Below, piece by piece: positions 1-64,000 of a stretch of 64,000 nucleotides of DNA. Each line of letters starts with the position of its first letter. Positions within the stretch are counted from its first letter, which is position 1. This DNA comes from Actinopolyspora mzabensis (GTDB lineage Bacteria; Actinomycetota; Actinomycetes; Mycobacteriales; Pseudonocardiaceae): contig NZ_FNFM01000006.1 in NCBI RefSeq assembly GCF_900101095.1, positions 62,001 to 126,000 of the forward strand, in the 5' to 3' direction. The notes under the pieces were generated by a model, which did not search any database, was not told the origin of the DNA, and saw nothing but the letters and a program-made list of their open reading frames with translations. A program made the position numbers and the translations under genes.

Positions 1-161
1 GGCTAACGAGGAGTGTCCCCCGGACCCGCCGTACCGGATCCCCGGCACCGAGTTCTCCGGGGAGAGCCGGGGAGATCCCGGATGACCTCGGTGTTGGAGA
101 GCGCGACTCTTACCGGTGGGTACCTCGTGCACGGGAACCGCGTAGCGAAGGGCAGGGACAG

Positions 162-884
162 ATGTCGGAGTCGGTGGAGTCAGAGGTCCGGGTGCGTCGG
201 TTCCGGACGAGAGCGGCCGGGAGCATCGTTCTGTTGGGAACCGCGCTGACGATCGTCAGTCAGTCCCTGCAGCAGCGGGGGGAGATCCCCCGTGGTGATG
301 CGGTGGGGGTCTTCGAGCACGTCCTGGGAACGCCGTGGCTCGTGGCCGCGTTGCTCGGGATCCTCGGGGTGCTCTGCTGGGGGGTGGGCTTCACAACTGC
401 CGGGCGTGCCCTGCGGGATCCGGTGGGCAGGGCTGTCGCGCGGATGGTGGACCCCCTGATGGTGGTCGCGCTCGCCCTGTTCGTGGTCAACTACGCGCAC
501 GACGGTTTCAGCAGCGGGGTGCTCGCACGCCGGTGGGCCTCCGGTGAACTCGAGGCCGGTACGGCGACGGGGGACTTCCGAGTCGTGGAGATCCTCGTCG
601 GGGGGACCTCCATCCTGTCCCAGGCCCTCGTGGGGCTGGCGCTGGCGGGCTATGCCTTGGCGATGCTGCTGAGTCGGCAGTATCCGCGCCCGTGGTCCTG
701 GCTGGGCCTCGTGGCTGCCGCGGGATGGTTCCTGCTCGGTTCGGGGTTGTTCCTGCGGCTTCCCGGGGTCTCTTTCGAGCTGCTCCTGCCGTTCGCGGGG
801 CTGGCAATGGTGTGGGCGCTGGGCGTCGGGGTCATCCTGCTACGGCTGAGCACCTCGGGAAGGCGGATCGAAGCCGACCGGTAG
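162..884 (+). CDS. Multi-pass membrane protein of unknown function
   Basis: I do not recognise the family. The 240-residue product has about six hydrophobic segments (roughly residues 19-35, 52-78, 94-115, 145-170, 178-198 and 207-229) and a basic C-terminal tail, so it should sit in the cytoplasmic membrane. The ATG at 162 follows a purine-rich AGGGCAGGGACAG ribosome site and explains the whole hydrophobic pattern. It stands alone, with a large gap downstream. No catalytic motif is visible. Confidence 0.75.
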   Translation: MSESVESEVRVRRFRTRAAGSIVLLGTALTIVSQSLQQRGEIPRGDAVGVFEHVLGTPWLVAALLGILGVLCWGVGFTTAGRALRDPVGRAVARMVDPLMVVALALFVVNYAHDGFSSGVLARRWASGELEAGTATGDFRVVEILVGGTSILSQALVGLALAGYALAMLLSRQYPRPWSWLGLVAAAGWFLLGSGLFLRLPGVSFELLLPFAGLAMVWALGVGVILLRLSTSGRRIEADR

Positions 885-1172
885 GAGCTCCTCGCGCCAT
901 GTTCGAAATGGTTGCCGCGAACCGCACATGGGAAAGCGAGCAGGGTGGCCACCCGCTGTTTCAGGCAGGTGCGGCGTTTGCCTGTGATGGCGAACCCGGT
1001 CGATAAGAAAAGCGCGCTGGCCGCGGTGATCACCTCGATCAATAGCGGGTCACCGGACGGGGAAAAGCGTGATTGTCAAGTCCCATTGTGCTGAATGCAC
1101 GATTTCCGGATGGTGAGCCGGTGGTCCCGGTTAGGTGAGAAACGCTCGTTATCGGCGGGTGAGTGTTCTCGC

Positions 1173-1197
1173 CTTTTTGGCGCGTCGCGCCAAAAAG
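1173..1197. promoter_or_regulatory. Perfect 25-bp dyad (12-bp arms, 1-bp centre)
   Basis: CTTTTTGGCGCG (1173-1184) is followed by one T and its exact reverse complement CGCGCCAAAAAG (1186-1197). The T-run and A-run flank a GC core, which would suit a bidirectional terminator or a protein-binding dyad. With no certain gene on either side the role is open. Confidence 0.4.
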
Positions 1198-1239
1198 TTG
1201 TTACCGTACGTGATAGCAGAATGCGCGACGGTGAAAGTC

Positions 1240-1735
1240 GAGTCGCTTCGAGGTATTAGGTTGTGCGCTGCGGCGACGTCCCCCTCCGGGGGAGGGCAGT
1301 GGTCGACGCCGACCAGCAGCGTGACCTCCGCACCCCGCAGCCCCGGGATGCGACGCCTGGCGCCTCCGAGGACGGGCAGGCCGACCTGGCCGGGGTGACG
1401 CGCGCCCACCGTGTTCCCGGGAACCCGCGCACCTCGCCGCGGTCGCCTATGCCTCGACGGTGGGGCCTCGCCGGTAGTCGAGGGGGTTGGCGGTCCCCGT
1501 CTCAACGTCCCCTGGCAGATGTCGCTCCGCGCGGGTTTCGTGGGTGTCACCGGACTGCGGAACGAACGCGGTCCGGAGCCTCTGGGACGCGATCGCCCGT
1601 CGCCGGTGGTCAGGATGGACGACGTCGCCGTGCCCGAGCAACCCGAACATCCGCTGGCCGACCTGAGGCGTGGCCATGGGGGTGTCGTGGCGCCGGTCAG
1701 CGGCCACGACACCATCGCTCGTGAGGAGCGGTCGG
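1240..1735 (-). pseudogene. Possible frameshifted gene remnant
   Basis: On the minus strand two different frames look protein-like in succession: an upstream part with a VGQRMFGLLGHGDVVHPD-type stretch (about 1450-1680), then, after an apparent frame change near 1445, a part with PVLGGARRRIPGLRG and LLVGVDHCPP (about 1250-1440). Neither frame runs through both and no start or family was recognised. It abuts the stop of spo0M. This could be a decayed gene or chance GC-rich reading frames. Confidence 0.25.
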
Positions 1736-2749
1736 TTACTCCTCTTCCATCTCCTCCGCGAGTTCCTCGGCGAGCTCCTCCTCGTCGACCTCGCCCTCTT
1801 CCTCATCGCCGTCGAGCATTTCCCCGACGACCATGCCGCCCACCGCGCCGACGGCCAGTCCGCCCGCACCGGCGGCGATCATGCCTCCCATACCGGGACC
1901 GGAATGCTCCTCCTCGTGTTCCGGATGCCCGTGGTGTTCGTGCACGTGGTGCGTGTGGATGCCGCCGTGTCCGTGAATGCCGGACTCGTGACTGGTGGCC
2001 ACGCTTTCGAGCCAGTGGGTGAGCTCGGCGTGCCAGTCGGTGTGGACGGCTTCCTCGTGGCTTCGCCGGAGGCGCCCGATGGCCTCGCCGTCGGGGGTGA
2101 ACATCCCGCCCCGCTTGTCGGCCTGCAGCACGATGTCGATGCCGTCGGGGTGTGCGACGAAGGTGAGTTCGATCTCCTCGACAAGTCCGGCCAACTGGGC
2201 CGGCGGGAAGAACTCGATCTCCTGGTAGAACGGCAGTTGCTGCGGGGTGCCGTGGATGTGGCCGTGTTCTAGGTCGGCGTCCTTGACCCGGGCTCCCAGG
2301 TCCAGCAGAGCTTTGATCACCGGGAGCTGGGACTCCAGCGGCTCGATGTGGACCGGGTCCAGGTCACTGGTGTCGACCGCCTTGGCCACCGCGACCTGCG
2401 TGCTGAGCCCCAGGTGCATGCCTCGCAACTTTTCACCGAAGACCGTCGTGATCGGTGCTTCCCACGGCACGGGCACGCTGAAGGGGATGGTGTGGTATTC
2501 CTCACCGCTCAGGTGTAGCTCTTCGGCGACGGTGACCTGCTGCAGCGGCATGGCCCGCTTCTCGTCGTCGCCGATTTCCACCTCGGCCACGAGGGTCAGC
2601 ACGACCTGCTGTATCTCGGTATCCGTGCTGGCGCCGCCGACCCGGACCTCACCGAAAACGGCCCCACCCGGTCGGGCCGTGTCGTTGCTCAGGACGGCGT
2701 CCACCGACGGTCCGCCCACGCCGACGGCTTGCAGCATCTTCTTGAACAT
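1736..2749 (-). CDS. spo0M: Spo0M-like sporulation-control protein
   Basis: The 337-residue product matches the Spo0M family (SpoOM domain), arrestin-like soluble proteins that affect sporulation or cell-envelope behaviour in Bacillus; the role in actinomycetes is not settled. The SpoOM domain fills about residues 1-245, beginning MFKKMLQAVGVG. A Gly/Ala-rich hydrophobic stretch (about 285-310) and a very acidic C-terminus follow, with a His-rich segment between (HGHGGIHTHHVHEHHGH). The ATG at 2749 is preceded by AGGAGCGGTG; a longer in-frame reading lacks such a site. It is divergent from htpX across about 300 bp. The His-rich stretch could bind metal, which is inference. Confidence 0.85.
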   Translation of the reverse strand: MFKKMLQAVGVGGPSVDAVLSNDTARPGGAVFGEVRVGGASTDTEIQQVVLTLVAEVEIGDDEKRAMPLQQVTVAEELHLSGEEYHTIPFSVPVPWEAPITTVFGEKLRGMHLGLSTQVAVAKAVDTSDLDPVHIEPLESQLPVIKALLDLGARVKDADLEHGHIHGTPQQLPFYQEIEFFPPAQLAGLVEEIELTFVAHPDGIDIVLQADKRGGMFTPDGEAIGRLRRSHEEAVHTDWHAELTHWLESVATSHESGIHGHGGIHTHHVHEHHGHPEHEEEHSGPGMGGMIAAGAGGLAVGAVGGMVVGEMLDGDEEEGEVDEEELAEELAEEMEEE

Positions 2750-3047
2750 CACCGCTCCTGTGTTCCGTACGATCGGATTCGGGCCGGGCAACGTGTGCCC
2801 GTTATCAGCGGTTCCTCACGGACCGTGACGATCCGGTGATCGTTATCGACTCGTGATGAACGGGTTGTGCCCGCGCACGCGGCGCCGCGCACGCAACGCC
2901 GCGCACGCACCCGTTCGGTCCGACGAGCGGGTGTACTACGGCTCGTGCTCGTACCGAGGTGTTCGGTCGGGAATCAGCGGCCCCGCAGGTCCGTTCGAGG
3001 ACGGAAAGGGTTCTGTCCGGCCCGCTCCGATTCGAGATGAGGTAGAG

Positions 3048-3914
3048 GTGCACAGACTCCGCAACGGACTCAAGACCGCCGTCCTGCTGGGCGGCCTGTC
3101 GGCGTTGATTCTGCTGGTCGGCCAGGTTCTCGGCGGCACCGTCGGCCTGCTGCTCGCCGCCGTGGTGGCGCTGGGGCTCAACGGCGTCTCGTACTTCTAC
3201 TCGGACAGGCTCGCGATCCGGGCGATGCGTGCCGAGGAGATCGGGCCGAACCGGGCCCCGCGCCTGCACGCGATCGTGGCCGAGCTCGCCGCCACCAAGG
3301 GGATGCCCATGCCCCGGCTGTACCTGAGCCCTACGGACAGTCCCAACGCGTTCGCCACCGGTCGCAACCCCTCCAACGCGGCGGTGTGCGTGACGTCGGG
3401 GATTCTGGAGATTCTCGACGAGCGGGAACTCCGTGGTGTGCTGGGACACGAACTCAGTCACGTGGGTAATCGGGACATTCTGATCTCCTCGGTGGCGGCC
3501 GGACTGGCCAGCATGGTCATGATTCTGGTCAACATCGCCCAGCTGGGGGCGCTGTTCGGGTTCGGCGGGGACGAGGACGGTCCGAGCTTTTTCGAGATCA
3601 TCCTCATGGCGGTGCTGGGTCCGGTGGCCGCCGGGCTGATTCAGGCCGCGATCAGCCGTTCCCGGGAGTACGCCGCCGACGCGTCCGGTGCTGAGGCCAC
3701 TGGTGATCCGCTGGCTCTGGCCAGTGCGCTGGACAAGATCGAGCGTGTCGCCCAGGGACGCCCGCTGCCGGAAAGTTCCGAGACCGCTCCGGTCAGCTCG
3801 CTGATGATCGCCAACCCGTTCTCGGGTAAGACGATGATGCGGCTGTTCTCCACTCATCCCGACACGCGCGACCGCATCGCCCGACTGCATTCCATGTCCG
3901 GCGAACAGCGTTGA
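3048..3914 (+). CDS. htpX: Membrane zinc metalloprotease HtpX
   Basis: The 288-residue product is an M48B peptidase of the HtpX family, an inner-membrane protease that degrades misfolded or damaged membrane proteins. Visible features are two N-terminal membrane helices (about residues 9-30 and 33-50), the zinc motif HELSH within GHELSHVGNRD, two further hydrophobic helices, and SREYAADASGA supplying the third zinc ligand. Length is typical (285-295). The GTG at 3048 gives the canonical MHRLRNGLKT start and follows GATGAGGTAGAG; a frame extending back to 2853 adds 65 non-homologous residues. It is usually stress-induced, but no operator was identified here. Confidence 0.93.
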   Translation: MHRLRNGLKTAVLLGGLSALILLVGQVLGGTVGLLLAAVVALGLNGVSYFYSDRLAIRAMRAEEIGPNRAPRLHAIVAELAATKGMPMPRLYLSPTDSPNAFATGRNPSNAAVCVTSGILEILDERELRGVLGHELSHVGNRDILISSVAAGLASMVMILVNIAQLGALFGFGGDEDGPSFFEIILMAVLGPVAAGLIQAAISRSREYAADASGAEATGDPLALASALDKIERVAQGRPLPESSETAPVSSLMIANPFSGKTMMRLFSTHPDTRDRIARLHSMSGEQR

Positions 3915-4020
3915 GGAAGCGACGAGCTTCCGGAGGGAAGTGTCGACAGCGCGCTACCCCGGAAGCGGGAGGGCTGCCCGGTCACGCGTCCCCGGCGTGT
4001 CAATGCTCCCGTGTCCGCCC

Positions 4021-4068
4021 GTCGGCGAGGAGCCCCGTCGGCGAGGAGCACTGTCGGCGAGGAGCACT
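4021..4068. repeat. Three tandem copies of a 16-bp unit
   Basis: GTCGGCGAGGAGCACT occurs at 4037-4052 and 4053-4068, with a near copy (GTCGGCGAGGAGCCCC) at 4021-4036. A fourth partial start (GTCGAGG) follows. It lies in the convergent gap between htpX and the small membrane protein gene. Head-to-tail copies without spacers rule out a CRISPR array. Confidence 0.8.
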
Positions 4069-4087
4069 GTCGAGGTGTAGGTCCGCG

Positions 4088-4348
4088 TCAGCGCATCGTC
4101 CACAACAACAGCATGATCGAAACCAGCACGTGTGCCGCCCCGAGCGCGATACCGAGTAGCGCGGTGATGTCGAGACGGTGGTCGCCCCGGGTTGTCACCG
4201 AGGCCGCGCCGCAGACCACGGCGCCGACGGCACATACCACGCCGGGTACGAGCAACACCCAGCTCGCGATGCCCAGGCACAGGGCGAGCGGGCCCAGCCA
4301 GGCATACGAGCCGGGACGATGTCGGGCCGGTATTCGTTCTCGGCTCAT
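4088..4348 (-). CDS. Small DUF4190-like membrane protein
   Basis: The 86-residue product has a short Arg/Pro N-terminus and then three hydrophobic stretches (about residues 18-35, 37-50 and 62-83), the usual arrangement of small DUF4190-type actinobacterial membrane proteins. Function is unknown. The ATG at 4348 is preceded by AGGAAAGCCGC. It lies 31 bp downstream of the DedA gene on the same strand, so the two are probably co-transcribed. Confidence 0.7.
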   Translation of the reverse strand: MSRERIPARHRPGSYAWLGPLALCLGIASWVLLVPGVVCAVGAVVCGAASVTTRGDHRLDITALLGIALGAAHVLVSIMLLLWTMR

Positions 4349-4379
4349 GCGGCTTTCCTGGGCTACCGAACTCGGGAAC

Positions 4380-5072
4380 TCAGTGGTTCGGGGAATCTTG
4401 CGGGGACCGGTCTACTGAAATCGAGGATCGCCCGCCCTGTCGGTCGTTTCCGCTTTCCGGGGTCCTCCGACGGTATCGACGCCAGAGCAGCGTGCTCACG
4501 ACAATGAGGGCGAGGGCGGCGAAGAGAATCCAGCTCGCACGTCCGAGCACGTCCTCGAGGTAGGTGGCCGAAGCCCCGGCTGCTGTACCGAGGCCCACGT
4601 GCAGCAATGACCAGCCACACGCTCCGAACAGCGAGGCGGGCAGAAACCGACGGAAGGACAGCCCGCTGGCCCCGGCGGCGGCAGGGGTCAGGGTGCGCAC
4701 GACGGGCAGGAACCGGGCGGTGAACACTGCCCCACTGCCGTGCTGACGCAGCATCGCCGCGGCACGGTCCCAGTGCTGCCGCCCGAGTCTGGTCACGATC
4801 CGCGTTTGCCGCATGCGGGTGCCGAAACGGCATCCCAGCCAGTAACCGAAGCAGTCGCCGGCGCACGCGCAGCCCGCGACGACGGCGACCAAGCCCAGGA
4901 AGTAACTGGGTTCGGTCACACTCGCACCTGCGAGGAACAGGGCTGTCTCACCGGGGATGAGGAAGCCCAGCCCGATGGTGCACTCGCTCAGCGCCAGTAA
5001 GCCGGCCAGTGCGATCACCAGGGGCCACGGAAGGTCCGTCAGGACGCTGACACCGTCTCCGATGTCGGGCAT
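4380..5072 (-). CDS. DedA-family membrane protein
   Basis: The 230-residue product belongs to the DedA/SNARE-associated (VTT) family, which includes flippases for undecaprenyl phosphate and phospholipids. The typical pattern is present: GFLIPGETALFLAG near residue 35, then the helix-loop with VFTARFLPVVRTLTPAAAG (about residues 114-132), the conserved F/G-x-R-F-x-P-x-x-R element of the family, and late membrane helices. The ATG at 5072 is preceded by CAAGGAGTGCGC; reading further back adds a non-homologous Arg-rich stretch. Divergent from the LCP gene at 5221, it probably serves envelope lipid traffic. Confidence 0.88.
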   Translation of the reverse strand: MPDIGDGVSVLTDLPWPLVIALAGLLALSECTIGLGFLIPGETALFLAGASVTEPSYFLGLVAVVAGCACAGDCFGYWLGCRFGTRMRQTRIVTRLGRQHWDRAAAMLRQHGSGAVFTARFLPVVRTLTPAAAGASGLSFRRFLPASLFGACGWSLLHVGLGTAAGASATYLEDVLGRASWILFAALALIVVSTLLWRRYRRRTPESGNDRQGGRSSISVDRSPQDSPNH

Positions 5073-5220
5073 GCGCACTCCTTGTGATCGAAAGCGGTGC
5101 CGACACCGTACAGGCGGCCGGGGACGTGTGCCGCAGTGAGCGAGGCCGCCGTAGCGGTAAGCTGCACGTCGAAGCGAGCCACGGTGCGCGCGTGGGGTCG
5201 TCGTAGACACGGAGGTCGCC

Positions 5221-6900
5221 GTGCCGGACGAGCAGCAGCCCGGAACCGGTCGTGAGCAGCGCAGGCCCTATAGCGGCTACCATGCCGACTCACGGCATTC
5301 CGGATCTCTTCCCGAAGACCGGCAGGAACGCACCAGTGCGCCGCCCTCTTCCTCGAATGCCTCCCACCGATCGCGTAGGAACTCGCGGCGATCTCCTGAC
5401 GAGCCCGTCACACGCCCCATCCGCGCGGCGTCGCGACGCCCCGTCCGCCCGAGCCGGGCCCTACGTGCTGTGTTGAGGTCGATGCTGGCACTGATGTCGG
5501 TTGCGGTGTTCGTTCTCAGTGGCTACGCGTGGCTGATTCTCAACGACCTCGAGGGCCGCCTCAACACCAGCGATGTCACCTCCAAGGTCAGTGCCGACGG
5601 CTCGATGGACATTCTGCTCGTCGGCAAGGACAGCCGTACCGACGCCAACGGCAACCCGTTACCCGATGATCTGCTCCGACGGCTGCGTGCCGGTGACAAC
5701 GAGGCCGAACTCACCGACACGCTGATCCTGCTGCACATTCCCCGTGACCGTTCGCGGGCCGTCGCCTATTCGATCCCGCGTGACACCTACGTCTCGATGC
5801 CGGACGGCTACGGCAAGCACAAGATCAACTCCGCTTTCGGGCGTGCCAAGGCGCAGGCCGCCGACGAGCTTCGCTCCGAAGGAGTATCGGATTCGGCCGA
5901 GCTGGAACGTCGTTCCGCCGAAGCCGGCCGAGAACTGCTCGTGGACACGGTGACCGACCTGACCGGCGTCGGCATCGACCACTACGCAGAGGTCAACCTG
6001 CTCGGTTTCTACCGGCTGACGAAGGCCGTCGGTGGGGTGGAGGTGTGCTTGAAGAACGCCGTCGACGACCCGTACTCCGGAGCGGACTTCCCCGCTGGTC
6101 GACAAACCATCTCCGGCGGTGACGCGTTGGCCTTCGTGCGGCAACGCCACGGTTTGCCCCGCGGTGACCTCGATCGCGTGGTGCGCCAGCAGGCGTTCAT
6201 CGCGGGCCTGGCGCGTTCGATGCTCTCCAGCGGAACATTGTCCAATCCCGCCCGCCTCGACCGGCTGTTCAGCTCGATAGAACGCTCGGTGGTGCTCGAC
6301 TCGGGCTGGGACGTACTGGAATTCGCACAGCAGATGAACGGTCTCGCAGGCGGGAACATCACCTTCGACACGATTCCCGTACAGGACCCCGCCTACGACA
6401 CCCCCGACGGGCTGGCCGTCAAAGTCGATCCGGACGAGGTTCGCGAGACCATCCAACGTGTCAACGACGGGCGGTCACCGCAGCCGGAGCCCCCGCGACA
6501 ACTCGCGGCCACCACGGTCGACGTGCGCAACACCACCGACATCACCGGACTCGCCGGTCGTGTCCACGATGACCTGGACGAGGAGGACGTACCGGTCGGC
6601 GACGTCGGCAACGCCGCCGAACGTGACACCTCCCGTGTCACCTTCGGGCCTGGGGCCGACACCGCCGCGAGTTACGTCGCCGAGCTGCTCGACGGTCTCC
6701 CCGTCACTGCGGACGACGGACTCGACTCCGACGAGATCCGAGTCCTGCTCGGCGACGACTACGAAGGACCCGGCGCCGCACAAGGCTTCACCTCCTCGGC
6801 GCCGCTGTCGCTGAACCCCGATTCGTCCCCATCCCTCGCGAGCCCGCCAGCTCCCAGCGACGACGCCATCACCGCCGAGGACATTCCCTGCGTCAACTAG
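5221..6900 (+). CDS. LytR-CpsA-Psr (LCP) family ligase with LytR_C domain
   Basis: The 559-residue product is an LCP phosphotransferase, the family that attaches arabinogalactan, teichoic acid or capsule polymers to peptidoglycan. It has a long basic, Ser/Arg-rich cytoplasmic N-terminus, one membrane helix (about residues 86-108), and the outer LCP domain with LLVGKDSRTD, YSIPRDTYV, KINSAFG and the arginine signature FVRQRHGLPRGDLDRVVRQQ. A LytR_C domain follows (about 428-500), then a Ser/Pro/Asp-rich tail ending in Cys-Val-Asn. The GTG start at 5221 follows ACGGAGGTCGCC. The acidic tail fits a protein exposed outside the cell. Confidence 0.9.
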   Translation: MPDEQQPGTGREQRRPYSGYHADSRHSGSLPEDRQERTSAPPSSSNASHRSRRNSRRSPDEPVTRPIRAASRRPVRPSRALRAVLRSMLALMSVAVFVLSGYAWLILNDLEGRLNTSDVTSKVSADGSMDILLVGKDSRTDANGNPLPDDLLRRLRAGDNEAELTDTLILLHIPRDRSRAVAYSIPRDTYVSMPDGYGKHKINSAFGRAKAQAADELRSEGVSDSAELERRSAEAGRELLVDTVTDLTGVGIDHYAEVNLLGFYRLTKAVGGVEVCLKNAVDDPYSGADFPAGRQTISGGDALAFVRQRHGLPRGDLDRVVRQQAFIAGLARSMLSSGTLSNPARLDRLFSSIERSVVLDSGWDVLEFAQQMNGLAGGNITFDTIPVQDPAYDTPDGLAVKVDPDEVRETIQRVNDGRSPQPEPPRQLAATTVDVRNTTDITGLAGRVHDDLDEEDVPVGDVGNAAERDTSRVTFGPGADTAASYVAELLDGLPVTADDGLDSDEIRVLLGDDYEGPGAAQGFTSSAPLSLNPDSSPSLASPPAPSDDAITAEDIPCVN

Positions 6901-7223
6901 ACGCCTCAACTAGGCGAACTCCTCCCGCGCTGGAGGAGTGCCCATTCCGCCTCCGTCGCTCGTCGCGGGTGTCCGCAACGCAGCTCCGAGACGTGGACTG
7001 CCTACCGTGCTCGGTCGTGGAGCGGGGGATCGGATCGTTCCGGCCGGAGGGTGTGGGGGCGTCGTCGGATTCCCGGTATCCGATGGGTGCGGCAGTAGGA
7101 AGTTCCGGCCCCGGTCGTCGAGACCACCCCGCGACGTCGGCTCCCGTCGTCGCGGCACAACCCGGGATACCCGCGAGCCATGCCTGTCCGCGTACCGGTG
7201 GGGACCGTGATCGAGCCATTACT
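6901..7223. other. Intergenic region upstream of helD
   Basis: Roughly 320 bases between the LCP gene and the MerR-type dyad of helD. Several open frames cross it on both strands but none has family features. Nothing further was recognised; it probably contains the LCP gene's 3' end and upstream promoter DNA. Confidence 0.4.
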
Positions 7224-7243
7224 CTACCCTCACGTAAGGGTAG
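7224..7243 (+). promoter_or_regulatory. MerR-type operator/promoter dyad before helD
   Basis: CTACCCT and AGGGTAG flank CACGTA. A TAGGTT hexamer overlaps the right arm at 7241-7246 and could be the -10 box; no good -35 box is visible, as expected for MerR-activated promoters. The dyad lies 32 bp before the TTG start of helD. The same pattern recurs at 11687-11706 and 11859-11878. Confidence 0.65.
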
Positions 7244-7275
7244 GTTCTGCCCGGAAGTCCGACCCGGAGGTGGCC

Positions 7276-9429
7276 TTGACGGACGCGGGGACGCGAGAGG
7301 AAGAACGGGAGCGTCGGCATCTGGCCGAGACGACGCGGCTGCTGAACGCGGAGTTGGAGCGGCTGGTCGATTCCATCGACAGGTCCGCCGAGTTCATCCA
7401 GGCGCAGAAGGAGCACCTGTGGGAGCACTGGCGCGACATGGACAGCTCCGAGAAGGCCAGGTTCCGCGTCGACGTGGACCTGTCGGTCGCCCAGGGGGAG
7501 CACTCGGTCGAGCGGCGGGAACGCGTCGAACGGCTGCTGGAATCCCCCTACTTCGGGCGCGTTGACTTCCGCGCGGAAAGCGACGCGGAGTCCGGTGCCC
7601 ACTACATCGGGGTGCACAACTTCTCGGACCCCGAGACCCAGGAGATCCTGATCCACGACTGGCGCGCGCCGGTCGCCACGCTGTTCTACGACTTCGAATC
7701 CGGGGAGGCGCACTTCGAGGCGCCGGTGGGCACCATCCACGGCGAGATCACCGGCAAGCGCCAGTACAAGATCCGGGGCGGGCAGCTGGAGTACATGTTC
7801 GAGAGCTCGCTGAACATCGGTGACGACGTGCTGCGGCGGGAGCTGGGCGAATCCGCCGACGACCGGATGAAGAACATCGTGGCGACCATCCAGCGGGAGC
7901 AGAACGCCGTGATCCGCAACGAGACGGCACGGGTGCTGATCCTGCAGGGCGTGGCCGGCTCCGGGAAGACGTCGATCGCGCTGCACCGCGTTGCGTTTTT
8001 GCTCTACCGCTTCAAGGACACCCTCTCGTCCGACAACATCATGATCCTCTCCCCAAACAGGGTCTTCGGCGACTACATCGCCGACGTGCTTCCCGAGCTG
8101 GGCGAGGAGCAGGTCTCGGAGATCGACTTCGACAGGATCGCGGGCACGTTCCTGGCCAAGGTCACCGGCTACGAGACGTTCAGCGAGCAGGTGGTCAAGC
8201 TCCTGGAGAACGGCGACGAGGCGGCTGCCGAGCGGATGCGCTACAAGGCGACCCCCGAGTTCGTCGCCGAGCTCGACGAGTGGATCGCCGCGCGCGCGGA
8301 GGAGGATTTCACCCCCGCCGACGTCGAGCGCAGGAGCCGGCGACTCTCGGCCGACTGGGTCGCCGACGCCTTCGAGGAGGCGCGAGGGCTTCCGATCTTC
8401 ACCAGGCTCGACCGCGTGGCGAGCAGGGCCGTGAACCAGCTCAAGCAGCAGGTCATGGACAGGGGCGGTGGCAAGTGGTCGTCCTCGGACGCCGCCAGCG
8501 TCCGCAGGCGTGTCCACGCCATGTTCCCCTACAAGGACGCGCTGGCCGTGTACAGGGCTTTCTACGAGGATCCGGCCCGGCGCGGCATGTTCCAGCCGCT
8601 CGCCCGGAAGCGGATCGAGTACGCCGACGTGTTCCCGCTGATCTACACCATGATCAGGACGGCCAGGCAGGAGGGCTACGGCCACATCCGTCACCTCGTG
8701 GTCGACGAGATGCAGGACTACACACCGGTGCAGTACGCCGTGCTGCGCGAGCTCTTCTCCTGCGACATGACGATCCTGGGCGACTCCAACCAGTCGGTGA
8801 ACCCGTTCAGCTCCTCGTCACTGGCCACGATCCACAGTGTTTTCCCGGAGGCCGACTGCCTGGAGCTTTGCAAGAGCTACCGCTCCACGATCGAGATCAC
8901 CGAGTTCGCCCAGCGCATCTCCAGAAACGACAAGCTCGTCCCGATCGAGCGGCACGGGCCCCGACCCAGGGTTGTCGCCTGTTCCGACGAGCGGGCGCAG
9001 CGGGAAGAGATCCTGGGCGTCGTCGAGCGGCACGGGGACAGCGAGCACCGCTCCCTCGGGATCATCTGCAAGACCGCTACCCAGGCGGAGGCGCTCCACG
9101 GCTTCCTGTCCGAGACCGGTGTCGCCGCGACCCTGCTCGACTACGGGAGCACGGAGTTCACCGGTGGCATCGTCGTCACCTCGGCACACGTCTCCAAGGG
9201 ACTGGAGTTCGACGCCGTGGTGGTCCCCGCCGTGGACGACGCGAACTACGCCGACGAGATGGATAGGTGCATGCTCTACATCGCCTGCACCAGGGCCATG
9301 CACGAACTCCACCTGACCCACGAGGGGAAGCTGTCGCGTTTCCTGGAGTTCGGGCGGCACTCCGAGGTGCTCTCCGGTGCCGGTACGGCCGAGGTCGGCG
9401 AGCATTCAGCGGAAGTGCGGGTGGGGTGA
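7276..9429 (+). CDS. helD: HelD-family RNA polymerase recycling ATPase
   Basis: The 717-residue product is a UvrD/Rep-like SF1 ATPase of the HelD family, which enters RNA polymerase, removes nucleic acid and, in some actinobacteria, protects against rifamycins. A coiled, charged N-terminus (about 1-75) is the HelD arm. The motor shows Walker A GVAGSGKTS (225-233), Walker B DEMQDYTPVQYAV (from 477), SYRST, SAHVSKGLEFDAVVV and YIACTRAMHEL. The segment LSPNRVFGDYIADVLPELGE recalls Firmicutes HelD. The TTG start at 7276 is chosen because GGAGG lies 5 bases before it and the dyad at 7224-7243 then stays upstream; a frame back to 7180 would run through the dyad. The next gene, a MerR regulator, follows at 9594. 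Confidence 0.88.
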   Translation: MTDAGTREEERERRHLAETTRLLNAELERLVDSIDRSAEFIQAQKEHLWEHWRDMDSSEKARFRVDVDLSVAQGEHSVERRERVERLLESPYFGRVDFRAESDAESGAHYIGVHNFSDPETQEILIHDWRAPVATLFYDFESGEAHFEAPVGTIHGEITGKRQYKIRGGQLEYMFESSLNIGDDVLRRELGESADDRMKNIVATIQREQNAVIRNETARVLILQGVAGSGKTSIALHRVAFLLYRFKDTLSSDNIMILSPNRVFGDYIADVLPELGEEQVSEIDFDRIAGTFLAKVTGYETFSEQVVKLLENGDEAAAERMRYKATPEFVAELDEWIAARAEEDFTPADVERRSRRLSADWVADAFEEARGLPIFTRLDRVASRAVNQLKQQVMDRGGGKWSSSDAASVRRRVHAMFPYKDALAVYRAFYEDPARRGMFQPLARKRIEYADVFPLIYTMIRTARQEGYGHIRHLVVDEMQDYTPVQYAVLRELFSCDMTILGDSNQSVNPFSSSSLATIHSVFPEADCLELCKSYRSTIEITEFAQRISRNDKLVPIERHGPRPRVVACSDERAQREEILGVVERHGDSEHRSLGIICKTATQAEALHGFLSETGVAATLLDYGSTEFTGGIVVTSAHVSKGLEFDAVVVPAVDDANYADEMDRCMLYIACTRAMHELHLTHEGKLSRFLEFGRHSEVLSGAGTAEVGEHSAEVRVG

Positions 9430-9444
9430 CTTCGAACCTCCCCG

Positions 9445-9460
9445 GAAGCCCCGCGGCTTC
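9445..9460 (+). terminator. Small hairpin after helD
   Basis: GAAGCC (9445-9450), CCGC loop and GGCTTC (9455-9460) form a 6-bp stem 15 bp after the helD stop. There is no T-tract, so termination is only possible. Confidence 0.3.
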
Positions 9461-9593
9461 TCGGTGAGGCTCTGGAGCCCGCGGTGCCGATCCTCACACA
9501 TGGTCCGTGCCCGACCGGGCTCGCCGGTGCGCGAGAATCGACGGTCACCGTCGTCGCGAACAGCGGGCGTTCCGGGTGTGAGGAAAGGACGGC

Positions 9594-9968
9594 ATGGTGG
9601 ACGGGCATATGCAGATCGGTGAGGTCGCCGAGCGCACCGACCTGTCGTTGCGCACGATCCGCTACTACGAGGAAGTCGGTCTGGTGGTGCCGAGCGCGCG
9701 CAGCCAGGGCGGGTTCCGGCTGTACACCGAGGCCGATCTGCGGCGCTTGGCCGTGATCAAGCGGATGAAGCCGCTGGGGTTCCAGCTCGAGGAGATGCGT
9801 GAGCTGCTCGACCTGCTCTCGCGGGAGATCACCGAGCTGACTGATCGGGAGCGGGAGCGGCTGCGGGGCTTCCGAAACAAGGCCGACGAGCAGTGCGACC
9901 GGCTGCGGAACCGACTGCGGACCGCCGAGGAGTTCGCCGAGACGCTGCACAACCGCCTGGCCGACTGA
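9594..9968 (+). CDS. MerR-family transcriptional regulator
   Basis: The 124-residue product has a MerR winged helix at its N-terminus (MQIGEVAERTDLSLRTIRYYEEVGLV, about residues 4-30, then GFRLYTEADLRRL) and a long dimerising coiled coil (about 80-124). There is no SoxR iron-sulphur cysteine cluster and no metal site; one Cys lies in the coil. The effector is unknown. The ATG at 9594 follows AGGAAAGGACGGC. It lies between helD and sulP, and dyads of MerR-promoter architecture precede helD, sulP and prfC, so these are its likely targets (inference). Its own upstream DNA lacks the dyad. Confidence 0.9.
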   Translation: MVDGHMQIGEVAERTDLSLRTIRYYEEVGLVVPSARSQGGFRLYTEADLRRLAVIKRMKPLGFQLEEMRELLDLLSREITELTDRERERLRGFRNKADEQCDRLRNRLRTAEEFAETLHNRLAD

Positions 9969-10120
9969 GCGGGCCCTGCCGGGAGAATCGACGGAATTCC
10001 CCACCGGCTCTCGCCGTTGTGAGGCCCGAGGTCGAATGGGCCGGGCCGCACGGGCTGCAGCGCGGCTGCGGTACCGCCCGTGCGGTGCTCCGGCAGTGGT
10101 GCCCGATCAGTTGTGCCTGA

Positions 10121-11605
10121 TCAGTGATGCCCGCCGAGATTTCCCGCGAGAGCTGTGTGGCGCTGCTCGCTGGTTTCGTTCATGCCGGTGATGGTCACCT
10201 CGGTGCCGCGTTGTTCGTACTTGGTGGTGATCGCGTCGAGTGAGGCCACGGTGGAGGCGTCCCAGACGTGGGCCTCCGACAGGTCGATGACCACGTTGGC
10301 GGGATCGTTGGCGTAGTCGAACTGGAACACCAGGTCGTTGCTGGAGGCGAAGAAGAGCTGGCCGGTCACGCGGTAGATCTTCGTGCTGCCGTCCGGGTCG
10401 AGGACGCTGTCCACGGAGACGAGGTGCGCCACTCGGTGTGCGAAGAGCACCAGCGCCACCACCACGCCGACCACGACCCCGATGGCGAGGTTGTGGGTGA
10501 ACACGGTGACCGCGACGGTGGCGAGCATGACGGTGGTCTCGCTCTTGGGCATCCTGCGCAGCGTCCTCGGGTGGATGCTGTGCCAGTCGAAGGTGCCCAC
10601 CGCGACCATGACCATGACCGCGACCAGGGCGGCCATCGGAATCAGCGCGACGACGTCGCCCAGTGCGAGCACGAGCACGAGCAGCAGTGCTCCGGCGAGG
10701 AAGGTCGACAGCCGGGTCCGGGCGCCGGACTTCACATTGATCATGGTCTGCCCGATCATCGCGCAGCCACCCATGCCGCCGAAGAAGCCGGTGACGATGT
10801 TGGCCACGCCCTGCCCCCACGAGACGCGGGTCTTGTTGGAGTGCGTGTCGGTGAGGCCGTCGACGAGTTTGGCCGTCATCAACGACTCCATGAGCCCGAC
10901 CAGGGCCAACGCCAGCGCGAAGGGGGCGATGATCCGCAGGGTCTCGAAGGTCATCGGTACGGCGGGAATGCCGAGCACCGGCAGGCTGTCGGGCAGCTGC
11001 CCCTGGTCACCGACCGTGGGTACGGGGATTCCCGCGCCCACGGCGATGCCGGTGACCACCACGATCGCCACCAGCGGCGCCGGGATCGCCTTGGTCAGCC
11101 GGGGCAGGCCGACCATGATGCCCAGTCCGACCGCGGCCAGCGCGTAGACCTTCCAGGAGACGTCGGTCAGGTAGGGCAGCTGGGCGGTGAAGATGAGAAT
11201 GGCCAGCGCGTTGACGAAGCCGACCATCACGCTGCGCGGCAGGAAGCGCATCAACCGGGCGACGCCGAGCGCGCCGAGCAGGGCCTGCATCACTCCGCCC
11301 AGGACGACGGTGGCCACCAGGTACTCAACGCCGTGCTGCTGGGCGACGGGAGCGACGACCAGCGCGATCGCCCCGGTGGCGCCGGAGATCATCGCGGGGC
11401 GCCCACCGGCGAACGCGAGCGTGACGGCCATGGTGAACGAGGCGAACAGTCCCACGCGCGGGTCCACCCCGGCGATGATGGAGAACGAGATCGCCTCGGG
11501 GATGAGCGCGAGCGCGACGACGAGTCCGGCCAGTGCCTCGGTGCGCAGCACACGCGGGGACAGCCAGGACGGGCGTGTTCGCAGGACAGCAGGAAGCGAC
11601 ATCAT
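10121..11605 (-). CDS. SulP-family inorganic anion transporter with STAS domain
   Basis: The roughly 494-residue product is a SulP/SLC26 carrier, moving sulphate, bicarbonate or similar anions through the cytoplasmic membrane. It shows the family start (LAGLVVALALIPEAISFSIIAGVDP), TFAGGRPAMISGATGA-like pore segments (here LAFAGGRPAMISGATG), about 10-14 membrane helices, and a C-terminal STAS domain (about 390-490; VVIDLSEAHVWDASTVASLD). Two ATGs stand at 11605 and 11602 after GAAAGAAG; a GTG at 11656 is possible but lacks a ribosome site. It is convergent with merR, and a MerR-type dyad lies upstream. Confidence 0.9.
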   Translation of the reverse strand: MMSLPAVLRTRPSWLSPRVLRTEALAGLVVALALIPEAISFSIIAGVDPRVGLFASFTMAVTLAFAGGRPAMISGATGAIALVVAPVAQQHGVEYLVATVVLGGVMQALLGALGVARLMRFLPRSVMVGFVNALAILIFTAQLPYLTDVSWKVYALAAVGLGIMVGLPRLTKAIPAPLVAIVVVTGIAVGAGIPVPTVGDQGQLPDSLPVLGIPAVPMTFETLRIIAPFALALALVGLMESLMTAKLVDGLTDTHSNKTRVSWGQGVANIVTGFFGGMGGCAMIGQTMINVKSGARTRLSTFLAGALLLVLVLALGDVVALIPMAALVAVMVMVAVGTFDWHSIHPRTLRRMPKSETTVMLATVAVTVFTHNLAIGVVVGVVVALVLFAHRVAHLVSVDSVLDPDGSTKIYRVTGQLFFASSNDLVFQFDYANDPANVVIDLSEAHVWDASTVASLDAITTKYEQRGTEVTITGMNETSEQRHTALAGNLGGHH

Positions 11606-11686
11606 CTTCTTTCGGTGACGACGGAAGTGGAAGAGATTGACCCCAGTGGGGGCCACGCCGATGGGGCCCCGTGATCGAGTCCAACA

Positions 11687-11706
11687 CTACCCTTACGTAA
11701 GGGAAG
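11687..11706 (-). promoter_or_regulatory. MerR-type operator/promoter dyad before sulP
   Basis: The core CCCTTACGTAAGGG (11690-11703) is a perfect 14-bp palindrome, with CTA and AAG flanks completing the pattern seen before helD. Read on the minus strand, TAGTGT directly overlaps the arm at the place where TAGGTT stands in the helD copy, consistent with a -10 box. Confidence 0.65.
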
Positions 11707-11858
11707 CTTTGGGGAGAATGTGATTCAGCTCGGAGTGTGACCCGGCTTACCGCGCTGTTTCCCGTCGAGGCGGGACCCAGCTCGACGCTGTTCCCGCCGG
11801 ACGGCGGTTCTCGCGGTTCGGTCCGGCCGGGGCACGGAACCGCTCCGCGCGCGGAAAC

Positions 11859-11878
11859 CTACACTGACGTAAGTGTTG
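11859..11878 (+). promoter_or_regulatory. MerR-type operator/promoter dyad before prfC
   Basis: CTACACT and AGTGTTG flank GACGTA. Its arms differ at one position from the other two copies (A/T in place of C/G), but symmetrically, which suggests the dyad is selected. It lies about 150 bp before the proposed TTG start of prfC. Confidence 0.6.
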
Positions 11879-12025
11879 CGTACCGGGGCTCGACCGGCGG
11901 CATCTCCGGCACGGCAGCGTTTTCGTGTCGGGACAGTGTGGCTCGACGTGGCGGTCCGGCCGTGTGGTGCCCCGACGAGCGCCGGTGAGACGAACCCCGG
12001 CGATCCGGCTACAGCGGGAGACAGA

Positions 12026-13630
12026 TTGAGCACGGCCCCACGGACCCAGCACGCGGACCCCTCGAAGGAGGCGGCACGGCGCCGCACCTTCGCGGTGATC
12101 AGCCACCCGGACGCGGGCAAGTCGACCCTGACCGAGGCGCTCGCGCTGCACGCGAAGGTGATCTCGGAGGCCGGTGCGGTGCACGGCAAGGCCGGTCGGC
12201 GCGGGGTCGTCTCGGACTGGCTGGAGATGGAACAGGCACGAGGTATCTCGATCACCTCGGCGGCGCTGCAGTTCGAGTACGACGACTGCGTCATCAACCT
12301 GCTGGACACGCCGGGCCACGCCGACTTCTCCGAGGACACCTACCGGGTGCTGGCGGCGGTGGACTCGGCGGTGATGCTGCTGGACGCCGCCAAGGGCCTG
12401 GAACCGCAGACGCTGAAACTGTTCGACGTCTGCCGCCACCGCGACATCCCGGTGATCACCTTCATCAACAAGTGGGACCGTCCCGGGCGCGAGGCGCTGC
12501 AGCTGTGCGACGAGATCAGCGAACGGATCGGGCTGCGGCCGATGCCGCTGACCTGGCCGGTCGGCGAGGCCGGGCACTTCCGGGGCGTGCTCGACCGCGA
12601 GTCCGGGGAGTTCGTCGGTTACGAGCGCTCCGACGGCGGCGCCCACCTCGCGCGGGAGAACCGCCTGACCGCCGACGAGGCCGCCTCGGAGGTCGGCGCG
12701 GAGTGGGACCGGGCCGTCGAGGAGTCCGAGCTGTTGACGGAATCCGGCGGTGACCTCGACACCGAGGCGTTCCACGCGGCCGTGGCCACCCCGGTGCTGT
12801 TCGGTTCGGCGGTGCGCAACTTCGGGGTGGGGCAGCTGCTCGACCTGCTGGTGCGGCTGGCACCCCAACCCGCCGCCCGGCCGGACACGCGAGGAACCCC
12901 CCGAGCGCTCGACGCGCCGTTCTCGGCGTTCGTGTTCAAGGTGCAGACCGGCATGGACCCCGCCCACCGGGACCGGGTGGCGTTCGCCCGGGTGTGCTCC
13001 GGCGAGTTCGAACGCGGCATGGTCGCCACCCACGCCGCCACCGGCAAGCCCTTCGCCACCAAGTACGCCCAGCACATGTTCGGTCAGCAGCGCGACACCG
13101 TCGAGACCGCCTACCCCGGCGACGTGGTCGGCCTGGTCAACGCCACCGCGCTCGGGGTGGGGGACACGTTGTACGAGGGCAAACCCGCCGTCGAGTTCCC
13201 CGGCATCCCCAGCTTCGCCCCCGAGCACTTCGCGGTGGCTCGCACGAGTGACCCCGGCCGGGCGAAGCAGTTCCGTCGCGGTGTCGAACAGCTGGCCCAG
13301 GAGGGCGTCATCCAGGTGCTGCACTCCGAGGTTCGTGGTGAGGGTGCTCCGGTGCTGGCGGCGGTCGGGCCGATGCAGTTCGACGTCGTCACGCAGCGGA
13401 TGGAGTCCGAGTTCCGCGCGCCGATCAAGCTGGAGCGACTGCCCTACCAGGTGGTGCGCCTGGTCGGCGACCGGAACCAGAGCGCCGCGCTGCGGACCCA
13501 CAACAGCGAGGTCCTGGAACGCCGGGACGGTGTCACCCTGGCCGTGTTCACCGACAACATCGCGCTGCGCTCGCTCGTGCGGCTGAACCCCGATCTGGAC
13601 CTGCGTCACCTGGTCGCCGACGCGGAGTGA
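12026..13630 (+). CDS. prfC: Peptide chain release factor 3
   Basis: The 534-residue product is RF3, the translational GTPase that recycles RF1/RF2 from the ribosome after termination. The GTPase signatures are present: SHPDAGKST (about 26-34), the switch region ISITSAALQFEY, LLDTPGHADFSED, and INKWD. Domain II and the C-terminal RF3-specific domain follow to ERRDGVTLAVF. Length matches E. coli RF3 (529). The TTG at 12026 follows GGGAGACAGA and gives MSTAPRTQHAD; an in-frame extension to 11873 has no homology and would start at the dyad. The dyad links its expression to helD and sulP. Confidence 0.92.
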   Translation: MSTAPRTQHADPSKEAARRRTFAVISHPDAGKSTLTEALALHAKVISEAGAVHGKAGRRGVVSDWLEMEQARGISITSAALQFEYDDCVINLLDTPGHADFSEDTYRVLAAVDSAVMLLDAAKGLEPQTLKLFDVCRHRDIPVITFINKWDRPGREALQLCDEISERIGLRPMPLTWPVGEAGHFRGVLDRESGEFVGYERSDGGAHLARENRLTADEAASEVGAEWDRAVEESELLTESGGDLDTEAFHAAVATPVLFGSAVRNFGVGQLLDLLVRLAPQPAARPDTRGTPRALDAPFSAFVFKVQTGMDPAHRDRVAFARVCSGEFERGMVATHAATGKPFATKYAQHMFGQQRDTVETAYPGDVVGLVNATALGVGDTLYEGKPAVEFPGIPSFAPEHFAVARTSDPGRAKQFRRGVEQLAQEGVIQVLHSEVRGEGAPVLAAVGPMQFDVVTQRMESEFRAPIKLERLPYQVVRLVGDRNQSAALRTHNSEVLERRDGVTLAVFTDNIALRSLVRLNPDLDLRHLVADAE

Positions 13631-13736
13631 TCCCCTGATCTTCGACGGACTTCCCGGTTTCCGTCCGATACCGTCGGTTACGACCGAGCCCGTCGCTTCC
13701 GCCCGACCACCACGAGTCGACCGAGGAACTCGCTTA

Positions 13737-15122
13737 GTGTCCACTTCAGACGGCTCCGGAAACAGCGCCGCGACGACGAACACCACGGCAGCGACGAACA
13801 CCACGGCAGCTTCGGACACCGGGACAGCGGTCGAACCCCGCTTGTCCCGCGTGGTCGTTCCCACCGCGACGGCGCTGGCGCTGACCGCACCGGGACAGAC
13901 CCCGGCCGTGTCGGTCTTCGTCGATCCGATCATCGAGTCACTGGGGCTGTCCCGCACCGTGGTCTCGACCGCCTACATGGCGGGTTCGATCTCCGGCGCG
14001 TTCGTCATGCCGCTGCTGGGGCGCGCCATCGACCGCTTCGGCCCCCGCACGATCATGGCCGCCATCGGGGCCTGCTTCGGGATCATCCTGCTCGCCGCGT
14101 CCACAGTGTCCGGAATCATCGGTCTGACCGCGGCCTTCATCGGAATCCGGGTCGGCGGGCAGGGAGCGCTCAACCTGGTGGCCACCACCACCGTGGCCGT
14201 CTACGTCCACCGCCGCCGCGGCTTCGCGATGGGCCTCACCTCGGCCATCGGCACGGCGGGCATCTCCCTGGTGCCGGTGCTGCTCGAACGGCTCGTCTCC
14301 CAGCTGGGCTGGCGTGAGGTCTGGGCCCTGGAAGGGGTGGTCGTCCTCGCGCTCGTCGTCCCCGCCGCGCTGCTCGTGCTGCCGCGCACCCCACCCCGCC
14401 CCGAGGAGCATCAGCGGAAATCCACTTCCGGTGCCGGCGGCGGAACCGGACGCCGCAACGGCCCCGCCGTGGACTGGACGCTGCCCGAGGCGATGCGCAC
14501 CGGCATGTTCTGGGTCGTCGCGAGCGGTGTCGGGGTGTGCAGCCTCGTGGCCACCGCGCTGACCTTCCACCAGGTCTCGCTGCTCGGTGAGCGGGGGCTG
14601 AGCGCCGCGCAGGCCGCGGCCGTGTTCATCCCGCAGACCCTGGCCGGACTCGCCGCCAGCTTCCTGCTCGGCTGGCTCGCCGACCACGTGGCCGACCGCG
14701 TGCTCATCATCGCCACCATGACCGTCCTCGCCGTGGCCACGATCGGCGCCGGGTGGGTCCATCCCGGTTGGACCGCCTTCGCCTACGGACTCGGGCTCGG
14801 CGTGTGCACCAACGGCATCCGCACCCTGGAAGCGGTGGCCTTTCCCCGCTGCTTCGGGCTGCGCCACATCGGCTCCATCCGCGGGGTGGTCCACTCCGTC
14901 ACCGTCGGAGCCTCCGCGTTCGGACCGCCGCTGCTGGCGATCGGGCGTTCGATGACCGTGTCCTACCGCCCCGTGCTGCTCGTGCTCTGCCTGCTGCCCA
15001 TCGCGGTCGTGGTGGCGGCTGGGCTGACCAAGGACCCGCCCCCGGCGCCGCCCAACCGCCCCCTCACCGAGCGGGACGAGGAGCAGCCCGCCACCGGCCC
15101 GTCCGAGGACCGGTCCGACTGA
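13737..15122 (+). CDS. MFS transporter, monocarboxylate/OFA-like
   Basis: The 461-residue product has about 12 membrane helices and major facilitator signatures (GRAIDRFGPRTIM, GWLADHVADRVLI). The closest resemblance I see is to MCT/OFA-like porters of organic acids; substrate unknown. The N-terminus is Thr/Ala/Asn-rich and contains a direct repeat (two TNTTAA blocks, DNA unit about 18 bp near 13776-13811). The C-terminus is polar and Pro-rich. The GTG at 13737 follows GAGGAACTCGCTTA. It converges on the Lrp gene. Confidence 0.85.
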   Translation: MSTSDGSGNSAATTNTTAATNTTAASDTGTAVEPRLSRVVVPTATALALTAPGQTPAVSVFVDPIIESLGLSRTVVSTAYMAGSISGAFVMPLLGRAIDRFGPRTIMAAIGACFGIILLAASTVSGIIGLTAAFIGIRVGGQGALNLVATTTVAVYVHRRRGFAMGLTSAIGTAGISLVPVLLERLVSQLGWREVWALEGVVVLALVVPAALLVLPRTPPRPEEHQRKSTSGAGGGTGRRNGPAVDWTLPEAMRTGMFWVVASGVGVCSLVATALTFHQVSLLGERGLSAAQAAAVFIPQTLAGLAASFLLGWLADHVADRVLIIATMTVLAVATIGAGWVHPGWTAFAYGLGLGVCTNGIRTLEAVAFPRCFGLRHIGSIRGVVHSVTVGASAFGPPLLAIGRSMTVSYRPVLLVLCLLPIAVVVAAGLTKDPPPAPPNRPLTERDEEQPATGPSEDRSD

Positions 15123-15133
15123 CGGCACGACGC

Positions 15134-15610
15134 TCACTCCTCCGGCGGCAGGAGTGGGCCTCCGAGCCACCTCTGGAACACGAGGTTCGTGTGCACCAGG
15201 GCTATCTCGTCACGTGCCGTGAGCTCATCGAGCACCAGTCGTTGCAGGGCGTTCGCGTTCTCCGCCGCCACGTGGATGAGGAAGTCGTCGGGGCCCGTCA
15301 GGTGGTAGAGCTCGCGGGTCTCGGGCTGGTTGAGGACGTGTTCGACGAAGGGTTCCACCAGCGGACGGCGATGCGGCTGCATCCGAACGTAGAGCAGCGC
15401 TTCCAGCGATCGATCGAGCTTGGCCGGATCGACTCGTAGCTGATACCCCACGATGACCCCGGTCTCGCGGAGTCTGTTCACCCGGTCCAGACAAGTGGAC
15501 GGTGCGATCCCGACCGTCGCGGCCAGCTCCTTGTTGGAAAGCCGGGCATTGTTCTGCAGCGCCGCCAGAATTTTGAGATCCACCGAATCCAATGGGACAG
15601 CCCGGGACAT
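15134..15610 (-). CDS. Lrp/AsnC-family regulator
   Basis: The 158-residue product has an N-terminal AsnC helix-turn-helix (LDSVDLKILAALQNNARLS then KELAATVGIAPSTCLDRVN, about 7-45) and a C-terminal RAM ligand domain (about 70-145). Such regulators bind amino acids. It is divergent from a LysE-type exporter 105 bp away, a classic pairing in which the regulator controls export of the same amino acid. The ATG at 15610 gives MSRAVPLDSVD. The exact ligand cannot be read from sequence. Confidence 0.9.
   Translation of the reverse strand: MSRAVPLDSVDLKILAALQNNARLSNKELAATVGIAPSTCLDRVNRLRETGVIVGYQLRVDPAKLDRSLEALLYVRMQPHRRPLVEPFVEHVLNQPETRELYHLTGPDDFLIHVAAENANALQRLVLDELTARDEIALVHTNLVFQRWLGGPLLPPEE
15135..15156. 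terminator. Hairpin at the MFS/Lrp convergence
   Basis: CACTCCT (15135-15141) pairs with AGGAGTG (15150-15156) around CCGGCGGC. It overlaps the last codons of the Lrp gene and lies just after the MFS stop, so it could end the MFS transcript. No T-tract. Confidence 0.35.
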
Positions 15611-15715
15611 CGGTCGAATTCTACACGGATTCGTTGCCCGTTCCCGTGTTCGCGGCGGAGACTTCGGCCCAGTCGCGCCGAGAATCTCGAACCGTTCTCA
15701 CTCGATTGGACCTTT

Positions 15716-16342
15716 ATGATCGAGCATGTTGTCGTCTTCATCGGCACGACCGTGCTGATGCTGGCCGTCCCCGGTCCGGATTTCGTGCTGGTGACCAGGA
15801 ATGCCGTCGCCGGTGACCGAAAACGGGGCTACCGGACGATGGCGGGCATCTGCGCGGGACTGGCGTCGCTGACCGTGATCACCGCCAGTGGGCTGGCAGC
15901 GGTGATAGCGGCCAGCACCACCATGCTGACGATCCTGCGCACGGCTGGAGGTATCTACCTCCTGGCGCTCGGCGGCTTCGTCCTGCTGTCGCTGTGGCGT
16001 CGGCGGCAACGAACTCCCACCACGGTCCCGCCGCCGCGACGGGCGAACTCGCCGTTCCTGCAGGGGTTTCTCAACAACGTGCTCAACCCGAAGGCACTAC
16101 TGTTCTACCTCACCTTCATGCCGCAGTTCCTGCTCGCGTCGGGGCCGCCCGTGTTCGTGCAGACCCTGTTCATGGGGATGCTGGTGGTCGGCTGCGCCGC
16201 GACGTGGTGGACCCTGTACGTCACCGCGCTCGGCTCGATCCACCCCACGCTCGCACGCGGGTCCGTCCGCACCGCCGTCGACGCCGGGGCCGGGACAGCG
16301 CTCGGCGCGCTCGGCGCGGTGGCTCTCGTGGGGGGACTGTGA
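15716..16342 (+). CDS. LysE-family amino acid exporter
   Basis: The 208-residue product is a LysE/RhtB translocator with about six membrane helices. It shows the family signature near the start (LAVPGPDFVLVTRNAVAGDRKRG), and GFLNNVLNPKALLFYLTFMPQF (about 118-139). Such proteins export lysine, threonine, homoserine or related amino acids. It is divergent from the Lrp gene, which is its likely regulator. The ATG at 15716 gives the standard LysE length. Confidence 0.92.
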   Translation: MIEHVVVFIGTTVLMLAVPGPDFVLVTRNAVAGDRKRGYRTMAGICAGLASLTVITASGLAAVIAASTTMLTILRTAGGIYLLALGGFVLLSLWRRRQRTPTTVPPPRRANSPFLQGFLNNVLNPKALLFYLTFMPQFLLASGPPVFVQTLFMGMLVVGCAATWWTLYVTALGSIHPTLARGSVRTAVDAGAGTALGALGAVALVGGL

Positions 16343-16851
16343 GAATCCCCGCGGGCTGTTCTCGCGCCGAGAGCGACGGAAGAATTTTCGGAACGGTTCC
16401 GGACGGTTTCCGGTCCTTCGGATTCCTCGCGGTGAAATCCTGTCGGGTCCCTCGTCGACCACACGATGTTCGGACCGCCGTGCTCGTGAGACCGCGCTGA
16501 ACCCGTGACGACTTCGGGTGACGGATGCTCCCGCCAAAACGCGTTCGTACGGCGCGAGGCTGCTCTGCTCTCTCCCGAGCAGCGGCCCGGTGCGCCGTAC
16601 CACGATCCGGAAGGCTCTCCCGCTGGGCCGGGTTCGTGATTTCGTGTGGGAGTGGCAGTTTCGACACCTGTTCGCCGCGAAACGGCGATGATCAGCTCCG
16701 AGCCCGCCCGGCGAGGCCCTGCTGGAGCGTTCCGCGTCACGGCGGGACGTCCACGTGGGGCGCCGTCCTCCCCGGCGGCGAGCGAGCCGAGTGCGGCGGC
16801 CCCGGTGCGAGATTCGCGCCCCCTGGCGGGAACACGCCGGAGGGGAGGTCG
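16343..16851. other. Intergenic region upstream of the CynX-like transporter
   Basis: About 510 bases. Frames on both strands continue through it but lack homology-like features; the plus-strand frame is an upstream extension of the transporter. No strong hairpin or recurrent repeat was seen. Confidence 0.4.
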
Positions 16852-18060
16852 GTGACGGTGCGCAAGCGTTCGGTGTGGCTGCTGGTGGCGATCGCGGCGC
16901 TGGCGCTGAACCTCCGCCCGCCGTTCACGGCGGCGGGCGCGCTGCTGCCGGACATCGCGGCGGGTCTGGGGCTTTCCACCGGTGTCGCGGGCCTGCTGCC
17001 GACCCTGCCGGTGGTCTGCCTCGGCGTGTTCGCGCTCGCGGCGACCTCCATCCGACACCGGTGGGGCGACGAGGGGGTGGTCGCGGTCTGCCTGCCGCTG
17101 CTGGTGCTGGGCAGTCTGCTCCGCGCAGGTCCGGGGGCGGCGACGCTGTTCGCCGGCACGATCGTGGTCGGCGCGGCCGTCGGGATCGCCAACGTCACGC
17201 TCCCCGCGCTGATCAAGCGGGAGTACCCGGACAGCGTGACGCTGGTGACCTCGCTCTACACCGTGTTCCTCACGCTCGGCAGCAGCCTCGCCGCCGCGCT
17301 GGCGGTGCCGCTGATGCGCGCCGCGGGTGGTTCCTGGCGGGTGCCGCTGATCGGGCTGGCGGGGCTCGCCCTGCTGGCCGGCCTCGTGTGGCTGCCGTTC
17401 CTGCGACGCGGCCGCGCGGTCGCCCCCGGTTCCGGTGTTTCGGCCGTGCGACTGCTGCGCAGTCCGCTGGCCTGGCAGGTGACCGCGTTCATGGGGCTGC
17501 AGTCGCTGCTGGCCTACGTGGTGTTCGGCTGGCTGCCGACCGTCGCCCAGGACCGTGGGATGGCCGCCACGGCAGCGGGGCTGGTGCTCTCGGTGTCCAC
17601 GCTGGTGCAGGCGCTCGGCGCGATGGCGCTGCCGCTGCTGGCGGGCAGGCGTGCGGACCAGCGGGTGCTGGGCGTGGCGCTGCTGGCGGTCTCGGCGCTG
17701 GGGCTGCTCGGGGTCTTTCTGGCGCCGCTCTCCTGGATGTGGGTGGCCGCCGTGGTGCTCGGCTTCGGGATGGGAGCGCTGTTCGGTCTCGCGCTGAGCG
17801 TGATCGGGCTGCGTGCGGCGGACGCCGCCGTGGCTTCCCGGCTGTCCGCGATGGCACAGGCGGTGGGTTACCTGGTCGCGGCGAGCGGACCGCTGCTCGT
17901 CGGGCTGCTGCACCAGATCAGCGGCGGCTGGACGTCGTCGATGTGGCTGCTGCTGGCGGTGTGCCTGTTCGGTGCGTTGGCCGCCCTCGGTGCGGGCAGG
18001 CCACTGCGCATCGGCGCGGAACCGGAGGTGCGCCGTTCGGGTGAACGCTCGGTGGGCTGA
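16852..18060 (+). CDS. CynX/NimT-family MFS transporter
   Basis: The 402-residue product has about 12 membrane helices and the CynX/NimT opening (ALNLRPPFTAAGALLPDI, about residues 17-34). Family members carry cyanate or 2-nitroimidazole, but many have unknown substrates. The GTG at 16852 follows GGAGG at 16839-16843; a second GTG at 16858 is possible. An IclR regulator follows 137 bp downstream on the same strand and may control it. Confidence 0.85.
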   Translation: MTVRKRSVWLLVAIAALALNLRPPFTAAGALLPDIAAGLGLSTGVAGLLPTLPVVCLGVFALAATSIRHRWGDEGVVAVCLPLLVLGSLLRAGPGAATLFAGTIVVGAAVGIANVTLPALIKREYPDSVTLVTSLYTVFLTLGSSLAAALAVPLMRAAGGSWRVPLIGLAGLALLAGLVWLPFLRRGRAVAPGSGVSAVRLLRSPLAWQVTAFMGLQSLLAYVVFGWLPTVAQDRGMAATAAGLVLSVSTLVQALGAMALPLLAGRRADQRVLGVALLAVSALGLLGVFLAPLSWMWVAAVVLGFGMGALFGLALSVIGLRAADAAVASRLSAMAQAVGYLVAASGPLLVGLLHQISGGWTSSMWLLLAVCLFGALAALGAGRPLRIGAEPEVRRSGERSVG

Positions 18061-18197
18061 TCACCGAATCCGCTGTGTGTGACGTTTCATCTTCCCAGTA
18101 TCTTTCCGGGTGAGGACCGGTACGTGGCATGTTCTCGCCACACGGCGACCGCGTGCCGCGGCCGGGGCACCCGACGCCGAGGATTCGGGAGAGGTCG

Positions 18198-18977
18198 ATG
18201 GCGGGCAACAGCAGGCAGGCAGGTCGTTCGGTGACCGAACGTGCGCTGAGCGTGCTCACCGCTTTCGGTCCGGACGCCGACAGGTTGTCGTTGACCGAGA
18301 TCTCCCACCGCGCCGAGATCCCGCTGGCCACCGCACACCGCCTGGTGGGAGAGCTGGAGAACTGGGGCGCGTTGCAGCGCGACTCCGACGGCCGCTACGC
18401 GATCGGGTTGCGGCTGTGGGAGCTCGGACTGCTCGCTCCGGTGCACACCGGGCTGCGCGGCGTGGCCATGCCCTACATGCAGCAGCTGCACGAGCAGACC
18501 GGCGCCAACGTGCAGCTGGCGGTGCGCGACGGGCTGCAGGCCGTCTACGTCGAGAAGCTCACCGGCAGGCGCTCCACCCCGATCATCTCCCGCAGCGGCG
18601 GCAGGCTGCCGCTGCACACCACCGGCGTGGGCAAGGTGCTGCTGGCACACGCCTCGCGGGAGGAGGTGCAGGAGTACTGCGCCCACCACCTCTCCCGCCA
18701 CACCCCTTACACGATCGTCGAGCCGGGCAGGCTGGTGCGCGAGATCGGCGGGATCCAACGGCGCGGTTTCGCCTGGACCACCGAGGAGATGACGCTGGGT
18801 TCCTGCTCGGTGGCCGTGCCCGTGCTTTCCGAGGGCGAGGTGGTGGCCGCGCTCGGGCTGGTGGTCGACAGCGCGCGTGCCGAGGTCGGCAAACTGGTCC
18901 GCCCCCTCTCCCGGACCGCCGGGTCGATCGGGGAACGACTGGCCGAGACGAACCGGGCGAAGGCCGGCGTGGAGTGA
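18198..18977 (+). CDS. IclR-family transcriptional regulator
   Basis: The 259-residue product has the N-terminal winged helix (VTERALSVLTAFG, then LTEISHRAEIPLATAHRLV, about 13-60) and the C-terminal IclR effector domain with HTTGVGKVLLAH (about 140-151) and the late cysteine in GSCSVAVPV. IclR proteins regulate catabolic or uptake genes in response to small organic acids. The ATG at 18198 follows GGGAGAGGTCG; the upstream in-frame extension is Pro/Arg-rich and unlike the family. The neighbouring CynX-like gene is a plausible target. Confidence 0.9.
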   Translation: MAGNSRQAGRSVTERALSVLTAFGPDADRLSLTEISHRAEIPLATAHRLVGELENWGALQRDSDGRYAIGLRLWELGLLAPVHTGLRGVAMPYMQQLHEQTGANVQLAVRDGLQAVYVEKLTGRRSTPIISRSGGRLPLHTTGVGKVLLAHASREEVQEYCAHHLSRHTPYTIVEPGRLVREIGGIQRRGFAWTTEEMTLGSCSVAVPVLSEGEVVAALGLVVDSARAEVGKLVRPLSRTAGSIGERLAETNRAKAGVE

Positions 18978-19470
18978 TCGAGGTTTTCCGGTGGGGTCGC
19001 TGCGGTGCTCGCTCGGCGGGACGTCCCCTCGGCTCTCGCTCCGGGAAGCCCCGACGTCGGGTGGCGAGCTACCCGCCGTCGGGCCTCCCCGGTTCCGCCG
19101 CGTGCCGCCGGGACGGTTGAGATCTTTCGAGCGCGGGTGGTTGTGGGAATCCGCCCCGCTGTGGCCGAATTATGTCGACCGTTCACCCGGTTGGTGAAAA
19201 TCAGCGAGAGGTGTCGGGTGGCGGTTCACCGCTTACTCACCCGAATGGCGGTCAAGCCGGACCGAATTTCCCGAACCATTCAGCTACCGGTCACCGACGT
19301 CTGCTGGCCGTCTGTCGCAGCGAACCCGAGGTGAGCGCATAGAACCCCCTCCTGGCTGTTCTAGTCGGGTGCACGTGCAGATGCGCCGAGTACGCGGCGC
19401 CGGAGCCGTTCCGACGGTTCCGCCCGCTTCGGCCGTTGGTTTCGCGCAATCACCCTTGGAGGCGGGAAAA
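18978..19470. other. Intergenic region after the IclR gene
   Basis: About 490 bases. The first part holds a diverged copy of the dispersed hairpin repeat (19011-19105). The rest (19106-19470) is less GC-rich in places and probably carries the promoter and leader of the gene starting at 19471. No further gene was supported. Confidence 0.45.
19011..19105. repeat. Dispersed long-hairpin repeat, diverged copy
   Basis: CGGCTCTCGCTCCGGG, then CCCCGACGTCGGGT, GGCGAGCTACCC, GCCGTCGGGCCTCCCC and GGTTCCGCCGCG follow the order of the repeat copies at 26818, 40729, 45728 and 52755. The inner inverted repeat CCCGAC/GTCGGG is kept. More diverged than the other copies. Confidence 0.5.
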
Positions 19471-20121
19471 TTGACCGCGACACCTGAATACGCCGCGAGA
19501 GACAACCGCGGGGACAACGGGGTTCGAATCTGTTCGACCGGGCTCACCGACACGCGTGACCTGCCGGGCTCCGTGGAGGAGCTGGCCGATCTCGCCGTCG
19601 GAACGCTCGACTGGACCGGCAGCGTGCTGCCCGCGCTGCGGCTACTGGGGCGGCGTGTCGTCCCGGTGGCCGAGCTGGTTCCGGACGCGCACGCCGAGCG
19701 GGTCTGTGTCGGAAGTGCGCCGGTGCTGGACCGTACGGAGATCGCCACCTGGGTGTGGCCGGAGATGAGTGACCGGGTACCACCCGCCGCCGCGCGGCTG
19801 TCCGGGGTGCTCGCCCCGGCACGGCACTGGCGTACCGCGCTGACCGCCGCGGTGCCCTTCGCGCGCTTCACCAACGCGGCGATCGTGGTCCCGCGCAGCG
19901 TCAGCGACCGCGACGGTTTCGTGTCGACCTGCCTGATCAGAGCCAGGCAGTTCGGCGTGGCGGTGCTCAGCGCGGACGAGAACAGCGTCCGCGTGGAGCT
20001 GGAGGGCAGGTCGTTCGCGGACAGCGCCCCCGTGGAGCAGACCGCCGTTTCCCGCTGGGTCAACGAAGTGGTCTACGAACAGCTGCTGGCTTCCGAGACT
20101 CCCGCGCCTTCGCACAACTGA
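19471..20121 (+). CDS. Hypothetical protein
   Basis: I do not recognise this 216-residue product. It has no signal peptide or membrane segment, and mixed alpha/beta character (LPALRLLGRRVVPVAEL, AAIVVPRSVSDRDGFV, FGVAVLSADENSVRVEL). The TTG at 19471 is chosen because GGAGGCGGGAAAA precedes it; an alternative in-frame GTG at 19369 would add 34 residues. Codon use matches its neighbours. It ends before a strong terminator-like hairpin at 20366. Confidence 0.65.
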   Translation: MTATPEYAARDNRGDNGVRICSTGLTDTRDLPGSVEELADLAVGTLDWTGSVLPALRLLGRRVVPVAELVPDAHAERVCVGSAPVLDRTEIATWVWPEMSDRVPPAAARLSGVLAPARHWRTALTAAVPFARFTNAAIVVPRSVSDRDGFVSTCLIRARQFGVAVLSADENSVRVELEGRSFADSAPVEQTAVSRWVNEVVYEQLLASETPAPSHN

Positions 20122-20427
20122 GATCCGACGAGCGGTTTCGGCGCGTGCGCTGCCGAATGCGCGCTGTCGAAACTCCGACACCGTGGTTGGAAGATCGCCT
20201 GCCGGACGTTCGGCGCTCGTAGGCGGTTCGCGGGATCTCGTGGAGGTCCACGCGCGATACGAGCAGCCCCGGGTTCTGCTGCGGAGTCCGGCGCGGGCCC
20301 GGTGTCGGTTTCGAGGCGGGGGAAGCGAGGACCGCGGCGAGCGGTTACCGACTGACATATCGGCGAGGGCCGACATCGCGGGTGCGGTGTCGGCCCTTCT
20401 CGCGTTCGCGGGCCGTTCTTCGGGGAA
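20122..20427. other. Convergent intergenic region with terminator
   Basis: About 306 bases between two convergent genes. A terminator-like hairpin lies at 20366-20397. A 92-codon plus-strand frame from 20183 reads through it and was not accepted. Confidence 0.45.
20366..20397. terminator. Bidirectional hairpin terminator
   Basis: AGGGCCGACA (20366-20375) pairs perfectly with TGTCGGCCCT (20388-20397) around a 12-base loop, followed by TCT. It lies between the convergent genes ending at 20121 and 20428. Confidence 0.65.
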
Positions 20428-21138
20428 TCACGCCGCGAGGAGTCGGGGCCGTTCGTCGTGAGTGGGCTGGGCCGTCAGGCCTCGGCGGGATTCTTCCGGG
20501 AGTTCGAGCAGCCTGGCGAGGTCTTCTTCGGCGAGGCTGGTGGGGTGGTGTGGTCGTTGTCTGCTCGCGTTCGGGGGTTGGTACTCGGGGTGGTTGAGCA
20601 GGGCGCGTCGTTCGGCCGGGGTGGGGTTGGGGTCGGGCCGGTGGCCGAGGGCGTCCCACCAGTCGGAATCGGGTGAGCGGTCGGGGCCGTGGAAGACGAT
20701 CGTGGCCGTTTCCAGGGGTGAGCCCGGTGGTGGGCACAGCACCGAGCCCGGTGGTGGCGGGGGATTTCGGGTAGTTGCCGAGGTAGGTGCGTCCACAGTG
20801 GTGGTTTTACCGGTCCGGTGAGGTGTTCGGTTCTCGGGCGAGGTGTGCTGGGTGAGCAGCTGTACCACGGTCAGCGCGCCCGGCCCGGAGTCGGCGTGTT
20901 GGCCGTGCCCGCCGCGTAGTGGGGTCAGGGTGCCCACCAGGGCCAGCGCGAGCGTCACGGCGACCGTGAGCAGCAGTCCCGAGGGGTGGAGGAACAGCCC
21001 CGGTGGGTGGATCCGCGGTACCGGTGGTTGCAGCGGCAGGGCCCCTGGCTGGAGGAGCAGTGTCGATGGCTGGAGGAGTAGGGCCGAGTCGGCGAGGGTC
21101 GGTATCGATGCGTCCAGCCGAATCGGTGGCGCGGTCAC
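20428..21138 (-). CDS. Hypothetical single-pass membrane protein
   Basis: The 236-residue product is unrecognised. The N-terminal part has tandem LLLQP-like motifs (about 21-52), one membrane helix (about 58-75) and a long Pro/Thr-rich polar region (about 85-236) ending in RPRLLAA. The start at 21138 overlaps the stop of the upstream zinc-binding gene by 4 bp, so translation is probably coupled, which is the main reason to accept it. Context suggests a role linked to the neighbouring Scr1-type regulatory locus. Confidence 0.6.
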   Translation of the reverse strand: MTAPPIRLDASIPTLADSALLLQPSTLLLQPGALPLQPPVPRIHPPGLFLHPSGLLLTVAVTLALALVGTLTPLRGGHGQHADSGPGALTVVQLLTQHTSPENRTPHRTGKTTTVDAPTSATTRNPPPPPGSVLCPPPGSPLETATIVFHGPDRSPDSDWWDALGHRPDPNPTPAERRALLNHPEYQPPNASRQRPHHPTSLAEEDLARLLELPEESRRGLTAQPTHDERPRLLAA

Positions 21139-21434
21139 AGCGCGCCTCCGTCCCGGCCGAAGCGTTCGCGGAGCTTGCGGCTGGTCTCCTGCTCGCGTTG
21201 TTCCTGCTGGCGGCCGTGTTCGACGGCCGCGCTCATGCAGATGTCACAGGTGGGCACCAGCCAGTCCACCTCGGACGGATCCGTCAGCACGACCTGCTGC
21301 CCGCACAGCGTGTCGCGCTGTTGCTCCGGACGCGGCCGGACCTCGCGGGAGAAGGCGTGGCGAAACCCGCCGACGGGGTTCCACCACACCACCGGACCCG
21401 GCCAGCCCCAACCCAACAACGGAACCTCAAGCAT
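21135..21434 (-). CDS. Small zinc-finger-like protein
   Basis: The roughly 99-residue product contains DTLCGQQVVLTDPSE and WLVPTCDICMSAAVEHGR. The cysteines (one Cys, then CDIC) with a later His suggest a zinc site; such small proteins are frequent next to Scr1/DUF397 loci in actinomycetes. The ATG at 21434 follows GAGGGAGTGTTGGCG; an in-frame ATG at 21461 would add nine residues and lies against the operator-like repeats. It is divergent from the XRE regulator and translationally coupled to the membrane protein downstream. Confidence 0.65.
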   Translation of the reverse strand: MLEVPLLGWGWPGPVVWWNPVGGFRHAFSREVRPRPEQQRDTLCGQQVVLTDPSEVDWLVPTCDICMSAAVEHGRQQEQREQETSRKLRERFGRDGGAL

Positions 21435-21465
21435 CGCCAACACTCCCTCTAAGTGAGCCATATTT

Positions 21466-21510
21466 TGTGAACCTCACATTCAACGTGACGCATAGAAAGT
21501 GAACCTCACA
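21466..21510. promoter_or_regulatory. Two direct repeats in a divergent promoter
   Basis: GTGAACCTCACA occurs at 21467-21478 and 21499-21510, 32 bp apart (three helical turns). Each copy has a GTGA/TCAC partial dyad. They lie between the zinc-finger gene and the XRE gene in an AT-rich stretch, so they are likely operator sites, perhaps for the XRE protein. Confidence 0.6.
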
Positions 21511-21575
21511 AGTAGCTTCACCTGATCGGGTACTGCGTACGCTGCTGTCGCAGCAGGCATCAGCGAGGAGGAGTC

Positions 21576-22433
21576 ATGAGCTTTACCGGCAGTCCACGTG
21601 TGCTGAAACGACGAATCGCCTCGGAGCTGACGCGGATGCGTCTCGAACTTGGCTGGTCCCAGGCACACGTGGCACACCTGATGTCTTCCTCGGAGGGGCG
21701 TATCGCCAACCTTGAAGGGCAGCGCAACCTTCCCAAGCCCGAGTTCCTGGAAAAGCTGTTGCGCATCTACGGGCACGCCGACGAAACCGAGCACTACCTC
21801 TCGCTGCTCGAAGAAGCCAAGGGCAACAAGGCGGCGTGGGAGAACATCGATCTCACTGCTGAGCCGGTCGGCCTCGACGACTACCTCGGACTGGAGCGTG
21901 GGGCTTCCAAAATCGAAGGCTACGAGTCTCGTCTTGTCCCCGGCCTGCTGCAGACTCACGACTATGCCCGCGACGTGATCCGTGGGAGGCAGCGTTCGGA
22001 CAGCAATCTGGACCAGAAGATCGAGCTGCGTACCCGGCGACAGGAGATCCTCACTCGCTCCGAGCAGCCGGTCCGGTCGTGGATGATCGTCGAGGAACAG
22101 GTGCTGGATCGCCCGGTGGGGTCTTCGGAGACCATGCGCGCTCAGCTCGAACATCTGATGGAACTGGGTAAGCTCGACAACGTGCAGCTACAGGTGTGCC
22201 CGACATCGCTGGGCTCACACCCGGCGTTGACAGCGCCGTTCACCATCTTCCATGTGCCCATTCCGAACGATCCCGGACTGGTCAGTGTGGAGACCCGGAT
22301 CAAAACGATCTGGTTCGACGATCAGGCCGAGGTCGATCAGCACGTAGAGATCCTGAACCACCTGCGCACGCTCGCACTCTCTCCGGAACAGAGCCACGCA
22401 CTGCTCGGCACCAAGCGGAAGGAATACCAATGA
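21576..22433 (+). CDS. Scr1-type XRE regulator (WhiJ-like)
   Basis: The 285-residue product has an N-terminal Cro/C1 helix-turn-helix (LGWSQAHVAHLMSSSEGRIAN, written here in part; about 26-46) and the C-terminal Scr1/DUF5753 domain (about 95-275; YESRLVPGLLQTHDYAR, then QLQVCPTSLGSHPAL). This is the WhiJ/AbaA-type regulator family that controls development and secondary metabolism with DUF397 partners. The ATG at 21576 follows GAGGAGGAGTC. Its stop overlaps the DUF397 start by 4 bp (ATGA). Confidence 0.9.
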   Translation: MSFTGSPRVLKRRIASELTRMRLELGWSQAHVAHLMSSSEGRIANLEGQRNLPKPEFLEKLLRIYGHADETEHYLSLLEEAKGNKAAWENIDLTAEPVGLDDYLGLERGASKIEGYESRLVPGLLQTHDYARDVIRGRQRSDSNLDQKIELRTRRQEILTRSEQPVRSWMIVEEQVLDRPVGSSETMRAQLEHLMELGKLDNVQLQVCPTSLGSHPALTAPFTIFHVPIPNDPGLVSVETRIKTIWFDDQAEVDQHVEILNHLRTLALSPEQSHALLGTKRKEYQ

Positions 22434-22630
22434 CCAGCTTCCCCAGCAACTTATGGCGAACCTCCAGCCGAACCACCGACGTCGGCCACTGCGTCGAGGT
22501 CGCCTTGACCAGCCGGTCCGTCGGTATCCGCGATACCAAGAATCGCGCGGGTGGCACTCTCACTGTCACCCCCGCAACCTGGGCGGGCTTCGTGGACCGT
22601 CTCAAGACCGGCAACTACGACCGGGGCTGA
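22430..22630 (+). CDS. DUF397 protein
   Basis: The 66-residue product is a standard DUF397 protein: LWRTSSRT at the start, GHCVEVA, VGIRDTKN and the ending TPATWAGFVDRLKTG. These small proteins pair with Scr1-type XRE regulators and are thought to modulate them. It starts at ATG 22430, overlapping the regulator's stop. Strong by family and context. Confidence 0.92.
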   Translation: MTSFPSNLWRTSSRTTDVGHCVEVALTSRSVGIRDTKNRAGGTLTVTPATWAGFVDRLKTGNYDRG

Positions 22631-23368
22631 CTCCGAACGGACGCCGCTCACGCCGTGGCCGGGCCGGGGCGTCGATTTCCCGCGAAACTTACGAAACCCC
22701 GGTGCGGACAGCCGAGTGTTGTGCGGTTGTGGGCTTATGCACCGAGATCGAGCCGTTCGAATCGTGGGAAAAGTCGACAGAGCAGCCGAACTTGCACAAC
22801 TTTGCTGTAACGATTTGTTCGGCTTCCGAAGGTTTCTTCGGAAGATTTAGTGCTCGGTGGTCCGGATGCTCTGCCGTAGTGGCTCCGAGTCGATCATCCG
22901 GTGGCAGCGGCGGCGGTTCTGATCGTAGATCTCGCTGCTGGTATTGGGGGGAGATCAGTGAAGCAATACGAAGTGTGTCCGGACATGGACTTCTTCTTTT
23001 GTTTGCTTTCGCGAACTGATTGCTGACCAGGAGAATTCGGCCAGAAAAGCATGGGACTCGTTGCTGGCCGTAACCGAGCGGCGATCCGCCGCGAACTCTA
23101 CAGCGGACTTGGCGGTGAGCCGGTGCTGGGGTGGGAACGTGGTTGCGGGGCCCGCGGGTGGGTGAGTAGTGGCGGTAGCTATTACTCGTAAGAGGGGTCA
23201 CTGGGGATGGACTGGGCCGTTCGAGTGATCGCAGTGTGTTTTCCGGAACACGTTAGAGTGTCGATCGTCATAGTGATAGTGGGTCTGTTCTGCTGACGTG
23301 GTGTGCGCTGGTCCGGCAGGATGTGGCCCGGTCGCGGATCATGGCCCAGGGGACCAGGGGGAGCAGAC
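22631..23368. other. Long, relatively AT-rich gap before the ESX accessory locus
   Basis: About 740 bases. A degenerate copy of the short palindrome (CGATTTCCCGCGAAAC) lies at 22673-22688. Two very small frames have a plausible ribosome site: 22958-23026 (22 codons, after GGGGGAGATCA) and 23051-23191 (46 codons). Neither is supported by a family. GC content is visibly lower than in the core genes. Confidence 0.45.
22958..23026 (+). CDS. Possible 22-residue peptide
   Basis: A GTG follows GGGGGAGATCA, a good ribosome site. The peptide starts MKQYEVCPDM, is rich in Phe/Leu and ends with Cys. No family recognised; it could be a leader peptide or chance. Confidence 0.2.
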   Translation: MKQYEVCPDMDFFFCLLSRTDC

Positions 23369-23704
23369 GTGAGTCAGCAGGACGGCTTCGGCGTCGACCA
23401 CGAGAAGCTGAATGCAGCAGTCAAGGAGCTGCGGAAAGCGCGGGACGAGGCAAAAAATATCTCTGAGCAGTCGGAGTCGATTGAGCCCGGTGAGTTGACT
23501 GCTTACGATGACACTACCGGAAAAGCGCGCGAAGCGTTCAAGAATCGTATGAATGGACCCGAAGGTTCGCTTCGTGCCGCTGCCGAGGATATTCGTAAGA
23601 AGTTGGACGAAAAGATAGTCGCTTACGATGCCCTGCTGCGAGAGTACGGCTTGGCCGAAGATAACGCTTCGGTTGCGCAGCGGGATACCGAGAGGCAGAG
23701 CTGA
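23369..23704 (+). CDS. WXG100/PE-like ESX accessory protein
   Basis: The 111-residue product is all-helical in appearance with a basic and acidic heptad pattern (VDHEKLNAAVKELRKARDEA, about 9-28; EDIRKKLDEKIVAYDALLREY), like the small PE/WXG-type partners of actinobacterial type VII secretion. The GTG at 23369 follows GGGGGAGCAGAC. It opens a locus with a DUF3558 lipoprotein, a PPE-like protein and EspG. No clear WXG triplet is present, so it may be a PE-like partner of the PPE-like protein. Confidence 0.7.
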   Translation: MSQQDGFGVDHEKLNAAVKELRKARDEAKNISEQSESIEPGELTAYDDTTGKAREAFKNRMNGPEGSLRAAAEDIRKKLDEKIVAYDALLREYGLAEDNASVAQRDTERQS

Positions 23705-23709
23705 GTAGC

Positions 23710-24333
23710 GTGGATAGCTTCATGGCTAAGGTACGGCGTGGCGCTGTGGTTGCGGGCGTTCTCATGTTGAGTTTTGTGCTCGCCGCATGTTCTGCTGACT
23801 CCACGGGGCAGACCGAATCTTCGGTAGAGACGACCACTGAAAATGTGGCTTCCTCGGATTCACAGTCCGGAATCGAGATAGAAAATCCGAAGGATGCCGC
23901 CTCTCTCGCTCCATGTGAATTACTGCCCAATGACGTGGCGACCACGCTGGGCATGGAAGCTGACGGAGAAAATAATCCGAACGAGCTCAAGCCTAGCCTT
24001 CCTGACATATGTCGATGGGAAAATGTTGAGAACTCTTTTACTACGGTGTCCTTGACCGCTTTTTCCGGGCGACCTATTCAGCAGTATTACGACAACCAGT
24101 CGAGTTACGGATATTTTGAGAAGCTGGACATTTCTGGGTATCCTGCCGTTGTGGCAAATACTGAAGATCCAGCTAGTAGTGCCGATTGCGCGATGTACAT
24201 GGCCGCGAGTGCAAATCAGGTGGTCATGTCGTCCACGGATATTTCTCCCAATGATGTTGGTAAGGTGAATCCGTGTGATTTGTCGCGGAAGGCTTTGAAG
24301 CTGTCGTTGCCGTCTTGGCCTGCGGCGAAGTGA
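23710..24333 (+). CDS. DUF3558 lipoprotein
   Basis: The 207-residue product has a basic N-terminus, a hydrophobic segment and the lipobox LAAC (Cys about residue 27), so it should be a lipid-anchored surface protein. A Ser/Glu/Thr-rich linker precedes a DUF3558 domain (PCELLPNDVATTLGM, then CRWE and a late Cys). It starts 5 bp after the previous gene; GTG 23710 is used, with ATG 23722 as an alternative. Codons are clearly more AT-rich than in neighbouring genes (GAAAAT, ATAGAAAAT), suggesting a different origin or relaxed codon selection. Confidence 0.85.
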   Translation: MDSFMAKVRRGAVVAGVLMLSFVLAACSADSTGQTESSVETTTENVASSDSQSGIEIENPKDAASLAPCELLPNDVATTLGMEADGENNPNELKPSLPDICRWENVENSFTTVSLTAFSGRPIQQYYDNQSSYGYFEKLDISGYPAVVANTEDPASSADCAMYMAASANQVVMSSTDISPNDVGKVNPCDLSRKALKLSLPSWPAAK

Positions 24334-24346
24334 GAAGGTGGGGGTA

Positions 24347-25735
24347 ATGTCTTCGAGTCCTACTGTTCCGATAATGTGTTACGCGAGTCAGGCGAAGGAC
24401 ATCCGGGCCAATATGGCCGGAACACCTGAAGCCACTCAACTTCCCTCGGCGAGTAGCCAGGGGTCCAGCTCGCTGGAGATCGCTGCCTCGAAATTCCGGA
24501 GCATCGTCGAAACCGTCAACTCGGCGCTGGGCAAGGCCGAAGAGGCCCACGAGGGGCGTGCGGCCGAGATCGCCAAGGCTTCGGTCTCCGCGGTCAAGCC
24601 GGTCGTCGACAACGCGGCCGATTTCTGCGAAACCGTCCAGAAATCGTTGGACGATCAGGCGGGCGCGCAGCGCAAGACTTTCCAGGATCTTCCGGCTGAG
24701 GGTGGCAAACTCTCGGACGGCCGTCCCGCCCAGATGGAACCGCCTGAGAAGAACTGGGCGGACGACAGCGGGATCAGTGGTGTTCCCGGGTTGGGGTGGA
24801 CCAGTGATTACGAGGAGAAGCAGGAGCGTTATCGGGCCACCAATGCCGAGGCCAACGGTGTGATGGGTCGGTACAGGGAGCAGACGACGGCGGCGACACA
24901 GGGCCTGCCGGAGTTCAAGCCGTCGGAGGACTCCGACACCGACGCGTCGCGGCAGGCCGACTACGGCGGCAGCGCGGGCAGCGTGGTCGCGGGCAGCACC
25001 TTCGACAACAGTGTGGGCTCGGGATACTCGGCGCCCGCCGCCTCGTCCTCGGCGTGGGCCGGAGGTTCCGGCGGCTCGGTCGGTGGTGGCTCGTATGCCC
25101 CGTCGGGTGGTTCCGGTGTGGGCGGTGGGTCCTACACCTCACAGCCCGCCGGCTCGAGCTCGGCGTGGGTGAACCCCTCGGGTGGTGGCTCCGCGGGCAG
25201 CGGCTCGCTTCCGCCGGGCGCGGTGCGCGGATCGGACGGCACGGTCTACCGGCAGGGGCCGGACGGTGCTTGGCAGCGGCAGAATCCGTACAACGGCCGG
25301 TGGGCGCCGGCTCCGAACGGCCCGCCCGGAGTGTCCGGCGGTTCGGGTTCCGGTGCTCGTGCCGGCGGCGCGGGTGGCCTCGGTAGTGGTCGTGCCGGCG
25401 GTGCGGGCGGTCTCGGTGGTGCCCGTGGTGGTTACGCGGGCGGTGCCGGTGGGTTCGGTGGAACCGCCGCCGGTGAGCCCGCTGCTGGTGGCCGTTCCGG
25501 GGCGGGTTCGTTCGGCCCGAAGGGCGGCGGCTCGACCGTCTCGGGTGCCAATGCCGCTGGTGGGGCTCGTGGCGCGCCGATGGGTGGTGCCGGTGCCCGC
25601 CAGGGTGATGGTGGCGACGAGGAGGAGCACGACCGTCCGAGTTGGCTGGTCGAGGACGAGGACGTGTTCACCAACGACATGCAGCGGGTGGCCCCGCCGG
25701 TACTGGGTGAGACCCCCTACGAACAGGGCCGCTGA
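24347..25735 (+). CDS. PPE-like ESX-associated protein
   Basis: The 462-residue product has an N-terminal helical PPE/WXG-like domain (about 1-175; SLEIAASKFRSIVETVNSAL), then a long Gly/Ser/Ala-rich repeat region (about 200-420), with ends like PSWLVEDEDVFTNDM and VAPPVLGE. That C-terminal motif is frequent in Pseudonocardiales PPE-type proteins. It is probably secreted or chaperoned by EspG, encoded just downstream. The ATG at 24347 follows GGTGGGGGTA; a GTG at 24338 is possible. Gly-rich low complexity makes frame reading less certain in the middle, but the frame stays open. Confidence 0.8.
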   Translation: MSSSPTVPIMCYASQAKDIRANMAGTPEATQLPSASSQGSSSLEIAASKFRSIVETVNSALGKAEEAHEGRAAEIAKASVSAVKPVVDNAADFCETVQKSLDDQAGAQRKTFQDLPAEGGKLSDGRPAQMEPPEKNWADDSGISGVPGLGWTSDYEEKQERYRATNAEANGVMGRYREQTTAATQGLPEFKPSEDSDTDASRQADYGGSAGSVVAGSTFDNSVGSGYSAPAASSSAWAGGSGGSVGGGSYAPSGGSGVGGGSYTSQPAGSSSAWVNPSGGGSAGSGSLPPGAVRGSDGTVYRQGPDGAWQRQNPYNGRWAPAPNGPPGVSGGSGSGARAGGAGGLGSGRAGGAGGLGGARGGYAGGAGGFGGTAAGEPAAGGRSGAGSFGPKGGGSTVSGANAAGGARGAPMGGAGARQGDGGDEEEHDRPSWLVEDEDVFTNDMQRVAPPVLGETPYEQGR

Positions 25736-25761
25736 CCGGCGAAACCCGAAACGAGGCAACA

Positions 25762-25789
25762 GGCCGTCCCCCACGAGCACGGGACGGCC
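25762..25789 (+). terminator. Hairpin terminator after the PPE-like gene
   Basis: GGCCGTCCC (25762-25770) pairs with GGGACGGCC (25781-25789) around a 10-base loop, 26 bp after the stop. No T-tract, as is common in high-GC actinobacteria. It separates the PPE-like gene from espG. Confidence 0.6.
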
Positions 25790-25985
25790 GTCCAAGTGAG
25801 ACCGAGGCGAACACTCGCGTAGCGCCCGGCGCGGGCACGCTCCACCGGGCACGCCCCGATGGGCGAGTCCACTGGCACGCCTCACCGGCCGTGCCACCGG
25901 ACCCCGCCGGTCGCCACGCGAGTTCCCTCCGCCACGCGTTCGCGAACGCACGGTGCGCGGAGCGGCAGAACCAACGGAAACGACG

Positions 25986-26795
25986 GTGCGGAACCAGATC
26001 TCTGTCGGCCCAGCGGCCGCCATCTACCTGTGTGAGCGTTACGACCTCACGATCCACCCGCTGCTGCGGGTGGGCATGCTGTCGGTGCAGCTCGACGAGG
26101 ACGAACGGGTCCGGATCCCGGAAGAGGGCCGGGCCGAGCTGCAGCGGCAGGGGTTGATCCAGACCGACGAGGTGCACCCCTTCCTCGACGACGCCTGGCA
26201 CCTGCTCGCCTATCCACCGCTGGCGCTCGGCATGGCGGTGCGCGACGACGAGGAGAGCTTCAACGCGGTGCTGGCAGAGCAGGGCCGCGGCACGCTGCGC
26301 GCCTACCAGGCCGACGCCCCCGACTCCGGCTCGGCGGAGAACATCCTGCTCGATCGGCAGGAGTACGGCGGTCTCGGCGGAAACGCCGTCAAACTGCTCG
26401 GCGAGCTCAAACCGCTCTCCGGCGGCTCGGCCAGCGTGCCCACCGAGCTGCTCAAGCAGGTGGGCCAACGGATGAAGTCCGATCCCTCCGGCAACGCCAT
26501 GAGCGCGCTGGCGTCGGTGGGGGTCCGGCAGAACGACGCGCGGGTGCTCGGCAACGTCATGACCACGCCGCGCAGCACCGAGGCGGTCATCACGGCCCGC
26601 CGTCACGACCGCAAGGTCAACCGGACGCACAAGCTGCCGAACGGCCTGCAGGTCTTCCGCACCGAGCAGGGCTGCTACATGACCCAGCAGAGCACCGGAA
26701 GCGACGGGCGCGAGTGGTTCACCGTCGCGCCCGCCGACCCACGCAAGGTCACCGCCAAGCTGGAGGAGATGCTCGAACACCTTCGTAGCGCCTGA
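25986..26795 (+). CDS. EspG-family ESX secretion chaperone
   Basis: The 269-residue product matches the EspG family, cytosolic chaperones that bind PE/PPE substrates for type VII secretion. Seen in it are the acidic N-terminal half (PAAAIYLCERYDLTIHPLL, DEDERVRIPEEGRAELQRQG) and the C-terminal beta-sheet half (GLQVFRTEQGCYMTQQSTG, then WFTVAPADPRKVTAKLEEML). The GTG at 25986 follows GGAAACGACG; an upstream GTG at 25953 is possible. No EccB-E secretion core is present in this window, so the locus must rely on one elsewhere. Confidence 0.85.
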   Translation: MRNQISVGPAAAIYLCERYDLTIHPLLRVGMLSVQLDEDERVRIPEEGRAELQRQGLIQTDEVHPFLDDAWHLLAYPPLALGMAVRDDEESFNAVLAEQGRGTLRAYQADAPDSGSAENILLDRQEYGGLGGNAVKLLGELKPLSGGSASVPTELLKQVGQRMKSDPSGNAMSALASVGVRQNDARVLGNVMTTPRSTEAVITARRHDRKVNRTHKLPNGLQVFRTEQGCYMTQQSTGSDGREWFTVAPADPRKVTAKLEEMLEHLRSA

Positions 26796-26817
26796 GCCTC
26801 GCCCGGTTGCCGGGGTG

Positions 26818-27000
26818 GTCGCTTGGCGGAACCTCTGGCACGGCTCTCGCTGCGGGTCCGGCGACATCGGGTAGCGACGCACGACGTCTCCGGCGTCCTC
26901 GCGAGAGCCGCACCGGAGAACCCGTGGACTGTTGCCCTGCGTGAGTGGTGGGAGTTCGGCACTGCGCCGCGGGGCCGGCGATTTCGCGGGAAATCGCCGG
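26818..27000 (+). repeat. Composite dispersed repeat: long hairpin plus short palindrome
   Basis: In order: GCGGAACCTC, CACGGCTCTCGCTGCGGG, CGACATCGGGTAGCGAC, CTCGCGAGAGCCGCAC, GAGAACCCG, GCGTGAGTGGTGGGAGTTCGG and the palindrome CCGGCGATTTC-GCGG-GAAATCGCCGG (26975-27000, 11-bp perfect arms). The outer arms GCGGAACC.../...GAGAACCCG and CGGCTCTCGC/GCGAGAGCCG are inverted repeats. The same order recurs at 52755-52939 and, reversed, at 34332-34466 and 40729-40898. Confidence 0.75.
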
Positions 27001-27030
27001 CAGCCGGGACCGCACCGACCCACCTGCCGG

Positions 27031-27048
27031 CGGTTTCGTGGGAAATCG
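27031..27048. repeat. Short dispersed palindrome
   Basis: CGGTTTCGTGGGAAATCG, a variant of the CGATTTC-NNNN-GAAATCG family, 31 bp after the copy at 26975. Confidence 0.55.
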
Positions 27049-27097
27049 AGGCCGCTCCGGAGGTGCGGGGCGGGTGGTCAGGGCCGGGGAAGCCCGG

Positions 27098-28432
27098 TCA
27101 GCTGCCGAGGACGCGGGCCAGGTAGGGGTTGCCGAACACACGCTCCGGGTCCAGCCGGTCCCGCACCCGCAGGAAGTCGTCGAACCGGGGGTAGCTGCGG
27201 CGCAGCTCCTCGGCGCCGAGCCCGTGCATCTTGCCCCAGTGCGGCCTGCCCCCGACCTCCCGCACGATTCCCTCGAAGGTGTCGAACCACTCGCGGTACG
27301 GCATCCCCTTGTACTGGTGGATCGCGACGTAGGCGGTCTCGCGCCCGTGAGCGGTGGACAGCCAGATGTCGTCGGCCTCGGCCACCCGAACCTCGACGGG
27401 GAACATCACCGGATGGCGCAGGCGCGCCACGGCACCCCGCAGCCGCTCGATCACCTCCGGCAGCCGCTCGCGCGGGATCGCGTACTCCGACTCCACGAAC
27501 CGGACGGTCCGGCTGGTCACGAACACCCGGTGCGAGATGTCGCCGTAGGAGCGTCCCGACCAGGTGGCGCCGCAGATCCGGCTCAGCCGCCGCACGAGAC
27601 GGGGGTTGCGCCTCCCGATCTCGCACGCGAGACCGAACAGCCCGTTCTCCAGCACCCGGTACTCCAGCCAGGAGCGCACCGGGTGCAGTGGTCGGGGCCG
27701 CTCGTGGTCGGGCAGTCTGTTGTTTCGTTTTACCAGGGTGTGCGTGCTGTGCGGGAACCAGTAGAACTCGAAGTGGTCGTTCTCGGTGGCGTAGCGCTCG
27801 AACTCGGCCAGCACCTCGTCGAGTTGCCGCGGGTGTTCCTCGGCGGCCAGTGCGAACGCGGGAACGCAGCGCAGCGTCACCGTGCTGATCAGACCCAGCG
27901 CCCCGAGACCGACCCGGGCCGCGGCGAACGTCTCGGGGTTCTCGGTGGGGGAGCAGCGCAGCGTCGAGCCGTCGGCCAGTATCAGTTCCAGCGCCGCCAC
28001 CTGGGTGGCCAGCCCGCCCAGCTTCGCCCCGGTGCCGTGGGTGCCGGTGGATATCGCGCCTGCCACGGTCTGCCGGTCGATGTCGCCGAGGTTGGGCAGT
28101 GCCAGTCCCAGCCGGTCCAGCAGTTCGTTGAGCAGGTGCAGCGGCGTCCCGCCGCGGACCGTGACCGTCCTTCGATCGGGGGCCACATCGGTGATCCCGG
28201 TCCATTCCGACAGGTCGAGTGCCGTGACCTCGGTACGCTCACCGGACGGCAGCGGTGCGGCGATCTCGCTGAACGAGTGGCCGGACCCCAACGGGCGCAC
28301 CCCGTGGCCCGCGGCACGCGCCTCGGTGACGGTGTTGACGAGGTCGGCCCGGTCGCGCGGGCGTGCGGTTCGGCTCTCGGATGCGACCGCCGTGCTCGCC
28401 CAGTTCGACCACGTGGTTCGGGTAATCGTCAT
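27098..28432 (-). CDS. D-arabinono-1,4-lactone oxidase family protein
   Basis: The 444-residue product is a VAO-type flavoprotein with an ALO domain, oxidising sugar lactones or related polyols with FAD. The FAD-binding part shows PLGSGHSFSEIAAP (about 47-60; the His may carry covalent FAD) and DIDRQTVAGAISTGTHGTG. The C-terminal ALO domain has the HWGKMH motif near residue 400, then RFDDFLRVRDRLDPERVFGN. Length is usual. It is divergent from a PLP-dependent deaminase/aldolase gene, a pairing seen in other actinobacteria, although the shared pathway is not established. Confidence 0.9.
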   Translation of the reverse strand: MTITRTTWSNWASTAVASESRTARPRDRADLVNTVTEARAAGHGVRPLGSGHSFSEIAAPLPSGERTEVTALDLSEWTGITDVAPDRRTVTVRGGTPLHLLNELLDRLGLALPNLGDIDRQTVAGAISTGTHGTGAKLGGLATQVAALELILADGSTLRCSPTENPETFAAARVGLGALGLISTVTLRCVPAFALAAEEHPRQLDEVLAEFERYATENDHFEFYWFPHSTHTLVKRNNRLPDHERPRPLHPVRSWLEYRVLENGLFGLACEIGRRNPRLVRRLSRICGATWSGRSYGDISHRVFVTSRTVRFVESEYAIPRERLPEVIERLRGAVARLRHPVMFPVEVRVAEADDIWLSTAHGRETAYVAIHQYKGMPYREWFDTFEGIVREVGGRPHWGKMHGLGAEELRRSYPRFDDFLRVRDRLDPERVFGNPYLARVLGS

Positions 28433-28519
28433 GACCGCATCGTCCTTCCGCCGCCGATTGCCGGAAAATTATGTGAATATCTCTCGCGTAACAAGGGGTG
28501 CGGGCTTACCTTGAAATAC

Positions 28520-29797
28520 GTGACCCCGTCGGCAGCACCCACCATCGCCGGTTCCGCGACACGGTTGGACGCCGTGACCGCCGAGCTGGAACCACCCTTC
28601 GGGGTGGCGGATCTGGACGCGTTCGACCGCAATGCCGCCGAACTCGCGAGACGCGCCCACGGCAAGCCGATCCGCCTGGCCACGAAGTCGCTGCGCTGCC
28701 CCGAGCTGATCCGCCGCGCGCTGCGCTCACCGGGTTTCGCGGGACTGATGTGCTACAACCTGCCCGAGGCGCTCTGGCTGTACCGACTGGGAATCTCCGA
28801 CGACCTGCTGGTCGCCTACCCCACGGTCGACCGCGCGGCCCTGGCGGAACTGGCCGCCGATCCGGGCGCCGCCGCAGCGGTCACGATCACCGTCGACTCC
28901 GTCGAGCAGCTCGACCTGATCGAACGGGTGACCTCCGGCGCCGCCGAGCGGGTGCGGATCTGCATGGAGATCGACGCTGCCTGGCGCCCGCTGGAAGGGC
29001 CGCCGCTCTCCCGTGTTCCCGGGCTCGGCACGAAGCTCGTCGAGCGGCTGCACCTCGGCCCGTTGCGCTCGCCGGTGCGTTCGCCGCGACAGGCGCGCGA
29101 GCTGACGCGGGAGATCCAGCGCCGGGAAGCCTTCCGGCTCGTCGGCATGCTGGTCTACGAAGGACAGATAGCGGGAATCGGTGACGCCCCACCCGGGCAG
29201 CCGCTACGCGCGGCTGCCGTCCGTTGGGTGCGGCGTGGCTCGGCCACGGAACTCGCCCGCCGTCGTGCGGCGGTCGCCGAGGCCGTCGGTGAGCTCTGCT
29301 CGCTGGAATTCGTCAACGGAGGTGGAACCGGCAGTCTGGAGACGACGACGATCGAATCGGCCGTCACCGAGGTAGCGGCGGGCTCGGGTCTGATAGGGCC
29401 GACCCTGTTCGACGCCTACGAGGCGTTCCAACCGCTGCCCGCCGTGCTGTTCGCGCTGCCGGTGGTACGTCGCCCCGACCGTCGTAGTGCCACCCTGTTC
29501 TCCGGTGGTTATACGGCTTCCGGTGTGGCGGGGCCGGACCGGCTTCCCAGCCCTTACCTGCCCAGTGGGTTGCGACTGACCGGAACCGAAGGCGCCGGGG
29601 AGGTACAGACCCCCGTCGTGGGGCCGGGAGCACGGCGACTCCGGCCGGGTGATCGGGTTTGGTTCCGGCACGCCAAGGCAGGCGAGCTGGCCGAGCGGCT
29701 TCCCGAGTACCACCTGCTCGAATCCCTCGACTCCGGAGCGGACCGCAGGCTCGGTGCCGTCGACACTTACCGCGGCGCGGGCAAGTCCTTCGGCTGA
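28520..29797 (+). CDS. PLP-dependent amino acid deaminase/aldolase (alanine racemase-like fold)
   Basis: The roughly 425-residue product resembles D-threonine aldolase/D-serine dehydratase-like enzymes of fold type III. The PLP lysine is expected in IRLATKSLRCPELIRRAL (Lys about 56). Later come LVGMLVYEGQIAGIGD and LEFVNGGGTGSLETT, which bind phosphate, and the C-terminal metal-binding region (GDRVWFRHAKAGELAERLPEY). GTG 28520 is preferred; a TTG at 28511 is possible, and a leaderless start cannot be excluded since no ribosome site is good. It ends inside the end of the convergent TetR gene (31-bp overlap). Confidence 0.85.
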   Translation: MTPSAAPTIAGSATRLDAVTAELEPPFGVADLDAFDRNAAELARRAHGKPIRLATKSLRCPELIRRALRSPGFAGLMCYNLPEALWLYRLGISDDLLVAYPTVDRAALAELAADPGAAAAVTITVDSVEQLDLIERVTSGAAERVRICMEIDAAWRPLEGPPLSRVPGLGTKLVERLHLGPLRSPVRSPRQARELTREIQRREAFRLVGMLVYEGQIAGIGDAPPGQPLRAAAVRWVRRGSATELARRRAAVAEAVGELCSLEFVNGGGTGSLETTTIESAVTEVAAGSGLIGPTLFDAYEAFQPLPAVLFALPVVRRPDRRSATLFSGGYTASGVAGPDRLPSPYLPSGLRLTGTEGAGEVQTPVVGPGARRLRPGDRVWFRHAKAGELAERLPEYHLLESLDSGADRRLGAVDTYRGAGKSFG

Positions 29798-30414
29798 TCC
29801 TCCGAGATCCGACTGGACAGGTAACCGCGGACCAGCTCCCTCGCCTCGTTGACCAGTGTCTGGTCCCCCTCGGGAGCGCGCCGGAACGCCAGGTGCAGCA
29901 CCGCGTCAGCGGCCTCCACCGCGACCGACAGCGGAAGCTCCAGCGCACCGGGTGGCATCCCGAACCGATCCGAGATTAGGCTGGTGAGCTTCTCCGCGAT
30001 CACCGCGTTGTTGTCCTTGGTCTCGTGCAGCAGCCGCAGATCCACCACGTCACCGAAGTGCAGCTTGCTGAACGCGGGTATCTCCCGGTGCATCCCCAGG
30101 TAGACGTCGAAGACCGTGTCCACGGCGTCCCACCAGTGGGCGAGCTCTGTCCGGTCCAGTCGTTCGGAGACCGTCTGCACGAAGCGATCCAGATTGCGCA
30201 GTGTCAGCTCCTGCACCACCGCGCGTTTGTCCGGAAAGAACTGGTACAGCGAACCGACGGCGACACCGGCACGTTCGGCTATCAGTGTCGTGGTCAGCCC
30301 GTCGTACCCCACCTCATCGATGAGTTGTGCGCAGGACTCCAGCATCCGCTCGACACGCTGGGCGCTGCGTTGCTGGACGGGCTTGCGGCGCAGCGGGGCT
30401 ACTTCGGTTGGCAA
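29767..30414 (-). CDS. TetR-family transcriptional regulator
   Basis: The 215-residue product has an N-terminal TetR helix-turn-helix (RMLESCAQLIDEVGYDGLTT, then ERAGVAVGSLYQFFPDKRAVV, about 20-65) and an all-helical ligand domain. The TTG at 30414 is chosen because CAAGGAGTCACC precedes it; the further upstream frame is Arg/Ala-rich and unlike the family. It is divergent from the isonitrile-synthase-like giant and overlaps the aldolase gene tail to tail. It may control either neighbour. Confidence 0.88.
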   Translation of the reverse strand: MPTEVAPLRRKPVQQRSAQRVERMLESCAQLIDEVGYDGLTTTLIAERAGVAVGSLYQFFPDKRAVVQELTLRNLDRFVQTVSERLDRTELAHWWDAVDTVFDVYLGMHREIPAFSKLHFGDVVDLRLLHETKDNNAVIAEKLTSLISDRFGMPPGALELPLSVAVEAADAVLHLAFRRAPEGDQTLVNEARELVRGYLSSRISEDQPKDLPAPR

Positions 30415-30933
30415 GGTGACTCCTTGATCGTATCCGAGCTCCAGGTTTTCCCGGACCGAGTCCGAGGCGCGCCGCAGGCGCCGACGGCCAGCCAAGCGGC
30501 ACGGCTTGCCTAGTCTCGCGCTCTTAAAGCGATCATGCTTCCTGAGCGGTCCTTCAGAGTGTCAGTCGATAGGGTGAGCAGTGATCCTTCGTCCGCACGA
30601 TCGCCGCTGCCGCCGGCCCGGTGAACCGTGCCGACGTCGGCGGGATCCAACGCCCGAGTCGGATCGCGTTACGCGATTATGCACCTCGTCACATCGGCGG
30701 CGAAAAAGATCGCTCGCAAGCGTGAGACGGTGCGCCCGGCCGGTCGGTCGTCCCCCGCACGATTACTCGATGATTGACTATCGCGATCTCGGGGTGGCGC
30801 ATGGTGTTGTCTGACCGAGACGAATCGCTGTCCGCAACCCCGGCACCCCCATCCGGTACCCCGGACCGGATGGTTCCAATCGCGGAGCTCGGTGTCTCCG
30901 CCCGCAGCCGGAGGAAGAGCAAGGAGATACCCG
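30415..30933. other. Divergent promoter region, TetR versus isonitrile-synthase-like gene
   Basis: About 520 bases. An imperfect dyad CGCTCTTAAAGCG near 30519-30531 and nearby AT-rich stretches could be TetR operator or promoter elements, but neither is certain. Frames crossing the gap look like shadows. Confidence 0.4.
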
Positions 30934-33900
30934 TTGGACGGTCGGTCCCGGCTTGGCCCCGAGGAAAACACAGCACCGCCGTTCGGGGCGTGGCCGCTCG
31001 ACGTGGCCCGGGCCAACTCCGTGCTCGCCGGAGGCGAGTACGGGGTGCGTCTGTCGCGTCGCGACGGTCTGGTCAGGTTGGTCGGAGAGAGAGCGGGTAG
31101 TGGGATCTCACTGGGAAGCGCTCCGACCTGGCGGGAGCTCTACCGGACGCTGATCCGACTGCGCCTCACCCGTGGCCGCCGTGATCCGGCGTGGCTGGCG
31201 CTGCTCACCGAAGTACTCGACACCTTCCCCGTCGACTTCCCGGGTAACGGCTCCCCGCGGAGCGCTTCCCCACGGGGTGCGTTCCCGCCGGGTGGGTCCG
31301 GAGCGGGCGGACCCGGACAGGAGGAGCCCCCACGGCCCGGCCCGGCGTGGACCCGGTTCGCCGGGATGTTGGCCGAGGACCCGATAATCCGGATGCACTG
31401 CGCCACGGCCGAACCACGCGTTCCCGACGATGCGGCGGCCCCGCTGGGTGAGCCGAGCCCCCCGCACCCCGCTTTCCCCGGCGGGACCATAGCCGTCCGG
31501 CTCCCCACCCTGCTGCGGATCGGTCCGGCGCTGCCGCAACCGCTGCTGGGTGAGGTGGTGGGCAACCGCTTCGAACGCGCCGAGAGCGCGGCACGCTACT
31601 TCCTGGAACACTTCGTCCGACCGCCGCTGCGGGCCTTCCGGCTCGTGCTGGAGAACTCACCGGGAATGCTGCTCACCCCGCGCGTGGAAACCCTCGCCGT
31701 GGAACTCTCCCCGGAGACCCAGGCGACCGGCCGGTTCGTCTTGACCCCCGAGACCGCGGTGCGCGAGGCCCGGGAGGTCACGGCGAGCGAGGTCCGTGAC
31801 GGGGTGCGCGAACTGGTTCGCACCCTCCAGGAGCTGTCCGCGACGTTCGAGCTGACCCAGTTCGGCGAGCGCGACCGGGCGGGTCGCGGCGAGTTCCGCG
31901 CCGCGATGCGGCAGGTGATCTCGGCCGAGTTGCGTGACCTGGAAACCGGTAGCGCCGATGTGCTCTCCGGAAACCATCCGCTGCGCGGTTTCGTGCACAC
32001 CGTCCCGGCCGAGCAGGACGAGCTGCTTCGCCGGGTGCTGCGCACCGTGCAGGAGCGTACCCGGCTGCGCAGGTGGAATCGCGAGCTCGGCCAACCGGCC
32101 GTGGTGATAGACCTGGAAGCCTGCGGGCTGGTGCCGGAACGCACGGTCCCGCCGGGCCAGGCCGGAAGCGAACCGTTCCGGAACCGCTCGGACGGCGACC
32201 CGTTCCCGCACTCCTTAGCGCGCGGGGAAAGCTCGAATCGTCGTAGCTCCGGAGCCGCCGGGCCCGAACTCCCTCATCCCGAGAGCGTCCTGTCGGAAGG
32301 TTCCCGGTCAGAAGGTTTTCGGCCGGAAGGTTCCCACCCCGAGAATCACCCGTTCGAGCTATGCCGCTTCGAGTCGAGCCGCGACGAACCCGGCGGGGCG
32401 CGCGGACCGCGATTCCGCGGCCGGTCGTCCCACCGCGCCGCCGAATCCGTGTGGGACCCGCCCACCGCCGAGCTGGCGGAGCTGCACACGCCGATCACCG
32501 GCACGGTCGGAGCGGGGCTGCCCAGATTCGTCTGGGACATCCGCGACGCGGGTGGGCGAGTGGTGTTCTGCGGGCCGGGAGCCGAGCGGCACTACGACCA
32601 CGCGCGAGTCGTACTGGATCGCGCCGGAGTCCCCGAGGCCGACCTGATCCGGGTGCCGCTCACCGAAGCCGGTTCCGCGACCGAGTGGACCGTCCACCGG
32701 TTGCGGGAACTCGGCGACACCGACGTCGTGGCGATCTTCGACACCGAATCCGCCGCCACCGGGATCGAGCTCCCCGGAGTGCTGACCGTCGCGGTCTCGC
32801 CGCGGGGGACGCTGCCCCGCCAGCGCGACGGTCGGAGGAACGGTGTCGAGCCCTTCCCGGTACCGGACCGGGTCGTTCCCGTGATCTCCAGTTTCGAGAT
32901 CTCCCCGTGGCGCCATGCCGCGTGGTCCCAGCCCGTGCTCTCCAACACGCATTCCCTGGAAGAACTCCAGATAGCCTCGTTGCGGGAGAACCGCAGCTCG
33001 TGGCGCTGGGCGGTCCGGCTGAGCCGGGCGGAAACCGAATCCATGGTGGAATCCGTGCTCGACGACGCCGACCGTGCCGCGGACCGAACCGCGCGTGGCG
33101 CCAGGGTGAAGTTCGCGGTCGACGAGCCGGTCGCCGACCCGGCCGAACGGACCCGGCGCACCGTCGGGGCGTTGCATCACGTGCTCACCAGGAAGCAGTT
33201 CCTCAAGGGATCGCGCTCCAACTACCTGCTGGCGGACATGCATCGCGACGCGGATCTCTTCGTGGCGCGCGACGAGCCGGTCGAGGTGATGCTGCTGGGC
33301 TTCCCGGTCAAGCATTCGCTGAACCGGCTGAAGGCGTGCGGGCCGCTACCCGACATCGCCGAGCTGGGTGGGCTGATCCGGCTGCGCGAGCTGCAGCGAG
33401 CGGCGCGTGGTGTCTACCCGCCCGGGCTGCGTTTCAACATCCTCACCGACGGCAGGCACTTCCGTCCCAGGCCGGTCTCGGTGACAGCCGCTTACACCCG
33501 CAAACTGCGCGAGTACGCCTCGATGGTGGGGCTCGACGGCTGCGTGTCCATCCGCGAGATCGACTCGCTGGCCACCGAACGGCTCGGGCGGGAGGTGACC
33601 GACCTTCGCCCCGACATGTACGAACGTTTCCGAGGTTCGCTGGAACGCGCGCTGCAAGGGCTCGACATCACCGACCAACCGCTGCGCACCCTGGACCGGG
33701 TGCGGGATCGGGCGGATGCGCGGCTGGGGCCGGACGCGGAGAGTGTGGCGCGTTCGCTCTACCTGTTCCGCGAGATGGTGATGTCCATGGTCTACTCCGT
33801 GCCCGTGCCGACTCCCACGGGCACGGATCGGTTCGGTTGGGCCCGAAGGGTCTACGCCGATGTCTACAACCTCGGTGACTCGCGACTCTCGCCGCAGCTC

Positions 33901-34314
33901 AGGCAGGCGCGCGTCGCGGTGCTGCGGCGTGCCTGGCACAACGCGATCCGCTATCTGTCCACCATGCAGGTGGACGAGGAGCTCGGTTACGAGAAGCTGC
34001 TGGATCCCCGGGTGAGGCTCACCGTGAGCGCCGTGACCAAGGGACGCTGCGGTTTCACCTATCTGGGTGGGTCCGGGCTGCTTCCCTGGCAGGGGACCGG
34101 GGTGCTCGACAGCAGGGGGTACGTCGCTGTGGACTTCGCGGTCTCGTTGATCGACCAGGGGTTCGTGCCCGCCTTCTCCCCGCTGCTGGGGTCGAGCCAG
34201 CCGCTGATGATGGTTCCACCGCAGTACGCCCGGTTGCCTTCCCGCGGGTCACGTGCACCGGGCGCCCTGCTGGACGGCTCCCTGCGCGACAGGGCCCGCC
34301 TACGCCGCAAGTGA
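30934..34314 (+). CDS. Giant fusion: unknown N-terminus, HAD-like region and PvcA/Dit1-like isonitrile synthase
   Basis: The 1126-residue product ends in a domain (about 740-1100) that matches the PvcA/Dit1 isonitrile synthase pattern: LLGFPVKHSLNRLKACGPLPD (Phe 790), VYPPGLRFNILTDGRHF, and PWQGTGVLDSRG. These enzymes turn the alpha-amino group of Tyr or Trp into an isonitrile with ribulose 5-phosphate. Before it, IDLEACGLVPE (about 390), GGRVVFCGPGAERHYDHA (about 540) and VVAIFDTES (about 597) follow the HAD-fold order, but the catalytic DxD is DLE. Residues 1-380 are unassigned, with RPPLRAFRLVLEN weakly recalling siderophore synthetases. A Ser/Pro/Glu-rich linker spans about 405-520. The TTG start follows AAGGAGATACCCG. 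PvcA is normally about 330 residues. No PvcB-like oxygenase lies nearby. Confidence 0.75.
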   Translation: MDGRSRLGPEENTAPPFGAWPLDVARANSVLAGGEYGVRLSRRDGLVRLVGERAGSGISLGSAPTWRELYRTLIRLRLTRGRRDPAWLALLTEVLDTFPVDFPGNGSPRSASPRGAFPPGGSGAGGPGQEEPPRPGPAWTRFAGMLAEDPIIRMHCATAEPRVPDDAAAPLGEPSPPHPAFPGGTIAVRLPTLLRIGPALPQPLLGEVVGNRFERAESAARYFLEHFVRPPLRAFRLVLENSPGMLLTPRVETLAVELSPETQATGRFVLTPETAVREAREVTASEVRDGVRELVRTLQELSATFELTQFGERDRAGRGEFRAAMRQVISAELRDLETGSADVLSGNHPLRGFVHTVPAEQDELLRRVLRTVQERTRLRRWNRELGQPAVVIDLEACGLVPERTVPPGQAGSEPFRNRSDGDPFPHSLARGESSNRRSSGAAGPELPHPESVLSEGSRSEGFRPEGSHPENHPFELCRFESSRDEPGGARGPRFRGRSSHRAAESVWDPPTAELAELHTPITGTVGAGLPRFVWDIRDAGGRVVFCGPGAERHYDHARVVLDRAGVPEADLIRVPLTEAGSATEWTVHRLRELGDTDVVAIFDTESAATGIELPGVLTVAVSPRGTLPRQRDGRRNGVEPFPVPDRVVPVISSFEISPWRHAAWSQPVLSNTHSLEELQIASLRENRSSWRWAVRLSRAETESMVESVLDDADRAADRTARGARVKFAVDEPVADPAERTRRTVGALHHVLTRKQFLKGSRSNYLLADMHRDADLFVARDEPVEVMLLGFPVKHSLNRLKACGPLPDIAELGGLIRLRELQRAARGVYPPGLRFNILTDGRHFRPRPVSVTAAYTRKLREYASMVGLDGCVSIREIDSLATERLGREVTDLRPDMYERFRGSLERALQGLDITDQPLRTLDRVRDRADARLGPDAESVARSLYLFREMVMSMVYSVPVPTPTGTDRFGWARRVYADVYNLGDSRLSPQLRQARVAVLRRAWHNAIRYLSTMQVDEELGYEKLLDPRVRLTVSAVTKGRCGFTYLGGSGLLPWQGTGVLDSRGYVAVDFAVSLIDQGFVPAFSPLLGSSQPLMMVPPQYARLPSRGSRAPGALLDGSLRDRARLRRK

Positions 34315-34331
34315 CCCGGTCCCGCCCGTGT

Positions 34332-34466
34332 CGATTTCCCGAGAAATCGCCGCGCCGGCGGTGCCCCCAAAGCCGAACTCCGACCATGCACGCAGTCGGC
34401 ACCGCTGCGGATTCTCCGGTGCGGCTCTCGTGCGGAAGGCCTGACGTTGTGTAGGTCGCTACTCAA
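34332..34466 (-). repeat. Composite dispersed repeat, reversed and truncated
   Basis: It starts with CGATTTCCCGAGAAATCG (34332-34349), followed by GCCGAACTCCGACCATGCACGC, GGATTCTCCGGTGCGGCTC, TCGTGCGGAAGGC and GACGTTGTGTAGGTCGCTAC, the reverse order of the copies at 26818 and 52755. It breaks off at CTCAAGAG, so the other hairpin arm is missing. Confidence 0.7.
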
Positions 34467-34551
34467 GAGCCGGCCCAACGCCGCAAGGCGCCGACTCACG
34501 TGCCGGCTAACCGGCCACGTACGGTGCGCTACCACCGTCCGTATTCGAAAA

Positions 34552-34603
34552 AACCGGGATCCCGGTACTCGCCAGGGGGGAAACGAGTACCGGGATCCCG
34601 GTT
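34552..34603. repeat. Perfect 20-bp inverted repeat with G-rich loop
   Basis: Arms at 34552-34571 (AACCGGGATCCCGGTACTCG) and 34584-34603 are exact reverse complements around the 12-base loop CCAGGGGGGAAA. Each arm itself contains the palindrome CCGGGATCCCGG. The transcript would form a very stable hairpin. It may be a terminator, a structured RNA or a recombination site. Confidence 0.75.
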
Positions 34604-34605
34604 CG

Positions 34606-34656
34606 ACTCCGTCGTCGTTGATGATGTAGAGCAGCGGAGTATCTCAACGACGGAGT
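34606..34656. repeat. Second inverted repeat
   Basis: ACTCCGTCGT (34606-34615) and ACGACGGAGT (34647-34656) are perfect 10-bp arms. It directly follows the 20-bp inverted repeat. Confidence 0.6.
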
Positions 34657-34664
34657 TGTTGGAA

Positions 34665-34720
34665 TCCGCGAGCCGATACCGGTTCGGGGGAGGGGAGTAA
34701 CGTCGGTACCGGCTCGCGGA
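34665..34720. repeat. Third inverted repeat with G-rich loop
   Basis: TCCGCGAGCCGATA (34665-34678) and TACCGGCTCGCGGA (34707-34720) pair with one mismatch. The loop contains GGGGGAGGGG, echoing the G-run of the first hairpin. Confidence 0.6.
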
Positions 34721-35038
34721 AGTCTGGCGTGAGAACGAGCTTTTCGGTGAAATCGTTAGTCCGAAAAAGTGATCGTGTCTTCACCTTGTGACGCTCTGGG
34801 GCAGTGTGGAGTTGTTGGGCAAGCCGAAGTTTCCACCGTGGTGGCGTCCCACCGATGCCGTAGCCCTGCCGGGGAACGGGGTAGCCGGAAAGCAGCACGG
34901 TCGGGGGAACGGGGGAGACCGGTGATCGGCATAGCCGTGGTCGGGGGGCACGTCATGCCGACCACCGGTCAACTGGCGGTGACTCGGTCCGAAACCAGTT
35001 CGGGGGAGGTGGTGTCCGGTGACCGAGTCCGCCGAGTC

Positions 35039-35377
35039 CTACGGCACCGGCGCCGCTCGGCGCAGGGCCTGCGCCGGGCGCAGGTGCCGTGCGGGACGGG
35101 GTGCGAGGCCACCGGCCACCAGGTGCTCGTAGGCCGAGCGCCACACCGCGCAGGGTGCCTTGCGCTGGCGCAACCGGGTCGAGCACTGCGGGCAGTTGCC
35201 TCGTTCGTCCGGTTCGTGTGCGGTCAGCAGCGTCCGCCACCCCGCGGTGAGGCGCGGGATCTCGGAGCGCGCTACGGACAGCAGGGACGACGCATCAGCG
35301 CGGTTCGCGAGCTCGGAAAGCACATCGAGTCGCTCCCACACCGCGTTGCGCAGAACCTGTCCCAGGATCGCGTCCAC
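35039..35377 (-). CDS. Small zinc-ribbon-like protein
   Basis: The 112-residue product has a helical N-terminal half and a cysteine pattern in NCPQCSTRLRQRKAPCAVWRS (three Cys, one CxxC), likely a zinc site. Similar small actinobacterial proteins exist, of unknown function. The start at 35377 is a GTG with GAGAAAGTGACGG upstream. It lies 12 bp after the end of the next gene upstream on the same strand, forming a two-gene unit. Confidence 0.6.
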   Translation of the reverse strand: MDAILGQVLRNAVWERLDVLSELANRADASSLLSVARSEIPRLTAGWRTLLTAHEPDERGNCPQCSTRLRQRKAPCAVWRSAYEHLVAGGLAPRPARHLRPAQALRRAAPVP

Positions 35378-35389
35378 CGTACGTCACCG

Positions 35390-35665
35390 TCACTTTCTCG
35401 CCTGATCAGCGGCGAACCGCAGCGCGGAGCTGAGTTGGCCGACCCGTTCGGTCGACACCGCCGCGGTTGCGCCGGGCGGTCCGGCGAGAACCACCCTGTC
35501 CCTATCGAGGAGCACTTCGAGGGTCCGGGGAGTGTGGTCCACACCCCGGCACTGCACCCGCAGTCGATTCGCCCCGGCGGTCTCACCGGAATCCTCGTGG
35601 CGGTGTTCCGGTCGGGGGACGGGGCCCACCGGTTCCGGTTCGCCGGACTGCTGGGAGGAATCCAC
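35390..35665 (-). CDS. Hypothetical protein paired with the zinc-ribbon protein
   Basis: The 91-residue product has a polar Pro/Glu-rich N-terminus and a compact C-terminal half (TLEVLLDRDRVVLAGPPG, then VGQLSSALRFAADQARK) that looks like a small beta-alpha domain. No function is known to me. The GTG at 35665 follows GAAAGGACATCCGCGAA. Its close spacing with the zinc-ribbon gene suggests they work together. Confidence 0.55.
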   Translation of the reverse strand: MDSSQQSGEPEPVGPVPRPEHRHEDSGETAGANRLRVQCRGVDHTPRTLEVLLDRDRVVLAGPPGATAAVSTERVGQLSSALRFAADQARK

Positions 35666-35886
35666 TTCGCGGATGTCCTTTCGGTGCTCGGCTGCTTGCT
35701 GATGTCTAGATTGGAACGAACCGGCGCCGGCTGGCTAGGTGGTGGGCGACGACCGGACATACCGCGCGATGAGCGGTCAGCGGACTTCGGTCCCGCCGAT
35801 CAACACACTTCGATGTCGACTTCACCGTCTGTTGGGCGGAGCCTTAACCTGCGATCGACGCCCGAGAAGCTTAGAGGGGTCTTCAA

Positions 35887-37269
35887 ATGAACACCATCGG
35901 TTCCAACGGCTCTCTCGTTACACCCGAGGTCTGGGAAGGACGAGAGATGCGCCAAGCGCTGGCCAATCGCGACATCAGCGACATCTACAAGCTGTTGCGC
36001 AAGCACGGTGTATCGCAGCGTCAGATCGCTGCCGCGACCGGCCAGTCGCAGTCCGAGGTTTCGGAGATCCTCAAGGGCAGGCAGGTCATCGCCTATGACG
36101 TGCTGGCCCGAATCGCGGATGGTCTCGGCGTCCCGAGGGGGTACATGGGCCTCGCCTATGACGGGGCGACGGCAGTGAGAGCCACCGAACAGGACACCGG
36201 TGGCTCCCCGGCTGAGGAGGACGAGACGGTGAAGCGTCGGAAGTTTCTTACCCATGCCGCGGCGGTTGCCATGGGGGCTTCTGTCTTCGGTGCGGAGGAG
36301 GGCGAATGGCTGATGTCCAGCGCCCAGACTCCGGCACCGTCGCGTATCGGCATGACCGACGTTCAACAGATTCAGGCGGCGACCAAGGCGCTGCGCGATC
36401 TGGACTACCGTCACGGCGGGGGGACTTGCCGTGACGCTGTCGTGGCCCAGCTGAACTGGGCCAGGCAACTGCTGCACGCCGACTGCAGCGAACACGTCAA
36501 GCAGCGGTTGTTCGTCTCGTTGGCCGATATGCACAGCCTCGCGGGGTGGACCTCGTTCGACATGGGGTTGATGGATCCCGCCAGGAGCCATTTCGGCAAG
36601 GCGCTGCAGTTCGCCAAACAGGCCAACGACGACAGCCTGGCCGCCAACGTGCTCTACCGCATGGGGCGGGTCTACCTGCACTACCAGCAGCCCAACGAAG
36701 CGCTCAAGCTGTTCCAGCTGGGACAGATCGCCGCGCAGGACTCCGGGTCCTCGTTGACGGTCGCCGTGATGTGTGCCAACGAGGGCTGGGCCTACGGCAT
36801 GCTCAACCGCCCCGATCAGGTCGGCAAGATGTTGGGCCGTACCCAGGACGAGTTCGCCAGGGCCGAGCACAATCAGGAGCCGGACTGGGTGAAGTTCTTC
36901 GATCAGAACGATCTGCACGGCATGACCGGTTCGGTCTACGACGCGTTGGCCGAGTTCACTCCGGAGCGCTACGCCCCGCTGGCCGTCGCGGAGACACTCA
37001 AGAGCAACCAGGCGTACGGCGAGAACATGCAGCGTAGCCACGTGTTCATGCTGGGAATGCAGGCCACCAACCACATGCGCTCCGGCGACGTCCAGCAGGG
37101 CATCAAGGTCGGCAGGCAGGCACTGGAACTCGGTTCGCTGGTCAAGTCCGCGCGGGTGCCCGACCGGCTGCGACCCTTGCAGCTGGAAGCCGCCAAACAC
37201 ACCATGAACCCGGACGCGCGCGATTTCGCCGAACAGGTCCGCACCTTCCGCGAGGCGCGATCGGTTTGA
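35887..37269 (+). CDS. XRE regulator with TPR domain
   Basis: The 460-residue product has a Cro/C1 helix-turn-helix (GVSQRQIAAATGQSQSEVSE, about 41-60) and, after a KRRKFLTHAAAVAMGAS segment that looks Tat-like but is common in this cytoplasmic regulator type, a long TPR-type helical region (about 150-450; NVLYRMGRVYLHYQQPNEAL). The TPR part probably binds a peptide or protein signal. The ATG at 35887 follows AGAGGGGTCTTCAA. A phosphotransferase gene follows within 62 bp, a pairing seen in other actinomycetes. Confidence 0.85.
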   Translation: MNTIGSNGSLVTPEVWEGREMRQALANRDISDIYKLLRKHGVSQRQIAAATGQSQSEVSEILKGRQVIAYDVLARIADGLGVPRGYMGLAYDGATAVRATEQDTGGSPAEEDETVKRRKFLTHAAAVAMGASVFGAEEGEWLMSSAQTPAPSRIGMTDVQQIQAATKALRDLDYRHGGGTCRDAVVAQLNWARQLLHADCSEHVKQRLFVSLADMHSLAGWTSFDMGLMDPARSHFGKALQFAKQANDDSLAANVLYRMGRVYLHYQQPNEALKLFQLGQIAAQDSGSSLTVAVMCANEGWAYGMLNRPDQVGKMLGRTQDEFARAEHNQEPDWVKFFDQNDLHGMTGSVYDALAEFTPERYAPLAVAETLKSNQAYGENMQRSHVFMLGMQATNHMRSGDVQQGIKVGRQALELGSLVKSARVPDRLRPLQLEAAKHTMNPDARDFAEQVRTFREARSV

Positions 37270-37330
37270 TCCCGGTCACCGGTGGTGCCGGAGTGCGGGC
37301 GCCGGTTCGACCACATCGAAAAGACACAAC

Positions 37331-38257
37331 ATGACATCGGCAAACATGACTTTCCCGCCGAACTCGGCATCCGGTGCCGGGGTTCCGCCCGAACTGGAAA
37401 CGGCACTGGCCGAGATATGTGCCGAGGCAGGGCTCGACCACCGCGGCGCGCGGTTGCTGCGGTTCGTCAACAACGGGGTTTTCCTGCTGCGTGCTCACCC
37501 CGTGGTGGTGCGTATCGTGCTGTCGCCGTCGCTGGCCTATCGCGCGGAGCACGTGGTCGAGGCCGCGAGCTGGTTGGCCGAACACGGTATCGACTCCGTA
37601 CGGCTGTTCCGAGGAGTTCCCCAGCCCGTTCGGGCCGGACCCCACATCGCCACCCTGTGGGAGGAGGTCGCCGATTCCGGGGTAGCCCCCACGGGAGGCG
37701 ACCTGGGCCACCTGCTGCGTGAGCTGCACGCGCTGGGGGAGCCGCCTTCGGCGCCGCCCTGGCAACCGATGGCCGACGCCCGGCGCCGCCTCGCCGAGGG
37801 CGAGCACGAACTCGACCGCAGTGACCGGGACTTCCTGAAACGCCACTGCGACGACGTCGAGTACCGGCTCTCCGAGCTGGAGTTCGTCCTCCCCCGCAGC
37901 ACCGTGCACGGCGACGCCCATCTCGGCAATGTCATCGTCGGCCCGAACGGCCCGGTGCTGTGCGATTTCGACTCGTTGTGCGCGGGACCTCCGGAATGGG
38001 ATCTCACGCCGATGGCGGTGGGATATCTGCGCCTGGGGCGTTCTCCGCTCGCGTATCGGCAGCTCGTGGACGCCTACGGGTTCGACGTCACCGACTGGTC
38101 GGGTTTTTCGGTGCTGCGAGACCTGCGCGAACTGAAAATAACCGTGAGTGTGCTTCCGAATCTTCGCGGTAATCCCGCTGTCGTGGAAGAGTTCTATCGC
38201 CGGTTGCGCTCGATGCGTGAGCGCGATTTCACGGTGCGCTGGTCGCCATACCGTTGA
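37331..38257 (+). CDS. APH-family phosphotransferase
   Basis: The 308-residue product has the aminoglycoside phosphotransferase/choline kinase fold: the catalytic loop VHGDAHLGNVIVG (about 196-208) and the metal-binding LCDFDSLCAGPPEWDL (about 214-229). The N-terminal nucleotide lobe is shortened (VNNGVFLLRAHPVVVRIVLS). Such actinobacterial enzymes rarely mean drug resistance; the substrate is unknown. It follows the XRE-TPR gene by 61 bp, probably one operon. The ATG at 37331 is used; an internal ATG lies at 37346. Confidence 0.85.
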   Translation: MTSANMTFPPNSASGAGVPPELETALAEICAEAGLDHRGARLLRFVNNGVFLLRAHPVVVRIVLSPSLAYRAEHVVEAASWLAEHGIDSVRLFRGVPQPVRAGPHIATLWEEVADSGVAPTGGDLGHLLRELHALGEPPSAPPWQPMADARRRLAEGEHELDRSDRDFLKRHCDDVEYRLSELEFVLPRSTVHGDAHLGNVIVGPNGPVLCDFDSLCAGPPEWDLTPMAVGYLRLGRSPLAYRQLVDAYGFDVTDWSGFSVLRDLRELKITVSVLPNLRGNPAVVEEFYRRLRSMRERDFTVRWSPYR

Positions 38258-38828
38258 AGGGATGCCCGCCACGGGACTCCGTGGTCGAACGCGGCCGGCT
38301 CGATTCGTGCCGCAGCGGTCTCGGGGAGAACACCGAGTACTTTGTGTCCGGGTACTTTGTGTCCGGCGGTTCGCGCCCGAGTCGGCCTGTCACGCCCGGC
38401 CCGATCCCGGAATTTGATCGGCGCGACCGAAGTCCGGCAACTCACCGACGAAAAACAACCGTTCGACGACATGACCTGCTTTTCGTATCGTGGAAAATTT
38501 GGTCCGAATTTGTCGAACTTCGGTTCCACTGACAGGTCGCGCTCTATTCTGTTGTCGTTCGTGGGCGAAGCGTAATCCTTGGTGCTCCGTGTTTGCCACC
38601 CGGAGATGCCGGGCGTGTCGGCTCCGGAGGCGGCAGCTTCCGTTCGGTCGGTCCGCTTCGGAGTCTCGAATGTGTTCGCGGTCACATTTTCGTCGTGGGG
38701 TGATCCAGCTCGTCCGCTGCCGCGTCGCAGCGAAACGTTGCAACCACCCGAAGTGATCGTCGTGATCGGAACGTCCCCGCACCGGGGCGGGCTCCGTCAC
38801 TCACCACAAGCACCGTAGGGGGAACGCC
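38258..38828. other. Intergenic region upstream of the BCCT gene
   Basis: About 570 bases. A tandem 15-bp repeat lies at 38337-38366. Stretches of lower GC (38440-38580) suggest promoter DNA. No gene was accepted in either direction. Confidence 0.45.
38337..38366. repeat. Tandem 15-bp repeat
   Basis: GTACTTTGTGTCCGG occurs twice head to tail (38337-38351, 38352-38366). Confidence 0.85.
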
Positions 38829-40652
38829 GTGGCCACGAACACACCAATCCAACAGCAGGGGCTCGGCTCGGGGGAACCGGACCCCGGGGACAGCTCCCGA
38901 ACCGGCGAACACGCCACCACACCACCGGGGACGGGCGGGAAAACCGGGACCGACCGGATCGTGTTCGGCACCGTGGCGCTGATCATGTTCGCGCTGGTCG
39001 CCTGGGGCGGCCTCGCCACGAAATCGCTCGGCGACTGGTCCAGCGGGGCGTTGAACTGGCTGATCGGCAATTTCGGCTGGAGCCTGGTACTGGCCTCCAC
39101 CGGTTTCGTCGTGTTCGCGCTGTACCTGGCAGTGAGCAGGTTCGGGCGGATCCCGCTCGGTGCCGACGACGAGGGCCCCGAGTTCCGAACCGTTTCCTGG
39201 ATCGCGATGATGTTCAGCGCGGGCATGGGGATCGGGCTGATGTTCTACGGCGTCAGCGAGCCGCTCTCGCACTTCGTGTCGCCCCCGCCCGGGTCCGTGG
39301 CAACCGTGCCGGGCCCGGACGGTACGGCCGTGGTCGCACCCGGCGCCACCGACGAGGCGGTTCGAACCGCCATGGCCACGTCGCTGTTCCACTGGACGCT
39401 GCACCCCTGGGCCATCTACGCGGTCGCCGGCCTCGCCATCGCCTACAGCGCGTTCCGAAAAGGACGGAAACAGCTCATCAGCGCCGTGTTCGCCCCGCTG
39501 CTCGGTGAACGCAACGCCTCCGGTCCGCTCGGCAAACTCATCGACGTGCTCGCCCTGTTCGCGACCCTGTTCGGCTCCGCCGCCTCACTCGGCATCGGAA
39601 CCCTGCAGATCCGCACCGGACTCAGCGAGGCGGGGTGGATCGACGGCGCGAGCACCACGGTGCTGGTGTTGATCATCGTGGTCCTGACCGTCTGCTTCAT
39701 CGCTTCGGCGGTGTCCGGCGTCGCCAGGGGTATCCAGTACCTGTCCAACATCAACATGGTGCTCGCCGCGCTGCTGGCGGTGTTCGTGTTCCTGGTGGGA
39801 CCGACGGTGTTCATGCTGAACCTGATCCCCACCTCGCTGGGCACCTACCTCGGTGACTTCGGCCTGATGGCCTCGCGTTCCGGTGCCACCGGCGGCGGCG
39901 AGACACAGCGGTGGCTGTCCACCTGGACCGTCTTCTACTGGGCGTGGTGGATCTCCTGGACGCCCTTCGTGGGGATGTTCATCGCACGCATCAGCCGGGG
40001 GCGGACCATCCGGCAGTTCGTGGGTGGCGTGTTGCTCGTTCCCAGCGTGGTCAGCGTGATCTGGTTCGCGATATTCGGCGGGGCCGCCATCGGACTGGCC
40101 AGGGACGGTGTGTCCGTCTCGGAAGGCGGTGCGGAGGCACAGACGTTCAACGTGCTGGAGCAGCTCCCGCTGTCGACCATCACCTCGGTGCTGGTGATGA
40201 TCCTGGTGGCCATCTTCTTCGTCTCCGGCGCGGACGCGGGGTCGGTGGTGATGGGCACCCTGTCGCAGCGCGGCTCCATCGAGCCCGCCCGCTGGGTCGT
40301 GATCTTCTGGGGTGCGGCCACCGGTGCGGTCGCGGCCGTGATGCTGGTCATCGGGCACGGCGGCGACACCGCGTTGAGCGGCATCCAGAACCTGACCTTC
40401 ATCGGTGCGCTGCCGTTCACCGTCGTGATGGTGGTGATGTGCGTGGCGCTGATGAAGGACCTGCGCTCGGATCCGCTCACCCTCCGCGCCGACAAGGGCA
40501 CCGAGGTGCTGGAACGGGCCGTGCTCAAGGGGCACGAGCAGCACGACGGGAACTTCGAGCTGGAGATCTCGGAGGACGAGGGCGAACCGTCGGACGGTGA
40601 TCCCTCCGGATCCCCGGGCACAGCGGCTGACGCGCCCGACCGGGACCGGTAA
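38829..40652 (+). CDS. BCCT-family betaine/choline/carnitine transporter
   Basis: The 607-residue product has 12 membrane helices of the BCCT family, which import compatible solutes such as glycine betaine using sodium or proton gradients. Seen are MMFSAGMGIGLMFYGVSEPL (the glycine-rich substrate helix, about 130-149) and the signature FYWAWWISWTPFVGMFIAR (about 362-380), whose tryptophans form the substrate box. A polar N-terminus and an acidic C-terminal tail could sense osmotic conditions. GTG 38829 follows AGGGGGAACGCC. It may serve osmoprotection in a salt-tolerant host. Confidence 0.93.
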   Translation: MATNTPIQQQGLGSGEPDPGDSSRTGEHATTPPGTGGKTGTDRIVFGTVALIMFALVAWGGLATKSLGDWSSGALNWLIGNFGWSLVLASTGFVVFALYLAVSRFGRIPLGADDEGPEFRTVSWIAMMFSAGMGIGLMFYGVSEPLSHFVSPPPGSVATVPGPDGTAVVAPGATDEAVRTAMATSLFHWTLHPWAIYAVAGLAIAYSAFRKGRKQLISAVFAPLLGERNASGPLGKLIDVLALFATLFGSAASLGIGTLQIRTGLSEAGWIDGASTTVLVLIIVVLTVCFIASAVSGVARGIQYLSNINMVLAALLAVFVFLVGPTVFMLNLIPTSLGTYLGDFGLMASRSGATGGGETQRWLSTWTVFYWAWWISWTPFVGMFIARISRGRTIRQFVGGVLLVPSVVSVIWFAIFGGAAIGLARDGVSVSEGGAEAQTFNVLEQLPLSTITSVLVMILVAIFFVSGADAGSVVMGTLSQRGSIEPARWVVIFWGAATGAVAAVMLVIGHGGDTALSGIQNLTFIGALPFTVVMVVMCVALMKDLRSDPLTLRADKGTEVLERAVLKGHEQHDGNFELEISEDEGEPSDGDPSGSPGTAADAPDRDR

Positions 40653-40728
40653 CCGACCGGTACCGGTAACTCGGTAGGGGCTTCGGGTGTGGGAAGTGTC
40701 CGTTCGGGCGGCGCCGCTTCGACGCAGG

Positions 40729-40898
40729 CCGCGCTCCGACCACCCTCGCAGGCCGAACTCCGACCACCCTCACCACCGGCACCGCCGCGGGTTCCCCGGT
40801 GCGGCTCTCGCGCGGAAGGCCCGACGTTGGGTAGGTGGCTACCCGCTGTCGGGCCTCCCCGCAGCGAGAGCCGCACGCGAGGTTCCGCCACAGGCGAG
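40729..40898 (-). repeat. Composite dispersed repeat, reversed
   Basis: GCCGAACTCCGACCACCCTC (duplicated in part just upstream), GCCGCGGGTTCCCCGGTGCG, GCTCTCGCGCGGAAGGCCCG, ACGTTGGGTAGGTGGCTACC, CGCTGTCGGGCCTCCCCGC, AGCGAGAGCCGCACGC, GAGGTTCCGCC. Both long hairpin arms are intact; the short CGATTTC palindrome is not found at this copy. Confidence 0.75.
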
Positions 40899-40921
40899 GT
40901 CACGCGAACCGAGAGACTTAC

Positions 40922-41560
40922 TCACCCTTCCACCCGGAAGCGGCGCAGCAGATCGTCCTCGATCCGACCCAACTCACCCCGCACGGCCCGGTGCGCCGAG
41001 CGACGCCTGCCCGCGGGCATCCGCTCCGCCGCGCGTACCGCGCTCGCCAGTTCGGACAGGCGTTGCTGCGCCGAGTCCACGAAGCGGGTCACCTCGGTCT
41101 CGCCCCGGTCCTGCTGCTCGCGTTCGCGCAGATCCCGCAGCGCCGTGCTGTCCCCCGCGATCCGGGCGTGCAGCGCGGCGCCCCGCCCCGAGAAGCGATC
41201 CACCTCCGTCACGGCCACTCCGAGCCTGCGGGCTCTCGCCCGTTCGTAGGTCTCCCTGGCCGCCGAGGCCGCCTGTGCCGCGTAGGGCGCCAACGCCGGT
41301 CCGATCACCCTGGCGACCCCGACCACCTTCCTGGCGTTGCCGGGTGTGATCCGCCCCGCCTCGCCCTTGCTCGCGGCCTTGTACCGCTGTTTGGCGAGTT
41401 TGACCTCCTGCTTGGCGGTCTTGGGGTTCTTCCCCTCGAAGTATTCCCCCGACTCCGGTTCCGGGGAACGTCGCGGGTGGGGGAGCCGCCGTGGGCTGGG
41501 GGATTCGGAGCGCCGACGCGCTGCCGGGGCTTCGTGCCGCGTTCGCTGTGCACGTGTCAT
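40922..41560 (-). CDS. DUF6474-like hypothetical protein
   Basis: The 212-residue product is basic, with a disordered Arg/Pro N-terminus (about 1-40) and long helices afterwards (TAKQEVKLAKQRYKAASKGE; PALAPYAAQAASAARETYER). It looks like the DUF6474 family of actinobacteria, function unknown. The ATG at 41560 follows GGAGGTGTTCGTCGGT; GTG 41572 would overlap that ribosome site. The BCCT gene converges on it across the repeat. Confidence 0.7.
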   Translation of the reverse strand: MTRAQRTRHEAPAARRRSESPSPRRLPHPRRSPEPESGEYFEGKNPKTAKQEVKLAKQRYKAASKGEAGRITPGNARKVVGVARVIGPALAPYAAQAASAARETYERARARRLGVAVTEVDRFSGRGAALHARIAGDSTALRDLREREQQDRGETEVTRFVDSAQQRLSELASAVRAAERMPAGRRRSAHRAVRGELGRIEDDLLRRFRVEG

Positions 41561-41835
41561 ACCGACGAACACCTCCGGACCGGTCCGGCGTAACGGATAC
41601 TGCGCCGATCAGTCTAGGCAGTACCGCCGTTCGTTGCTACAGCGCGGCGAGCGCTCGATTACTTTCCGTGCTGGGTGCTGTTTTCGGGTGTTGGAACACC
41701 TCGCCGTGACGTTCGCCGCGCGAACCGCCCGTGTCTCCCGCTGGCCAGGGGATTCCGGTATTCGGAAGGATGATTGTCATATCTCTCACCGGGGTGATGG
41801 ACGCGCCCGGCAGCGTTAGGACATACCCTGCAAGC

Positions 41836-43524
41836 GTGGAATCCGAGGTGCTACTGGACGGCGATGTGGTGACGCGCTGTCGCCGCCGCGTACATCTCGA
41901 TCACGATCCGACCATGATCGACTCGCCGACCGCTCCGCTCGATCCCGGCGCGGAACAGCGAATCGCCGACGCGGCCGAGCACCGGCGCGAGCTAGCCGAT
42001 CGGCTCGGCAGGGAGCTCGCGCCGGACTGGACCGAGATCCCCGGCGACGAGAACGTCGTCGACAGGGAACGAGCCACCCTCGCCGCGATGCGTTCCGGCG
42101 TGGGATACATCTCGGGAGCACAGCTGCCCTCGGACAACGAGGGCGGCAGACAGGGCTCGGTGGATCTGCTGGTGCGCAGCCGGGGCGGTTACGTGCCCGT
42201 GCTCGTGGTCCGCCACAAGGTGACCGACCCCGGTAAGGGTGCGCGGACCTCCCCGCTGACCGATCCCAGACCCGAGTCCGCGGCCAGGGACCCGAGACGC
42301 AAACCTCGTTCGCAGGCCAGGGACCAACTCCGGCTGGCTCACCTGGTGCGGCTGCTGCAGGCGTGCGGGATGCAGCCCACCGGCAGGAAGTTCGGCGGGG
42401 CGATCGGCTCCGACACCGACACCGTGCTGTGGCACGACCTCGAATCCCGGGGCTGGTCGGGTGGCCGCAGCGTGCTCGCCGAGTACGACGAGCGGTTCGC
42501 CGACCGGATCGCGGTCGCCGAGGCCGCAGCGACGGGGAGCGAGGCGCTGGCCCAGCCCACCCGAGTCTTGGAGTGCAAGGGGTGCCCCTGGTGGCCGGTC
42601 TGCGGCCAGCAGCTGCGTGCCGCCAGGGACGTGAGCCTGGTGGTGCGCGGCGACGACGCCGTGCGGCTCCGTGCGGTCGGGGTCACGACCGTGGACCAGC
42701 TGGCGGAGTTGCCGGTGGGGCCCACGAGGGAACCCCCGTTGCCGCCCAATCGGATGAGCGAGGCGGTGCTGTTGGCCCGGGCCTGGTTGCGCGACCTCCC
42801 GCTGGTGCGGCGGGTCTCGGAGGTGAAGGTCTCCCGGGGCGACGTCGAGATCGACGTGGACATGGAGAGCTACGCCGACTCCGGCGCCTACCTGTGGGGC
42901 AGTCTGCTCTCCTGTCCGAGAGACGAGGCCAACGGGAGCCGCACCACGGCCGAACTGCTCGGCGCCGAGCCCGGTTATCGCGGGTTCGTCACCTGGGACC
43001 CGCTGCCCTCCGACGACGAGGCCAGGTCGTTCGCCGAGTTCTGGTCCTGGTTCTCCGCGCTGCGCCGCGCCGCCCACGAGCACGGCCTGACCTTCCGCGC
43101 CTACTGTTACAACGAGCTCGCCGAGAACCGTTGGATGCTGAGTTCGGCGCAGCGGTTCGCGGGAAAACCAGGCATCCCGACCGTCGAGGAGGTCCGGGAG
43201 TTCGTCGGCTCCTCCGAGTGGGTGGACGTCTTCGCCGTGGTTCGTGACCAGTTCCTCTGCCCGAACGGCAAGAGTCTGAAAGTCATCGCGCCCAGCGCCG
43301 GATTCGCCTGGCGCGACTCCGAGGCGGGCGGGGAGAACTCGATGCGCTGGTACCGCGCCGCGGTCGGTTTCGACGGCGGTGCGCCCGATCGGGAACAGCG
43401 CGACCGGCTGCTGGAGTACAACGAGGACGACGTCAGGGCGACCCTGGCCATCCGGCGCTGGATCTCCTCGGGCCAGGTGCGCGAAATCCCGTACACCGGG
43501 GACATGGGCCCCCCGGGCAGGTGA
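41836..43524 (+). CDS. TM0106-type RecB-like nuclease
   Basis: The 562-residue product matches the TM0106/RecB-like family: an N-terminal PD-(D/E)XK-like nuclease part (about 60-200), a cysteine cluster in LECKGCPWWPVCGQQL (about 247-262) of the type that can hold an iron-sulphur cluster, and a C-terminal RNase H-like part with DVEIDVDMESYADSG (about 336-350) and LLEYNEDDVRATLAIRRW near the end. It probably works in DNA repair or processing. GTG 41836 is preferred and may be leaderless (TACCCT lies about 9 bases before); a frame back to 41731 exists. Confidence 0.85.
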   Translation: MESEVLLDGDVVTRCRRRVHLDHDPTMIDSPTAPLDPGAEQRIADAAEHRRELADRLGRELAPDWTEIPGDENVVDRERATLAAMRSGVGYISGAQLPSDNEGGRQGSVDLLVRSRGGYVPVLVVRHKVTDPGKGARTSPLTDPRPESAARDPRRKPRSQARDQLRLAHLVRLLQACGMQPTGRKFGGAIGSDTDTVLWHDLESRGWSGGRSVLAEYDERFADRIAVAEAAATGSEALAQPTRVLECKGCPWWPVCGQQLRAARDVSLVVRGDDAVRLRAVGVTTVDQLAELPVGPTREPPLPPNRMSEAVLLARAWLRDLPLVRRVSEVKVSRGDVEIDVDMESYADSGAYLWGSLLSCPRDEANGSRTTAELLGAEPGYRGFVTWDPLPSDDEARSFAEFWSWFSALRRAAHEHGLTFRAYCYNELAENRWMLSSAQRFAGKPGIPTVEEVREFVGSSEWVDVFAVVRDQFLCPNGKSLKVIAPSAGFAWRDSEAGGENSMRWYRAAVGFDGGAPDREQRDRLLEYNEDDVRATLAIRRWISSGQVREIPYTGDMGPPGR

Positions 43525-43681
43525 TCATCCCCTGCAGCGAGTGTCCGGTGCTCCCCGAGCCCGAGCCCCGACTCCGAACCCGGCCCCGGCCCGCCGCGCG
43601 GGCAGCGGGCTCGCCGGAGCATCGGGTACCGGGACTCGCGGCCGTCCGTCCGGTAGTTCCGCGGGCGGCGGCCACGGGGGA

Positions 43682-44728
43682 TCAGGGCACGATCACGGCC
43701 CTGCCGGGGATCTCGCCCCGGTGGAAGCGTTCGTAGATCTCGGGGGTCTCGTCCAGCCCGAACGAGTCCGCGTGCACCCTAACCGCACCGGAGCGGGCCA
43801 GTTCCAGCACCTCGATCAGCTCCGAGCGGCTGCCCCAGTACGTTGCGGAGACCGAGACCTCGAACGGCGTGGTGCCGAAGCCGACCGGTACCGTCCCGCC
43901 CCCGATGCCGACCACGGTGAGGTCGCTCTCGGCGCGGGTGCACTTCGCCGCGATGGCGGTGGTCGCCGAGCTACCGACGAAATCGAGCACCACCTCGGCG
44001 CCGAAGCCGTTCGTGAGATCGCGGATCTTGTCCGGTGCGGACTCGTCGGAGATCACGGTGCGGTGCGCGCCGATCAGGTACGCCAGCTCCAGCTTCTGCT
44101 CGCTGACGTCCACCGCGATCACCTCGGCCGGTGACAGCGCACGAAGCAGCTGCACCGCCACGTGGCCGAGACCGCCGGTGCCGATCACCACGGCTCTGGA
44201 GCCGCCCACGAGCTTCGGCAGTGACTTCTTGATCGCGTGGTAGGGAGTAAGTCCCGCGTCGGTCAGCGGGGCCGCCTCCACCGGATCCAGGTCGCCCAGC
44301 GGTACCAGGTGGCGTTCCCGGTCCACCAGCATGTACTCCGCCATCGCGCCCGGAGCGCCCAGGCCGGGCGGGCGGATGCCCAGCTGGTCGGCGTAGTCGC
44401 AGTAGTTCTCCTTGCCCTGGGAGCACATGTGGCAGAGGCCGCAGCCCTGCGGACCGTAGACCGCCATCCGGTCGCCCACGGAGCAGCTGTAGGTCCCGGG
44501 GCCGAGCGCGCTGACGGTTCCGATTCCCTCGTGTCCCAACGTCATGGGAAGCGAGTAGGGGAAACTCTCCTCGGGCCAGCTCATCACGGCTATGTCGGAG
44601 TGGCACATCCCGGCCGCGTCCACTTTGAGCAGAATCTGGCCGGGGCCGGGCTCGGGGACGTCCACCTCGACGACCTCCGGTTGCTCCCCGACCCGCCGGT
44701 ACTGAACGGCTTTCATGGTGCGCGACAT
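43682..44728 (-). CDS. Zinc-dependent NAD(P) alcohol dehydrogenase
   Basis: The 348-residue product is a medium-chain dehydrogenase. It shows the catalytic zinc residues in GMCHSDIAVM and LGHEGIGTVSALGPG, the structural zinc loop QGCGLCHMCSQGKENYC, and the nucleotide fold VVIGTGGLGHVAVQLL (about 168-183). It should oxidise an alcohol or reduce an aldehyde; substrate unknown. The ATG at 44728 follows AAGGGATGTGGA. It is followed in transcription order by no close gene and preceded by the SDR gene on the same strand, suggesting linked alcohol or acid metabolism. Confidence 0.92.
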   Translation of the reverse strand: MSRTMKAVQYRRVGEQPEVVEVDVPEPGPGQILLKVDAAGMCHSDIAVMSWPEESFPYSLPMTLGHEGIGTVSALGPGTYSCSVGDRMAVYGPQGCGLCHMCSQGKENYCDYADQLGIRPPGLGAPGAMAEYMLVDRERHLVPLGDLDPVEAAPLTDAGLTPYHAIKKSLPKLVGGSRAVVIGTGGLGHVAVQLLRALSPAEVIAVDVSEQKLELAYLIGAHRTVISDESAPDKIRDLTNGFGAEVVLDFVGSSATTAIAAKCTRAESDLTVVGIGGGTVPVGFGTTPFEVSVSATYWGSRSELIEVLELARSGAVRVHADSFGLDETPEIYERFHRGEIPGRAVIVP

Positions 44729-44915
44729 TCCACATCCCTTCGCAACCGGTGCCGGTCGCATCATGCGGTATCGGCGGAGTCGCCGCAGCGTTACGGCGCC
44801 GTCCGGGGGACGGGGTGCTCCGACAGCTCCCTTCGGAGCACCCTTCGGAACACCCCGACGCCGAACTCACGGTGCGGCCCGTGGGCGATGCCCGCCACCG
44901 CGCGAAGAGCGGGAC

Positions 44916-45674
44916 TTACTTGGGCCCCATCCGGAGTCCGCCGTCCATCCGGATGACCTCGCCGTTGAGGTAGTCGTGCTCGACGATGTCCAGGGCCAGC
45001 CTGGCGTAGTCCTCGGGCGTTCCCAGCCGCTTCGGGAACGGCACGCCTTCCGCCAGGGTGTTGCGGATCTCCTCGCCGACCGTGGCCAGCATCGGCGTGT
45101 CCACGATGCCCGGTGCGATCGTCATCACGCGGATCCCGGTCGAGGAGAGATCGCGCGCCGCGGGCAGCGTCAGACTGGCCACACCACCCTTGGAAGCCGC
45201 GTAGGCGGCCTGCCCGATCTGCCCGTCGTAGGCCGCGATCGAGGCGGTGTTGACGACGACGCCGCGCTGTCCGTTCTCGTCCTGCTCGGTCTCGCCGATC
45301 GCGGCCGCGGCCAGTCGGAGCATGTTGAACGTGCCGACCAGGTTGACCTCGACCACCTTGCGGAACAGGTCGAAGTCGTGCGGTCCCTTCCGCCCCGCGA
45401 CCCGCGCGGAGGGCCCGATGCCCGCGCAGTTGACGACGGTGCGCAACGGCACACCCGAGCCCGCGGCCGAATCCACCGCCGCCTGCACCTGGTCCGCGTC
45501 GGTCACATCGGCCGCGGTGTGGGTCACGCCGGCCACCTCGGCCGCGTTCGCCACGGCGTCCGGCAGGTCGACAGCGAAGACGTGGGCCCCGTTGGCGGCG
45601 AGTTCGCGTGCGGTGGCGGCGCCCAGCCCGGACGCTCCGCCGGTGACGATGGCGGCAGTACCGTTCAGTAACAT
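44916..45674 (-). CDS. SDR, 3-hydroxyacyl-CoA dehydrogenase type 2-like
   Basis: The 252-residue product is a classical short-chain dehydrogenase: AIVTGGASGLGAATAREL (cofactor motif, about 7-24), VVNCAGIGPSA, and the catalytic Ser/Tyr/Lys in NTASIAAYDGQ and AAYAASKGG. The tail PFPKRLGTPEDYARLALDIV and the overall form are like HSD17B10-type 3-hydroxyacyl-CoA dehydrogenases. The ATG at 45674 follows CCAGGAGAGATGAG. It may oxidise short or branched acyl-CoA intermediates, in keeping with a short-chain fatty acid carrier gene at 47-48 kb. Confidence 0.9.
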   Translation of the reverse strand: MLLNGTAAIVTGGASGLGAATARELAANGAHVFAVDLPDAVANAAEVAGVTHTAADVTDADQVQAAVDSAAGSGVPLRTVVNCAGIGPSARVAGRKGPHDFDLFRKVVEVNLVGTFNMLRLAAAAIGETEQDENGQRGVVVNTASIAAYDGQIGQAAYAASKGGVASLTLPAARDLSSTGIRVMTIAPGIVDTPMLATVGEEIRNTLAEGVPFPKRLGTPEDYARLALDIVEHDYLNGEVIRMDGGLRMGPK

Positions 45675-45989
45675 CTCATCTCTCCTGGGTTGGAACTTGT
45701 GGGTCGGCCTTGTAGGGGGCTCGGGTAGCGGAACCTCGCGCACGGCTCTCGCTGCGGGGAGGCCCGACATCGGGTAGCGACCTACACAACGTCGGGCCTT
45801 CCTCGCGAGAGCCGCACGGGAGAACCCGCGGCGGTGCCGGCTGCGAGGGTGGTTGTTCGGCGCTGTCGCGCCGATGGGAGGGTACGGATCCGTTTCCGCG
45901 GGGACGCGAATTCGGAGACCGAACGGAACTCCTTCGGCTCGATCGTTGATATCCGTTTCACGTCGCGGGCCGGACGACGCTTACGGTTG
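45675..45989. other. Intergenic region with dispersed repeat
   Basis: About 315 bases between the SDR and aldo/keto reductase genes. The composite hairpin repeat fills 45728-45860. The remainder shows no gene. Confidence 0.5.
45728..45860 (+). repeat. Dispersed long-hairpin repeat, best-preserved hairpin
   Basis: GCGGAACCTCGCGCACGGC, TCTCGCTGCGGGGAGG, CCCGACATCGGGTAGCGACC, TACACAACGTCGGGCC, TTCCTCGCGAGAGCCGCAC, GGGAGAACCCGCGGCGGTGC. Its core GCCCGAC/GTCGGGC and outer CGGCTCTCGC/GCGAGAGCCG arms pair. From CCCGACATCGGGTAG to GAACCCGCGGCGGTG it is nearly identical to 52755-52852. Confidence 0.8.
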
Positions 45990-46952
45990 TCAGCGGTAGG
46001 CGGGTGGGCAGATCGTGTCGATCTCGTCGAGGTCGGCCTGACTGGGGCGCCACTGTCCCGCCGAGGCGTTCGACTCGACCTGCTCCGGCGAGGTGGCGCC
46101 GCTGATCACCGAACCGACGGTGGGCTGTGCCGCGAGCCACCCGATCGCGGTGGCGATCATGGAGATCTCGCGCTTCGCCGCGAACTCCCGCAGCCGCTCG
46201 ATCCGTTCCCAGGGGGCGTCGGCCAGCAGCCGCTCGCGACCGGACAGCCTGCTGCCCTCCGGTGGTTCCTGACCCTGCTGGTACTTACCGGTGAGCAGCC
46301 CGTTCGCCAGCGGGAAGTACGGGATGAGTCCCACCCCGAACTTCGAGCAGGCCGGGATCACCTCGCGCTCGGCCTCGCGCTCCAGCAGCGAGTAGTGGAT
46401 CTGGGCCGAAACCGGGCCCGTCATCCCCCGGTGGGTGGAGGTCCACGACGCGTCGACGGTCTGCCACCCCGCGAGATTGCAGTGACCCACGTACCGGATC
46501 TTGCCCTCCCGGACCAGGTCGTCCAGCACGGACAGCGTCTCGTCCAGCGGAGTCAGCGGATCGGCGCGGTGCAGTTGGTAGAGGTCGATCCATTCGGTGT
46601 CCAGCCGTCGCAGCGACGCCTCCACGGCGCGGCGCACGTAGCGGCGGGAACCGCGTGCCTCGAAGTCGGGGCCGTTGCCGCCCTGCATGTCCATCCCGAA
46701 CTTCGTGGCGATGACGGCCCGATCGCGATGTCCCCGCAGCGCTTGGCCGAGCAGCTCCTCACTGCGTCCTCGCGGTGAGCCGTACGCGTCGGCCACGTCG
46801 AAGAACGTGATGCCCGCATCCAACGCGCGGTTGACCACGTGCTGCGCACCGCGCGGGGACTCGGTGGTCGTGCCCGGCCTGCCCAGGTTGTTGCACCCCA
46901 GGCCGACGGCACTGACCACGAGACCGGAATCGCCCAGACGTCGCTGTTCCAC
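45990..46952 (-). CDS. Aldo/keto reductase
   Basis: The 320-residue product is an AKR barrel of the YghZ/Tas-like type, reducing aldehydes or ketones with NADPH. It has ITFFDVADAYGSPRGRSEELLGQAL (shown here only in part: the catalytic Asp and Tyr lie in FFDVADAYG), the lysine in IATKFGM, IDLYQLHRADPLTP with the catalytic His, and VGSVISGATSPEQV for cofactor binding near the end. The ATG at 46952 gives the usual MEQRRLGDSGL start. No operon partner within 100 bp. Confidence 0.92.
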   Translation of the reverse strand: MEQRRLGDSGLVVSAVGLGCNNLGRPGTTTESPRGAQHVVNRALDAGITFFDVADAYGSPRGRSEELLGQALRGHRDRAVIATKFGMDMQGGNGPDFEARGSRRYVRRAVEASLRRLDTEWIDLYQLHRADPLTPLDETLSVLDDLVREGKIRYVGHCNLAGWQTVDASWTSTHRGMTGPVSAQIHYSLLEREAEREVIPACSKFGVGLIPYFPLANGLLTGKYQQGQEPPEGSRLSGRERLLADAPWERIERLREFAAKREISMIATAIGWLAAQPTVGSVISGATSPEQVESNASAGQWRPSQADLDEIDTICPPAYR

Positions 46953-47091
46953 GAGATCCGACTCTAGCCCCGGCGGGATGCCGCGTCACGGGTTTCCCCG
47001 CCGCGACCCCCGGTCGCGTCAGGACACCAGCCGGTTCCCCGTTCGAGGCGCCCCTCGGAGCAGCGGTGACGGCGCTCTTCCGCCGTGGCGG

Positions 47092-48444
47092 TCAGAGGCT
47101 GACGAGGAGCATGGTCCCCACGAAAACCGCACCACTGACGACGAGCGTGACCGCGGTGAAGCCCAGGATGTCGCGGATGCGCAGCCGGGCCATCGCGAGT
47201 AGGGGGAGCGCCCAGAACGGCTGGATCATGTTCGTCCACTGGTCGCCGTACGCCACGCCCATGGTCACGACCGCGGGATCGACGCCGAGCTGTGAGCCTG
47301 CCTCCAGGAAGACCGGAGCCTGGACGGCGAACTGTCCACCGCCCGAAGGGACGAAGAAGTTCACGATGCCGCCGGCGAGGAAGCTCCACAGGCCGAGCGT
47401 GGTCTCGTTGGAGATCGAGACGAAGAAGTCGGAGAAGATCGTGATGAGGCCGGTGGCGCTCATGATCCCGAGGATGCCCGCGTACAATGGGAACTGCAGC
47501 AGGACGTCGCCGACGTTTCTCGCGGCCTGGGCACCGAGCCGTCCCAGTTCGCGGGGTGAGTCGATCAACAGCAGAATCAGGCAGAGAAACGTCCAGTTGA
47601 CGATGTTCAGGGTGAGGGAGAATCCTTCCTGGGCGAAGTAGATCACCAGGTAGGCCAGTAACAAGGCGCCCATCGCGAGGGTGACCGCACGGGCGTTGTC
47701 GAGTCGCTCGGCCGGTGCAACGCCGGTTGTGGTCTCGATAAGACCGTTTTCCCGCTCCTCCGTCGTCCTGGCGTCTTCCGGGAATTCGATGATCCGCTCG
47801 TTGGAGCCGGGAGCCATCAGCATCATCGCGCCGACGACGACGAGCAGCGTCACGACGGCGGCGGTGATGTTCCACCAGGAGAAGATCGTCTCGCTGATCG
47901 GCAGCGGAGCACCGAGCTGGTCCTGGGCGAAGCTTCCCTCGGTGGCGGCGGCCAGCGGCCCAGAGCCGGAATAGCCCATGTGCCACACCACGAACCCGGA
48001 GTAGCCCGCGGCCACCAGCAGGGGGTAGTGCAGGCGCATCCCGCGCTCGCGACCGACCCGCGCGACCTCGACGGAGAGCAGCGCCGCGACGACCAGGCCG
48101 AGCCCCCAGGTGAGCAGGGAGGCGGCGCCGGCGCACAAGGTCACGAAACCGTACGCCTGCAGGGGTGTCCCGGGCACCCGCGCGAGTCGTACGAGCAGTC
48201 GGTGCACCGGTCCGGTGTGCGCCAGGAGATATCCGAGCAGCAGCACCAGGGCGATCTGGGTCATGAACTCGAGTAATCCGGTTAAGCCGTCCCCCCAGGC
48301 GCGGATCACCTCGACCGGGCCCGAGTCGGTCATACCCAGCGCCATCAGACCCACGGCGATCGTGAGTACCACGGCGAAGACGAACGAGTTCGGCAGCCAT
48401 CGCTCGACCATCGCCACGAACGGTCGCGAGAGGGTACGCAACAT
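47092..48444 (-). CDS. Short-chain fatty acid transporter, AtoE family
   Basis: The 450-residue product is an AtoE-type carrier with about 12 membrane helices, importing short-chain fatty acids such as butyrate or acetoacetate. Recognisable parts are the start LSRPFVAMVERWLPNSFVFA, LTWGLGLVVAALLSVEVAR, and NFFVPSGGGQFAVQAPVFLE (about 360-379), the most conserved region of the family. The ATG at 48444 follows GAAGGTGAGCTTCCCG; a longer in-frame reading to 48489 lacks a ribosome site. It is divergent from the GGT-family gene. Confidence 0.9.
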   Translation of the reverse strand: MLRTLSRPFVAMVERWLPNSFVFAVVLTIAVGLMALGMTDSGPVEVIRAWGDGLTGLLEFMTQIALVLLLGYLLAHTGPVHRLLVRLARVPGTPLQAYGFVTLCAGAASLLTWGLGLVVAALLSVEVARVGRERGMRLHYPLLVAAGYSGFVVWHMGYSGSGPLAAATEGSFAQDQLGAPLPISETIFSWWNITAAVVTLLVVVGAMMLMAPGSNERIIEFPEDARTTEERENGLIETTTGVAPAERLDNARAVTLAMGALLLAYLVIYFAQEGFSLTLNIVNWTFLCLILLLIDSPRELGRLGAQAARNVGDVLLQFPLYAGILGIMSATGLITIFSDFFVSISNETTLGLWSFLAGGIVNFFVPSGGGQFAVQAPVFLEAGSQLGVDPAVVTMGVAYGDQWTNMIQPFWALPLLAMARLRIRDILGFTAVTLVVSGAVFVGTMLLVSL

Positions 48445-48769
48445 CGGGAAGCTCACCTTCGAAATGCGGGGCGTCGAGAGATTCACCACACCCTAAGGGG
48501 GGTATCGCTCTACCGGAACCCGTCGACAGCGAACTTTGGACAGAGCTGAAAAATTGACGGCTCCCAACCGGAAATGAAGCGGTCGTCCGTATCAGGGCAG
48601 AGTGTTGACCCGCTCGACGGTAAGGGAACGTCTCATGTGGCGTGTTCTGTAGCAGGTGAAGGCGGCAGCCAGGGCGGGGAAGGCGGCGATAGGTTCCAGG
48701 ACAGTCCGGCGAACCGAGGACAGTCCGGCGAACCGAGCCGCCGAACCCTCCCCAGATCGGAGTGAGCGC
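48445..48769. other. Divergent promoter region, fatty acid carrier versus GGT family
   Basis: About 325 bases with a tandem 19-bp repeat (48698-48735) and a possible TTGACC -35 box near 48604. No gene was seen; a frame reading from 48656 is an upstream extension of the GGT-family gene. Confidence 0.45.
48698..48735. repeat. Tandem 19-bp repeat
   Basis: AGGACAGTCCGGCGAACCG occurs at 48698-48716 and 48717-48735, 35 bp before the GGT-family start codon. Confidence 0.85.
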
Positions 48770-50572
48770 ATGACCAGCCCCACACGACCCGAACTCGCGG
48801 GTACACACGGCATGGTCGCCTCGACGCACTGGCTCGCCTCCGCCGCGGGCATGGCGGTGCTGGAGGACGACGGCAACGCCTTCGACGCCGCCGTGGCGGC
48901 CGGATTCGTGCTGCAGGTGGTCGAACCGCATCTCAACGGTCCCGGCGGCGAACTTCCCGCCCTGTTCGCCACACCCGGCGGTCCCGTTCGCGCGCTCTGC
49001 GGCCAGGGGCCGGTGCCCGCAGCCGCCACCGTCGAACACTTCCGGGACGAACTGGGGCTCGAACTGATCCCGGGTTCCGGGCTGCTCCCGGCCACCGTGC
49101 CCGGTGCCTGGGACGGCTGGTTGCTGCTGCTGCGCGACTACGGCACCAAGTCGCTCGAGGAGGTCCTGCGGTTCGCGATCGGATACGCCCGTGACGGGTT
49201 TCCCGTGGTCCCGAGGCTGTCGGAGACCATCGCCACGGTGCGGGAGATGTTCCGCGTGCGCTGGCCGTCCTCCGCGCGGTTGTGGTTGCGCGACGGTGCC
49301 GCGCCCGGCGCGGGAACGCTACTGCGCAACCCGGTGCTGGCCCGCACGTGGCAGCGACTGCTGCGGGAGGGTGACGCGGCGGGAGGCGACCGGTGCGACC
49401 GCATCGACGCGGCCCGCCGAGCCTGGGCGCAGGGGTTCGTCGCCGAAGCGGTGGACCGGTTCGCGCGCAGCCCGGTCACCGACAGTTCGGGACGTTCGCA
49501 CGCGGGGGTGCTTACCGGGCAGGACATGGCCGAGTACAGCGCCACCTACGAGGATCCCGTGACGCTGCGGACCTCCGGCGACGGGCGGTTGGCCAAGTTC
49601 GGCGCGTGGTGTCAGGGTCCCGTGCTGCTGCAGCAGCTGCGGCTGCTGGAACAGCTGCCGGTGGAGTACCGGGACGGGATCGCCACCGCGGAAACCGTGC
49701 ACCACGCGGTGGAGGCGGCCAAACTCGCCTTCGCCGACCGGGAGGCGCACTACGGCGACTCGGCCGATCCGGGAGTGCTGTCGGAGCTGCTCGGTGCGGA
49801 CTACACCGCCGCGCGTCGCGAACTGATCGGGCGACACGCGGCCGAAACGCTGCGGCCGGGAACCCCCGGCGGCCACGCACCACGGTTGCCCGAGTACGTC
49901 TCCGAGGCGCGAGGGGCCGGACTCCCGCCCGATCCCAGCGGGGTGGGGCTGGGGGAGCCGACGGTCTCGCCGAACGGGGACAGCAAGGGGGACACCGTGC
50001 ACCTCGACGTGGTCGACCGCTGGGGGAACATGGTCTCGGCCACTCCTTCCGGGGGTTGGTTGCAGTCCTCACCGGTGATCGAGGAACTGGGGTTCTGCCT
50101 GGGGACCCGTGCCCAGATGTGCTGGCTGCGCGAAGGACTGCCGAACTCGCTGGTCCCCGGCCGCAGACCGCGCAGCACACTGAGCCCCTCGCTGTTCACC
50201 AGGGGCGACGAGCCCGTGCTGGCCTTCGGCACGCCGGGTGGTGACCAGCAGGACCAGTGGCAGCTGTGCTTCTGGCTGGCCCATGTGCACGGTGGGCTGG
50301 ATCTGCAGGCGGCCATCGACGCGCCCGCCTGGCACACCACCGCGTTTCCGGCCTCGTTCTACCCGCGCGGCTGGCAACCGCGCCGGGTGCTCGCCGAGTC
50401 GCGACTCGGCGAGGCGACCTTCGAGCGGCTGCGGCGGCTCGGACACGAGGTGACCGACGCGGGCCCCTGGTCGCTGGGCAGGCTCTCCGCGGTCGGCAGG
50501 GACCCCGAGACCGGAATGTTGCGGGGCGCAGCCAACGCGCGCGGCGCGCAGGGCTACGCCGTGGGGCGATAG
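48770..50572 (+). CDS. Gamma-glutamyltransferase family protein
   Basis: The 600-residue product is an Ntn-hydrolase of the gamma-glutamyltransferase family, which self-cleaves and transfers or hydrolyses gamma-glutamyl groups. Visible are ASTHWLASAAGMAVLEDDGNAFDAAVA (in part: the conserved GNAFDAA), LNGPGGELPALF, and the expected nucleophile Thr in KGDTVHLDVVDRWGNMVSAT (about 405-424), followed by GGWLQSSP and NSLVPGRRPRSTLSPSL. No signal peptide is evident, so it may be cytoplasmic and a cephalosporin-acylase-like or other amidase. The ATG at 48770 follows GGAGTGAGCGC. Confidence 0.88.
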   Translation: MTSPTRPELAGTHGMVASTHWLASAAGMAVLEDDGNAFDAAVAAGFVLQVVEPHLNGPGGELPALFATPGGPVRALCGQGPVPAAATVEHFRDELGLELIPGSGLLPATVPGAWDGWLLLLRDYGTKSLEEVLRFAIGYARDGFPVVPRLSETIATVREMFRVRWPSSARLWLRDGAAPGAGTLLRNPVLARTWQRLLREGDAAGGDRCDRIDAARRAWAQGFVAEAVDRFARSPVTDSSGRSHAGVLTGQDMAEYSATYEDPVTLRTSGDGRLAKFGAWCQGPVLLQQLRLLEQLPVEYRDGIATAETVHHAVEAAKLAFADREAHYGDSADPGVLSELLGADYTAARRELIGRHAAETLRPGTPGGHAPRLPEYVSEARGAGLPPDPSGVGLGEPTVSPNGDSKGDTVHLDVVDRWGNMVSATPSGGWLQSSPVIEELGFCLGTRAQMCWLREGLPNSLVPGRRPRSTLSPSLFTRGDEPVLAFGTPGGDQQDQWQLCFWLAHVHGGLDLQAAIDAPAWHTTAFPASFYPRGWQPRRVLAESRLGEATFERLRRLGHEVTDAGPWSLGRLSAVGRDPETGMLRGAANARGAQGYAVGR

Positions 50573-50582
50573 CCTCTTTCCC

Positions 50583-51026
50583 CTACTGCGCGACGACTGG
50601 TGTGTTCTGAGCCATGCGGATGCGCCACTGTCCAGCGGCGTCCCGCAGCAGTGTCATCGTCAAGATGGCTTCCAACGGATCATCGGCCTCCGCCGCCCGC
50701 TCCTCGGACGGGACAGACCTCTGGCGGGCACGGGCCACGGCGACCTCGGGGGTGAGGAAGGCGATGTTCTCGGTGGTGTAGCGCACCGTGATGTCTGCCA
50801 AGGGGCCGTTCGCGGCGAAGACGAAGGATTGCGCCTGATACAGCTGCTCGGCTCCCGATACTACGGTGCCGCTGAAGTTGACGAAGACCGTGTCCGGCGA
50901 GAAGAGGGCATTCATCGCCCTGGCATCGTTCTGATTGAACGCAGCCTCGTAGCGCGCCACGACCTCGGCGACTTCCGCTTCGCCGTTCGAGAAGCTCGTC
51001 CCTTCGAGCCCTTGCGCGGTCGGCAT
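50583..51026 (-). CDS. NTF2-like (SgcJ/SnoaL-type) protein
   Basis: The 147-residue product has an NTF2-like alpha+beta barrel: EVVARYEAAFNQNDARAMNALFSPDTVFVNFSG in part (helix then strand), ITVRYTTENIAFLTPEVAVARAR and LTMTLLRDAAGQWRIRMAQN. It resembles the SgcJ/EcaC family, whose members are hydrolases, cyclases or binding proteins; its reaction is unknown. It converges on the GGT-family gene with 10 bp between stops. The ATG at 51026 is used. Confidence 0.85.
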   Translation of the reverse strand: MPTAQGLEGTSFSNGEAEVAEVVARYEAAFNQNDARAMNALFSPDTVFVNFSGTVVSGAEQLYQAQSFVFAANGPLADITVRYTTENIAFLTPEVAVARARQRSVPSEERAAEADDPLEAILTMTLLRDAAGQWRIRMAQNTPVVAQ

Positions 51027-51254
51027 CGGATACCCCTAACTGTGTGGTGGTACTTCGACGTCGAGCCTCACACCTCAAGCGCGCTTCAGGTCAACGGCAC
51101 TCGCGACGGCCACGTCGGTACTTCGTCGGCTGGCGCGCTGTGTCGGCGTTGCACGGTTCACCGGGACATCGACAGGATTCGCCGGTCGTGCCTTGGTGGC
51201 ACCTCCGGTCACTCCCGTTCGCGAGGTGCCCTCGTTCGGCCCCGCCCACGGCGG

Positions 51255-51272
51255 CGATTTCGCGAGAAATCG
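51255..51272. repeat. Short dispersed palindrome
   Basis: CGATTTCGCGAGAAATCG; arms CGATTTC/GAAATCG perfect. Confidence 0.65.
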
Positions 51273-51453
51273 ACGCGGTACCGGTGATGCTCGTCGCTCC
51301 GCCGCGCCGCGGAGAACTCCCAGATACAGGGGCGGGCTTCCGGCGTCCTCGCAGGGCACGAAATCATTGGACGTCTTTTCCCGGCCGGGCTTACGGTTCT
51401 CGTGTCCCGTTCTCAGGTTTCCGCTCCCGTTGGGCTGGTTCGCGACGGCACCG

Positions 51454-51471
51454 CGATTGCGCGCGAAATCG
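51454..51471. repeat. Short dispersed palindrome
   Basis: CGATTGCGCGCGAAATCG, a one-base variant of the family. Confidence 0.5.
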
Positions 51472-51528
51472 CGGCCGCACGAAATCACCGCCGGAGAGCG
51501 TCCGATGTCCGTGCAAGGGTGAAGCGTC

Positions 51529-52725
51529 GTGACCGATTACCCCGTACTGCTGTCCGGTGCTCGCGCTCCCACCTTCATGTGGGCCGCCGAGCACGAGGTT
51601 GACTCCGCCGTGCTGGACCAGCTGCGCAACATCGCGGCCCTGCCGTGGGTGCACGGAGTACGCGTCATGCCCGATGTGCACCTGGGCAAGGGCGCCACGG
51701 TCGGTTCGGTCATCGCCATGCGGGATGCCGTGTCCCCCGCCGCCGTGGGGGTGGACATCGGCTGTGGCATGGAGGGTGTCCGGACCTCGCTGCGCGCCGG
51801 GGACCTGCCCGCCGATCTCGGTGGTATCCGCGCGAGCATCGAGCGCGCCGTGCCGGTGGGCTTCCGCGCGCACGACGAGGCCGTCGACCCCGCGCGGCTG
51901 GGCCTGAACACCTCGGAGTGGCAGGACCTCTGGAGGCGTTTCGGCGAGCTGCACGGCGGAGTGAGCTCGCTGGAGAGCAAGGCGGGCAAACAGCTCGGCA
52001 CGCTCGGCGGTGGCAACCACTTCATCGAGGTGTGCCTGGACGAGAACGACGCCGTCTGGCTCATGCTGCACAGCGGTTCCCGGCACATCGGCAACCGACT
52101 CGCCGAACAGCACATCGCAGCGGCCCGCGAACTGCCGCACAACCAGGACTTGCCCGATCGTGACCTCGCGGTGTTCGTCTCCGACACCCCGCAGATGGCG
52201 GCCTACCGGCACGACCTGTTCTGGGCGCAGGAGTACGCGCGGGTCAACCGGCGGATCATGCTCGCCCTGACGATGCGCGCGCTGCGCGACTGCTTCACCG
52301 GACGGCGGATCGACTTCGACGAACCGATCTCCTGCCACCACAACTACGTGGCGGAGGAGACCATCGACGGTCAGCCCATGCTGGTCACCCGCAAGGGTGC
52401 GATCCGGGCGGGGAAGGGCGACATGGGACTCATCCCCGGCTCGATGGGCACCGGTTCCTACGTGGTCCGCGGCTTGGGGTCGGACGACTCGTTCCAGTCG
52501 GCGGCGCACGGGGCCGGGCGCCGGATGAGCAGGAACAAGGCCAAGAAAACGTTCGGTTCGCGCGACCTGCGGGAGCAGACCTCGGGAGTCGAGTGCCGCA
52601 AGGACGACGGGGTGCTCGACGAGATCCCGGGCGCCTACAAGGACATCGACTCCGTCATCGACGCGCAGACCGCGTTGGTGGAAGTGGTGGCCAGGTTGCG
52701 GCAGGTCGTCTGCGTGAAGGGGTAG
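51529..52725 (+). CDS. rtcB: RtcB-family RNA ligase
   Basis: The 398-residue product is RtcB, which joins 2',3'-cyclic phosphate RNA ends to 5'-OH ends using GTP and manganese, for RNA repair. Metal and guanylylation residues are visible: MPDVHLGKG, GVDIGCGMEGV (Asp/Cys), TLGGGNHFIEV, HSGSRHIG and the catalytic His in SAAHGAGRRMSR (about 325-336). It starts at GTG 51529, with TGCAAGGGTGAAGCGTC upstream. It is the short bacterial form, without archease or RtcA genes beside it, and is flanked by dispersed repeats. Confidence 0.93.
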   Translation: MTDYPVLLSGARAPTFMWAAEHEVDSAVLDQLRNIAALPWVHGVRVMPDVHLGKGATVGSVIAMRDAVSPAAVGVDIGCGMEGVRTSLRAGDLPADLGGIRASIERAVPVGFRAHDEAVDPARLGLNTSEWQDLWRRFGELHGGVSSLESKAGKQLGTLGGGNHFIEVCLDENDAVWLMLHSGSRHIGNRLAEQHIAAARELPHNQDLPDRDLAVFVSDTPQMAAYRHDLFWAQEYARVNRRIMLALTMRALRDCFTGRRIDFDEPISCHHNYVAEETIDGQPMLVTRKGAIRAGKGDMGLIPGSMGTGSYVVRGLGSDDSFQSAAHGAGRRMSRNKAKKTFGSRDLREQTSGVECRKDDGVLDEIPGAYKDIDSVIDAQTALVEVVARLRQVVCVKG

Positions 52726-53115
52726 AGAAGGTTCCGGTCCGCTCGGGCGGTCGCTCGGCGGAACCTCTCGTTCCGGGAGGCCCGACATCGGGTAGTCACT
52801 ACACAACGTCGGGCCTTCCTCGCGAGAGCACCACGAGAGAACCCGCGGCGGTGTCTGTCGCGTGAGTGGTCGGAGTTCGGCCCGCGGGGTGGTTGGGGTT
52901 CGCCCTGCGTCGATGGCGCGGCGATTTCTCGAGAAATCGACGGAGTCCGGGGACACATCCACGAGAGTGCTGGGACATCCACGGGACCGCCGCACCGATC
53001 CGGTGCTGCGGGCCCACGGCTCCGGTCCGCTCTGCGAGACTGCGGACGCGGGTCTCCCGGCGTTCCGCCGTGAGCCCGCCCGCTGTCCCGGTGCCGAACG
53101 GAGAGGCTACGGCTG
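52726..53115. other. Intergenic region with composite repeat
   Basis: About 390 bases after rtcB. The composite repeat covers 52755-52939. From 52940 to 53115 nothing beyond a ribosome site for the next gene was recognised. Confidence 0.5.
52755..52939 (+). repeat. Composite dispersed repeat, complete
   Basis: GCGGAACCTC, TTCCGGGAGGCCCGAC, ATCGGGTAGTCACTACAC, AACGTCGGGCCTTCCTCGCG, AGAGCACC, GAGAACCCGCGGCGGTG, CGTGAGTGGTCGGAGTTCGG, then the perfect 18-bp palindrome CGATTTCTCGAGAAATCG (52922-52939). Same order as 26818-27000. Confidence 0.8.
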
Positions 53116-53508
53116 GTGAACCCTTCGAGTTCGATGAGCGAGGACGGGCGAGTCGTCGACCCGGTGCGAACCGGGGGACCACCCACGACGGGCCCCGGAG
53201 CCGGCTACTCGGTGGATCGGGACCGCATCCCGGAAGCCGTCGCCGAGTTGCGCCGCGCCCTGCACGCCCTGGAGCGGGCAGCCGACGAGGCGCGGGACAA
53301 CGCGCCACTGACAGCCCCGGGTCACGACCCCTACAGTCGGCGTGCGGCCCACGAAATGGGGCCGAGACTGGTGACGGACTACCTGGCGGGCAACGAGCGG
53401 GAGCAGCGCGAACTGCGCGCGATGATCACCGATCTCGAGGACGCGATGCGGCGCTACGACGTGAGTGAGGACGAGGCGACTCGCGCGTCGCGCACCGCCT
53501 CGGAGTGA
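53116..53508 (+). CDS. PE/WXG-like small helical protein
   Basis: The 130-residue product has a disordered N-terminus (about 1-32) and then helices (IPEAVAELRRALHALERAAD; EQRELRAMITDLEDAMRRYD), with a DPYSRRAAHEMG turn. It resembles the small PE/ESX-type proteins of Pseudonocardiales, like the product at 23369-23704 (both end in a Glu/Asp-Ala-Ser-rich tail). GTG 53116 follows GAGAGGCTACGGCTG. It is followed by a WSG-containing partner, so it is likely half of a secreted pair. Confidence 0.65.
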   Translation: MNPSSSMSEDGRVVDPVRTGGPPTTGPGAGYSVDRDRIPEAVAELRRALHALERAADEARDNAPLTAPGHDPYSRRAAHEMGPRLVTDYLAGNEREQRELRAMITDLEDAMRRYDVSEDEATRASRTASE

Positions 53509-53674
53509 TCCCGCTCTGGAGTGATCCCGCCCCGGAGTACCTCCTTCCGAGGCCGGTCCTGCCGGGAACCGGGAAGCACCGGATTGTCCCGAACCACCCG
53601 GACGACGATCGTCCTTCTGGCAGACTGCGCGGTGACGGGGATCGTACGTCGTCCGAAGTGGCGGCTCGGGCGAT

Positions 53675-54772
53675 GTGACGGGCAGGGCGCTGTCCGAGGC
53701 CGAAAGGCGGTGGGGCGTGGATCGGGAAGCGGACGGCACGTCGATCGAGGGTGGCGCGCGGGCGGACCGCTCCGGTGCGGACGTCGAGGACGTGCCGGAC
53801 TCGGAACTCCGCCCCGAGGGCGTGGATCCCGGCAGGATCCACGAATGGTTCCACCACGCGCCCGGTACCGACAGCATGGATCGTGCGGCCGAGAGCTGGA
53901 GCAGGGTCGCGGCCGAACACGGGGAGGCGGCCGAACGTATCGATGCCGCGATCGACGGGATCGGAGCAGCCTGGAGCGGTACCGCGGCCGAGGCGGTTCG
54001 GGACCGAGGCATGCGAGCTCGTGTCGCGGCCGACGACTCGGCGGAACTCGCGGAGCGGGCGGGTGAAGCGCTGCGGGCGCAGAGCTTCGGCTTCAACGAG
54101 GCCAAGAAGCAGGTGGTCGAGGTGAGCGGCCACTCGCCCGCGACGGGCCACTCATCCGCCCCGGGCGTCGCGGAGCGGGGTGATCCCGGTGCTGTCGTCG
54201 ACGAATCGGCCACGATGGAGGAGAACCGGCTCGCGAACCAGACCGCCCTGCGGAACTACGGTGTGCGAACCACCGAGAACACCCACGTGGTGCCTCGGCC
54301 AGCCGAATCATCGTGGGAGTCGGCGGCCGCGTGGGGGACTGCTACCGCGGGGGAAACGGGCACCGCCCGGGACACCGAACCCGCGTGGGGTGCGGGCCCC
54401 GCCTCGACCGGCCCCACCGCACCGGATTCCGGCGATACGGGGGAAAGCGGAGCCCGTACCGGTTTCGGGGGAGAGGTGTCCGGCGCCCACCTCGCCGCCG
54501 GTGCGGCGGGACTGGCCGCCACCGGTGGTGCGGTACTCGGCGGTGGTGTGCTCGGTGAGCGGATGACGGGGCGCGGCGGGATCAGCGGACGCGGCTTCCC
54601 CGGTTTCCCGGGGTCGGCCGCGCACGAGCGAGACGACGACACCGAGCAGCCTGCTCCGGACCGAGTCACCGAGGACGAGGACCCCGACGAGTTGTTCGCC
54701 GCGGCGCCGGGAGCCGTTCCCGCGGTGCTCGGCTTGCTGCCCGCAGCGGAACGGGAACCGGCGGCCGAGTGA
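53675..54772 (+). CDS. PPE/WXG-like protein
   Basis: The 365-residue product has a helical N-terminal domain with the turn AAWSGTAAEAVRDR (WSG, about 99-101), the WXG-type turn of ESX partners, then NEAKKQVVE. A long Thr/Gly/Pro-rich region (about 150-260), a Gly/Ala-rich stretch (GAHLAAGAAGLAATGGAVLG) and an acidic C-terminus follow. GTG 53675 is used, with uncertain ribosome site. With the gene before it, it forms an orphan PE/PPE-like pair without EspG or a secretion core nearby. Confidence 0.65.
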   Translation: MTGRALSEAERRWGVDREADGTSIEGGARADRSGADVEDVPDSELRPEGVDPGRIHEWFHHAPGTDSMDRAAESWSRVAAEHGEAAERIDAAIDGIGAAWSGTAAEAVRDRGMRARVAADDSAELAERAGEALRAQSFGFNEAKKQVVEVSGHSPATGHSSAPGVAERGDPGAVVDESATMEENRLANQTALRNYGVRTTENTHVVPRPAESSWESAAAWGTATAGETGTARDTEPAWGAGPASTGPTAPDSGDTGESGARTGFGGEVSGAHLAAGAAGLAATGGAVLGGGVLGERMTGRGGISGRGFPGFPGSAAHERDDDTEQPAPDRVTEDEDPDELFAAAPGAVPAVLGLLPAAEREPAAE

Positions 54773-54937
54773 CGCACGGCGGCACGAACCAACGGGTTGT
54801 CGTCCGGTGACCGACCCGTTCCGGACTGCTCACCGGACGGGGGCAGAATTGGCTACACGGTTGCTGGTGGCCGAGCTCGCACCGGTTGGGTGAGCGGCGG
54901 ACTCGGACCGATGTCTCGTGCGTCGAAGGGGGGCCGA

Positions 54938-57900
54938 ATGGGCGACAACGGTGATTCGGTAACGGAGCGTCCGCAGCGGTTGATCGAGTGGACCGGGGAG
55001 CGGTGCGTTCCGTGGGCCGACGACGCGCGGGTGATCTACGAGCACTACCACCGCTACGCGGTGGCGGCCCGCCTCGCGCGTGGCAAGCGCGTGCTCGATC
55101 TGGCCAGCGGTGAGGGGTTCGGCGCCGCCATGCTCGCGGCCCAGGCGGCCGAGGTCGTGGGGGTCGACATCGACCGCGAGGCCGTGCGGCACGCGGCGAG
55201 CAACTACACCGCCTCGAACCTGACGTTCCACACCGGATCGATCACCGATCCCGCGACGCTGGCCGAGGCGGGAACCTTCGATGTCGTGGTGTGTTTCGAG
55301 GCGATCGAGCACGTGGCCGAGCACGACGCCGTGCTCCGGCTCGTTCGGGCCAGACTCGCCTCCGGCGGACTGCTGCTGATCAGCACTCCGGACACCGCCG
55401 TGTACCACCACGAGCACGGCAACGACAATCCGTTCCACGTGAAGGAACTCGCCGCGCCGCAGTTCGAGGAGCTGCTGCGTGACTCCTTCCGGCACGTGGC
55501 GCTGCTCAAGCAGAACGTCGCCGTGGGGTCGCTGCTCACTCCGGCCGATCCCGGCGATCCCGACATCGCCGCCGACGGGGTGCGGCTGCAGACGCTGCGT
55601 CAGCTCGACTCCGGGGACTGGCAGGTACGGCAGGGCGTGGGGCACACCTATCTGTTCGGGCTGGCCTCCGATCGGCAGCTGCCGCAGCTCCCCGCCGCAG
55701 CGGTGCTGCTGGACGCGGATCTCAAACTCGCCCGCGGCGATTCCGGGGCGGATCACAGCGAGATCGTGGCGCAGCGTGACGCCGCCGTGGCCGATGTCGC
55801 TCGGTTGAACGAGCTGTGTCGCGCCAACCGGGCCGAGGCCGAGGAGTTCAAACGCACCATCGGCGAGCTGGAGTCGGCGCGGAGCACGGCCGAGGAGCGG
55901 GCTGTCGAGGCGGAGCGGGAACGTGACGGCTTGCGTGCCGAGCTGCGCGAGGCCCGACTGCGCTCCCGGCGCGAGTCGACTCGCAACGAGTGGTTGCGCG
56001 AGACCGTCACCGAACTGGAGTCCGAACTGGACAGTGCTCGTCGTCGGGTGGCCGAGCTCGCCGAACAGAACTCCGCGCTCGTGCAGCGCGCGGTGAGCAA
56101 GTACCGAAAGGTGGTCGAACGCGCCGCCCCGCGCGGCACCACCAGGCGTGACGTCTACGAGATCGCGATGGGGCGCGGCCCCTCCCACACGCAGGGGACG
56201 GTGGAGCGGGAGCCGCTGGCCGTGCCGCACAGCGCACAGCCCGAGGTGAGCGTGATCGTGCCGGTGCACGGCAAGTGGGAGTACACCAGGCAGTGCCTGC
56301 GCAGCCTGGCCGGGCACCGGGTGAGCACTCCCTTCGAGGTCGTCGTGGTCGACGACGCCTCCCCGGACGACAGCGCCGAACTGCTGCGGAGTTGTCCCGG
56401 TGTGCGGCTGGTGCGCACCGAACGCAATCTCGGTTTCGTCGGCGCCTGCAACCTCGGCGCCGAACACGCCCGCGGTCGTCAGCTGTTCTTCCTGAACAAC
56501 GACACCGAGGTCACCGAGTCCTGGTTGGACGAGTTGGTCGACACCGTCGATTCCGACGAGCGCATCGGTCTGGTCGGCGCCAAACTGGTCTACCCGGACG
56601 GGCGGATGCAGGAGTGCGGCAGTGCCGTGTGGTCCGACGGCACCGGCTGGAATCTCGGCAGGCTGGGTGACCCGGAAGCGCCCGAGTACGCCGCGCTGCG
56701 CGACGTCGACTACTGCTCCGGCGCGGCACTGCTGGTGCGCCGTGAGCTGTTCGAGTCGTTGGGAGGCTTCGACACCAGGTACTCGCCCGCCTACTACGAG
56801 GACACCGATCTCGCGTTCGGCGTCCGTGCCGCCGGTTTCCGCACCGTGGTGCAACCGCGGGCTGTCGTGGTGCACCACGAGGGAGTCTCCAACGGCACCG
56901 AGGCCGGCTCCGGGATCAAACGCCACCAGGAGCTCAACCGCGGGGTCTTCGTCGAAAAGTGGCAGGGCACCCTCCGCGAGCAGCACCTTCCGGAGGCCGG
57001 AACCCGTAACCTCTGGATGGCGCGCGAGCGCGGTACGGAGGGACACTTCGGGCCGCTGGTGCTGGTCAAGGACCACCAGGTGCCGCGGCCGGACTACGAC
57101 TCCGGATCGTTGCGCATGTGGCGGATTCTGGAGCAGCTCACCGCTCTGGGCGCACGGGTGGTGTTCTTCCCCGACAATCAGGCAGAGCTACGGCCTTACA
57201 CCGACGAGCTGCGGCGCATGGGTGTCACCGTGCTCGCCAGGCCGGAACACCAGCACGCCTTCCTGAGCGAAGTGGGTTCCGAGATCACGCTGGCGTTGTT
57301 GTCCCGCCCCCAGGTCGCCTGGAGCCTGGTCGAGCGGTTGCGGGTCGACGCGCCGAGTGCTGTGATCGTCTACGACACCGTGGACCTGCACTTCGTCCGG
57401 CTGCAGCGGCAGGCGGAGCTGGCCGCCTCCGACGCGCGTGACCGGGATGCGGCAGCACTGCGCCGCAGGTCCTTCGCCTCCCGGCAGTCCGAGATCGGCC
57501 TGGTGCGCAGCTGTGACGTCACGCTGGTCGTGTCGGGGGACGAGCAACGCACGCTTTCGGAGCTGGTCGAGGACGTAGACGTGCGAGTCTTGTCCAATGT
57601 GCACGAAGTGCGGCTCGGTGCCGACGGTCCCGCCGGACGCGCCGACGTGCTCTTCGTGGGCGGTTTCGACCACCCGCCGAACGTCGACGCGGTGGAATGG
57701 GCGGTCCGCGAGATCATGCCGCTGGTGTGGCACCACTGTCCGCGGACCACACTGCACATCGTCGGCAGCAACCCGCCTTCGGAAGTCACCGCCCTGCGGG
57801 GGGCCGGAGTCGAGGTGCACGGCTGGGTCGACGACCTCACCGGGATCTACGACCGCACCAGGGTGACGTTGGCCCCGCTGCGGTTCGGCGCGGGCGTGAA

Positions 57901-58159
57901 GGGCAAGGTCGGCGAGAGCCTGGCCGCCGGGGTGCCGGTGGTCGGCACGAACCTGGCGATGGAGGGCATCCGGCTCACCCCCGAGCGCGATGTTCCGGTC
58001 GCCGACGACGCGGCCGGGCTGGCCTCCCGACTCGTGCGGGTGCTCACCGACGACGCCGAGTGGCGCCGGTTGTCCGAAGTGGGCGGCCACGCGGTGGCCG
58101 AGCAGTTCGGACCGGGCGTGTGCCGGGAAACGCTGCGGGAGCTGCTGGAACTTCGTTGA
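54938..58159 (+). CDS. Three-module glycan enzyme: methyltransferase, coiled coil, GT2 and GT4-like domains
   Basis: The 1073-residue product joins a SAM-dependent methyltransferase (about 15-250; RVLDLASGEGFGAAML as motif I), a charged coiled coil (about 275-385), a GT2 glycosyltransferase (about 434-690; SVIVPVHGKWEYTRQCL, VVVVDDASPDD, FFLNNDTEVTESWLDE), and a C-terminal GT4/GT-B-like part (about 740-1073; VLFVGGFDHPPNVDAVEWAV, GAGVKGKVGESLAAGVPVVG). It probably builds and caps a surface polysaccharide or glycolipid at the membrane. ATG 54938 follows GAAGGGGGGCCGA; ATG 54911 is an alternative. An acyltransferase 3 gene nearby fits glycan decoration. Confidence 0.88.
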   Translation: MGDNGDSVTERPQRLIEWTGERCVPWADDARVIYEHYHRYAVAARLARGKRVLDLASGEGFGAAMLAAQAAEVVGVDIDREAVRHAASNYTASNLTFHTGSITDPATLAEAGTFDVVVCFEAIEHVAEHDAVLRLVRARLASGGLLLISTPDTAVYHHEHGNDNPFHVKELAAPQFEELLRDSFRHVALLKQNVAVGSLLTPADPGDPDIAADGVRLQTLRQLDSGDWQVRQGVGHTYLFGLASDRQLPQLPAAAVLLDADLKLARGDSGADHSEIVAQRDAAVADVARLNELCRANRAEAEEFKRTIGELESARSTAEERAVEAERERDGLRAELREARLRSRRESTRNEWLRETVTELESELDSARRRVAELAEQNSALVQRAVSKYRKVVERAAPRGTTRRDVYEIAMGRGPSHTQGTVEREPLAVPHSAQPEVSVIVPVHGKWEYTRQCLRSLAGHRVSTPFEVVVVDDASPDDSAELLRSCPGVRLVRTERNLGFVGACNLGAEHARGRQLFFLNNDTEVTESWLDELVDTVDSDERIGLVGAKLVYPDGRMQECGSAVWSDGTGWNLGRLGDPEAPEYAALRDVDYCSGAALLVRRELFESLGGFDTRYSPAYYEDTDLAFGVRAAGFRTVVQPRAVVVHHEGVSNGTEAGSGIKRHQELNRGVFVEKWQGTLREQHLPEAGTRNLWMARERGTEGHFGPLVLVKDHQVPRPDYDSGSLRMWRILEQLTALGARVVFFPDNQAELRPYTDELRRMGVTVLARPEHQHAFLSEVGSEITLALLSRPQVAWSLVERLRVDAPSAVIVYDTVDLHFVRLQRQAELAASDARDRDAAALRRRSFASRQSEIGLVRSCDVTLVVSGDEQRTLSELVEDVDVRVLSNVHEVRLGADGPAGRADVLFVGGFDHPPNVDAVEWAVREIMPLVWHHCPRTTLHIVGSNPPSEVTALRGAGVEVHGWVDDLTGIYDRTRVTLAPLRFGAGVKGKVGESLAAGVPVVGTNLAMEGIRLTPERDVPVADDAAGLASRLVRVLTDDAEWRRLSEVGGHAVAEQFGPGVCRETLRELLELR

Positions 58160-58167
58160 CCCGGCCG

Positions 58168-58192
58168 GGGCGGTTCGCCCGTGGAACCGCCC
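58168..58192. terminator. Bidirectional hairpin terminator
   Basis: GGGCGGTTC (58168-58176) and GAACCGCCC (58184-58192) pair around GCCCGTG, in the 60-bp gap between two convergent genes. Confidence 0.65.
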
Positions 58193-58219
58193 GCGCTCGC
58201 CGTGGTCCCGCCCCCGGAA

Positions 58220-59476
58220 TCACTCGCGGATCGTCGGTGGCGTCTTCGCGAGCTGGTCGGTCAGCAGCTTCTCGAACAGCGCGCGTGCGTCGCTGCCCGG
58301 CGCGTCGACCGCCTGCACGTCCAGGATCACGGTCCAGCCGTGGCTGGTGTAGGCGGTGCGCAGCGTATCGCCCGAGGAGTAGACGTCGACGCCCTGATAG
58401 GACAACTCGTCGATGACCGTCAGCGCCCCCTGCTGTTGGAGGTACTTCCGGGTGAGCTCCCCCGCGGTCGCCTCGTCGGGCATCTCGATGGCGATCATCG
58501 TCGTGCGCACCGGCACACCGTTGGCGTCGGTTCCGGAGTAGCGACCGTTGACAATGCCGTTGTTGAGCGCGAACTCGCGCACCGGTTTGATCAGGGCGCC
58601 CGAATGTGGTCCGGACAGCGCCGTCCTGCCCAGCGGTCCGTTGAAGGGATGGGGCTTCCCCTCCGGCGTCGGAATCAGCACTTCCTCGGCGTTGCCGGGA
58701 GCCGGTTTGACGGCCGGGGGCTCCGGCAGCGGCGGAGTCGTCGAGGTGGGCGTCGAGCTGCTCGTGGGCTGCGGGGGTGTCGCCTGGGGCGTGCCCTGTG
58801 AGGACAGCAAGTAGAACACCACCGCGACGGCGACGCCGAGCACCAGCACGCCGCCGACGGACAACCCCACGGTTCTGCCCGTTTTGGAGGATTTGCCCAC
58901 CGTCTCGAAGACCTCGGGGCCCTGCCGCATCCAGCTCGGGTCACCGTGTTCGGCCGGAAACTCCGAGTTGCCCCAGGGAGTGCCGCTGCCACCGCCCCAG
59001 GAGTACTGGCCCCACTGGAACTGCTCGTTGGGGCGCGCCTGCTGGTACTGCCCCTGGCTGGGCCAACCGTGCGGTGGGCTGGGTGGTTGTTGCTGGTAAC
59101 CCTGCTGCGGGAGGTCCTGCTGCCCGCCGGGAGACTGTGCTCCGGTGTTTCGCACCACCTGGGTGCTGTCGGACTGCCCCTCGGCGTCCCCGCCGTACTG
59201 CTGCCAGCTGAAAGCGGGCGGGAACGGGTTCTGCTGTGCCCCGGATTGCCCACCGTAGCCGCCCGAGCTCTCTCCGGGGGCGACGGAGTGCTGCGGCCAG
59301 GAGTGCCGCTCGCCCGGATCGGGCTGCTGCGCGGGTAAACCACCGGACGGACTGTCCGATTGCTCCGCTTGGGCACGGCCCAACACGGCATCGCGCCGCT
59401 GCCGGTACTCATCGGCGGAGATCCGTCCCGCCGTGAGTTCCGCGTCCAATTGTTGCAGCTCGTCTTGCCAGGTCAC
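58220..59476 (-). CDS. Gln/Pro-rich single-pass membrane protein with SHOCT-like N-terminus
   Basis: The 418-residue product starts with a short SHOCT-like helical motif (ELQQLDAELTAGRISADEYR, about 6-25), continues with a long Gln/Pro/Ser/Gly-rich cytoplasmic region (about 38-195), one membrane helix (about 203-224, VGLSVGGVLVLGVAVAVVF), a Pro/Thr/Ser linker, and an outer domain (about 260-418; IAIEMPDEATAGELTRKYLQ). Function unknown. The GTG at 59476 follows GGAAAGGGCTCAGC. The outer domain may be a sensor or lipid- or glycan-binding part. Confidence 0.75.
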   Translation of the reverse strand: MTWQDELQQLDAELTAGRISADEYRQRRDAVLGRAQAEQSDSPSGGLPAQQPDPGERHSWPQHSVAPGESSGGYGGQSGAQQNPFPPAFSWQQYGGDAEGQSDSTQVVRNTGAQSPGGQQDLPQQGYQQQPPSPPHGWPSQGQYQQARPNEQFQWGQYSWGGGSGTPWGNSEFPAEHGDPSWMRQGPEVFETVGKSSKTGRTVGLSVGGVLVLGVAVAVVFYLLSSQGTPQATPPQPTSSSTPTSTTPPLPEPPAVKPAPGNAEEVLIPTPEGKPHPFNGPLGRTALSGPHSGALIKPVREFALNNGIVNGRYSGTDANGVPVRTTMIAIEMPDEATAGELTRKYLQQQGALTVIDELSYQGVDVYSSGDTLRTAYTSHGWTVILDVQAVDAPGSDARALFEKLLTDQLAKTPPTIRE

Positions 59477-59678
59477 CGCTGAGCCCTTTCCGGATTACAC
59501 CACCGCGCCCCAATCGCGGTCGATTCCATCATCGCACTCCTGCGGGGGTTTGTGGTCACTACCCGAAAACGATCCGCGGGAGCGGGCCGTCGTACCTACC
59601 CCGCTCGACCGGCTCGTCCGAGCCCGGAGATCCGTTAAGCTACTCCGCGTCTTCGCAGTCGTACGGTGAGGTTCGGGG

Positions 59679-60968
59679 ATGGGTGAACGCGTGTCACGCG
59701 CCGAACGCACGCATCCCGAACGGTTCGCCCCGCCGAGCCACGGGTTCGCCTGGCTGCGGATGATCGGCGCGCTCGTCGTCATCTACGGCCACAGTTATCC
59801 GCTGGTCAGCGGGAACGACATGTTCCCCCCGGAATGGCCGGTCCAGCCCGACCACGGGCTGCTCATGGGTTTCTTCGCCATGAGCGGTTTCCAGATCACC
59901 GGCAGTTGGGTGGGTGACCCCCACCCCGTCAGGTTCGCGGCGAAACGAGTGCTTCGGCTCTGGCCGCCGATGCTGAGCGTCTCCCTCTTCGTCGCGCTGG
60001 TGCTCGGCCCACTGGTCACCACGCTGCCGTCGGCCGAGTACTTCGGCGAGCAGCGCACCTGGGGCTACGTCGTCGGCAACACCGGGATGGTGACACTGCG
60101 GCACCACCTCCCCGGCGTGTTCGCGAACAACCCGTGGGACGGCTCGGTGAACGGCTCGCTGTGGACACTACCCATGGAGCTGATCGCCTACGCGGGACTG
60201 TGGCTGCTGTTGCTGGTGGGAGCGGCACGCCGACGCAGCCGCTGGTTGGCGGTGCTGGCGCTGGTGGTGTTGGTCGTGGTGGACCGCAGGATGGCGCACG
60301 CTCCCGGACCGGACTCCCCGGGATCGCTGCTGAGCGTGCCCGTCGAGCCGTTGCTGTCCTTCCTGGTCGCCTTCGCCATCGGGGTCGTGCTGCGGCTCTA
60401 CTCGGTTCCCCGCTCACCGCTGGCCGCGACGGCGGGACTGCTCGCGTTGGCGGCCATGCCGATGAGCGAGGCCACCGCGTTCTGGATGACTCTCGCGGTC
60501 AGCTACGCGGTGATCGTCTTCGGGCACCACTGGCCCGCCCGCGCAAGCGTCCCGGGAGTTTGGGTCAACGGCAGCTACGGCGTCTACGTCTGGGCCTTTC
60601 CGATCCAGCAGACCCTCGTGCTGGCCGGGATCGGCAACCAGTGGGTGCTGCTCGCCCTGGCCGCGCCGATCGCCTACGTAGCCGGAACGCTGTCGTGGCG
60701 GTTCGTCGAGGAACCCACCATGCGGCTGCGGCACTACATCGCGCCGCGTCGTGCACCCGGCACCGCTCCCGCCGGCACGGTCGGGCCGCCGGTGGACCCG
60801 GCGAGTGCTCAGCGGGAGGACCCACCGACCGAGCCGATCGGTTCCCCGCCCTCGGTTCCGGTGGAGCCCCCCGAGGAACGCACCACGCCCGCGCTGCCCC
60901 GCGTACCTCCTTCCGGCTCCGGCGAGGGGAGTCGGCTTCCCGAACCGCCCGACCGCAGCCGGGGATGA
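59679..60968 (+). CDS. Acyltransferase 3 family membrane protein
   Basis: The 429-residue product has about ten membrane helices and the acyltransferase 3 start (FAWLRMIGALVVIYGHSYPL, His about residue 38). Such enzymes O-acylate surface sugars, antibiotics or peptidoglycan. Also seen are GFFAMSGFQITGSW and NGSYGVYVWAFPIQQTLVL near the C-terminal membrane part. The last 80 residues are Pro/Glu-rich and cytoplasmic in character. The ATG at 59679 is used. It may decorate the glycan made by the enzyme at 54938-58159. Confidence 0.88.
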   Translation: MGERVSRAERTHPERFAPPSHGFAWLRMIGALVVIYGHSYPLVSGNDMFPPEWPVQPDHGLLMGFFAMSGFQITGSWVGDPHPVRFAAKRVLRLWPPMLSVSLFVALVLGPLVTTLPSAEYFGEQRTWGYVVGNTGMVTLRHHLPGVFANNPWDGSVNGSLWTLPMELIAYAGLWLLLLVGAARRRSRWLAVLALVVLVVVDRRMAHAPGPDSPGSLLSVPVEPLLSFLVAFAIGVVLRLYSVPRSPLAATAGLLALAAMPMSEATAFWMTLAVSYAVIVFGHHWPARASVPGVWVNGSYGVYVWAFPIQQTLVLAGIGNQWVLLALAAPIAYVAGTLSWRFVEEPTMRLRHYIAPRRAPGTAPAGTVGPPVDPASAQREDPPTEPIGSPPSVPVEPPEERTTPALPRVPPSGSGEGSRLPEPPDRSRG

Positions 60969-61071
60969 ACGCGGTAGGTACGACTCCCACCACGGGACGA
61001 GCGATGCCGCCCCCGCCGCGCTAGGCACGCACAACCGCTCTCCGGGCGGCGCACCGCTGTAGCCTGGGGGT

Positions 61072-61728
61072 ATGGCACTGTTCGGCAACAAGACCCGCAT
61101 GATCGAGCCCGCCGAGGCACTCCCGGGGCGCTCAACTCCGCTGCACGTCCCCGAGCGGCACGCCGTGTATCCGGACCGCACCATTGTCGGCCCCTTCCCG
61201 GAGGGGACCGAACGAGCGGTGCTCGGCATGGGGTGTTTCTGGGGTGCGGAGCGGACCTTCTGGCGAACCGAGGGCGTCTGGACCACCGCGGTGGGCTACG
61301 CCGGTGGCTACACCCCTAATCCGACCTACGAGGAAGTGTGCAGCGGCAGGACCGGGCACACCGAGGCCGTGCTCGTGGTGTTCGACCCGAAGGTGATCGA
61401 CTACGCCGGTGTGCTCAAGGTGTTCTGGGAGAACCACGACCCCACCCAGGGGCTGCGGCAGGGCAACGACGTCGGTTCGCAGTACCGCTCGGCCGTCCTG
61501 ACCGTGGACGAGCGTCAGCGCGAGGTCGCCGAGGCCAGTCGGGAGCGGTTCCAGCAGGCGCTGACCGAGGCCGGGCACGGCGGCATCACCACCGAGATCG
61601 CGCCGCTCGGTGAGTTCTACTACGCGGAGGGCTACCACCAGCAGTACCTCTCCGAGAGCAAGAACCCGAACGGCTACTGCGGGATCGGTGGGACCGGGGT
61701 CGCCTGCCCCACCGGGCTGGCCGTCTGA
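61072..61728 (+). CDS. msrA: Peptide-methionine (S)-S-oxide reductase
   Basis: The 218-residue product is MsrA, which repairs oxidised methionine. The catalytic motif is [13 protein letters not shown] (Cys 55), followed by [19 protein letters not shown] and [12 protein letters not shown]. The C-terminal recycling cysteines lie in [16 protein letters not shown]. Length is typical of actinobacterial MsrA. The ATG at 61072 gives [10 protein letters not shown]. It is convergent with the LPMO gene across a strong hairpin. Confidence 0.95.
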
Positions 61729-61783
61729 ATCCCCGGCGGTCCGGGTCCGGAGCCGCCCGGGGCGGGCTCTCCCGCACCGCGTA

Positions 61784-61800
61784 CGTTTCGCGCGAAATCG
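61784..61800. repeat. Short dispersed palindrome
   Basis: CGTTTCGCGCGAAATCG, a one-base-shorter variant of the CGATTTC/GAAATCG family, 55 bp after msrA. Confidence 0.5.
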
Positions 61801-61836
61801 CCGCGCCCCGGCAGCCGGGGCGCCCTGCCGGACGTG

Positions 61837-61874
61837 ATCCGTCCCGGCGCCGCAACGGTGGCGCCGGGACGGAT
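61837..61874. terminator. Strong hairpin terminator between msrA and the LPMO gene
   Basis: ATCCGTCCCGGCGCC (61837-61851) pairs perfectly over 15 bp with GGCGCCGGGACGGAT (61860-61874) around an 8-base loop. It lies between convergent genes. Confidence 0.7.
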
Positions 61875-61970
61875 TATCGGTGATCACGGTCGGGGCCCGT
61901 CACGTCCGGGTTTCCGTGGCGTGGTGCTCCCGAGACCCGGGCGTTCGCGACGTGCGCCGCCGCGTCGACG

Positions 61971-62579
61971 TCAGCTGAAGTTGACGTCCGAGCAGGTGTA
62001 GAAGGCGTTCGCGGTGTCCGCGACCTCCCAAACACCGAAGATCAGGTGTTTGCCGCTCTTGTCACTGGGCAGCTGACCGGTGTGGGTGACGGTGAAGTCG
62101 GGCTGCGCACCGTTGTAGTCCACCGTGAAGAAGGGTTGCAGCTCCAGGTCGCTGCGGGTCAGCTGCTGACTCGGGTCGTAGCTGTCCTTCGTGATGAAGT
62201 AGCGGAACGACTCGGTGGAGTGCGCCGCGGTGAGCTCCCAGCGGAACTGCAGGCTCTGCCCCGCGTTCACGTCGGTGGCGGGCCAGTTGCCGTTGCGCGG
62301 CTCGTCGAGCTCGGAGAACCGGCTGTTGCCGCCGCTGCAGAGCTGGCCGTCGGAAGGACCGCCCGAGGGGAAGTTCCCGGGCCCTTCCACGCTCTGCGGC
62401 TCCCACTGGATGGAGCCGCAGTCGCTGACAGTGCCCTCGGCGCAGTACGCCTGCCTGCTCATCGGGTTCTGCGTGTAGCCGTGGCCGACGGCGGCACCCG
62501 AGGTGACCATGGGAAGCGCCAGCGGTACGACCGCGAAGGCCGTGATGCCGAGCGCCCGCTTGATCCGTTTGGTGAGCAT
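61971..62579 (-). CDS. AA10 lytic polysaccharide monooxygenase
   Basis: The 202-residue product is a secreted copper-dependent chitin- or cellulose-oxidising enzyme. A signal peptide (about 1-32) ends before HGYTQNP, so His33 becomes the N-terminal residue of the histidine brace; His120 in LTAAHSTESFRYF is the second ligand. Four or more cysteines (CAEG, CGS, CSGG, CSDV) would form disulphides. It has no extra binding domain. The ATG at 62579 follows AAGGGAGTACCC. Two DasR-like operators upstream suggest induction by chitin breakdown products. Confidence 0.93.
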   Translation of the reverse strand: MLTKRIKRALGITAFAVVPLALPMVTSGAAVGHGYTQNPMSRQAYCAEGTVSDCGSIQWEPQSVEGPGNFPSGGPSDGQLCSGGNSRFSELDEPRNGNWPATDVNAGQSLQFRWELTAAHSTESFRYFITKDSYDPSQQLTRSDLELQPFFTVDYNGAQPDFTVTHTGQLPSDKSGKHLIFGVWEVADTANAFYTCSDVNFS

Positions 62580-62682
62580 GGGTACTCCCTTCGTTGCTCG
62601 TTGTAACCGGAAAAGCTACGGATGAGCTCGGGGCCGTCGGCAGCTCCGTTTCGCGTAATCCGAGGCGGATGATCACCATCAC

Positions 62683-62720
62683 TTTGGTCCAGACCTCATA
62701 ACAGGTTCTGGTCTAGACCT
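62683..62720 (-). promoter_or_regulatory. Two DasR-like (dre) operators
   Basis: TTTGGTCCAGACCT (62683-62696) and CTGGTCTAGACCT (62708-62720) match the DasR responsive element TGGTCTAGACCA with one or two changes each. They lie about 100-140 bp before the LPMO start. In Streptomyces, DasR represses chitin and GlcNAc genes until GlcN-6-phosphate accumulates. Confidence 0.7.
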
Positions 62721-62929
62721 ATAGGCCGAATGGCGTAGCGCACCACTCTGTCAGGTGGGGAAAGTGCTCGTCTCTTGCGCCGCTGCGGGACTGCCCCGAG
62801 CACGCGGAGCCGAGCGAGCACGTCCGTCGGGTGCGGAGTTCGTCGGCGCCTCCGACCGGGGTCGGACGAGGCCATCGGCAAGGGGCCATCGCGCGCTCCG
62901 CACGCCACGGGAGTCCCGGCGGTTTCGGG

Positions 62930-62947
62930 GGAAATCGACGCCGCCCG
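62930..62947. repeat. Short dispersed palindrome
   Basis: CGGTTTCGGGGGAAATCG, a G-variant of the family. Confidence 0.5.
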
Positions 62948-63017
62948 ACTCGGGAATCCCGCGACCTCGCAACTCACCGGAGCTCGTGGTGCCGCGTGGA
63001 GTCGCCGTACCGAAGAA

Positions 63018-63056
63018 ACGAAGAACCCGCCGGGGCTCGCCCGGCGGGTTCTTCGT
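63018..63056 (-). terminator. Terminator of the tRNA-Gly gene
   Basis: Arms 63018-63033 and 63041-63056 (ACGAAGAACCCGCCGG and its reverse complement) pair over 16 bp with a 7-base loop. On the minus strand the hairpin begins at the tRNA's CCA end and is followed by TTTCTTC. Confidence 0.8.
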
Positions 63057-63130
63057 GGAGCGGATGACGGGATTCGAACCCGCGACCCTCACCTTGGCAA
63101 GGTGATGCGCTACCGCTGCGCTACATCCGC
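63056..63130 (-). tRNA. tRNA-Gly (anticodon GCC)
   Basis: On the minus strand: acceptor GCGGATG (63130-63124) pairs with CATCCGC (63066-63060); D arm GCGC AGCGGTA GCGC; anticodon stem TCACC/GGTGA around TTGCCAA (anticodon GCC); T arm GCGGG TTCGAAT CCCGT; discriminator T at 63059 and encoded CCA (63058-63056). All four arms pair. Confidence 0.96.
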
Positions 63131-63292
63131 ACGATCCGTATTCGACTCTCACACCGGCCCGTCGGCCGCTGTGACAACTACTCTAACCCATGCCGGGCGG
63201 GCGCGGAAAAGGGGGGTCGGCACGGCCCTCACCCCTCCTCGTACGTGCCTGGAGGCCCCGCGCGGGGCTCGCCACGCGGCGGAAGTGCTCGA

Positions 63293-63694
63293 TCAGGACG
63301 GGCCCGCACGTGTCGGTTCGACACGCAGTACCACCCGTCGCTCCGCCCACATGGCCGCGCGGTACTGCTCCCAGTCCTCGTGCTCACCCGAGATGTCGCG
63401 GTAGTACTCCTCGAGCAGCGGCATCGCCTCGGGCAGCCGCACGATCTCGGCCGTGCCGTCCACCTGGATCCACCGGCCGAAGAACTCGTCGGGCAGCACG
63501 CACAGCCACACCCGCCGGTCCCTGCCGATGTTGGCGACCTTGGCGGTGTTCGCCTTGGTGCTGACGGTGATCCGACCACCGGAATCCACAGTGGCCAGTA
63601 TCGGACTCAGCTGTGGCTCACCGTCCGAGCGTCGGGTGGCCAGCACGGCGTGGTGCTGTTCGCGCACGATTCCGCGTGCCCGGTCCAGATCCAT
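63293..63694 (-). CDS. PPOX-class F420/FMN-dependent oxidoreductase
   Basis: The 133-residue product is a small split-barrel protein of the pyridoxamine 5'-phosphate oxidase family, of the kind that binds F420, FMN or haem in actinobacteria. Visible are HHAVLATRRSDGEPQLSPIL, ITVSTKANTAKVANIGRDRR, RWIQVDGTAEIVRLPEAMPL and DWEQYRAAMWAERRVVLRV. The ATG at 63694 follows CGGGAGGTTCG; the upstream in-frame extension is not family-like. Substrate unknown. Confidence 0.9.
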   Translation of the reverse strand: MDLDRARGIVREQHHAVLATRRSDGEPQLSPILATVDSGGRITVSTKANTAKVANIGRDRRVWLCVLPDEFFGRWIQVDGTAEIVRLPEAMPLLEEYYRDISGEHEDWEQYRAAMWAERRVVLRVEPTRAGPS

Positions 63695-63978
63695 CGAACC
63701 TCCCGGTCGTCGCTGCCCGGGAGCCGGTCCGGCTCTCCCGCCAGCCGACTCCTCTATCGGTGCTTCGCCCGCGCCGCGGCTTTCGCCCCGGGTTTCGTGG
63801 GTGTTCGGCACCACTCCCGATGGTTGAGCCCACCTCGATTCCTCCGGAAGAGTAAAACCGCGGTCGTGTTCGGCGCATCCGCGGAACTCACGCGGTACGG
63901 TGGGATCACGGTTGCCGATCAAGCCGGTACGGGCCGTCGCTGGCCCGGACCGTGCCCGACCAGTGCGTGGAGGCGGTA

Positions 63979-64000
63979 ATGAACCGCGCGGTACGTGGTT
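63979..64000 (+). CDS. Start of a gene running off the window
   Basis: An ATG at 63979 follows GTGGAGGCGGTA, a good ribosome site, and begins MNRAVRG before the window ends. Identity cannot be judged. Confidence 0.4.

Follow-up and report, generated by a model that had tools for sequence, protein, structure and literature searches.

A conserved Actinopolyspora fusion protein joining a divergent PvcA/Dit1-like domain to HAD-phosphatase and siderophore-synthetase-like parts

Results and Discussion

The Fusion Gene and Its Genomic Context

The window analyzed in this study, i.e., the whole stretch of 64,000 nucleotides from Actinopolyspora mzabensis (contig NZ_FNFM01000006.1, positions 62,001 to 126,000), harbors a gene for a three-part fusion protein preceded by a divergent regulator gene (Table 1). 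The coordinates of the fusion gene, and its length as a single reading frame of 1126 residues, had been given correctly in a preliminary description made from the sequence. An alternative start at the upstream GTG (position 30892) is less likely: AAGGAG precedes the TTG in all ten Actinopolyspora genomes, and the GTG, which falls within the conserved inverted repeat, is not retained in all ten (GCG in L035).

Table 1. Features of the fusion gene and its upstream region (window coordinates).
Feature	Coordinates	Strand	Basis or remark
Divergent TetR regulator	29767..30465	-	Family-wide gene; link to fusion uncertain
Inverted repeat GCGGAG...CTCCGC, just 5' of the start	30882..30901	+	Two arms conserved in 10 aligned Actinopolyspora sequences
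Shine-Dalgarno AAGGAG	30921..30926	+	7 bases 5' of TTG; identical in 10/10 Actinopolyspora
Fusion protein CDS, 1126 codons, TTG start	30934..34314	+	Uninterrupted homologous ORF in 10/10 Actinopolyspora genomes
N1, residues 16-100, small beta-alpha subdomain	30979..31233	+	Mostly high-confidence prediction; taken alone, without a family assignment
N2, residues 137-386, like C-terminal half of NIS siderophore synthetases	31342..32091	+	Foldseek and profile comparison
HAD motif I region, residues 387-400, VVIDLEACG	32092..32133	+	D-x-E replaces D-x-D
Ser/Pro/Glu linker, mostly disordered, residues 401-522	32134..32499	+	Predicted disorder, comparison with relatives
Remaining HAD Rossmann core, residues 523-625	32500..32808	+	Motifs II-IV lost
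PvcA/Dit1-like domain, residues 666-1126	32929..34311	+	PF05141 match, fold, conserved residues

That the fusion might be an assembly error, which the preliminary description had considered, or an annotation artefact, was ruled out by the orthologue search, since the same unbroken ORF was found in 10 out of 10 Actinopolyspora genomes, four of them (G003, G005, G006, and G009) carrying it on contigs longer than 4 Mb. Because the gene is conserved, the fusion protein probably has some role.

Among 396 genomes sampled from the phylum, four gave a match, which was strong in the window's own genome only, the other three being stand-alone PvcA-like proteins. Outside the window's family, strong relatives were detected in G619 and G059, both genomes of the same order. 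Family here refers to the window's GTDB family; NCBI places Actinopolyspora in the Actinopolysporaceae and Halosaccharopolyspora in the Pseudonocardiaceae. A search of a plasmid collection gave no match, and the only known RNA element in the window was a tRNA (63059-63130).

The TetR, XRE-TPR, and APH neighbors were each strongly matched in 35 out of the 37 genomes of this GTDB family searched (E ≤ 1e-79, ≤ 1e-167, and ≤ 1e-81, respectively), with or without the fusion. A GH1 glycosidase was located between TetR and XRE in 11 out of 15 TetR-XRE or XRE regions from genomes without the fusion there, and an MFS transporter was found in four of these regions. The divergent TetR gene pointed out earlier is present, but it does not represent specific evidence, because it is family-wide and also seen at sites without the fusion. 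Since all three recurring neighbors occur irrespective of the fusion, synteny is uninformative on a functional link to any of them, and conserved neighbors were not taken as a sign of a pathway. In agreement with the earlier statement that no such gene is adjacent, neither a PvcB-like Fe(II)/2-oxoglutarate oxygenase nor an NRPS was found by Pfam among ten neighboring ORFs from the span 25953-44764. For these two reasons, no pathway is visible at the locus. A biosynthetic neighborhood was seen in one distant genome only, namely G619, which is 74% complete and in which the relative, interrupted by a frame break, is at most about 5 kb away from an AMP-binding ORF, a thioesterase, and an ATP-grasp ORF.

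The C-Terminal PvcA/Dit1-like Domain

Few biological sources of the isonitrile group are known, and the PF05141 enzymes are one of them. Judged from sequence and predicted fold, residues 666-1126 of the fusion and the corresponding parts of its relatives are members of the PvcA/Dit1 superfamily. PF05141 (DIT1_PvcA) matched residues 776-886 of the window protein with 53.6 bits (E 2.9e-14; cut-off 26.4) and also gave a match at E ≤ 1 in each of the 25 relatives that were scanned (best 6.2e-20). The AlphaFold model reached a pTM of 0.83, and Foldseek assigned the C-terminal domain to the PvcA/PIsnA crystal structures 3e59, 9dh4, and 9dhm (E 6.5e-9 to 5.4e-8, TM by target 0.59-0.67), these representing the sole eight matches with E ≤ 0.001. 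A profile comparison with nine stand-alone PvcA-like proteins yielded a probability of 98.9 over 230 aligned columns with 24% identity. The PvcA/Dit1-like C-terminus proposed in the preliminary description is thus confirmed by both the Pfam score and the fold match.

Residues K793, K800, P806-D807, E810, D839, W1001, and P1051-W1052 were present in 54 out of 54 aligned family rows (54 of 75 sequences, 21 close relatives being omitted), and the equivalent Lys, Lys, Pro-Asp, Glu, Asp-Gly, and Ala-Trp columns were invariant in all nine stand-alone PvcA-like proteins. Besides the fold, the fusion shares the FP.K, K, G.(L)PD.AE, (S/T)DG..F, AW, and PW positions with PvcA/IsnA (PIsnA). Unlike these enzymes, it has an additional helical N-terminal part and a basic tail (LRRK), its PvcA part comprising about 460 residues compared to 315-330 in the PvcA/IsnA PDB entries, and it is joined to two other parts. 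Furthermore, the SIHPQ motif, found in 9/9 stand-alone proteins, was absent from all 54 family rows. At the site where stand-alone PvcA-like proteins carry RLSIHPQ, the G619 relative reads RLSPHPRP, so the change of the motif may have been gradual.

The Lys, Pro-Asp, Glu, and Asp-Gly positions are thus shared with the stand-alone proteins, but SIHPQ is missing and the window protein fails the tyrosine isonitrile synthase equivalog NF045653 (26.3 bits versus a cut-off of 600). In the tree, the fusion domain formed a distinct, long-branched clade, separated from the nine stand-alone proteins with 100/100 support. These results bear on the idea that the protein is a true isonitrile synthase with extra fused domains, which would convert L-Tyr or L-Trp and ribulose-5-phosphate into a copper- or iron-binding isonitrile. 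The common lysines and the PD.AE and (S/T)DG motifs, as well as the fold match to PIsnA complexed with tyrosine and with an isonitrile product, would be in accordance with it; however, the lost motif, the equivalog score, the fully supported split on very long branches, and the lack of a PvcB-like oxygenase among the ten neighbors scanned make this explanation improbable.

The HAD Part and the Linker

HAD phosphatases are characterized by the motifs D-x-D, T/S, K, and DD. On the basis of the family alignment, residues 387-625 represent a HAD phosphatase, which is intact in many relatives and has lost its catalytic motifs in the window protein. Among the 45 rows that include a HAD stretch, 24 have all four motifs, but none of the eight Actinopolyspora rows does; the window copy retains 0/4, and the HAD part is absent or decayed in several lineages of the fusion family. 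The HAD-like region with DLE noticed earlier is therefore real, its relatives carrying an intact HAD at that place. Weak matches of this part pointed to subfamily IIIB and Acid_phosphat_B.

The Ser/Pro/Glu linker was likewise found as described, with disorder predicted for segments 407-468 and 470-522 at a pLDDT of about 30. In most relatives with an intact HAD, motifs I and II are 112-113 residues apart, at the place where the window has the linker. The linker is the decayed HAD insert between these motifs, which, compared to known HAD phosphatases, has become a disordered segment.

The N-Terminal Part

About 380 N-terminal residues had been called unassigned. A Pfam scan of this part of the window protein gave no match, and a PDB sequence search returned nothing below E 0.57; only fold and profile comparison pointed to a resemblance to NIS siderophore synthetases. 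For residues 16-396, the Foldseek ranks 1-22 (22 chains from 12 entries) were all occupied by NIS synthetases with probabilities of 0.66-1.00, although the values were weak (best E 0.0099, query TM 0.19-0.37). The predicted fold was nearest to those of IucC, DesD, AcsD, SbnC, AlcC, AsbB, and NcdF. Comparison by hhalign resulted in an NIS score of 37.0 versus at most 20.2 in 22 control comparisons, with a probability of only 17% at most; with a narrower NIS set, the score was 30.9 and the probability 7%.

The profile likeness was confined to N2, whose profile matches the C-terminal half of NIS synthetases, whereas NIS profile columns before about 326 found no local match in the N-terminal part. 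For N1, local profile comparison gave no NIS match, and a forced global alignment (probability 9%) was left out of the conclusions. The catalytic motif of NIS synthetases, H-x-[EQ]-N, was present in 30/30 NIS rows (26 distinct at 95% identity) and in 0/41 rows of the fusion family. Hence, residues 16-386 most resemble NIS siderophore synthetases in sequence profile and predicted fold, without the NIS motif, the likeness being weak by each single measure.

Selection on the Individual Parts

When the window gene was compared with three close relatives, dN/dS values were 0.10-0.11 for the PvcA part, 0.17-0.28 for N2, 0.20-0.32 for N1, 0.25-0.36 for the HAD part, and 0.47-0.76 for the linker. In these pairs, the PvcA part is thus the most constrained region and is under strong purifying selection. 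However, this contrast is not general: the pair L037/L038 gave 0.21 for PvcA, 0.24 for HAD, and 0.25 for the linker, and in L036/L038 the HAD value (0.093) was lower than that of PvcA (0.133). For L040/L065, a pair with intact HAD motifs, the HAD value was 0.454. The suggestion of a degenerate relative fits the HAD part, whereas the PvcA part is strongly constrained in the window pairs.

The PvcA-like domain could also represent a non-catalytic derivative with a ligand-binding or regulatory function, sensing or binding a phosphosugar, an amino acid, or an isonitrile-like ligand. The loss of SIHPQ throughout the family, the missing hallmarks in the other two domains of the window protein, and the absence of a biosynthetic partner among the ten neighbors scanned speak for such a derivative. 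On the other hand, the charged residues that the fusion has in common with stand-alone PvcA-like proteins do not vary in any of the 54 rows, the domain has the lowest dN/dS in the three window pairs, and the motif variant in G619 suggests that the change may be gradual. It is accordingly regarded as a possible explanation, clearly less probable than an active enzyme.

Proposed Function and Comparison to Known Systems

With a probability of roughly 0.5, the fusion is considered to be a PvcA/Dit1 superfamily enzyme that is active and restricted to certain lineages. Most likely, it is an enzyme of the PvcA type that has diverged and carries a scaffold at its N-terminus. The PvcA-like domain would still perform a PvcA-type reaction, in which an amine nitrogen is combined with a carbon from a phosphorylated sugar, resulting in an isonitrile or formyl group. 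Its substrate may differ from that of the known enzymes, since SIHPQ has been lost. The NIS-like part may have no catalytic role and instead provide a scaffold or hold the substrate. Where intact, the HAD may take the phosphate off a donor or a by-product; in Actinopolyspora and a number of other lineages it presumably was no longer needed. An active enzyme is supported by the PF05141 matches, the profile match to the stand-alone proteins, the PvcA fold, the residues conserved in all rows, and the low dN/dS of the PvcA part, and is also favored by the HAD motif pattern, the NIS likeness, and the biosynthetic neighbors in G619. The absence of SIHPQ from the entire family, the equivalog cut-off missed by a wide margin, the weak single NIS measures, the non-general dN/dS contrast, the lack of an oxygenase or NRPS among the ten neighbors scanned, the family-wide nature of the recurring neighbors, and the reliance on one incomplete genome (G619) for the biosynthetic neighbors argue against it.

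As a sub-case of such an active enzyme, N-formylation of an amino group without release of a free isonitrile was considered, as proposed for yeast Dit1. In the work on Dit1, PvcA is reported not to substitute for Dit1, and formyl-tyrosine was inferred as the Dit1 product (PMC7345447). The common superfamily is compatible with this sub-case; nothing in the sequence points to it directly, and it is rated as unlikely.

The accessible part of a survey of isocyanide synthases gives only single-domain, dioxygenase-fused, and NRPS-fused forms (PMC5974471). PF05141 is embedded in a larger polypeptide in the dioxygenase and NRPS fusions, as in the protein studied here, but their partners differ from the HAD phosphatase and the NIS-like part, which, as predicted from sequence, appear to be new relative to the forms given there. 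Among the matches listed from the open-licence PMC literature, no paper described the combination of NIS-like, HAD, and PvcA-like parts. It is tempting, albeit speculative, to regard the fusion as a fourth architecture of the isocyanide synthase superfamily, in which a siderophore-synthetase fold, put to a new use, would hold the substrate for C1 transfer from a phosphosugar, and phosphate removal would have been an ancestral part of the protein. In Actinopolyspora and related actinobacteria, a single protein would then suffice to make a metal ligand bearing an isonitrile or formyl group.

The occurrence of PvcA-like, siderophore-synthetase-like, and phosphatase parts in one conserved family broadens the possible roles of the PF05141 domain and hints at a tie between isonitrile or formyl chemistry and metal ligands. 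The family also offers a natural series, comprising members with an intact HAD, a decayed HAD, no HAD, and the PvcA part alone, which is suited to direct study of the phosphate step.

The isonitrile-synthase-like C-terminus

The fusion was recovered as a single uninterrupted reading frame in each of the ten Actinopolyspora genomes searched, one of which is the source of the window. Assignment of its C-terminus to the PvcA/Dit1 superfamily, as previously proposed, was substantiated by Pfam DIT1_PvcA (residues 776-886, E 2.9e-14, 53.6 bits against a cut-off of 26.4) and by the predicted structure, for which the eight Foldseek matches with E ≤ 0.001 were all PvcA or PIsnA. The AlphaFold model of the fusion reached a mean pLDDT of 81.5 and a pTM of 0.83. 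Likewise, the A2 profile (54 rows) matched PIsnA and PvcA in the PDB with E-values of 1.9e-12 to 7.1e-12. The equivalog cut-off for tyrosine isonitrile synthase was not reached by the fusion (26.3 versus 600).

The 54 aligned rows were drawn from 75 sequences by omitting 21 close relatives, 23 rows being distinct at 70% identity. In hhalign, the family was aligned to nine stand-alone PvcA-like proteins with a probability of 98.9 over 230 columns at 24% identity. These proteins (L020-L025 and L085-L087) carry a label of our own, none being characterised; L085-L087 exceed the PF05141 cut-off. Both sets share FP.K, K, PD.AE, DG, AW and PW, and K793, K800, P806, D807, E810, D839, W1001, P1051, W1052 and R1124 are invariant in all 54 rows. 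In contrast, the motif SIHPQ, invariant in the nine stand-alone proteins, is missing from all fusion-family rows; the divergent relative in genome G619 has RLSPHPRP, which contains HP, at this position. A tree of the 63 domains split the two sets with support of 100/100 and long branches. A basic C-terminal tail occurs in all 54 aligned rows (LRRK in 31, R1124 in each); inspection by eye revealed no such tail in the aligned stand-alone proteins, nine in number.

Features of the fusion locus and of compared regions
Feature	Sequence	Position	Strand	Remark
EspG-family gene	window	25953-26795		Pfam
Conserved stretch around the start	window	30880-30960		contains inverted repeat GCGGAG/CTCCGC
Fusion gene	window	30934-34314	+	1126 residues
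N1; N2	fusion protein	16-100; 137-386
HAD region	fusion protein	387-625		includes Ser/Pro/Glu linker, 401-522
PvcA/Dit1-like domain	fusion protein	666-1126
Terminator-like hairpin	window	34554-34601	-	strong, 20 pairs, then T6; downstream of fusion
Small ORF	window	35039-35377	-	one CxxC pair; no Pfam family
Paralogue pair (g26)	L041	5222-8719; 13074-15614
Divergent relative and following ORFs (G619)	L196	8288-15430

The N-terminal part

No Pfam family was found in the N-terminus of the window's copy. The predicted model of residues 16-396 (pLDDT 88.6, pTM 0.84) was searched against the PDB, and ranks 1-22 (12 entries) of the 90 matches at E ≤ 10 were all NIS siderophore synthetases, though weakly matched (probability 0.66-1.00, best E 0.0099, query TM 0.19-0.37, none under E 0.001). 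Comparison by hhalign with 30 NIS rows from the order, near copies included (26 distinct at 95%; L155 equals L163), scored 37.0 (P 0.0014) with a probability of only 17%, spanning N2 and the C-terminal half of NIS. The 22 control comparisons scored at most 20.2; 18 of them used families of roughly called neighbouring ORFs, three used reversed profiles and one used the set of stand-alone PvcA-like proteins. A narrower NIS set gave 30.9 (probability 7%), and two family subsets gave 35.5 and 34.8, the latter (L113-L116) with an alignment extending through the strand that bears the NIS motif. This motif, H-x-[EQ]-N, was present in 30/30 NIS rows, whereas it was found in 0/41 N-terminal rows of the fusion family. 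Several weak, agreeing signals from sequence and model thus suggest that N2, and perhaps also N1, may be a NIS-derived part without NIS catalysis.

The HAD region and selection

Acid_phosphat_B was weakly matched by 14 of 25 diverse relatives scanned (best 2e-4). The HAD stretch is present in 45 of the 54 rows. The full set of four motifs (D-x-D, T/S, K, DD) is intact in 24 of these 45 and in none of the eight Actinopolyspora rows, with zero of four retained in the window, one in L037 and two each in L036, L038 and L039. Motifs I and II are 112-113 residues apart in most relatives with an intact HAD, 91-107 in the second paralogue and 61-153 in Actinopolyspora, and the stretch between them is predicted to be disordered in the window protein. 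L043, L116, G619 and the stand-alone rows have a shortened HAD region or none at all, and its motifs are lost in L113-L115. G059, from another GTDB family of the same order, has a HAD-PvcA form that lacks the NIS-like part and is split between two contigs; D-x-D, S, K and DD are visible in it.

The dN/dS values of eight pairs indicated clear relaxation of the HAD region in the window's subgroup, though not in every pair.

dN/dS by protein part
Pair	N1	N2	HAD	Linker	PvcA
Window/L031	0.301	0.214	0.246	0.76	0.114
Window/L033	0.324	0.168	0.313	0.636	0.104
Window/L034	0.195	0.276	0.357	0.472	0.101
L038/L036 (Actinopolyspora)			0.093	0.869	0.133
L038/L037 (Actinopolyspora)			0.24	0.253	0.21
L102/L106 (intact motifs)			0.076		0.127
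L107/L108 (intact motifs)			0.082		0.182
L040/L065 (intact motifs)			0.454		0.243

Putative function

Because the PvcA part is constrained and its charged residues are invariant, we argue that this domain of the fusion is probably an enzyme, and membership of the superfamily would point to isonitrile or formyl chemistry. Excerpts of PMC7345447 give tyrosine and ribulose-5-phosphate as PvcA substrates and formyl tyrosine as the deduced product of Dit1. The architectures named in excerpts of PMC5974471 are the single domain, a dioxygenase fusion and an NRPS fusion, and the HAD/NIS-like fusion is absent from these three; no paper on it was found among the open-licence literature matches listed.

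Distribution and genomic neighbourhood

Within the window's GTDB family, 98 of 297 genomes matched; counted from the match listing, 65 of these, spread over 13 of 46 genera, were strong (E < 1e-60), and the other 33 were weak and mostly to stand-alone PvcA-like proteins. Among named contigs, those of A. alba and A. righensis matched best (86% in the best segment), which points to Actinopolyspora as the genus. This family includes Halosaccharopolyspora lacisalsi, which NCBI places in Pseudonocardiaceae; Actinopolyspora is placed by NCBI in Actinopolysporaceae. Among 396 genomes sampled across the phylum, only the window's own matched strongly. The architectures comprised the PvcA part alone, HAD-PvcA, N2-HAD-PvcA, N1-N2-HAD-PvcA and N1-N2-PvcA; the seven stand-alone rows formed one group in the tree (95/99), in which two changes are needed to explain the two N1-N2 rows that lack a HAD.

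Two paralogues lie about 4-8 kb apart in 20 of the 21 matching genomes of group g26. The shorter keeps the four HAD motifs in 8/8 aligned rows; the motif III lysine of the longer is missing in 7/13.

Neighbours in the window were assigned by Pfam to EspG, ALO oxidase, alanine-racemase-like, TetR, XRE-TPR, APH kinase, BCCT transporter, RNase H-like and dehydrogenase families, and several recur beside the fusion in other genera. The EspG gene suggests a putative type VII (ESX) region upstream. TetR, XRE and APH each had strong matches in 35 of the 37 GTDB-family genomes searched, regardless of the fusion, and in 11 of the 15 regions compared a GH1 glycosidase lies between TetR and XRE. The locus that houses the fusion is therefore an old one, with no visible pathway. 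In G619, the relative, with a frame break upstream, is followed by AMP-binding (matched from profile position 158 onward), thioesterase and ATP-grasp (29.4 bits, cut-off 27) ORFs; this biosynthetic-type neighbourhood, from one 74%-complete genome, is suggestive only.

The TTG start is preceded by AAGGAG, and its flanking bases are near-identical in 10 Actinopolyspora sequences, the region farther upstream having diverged. By eye, about 80 bases around the TTG, first codons included, are far better kept in these ten than the remaining intergenic region, and could represent a leader or operator. In several genera, relatives of the small ORF lie upstream of XRE whether or not the fusion is present.
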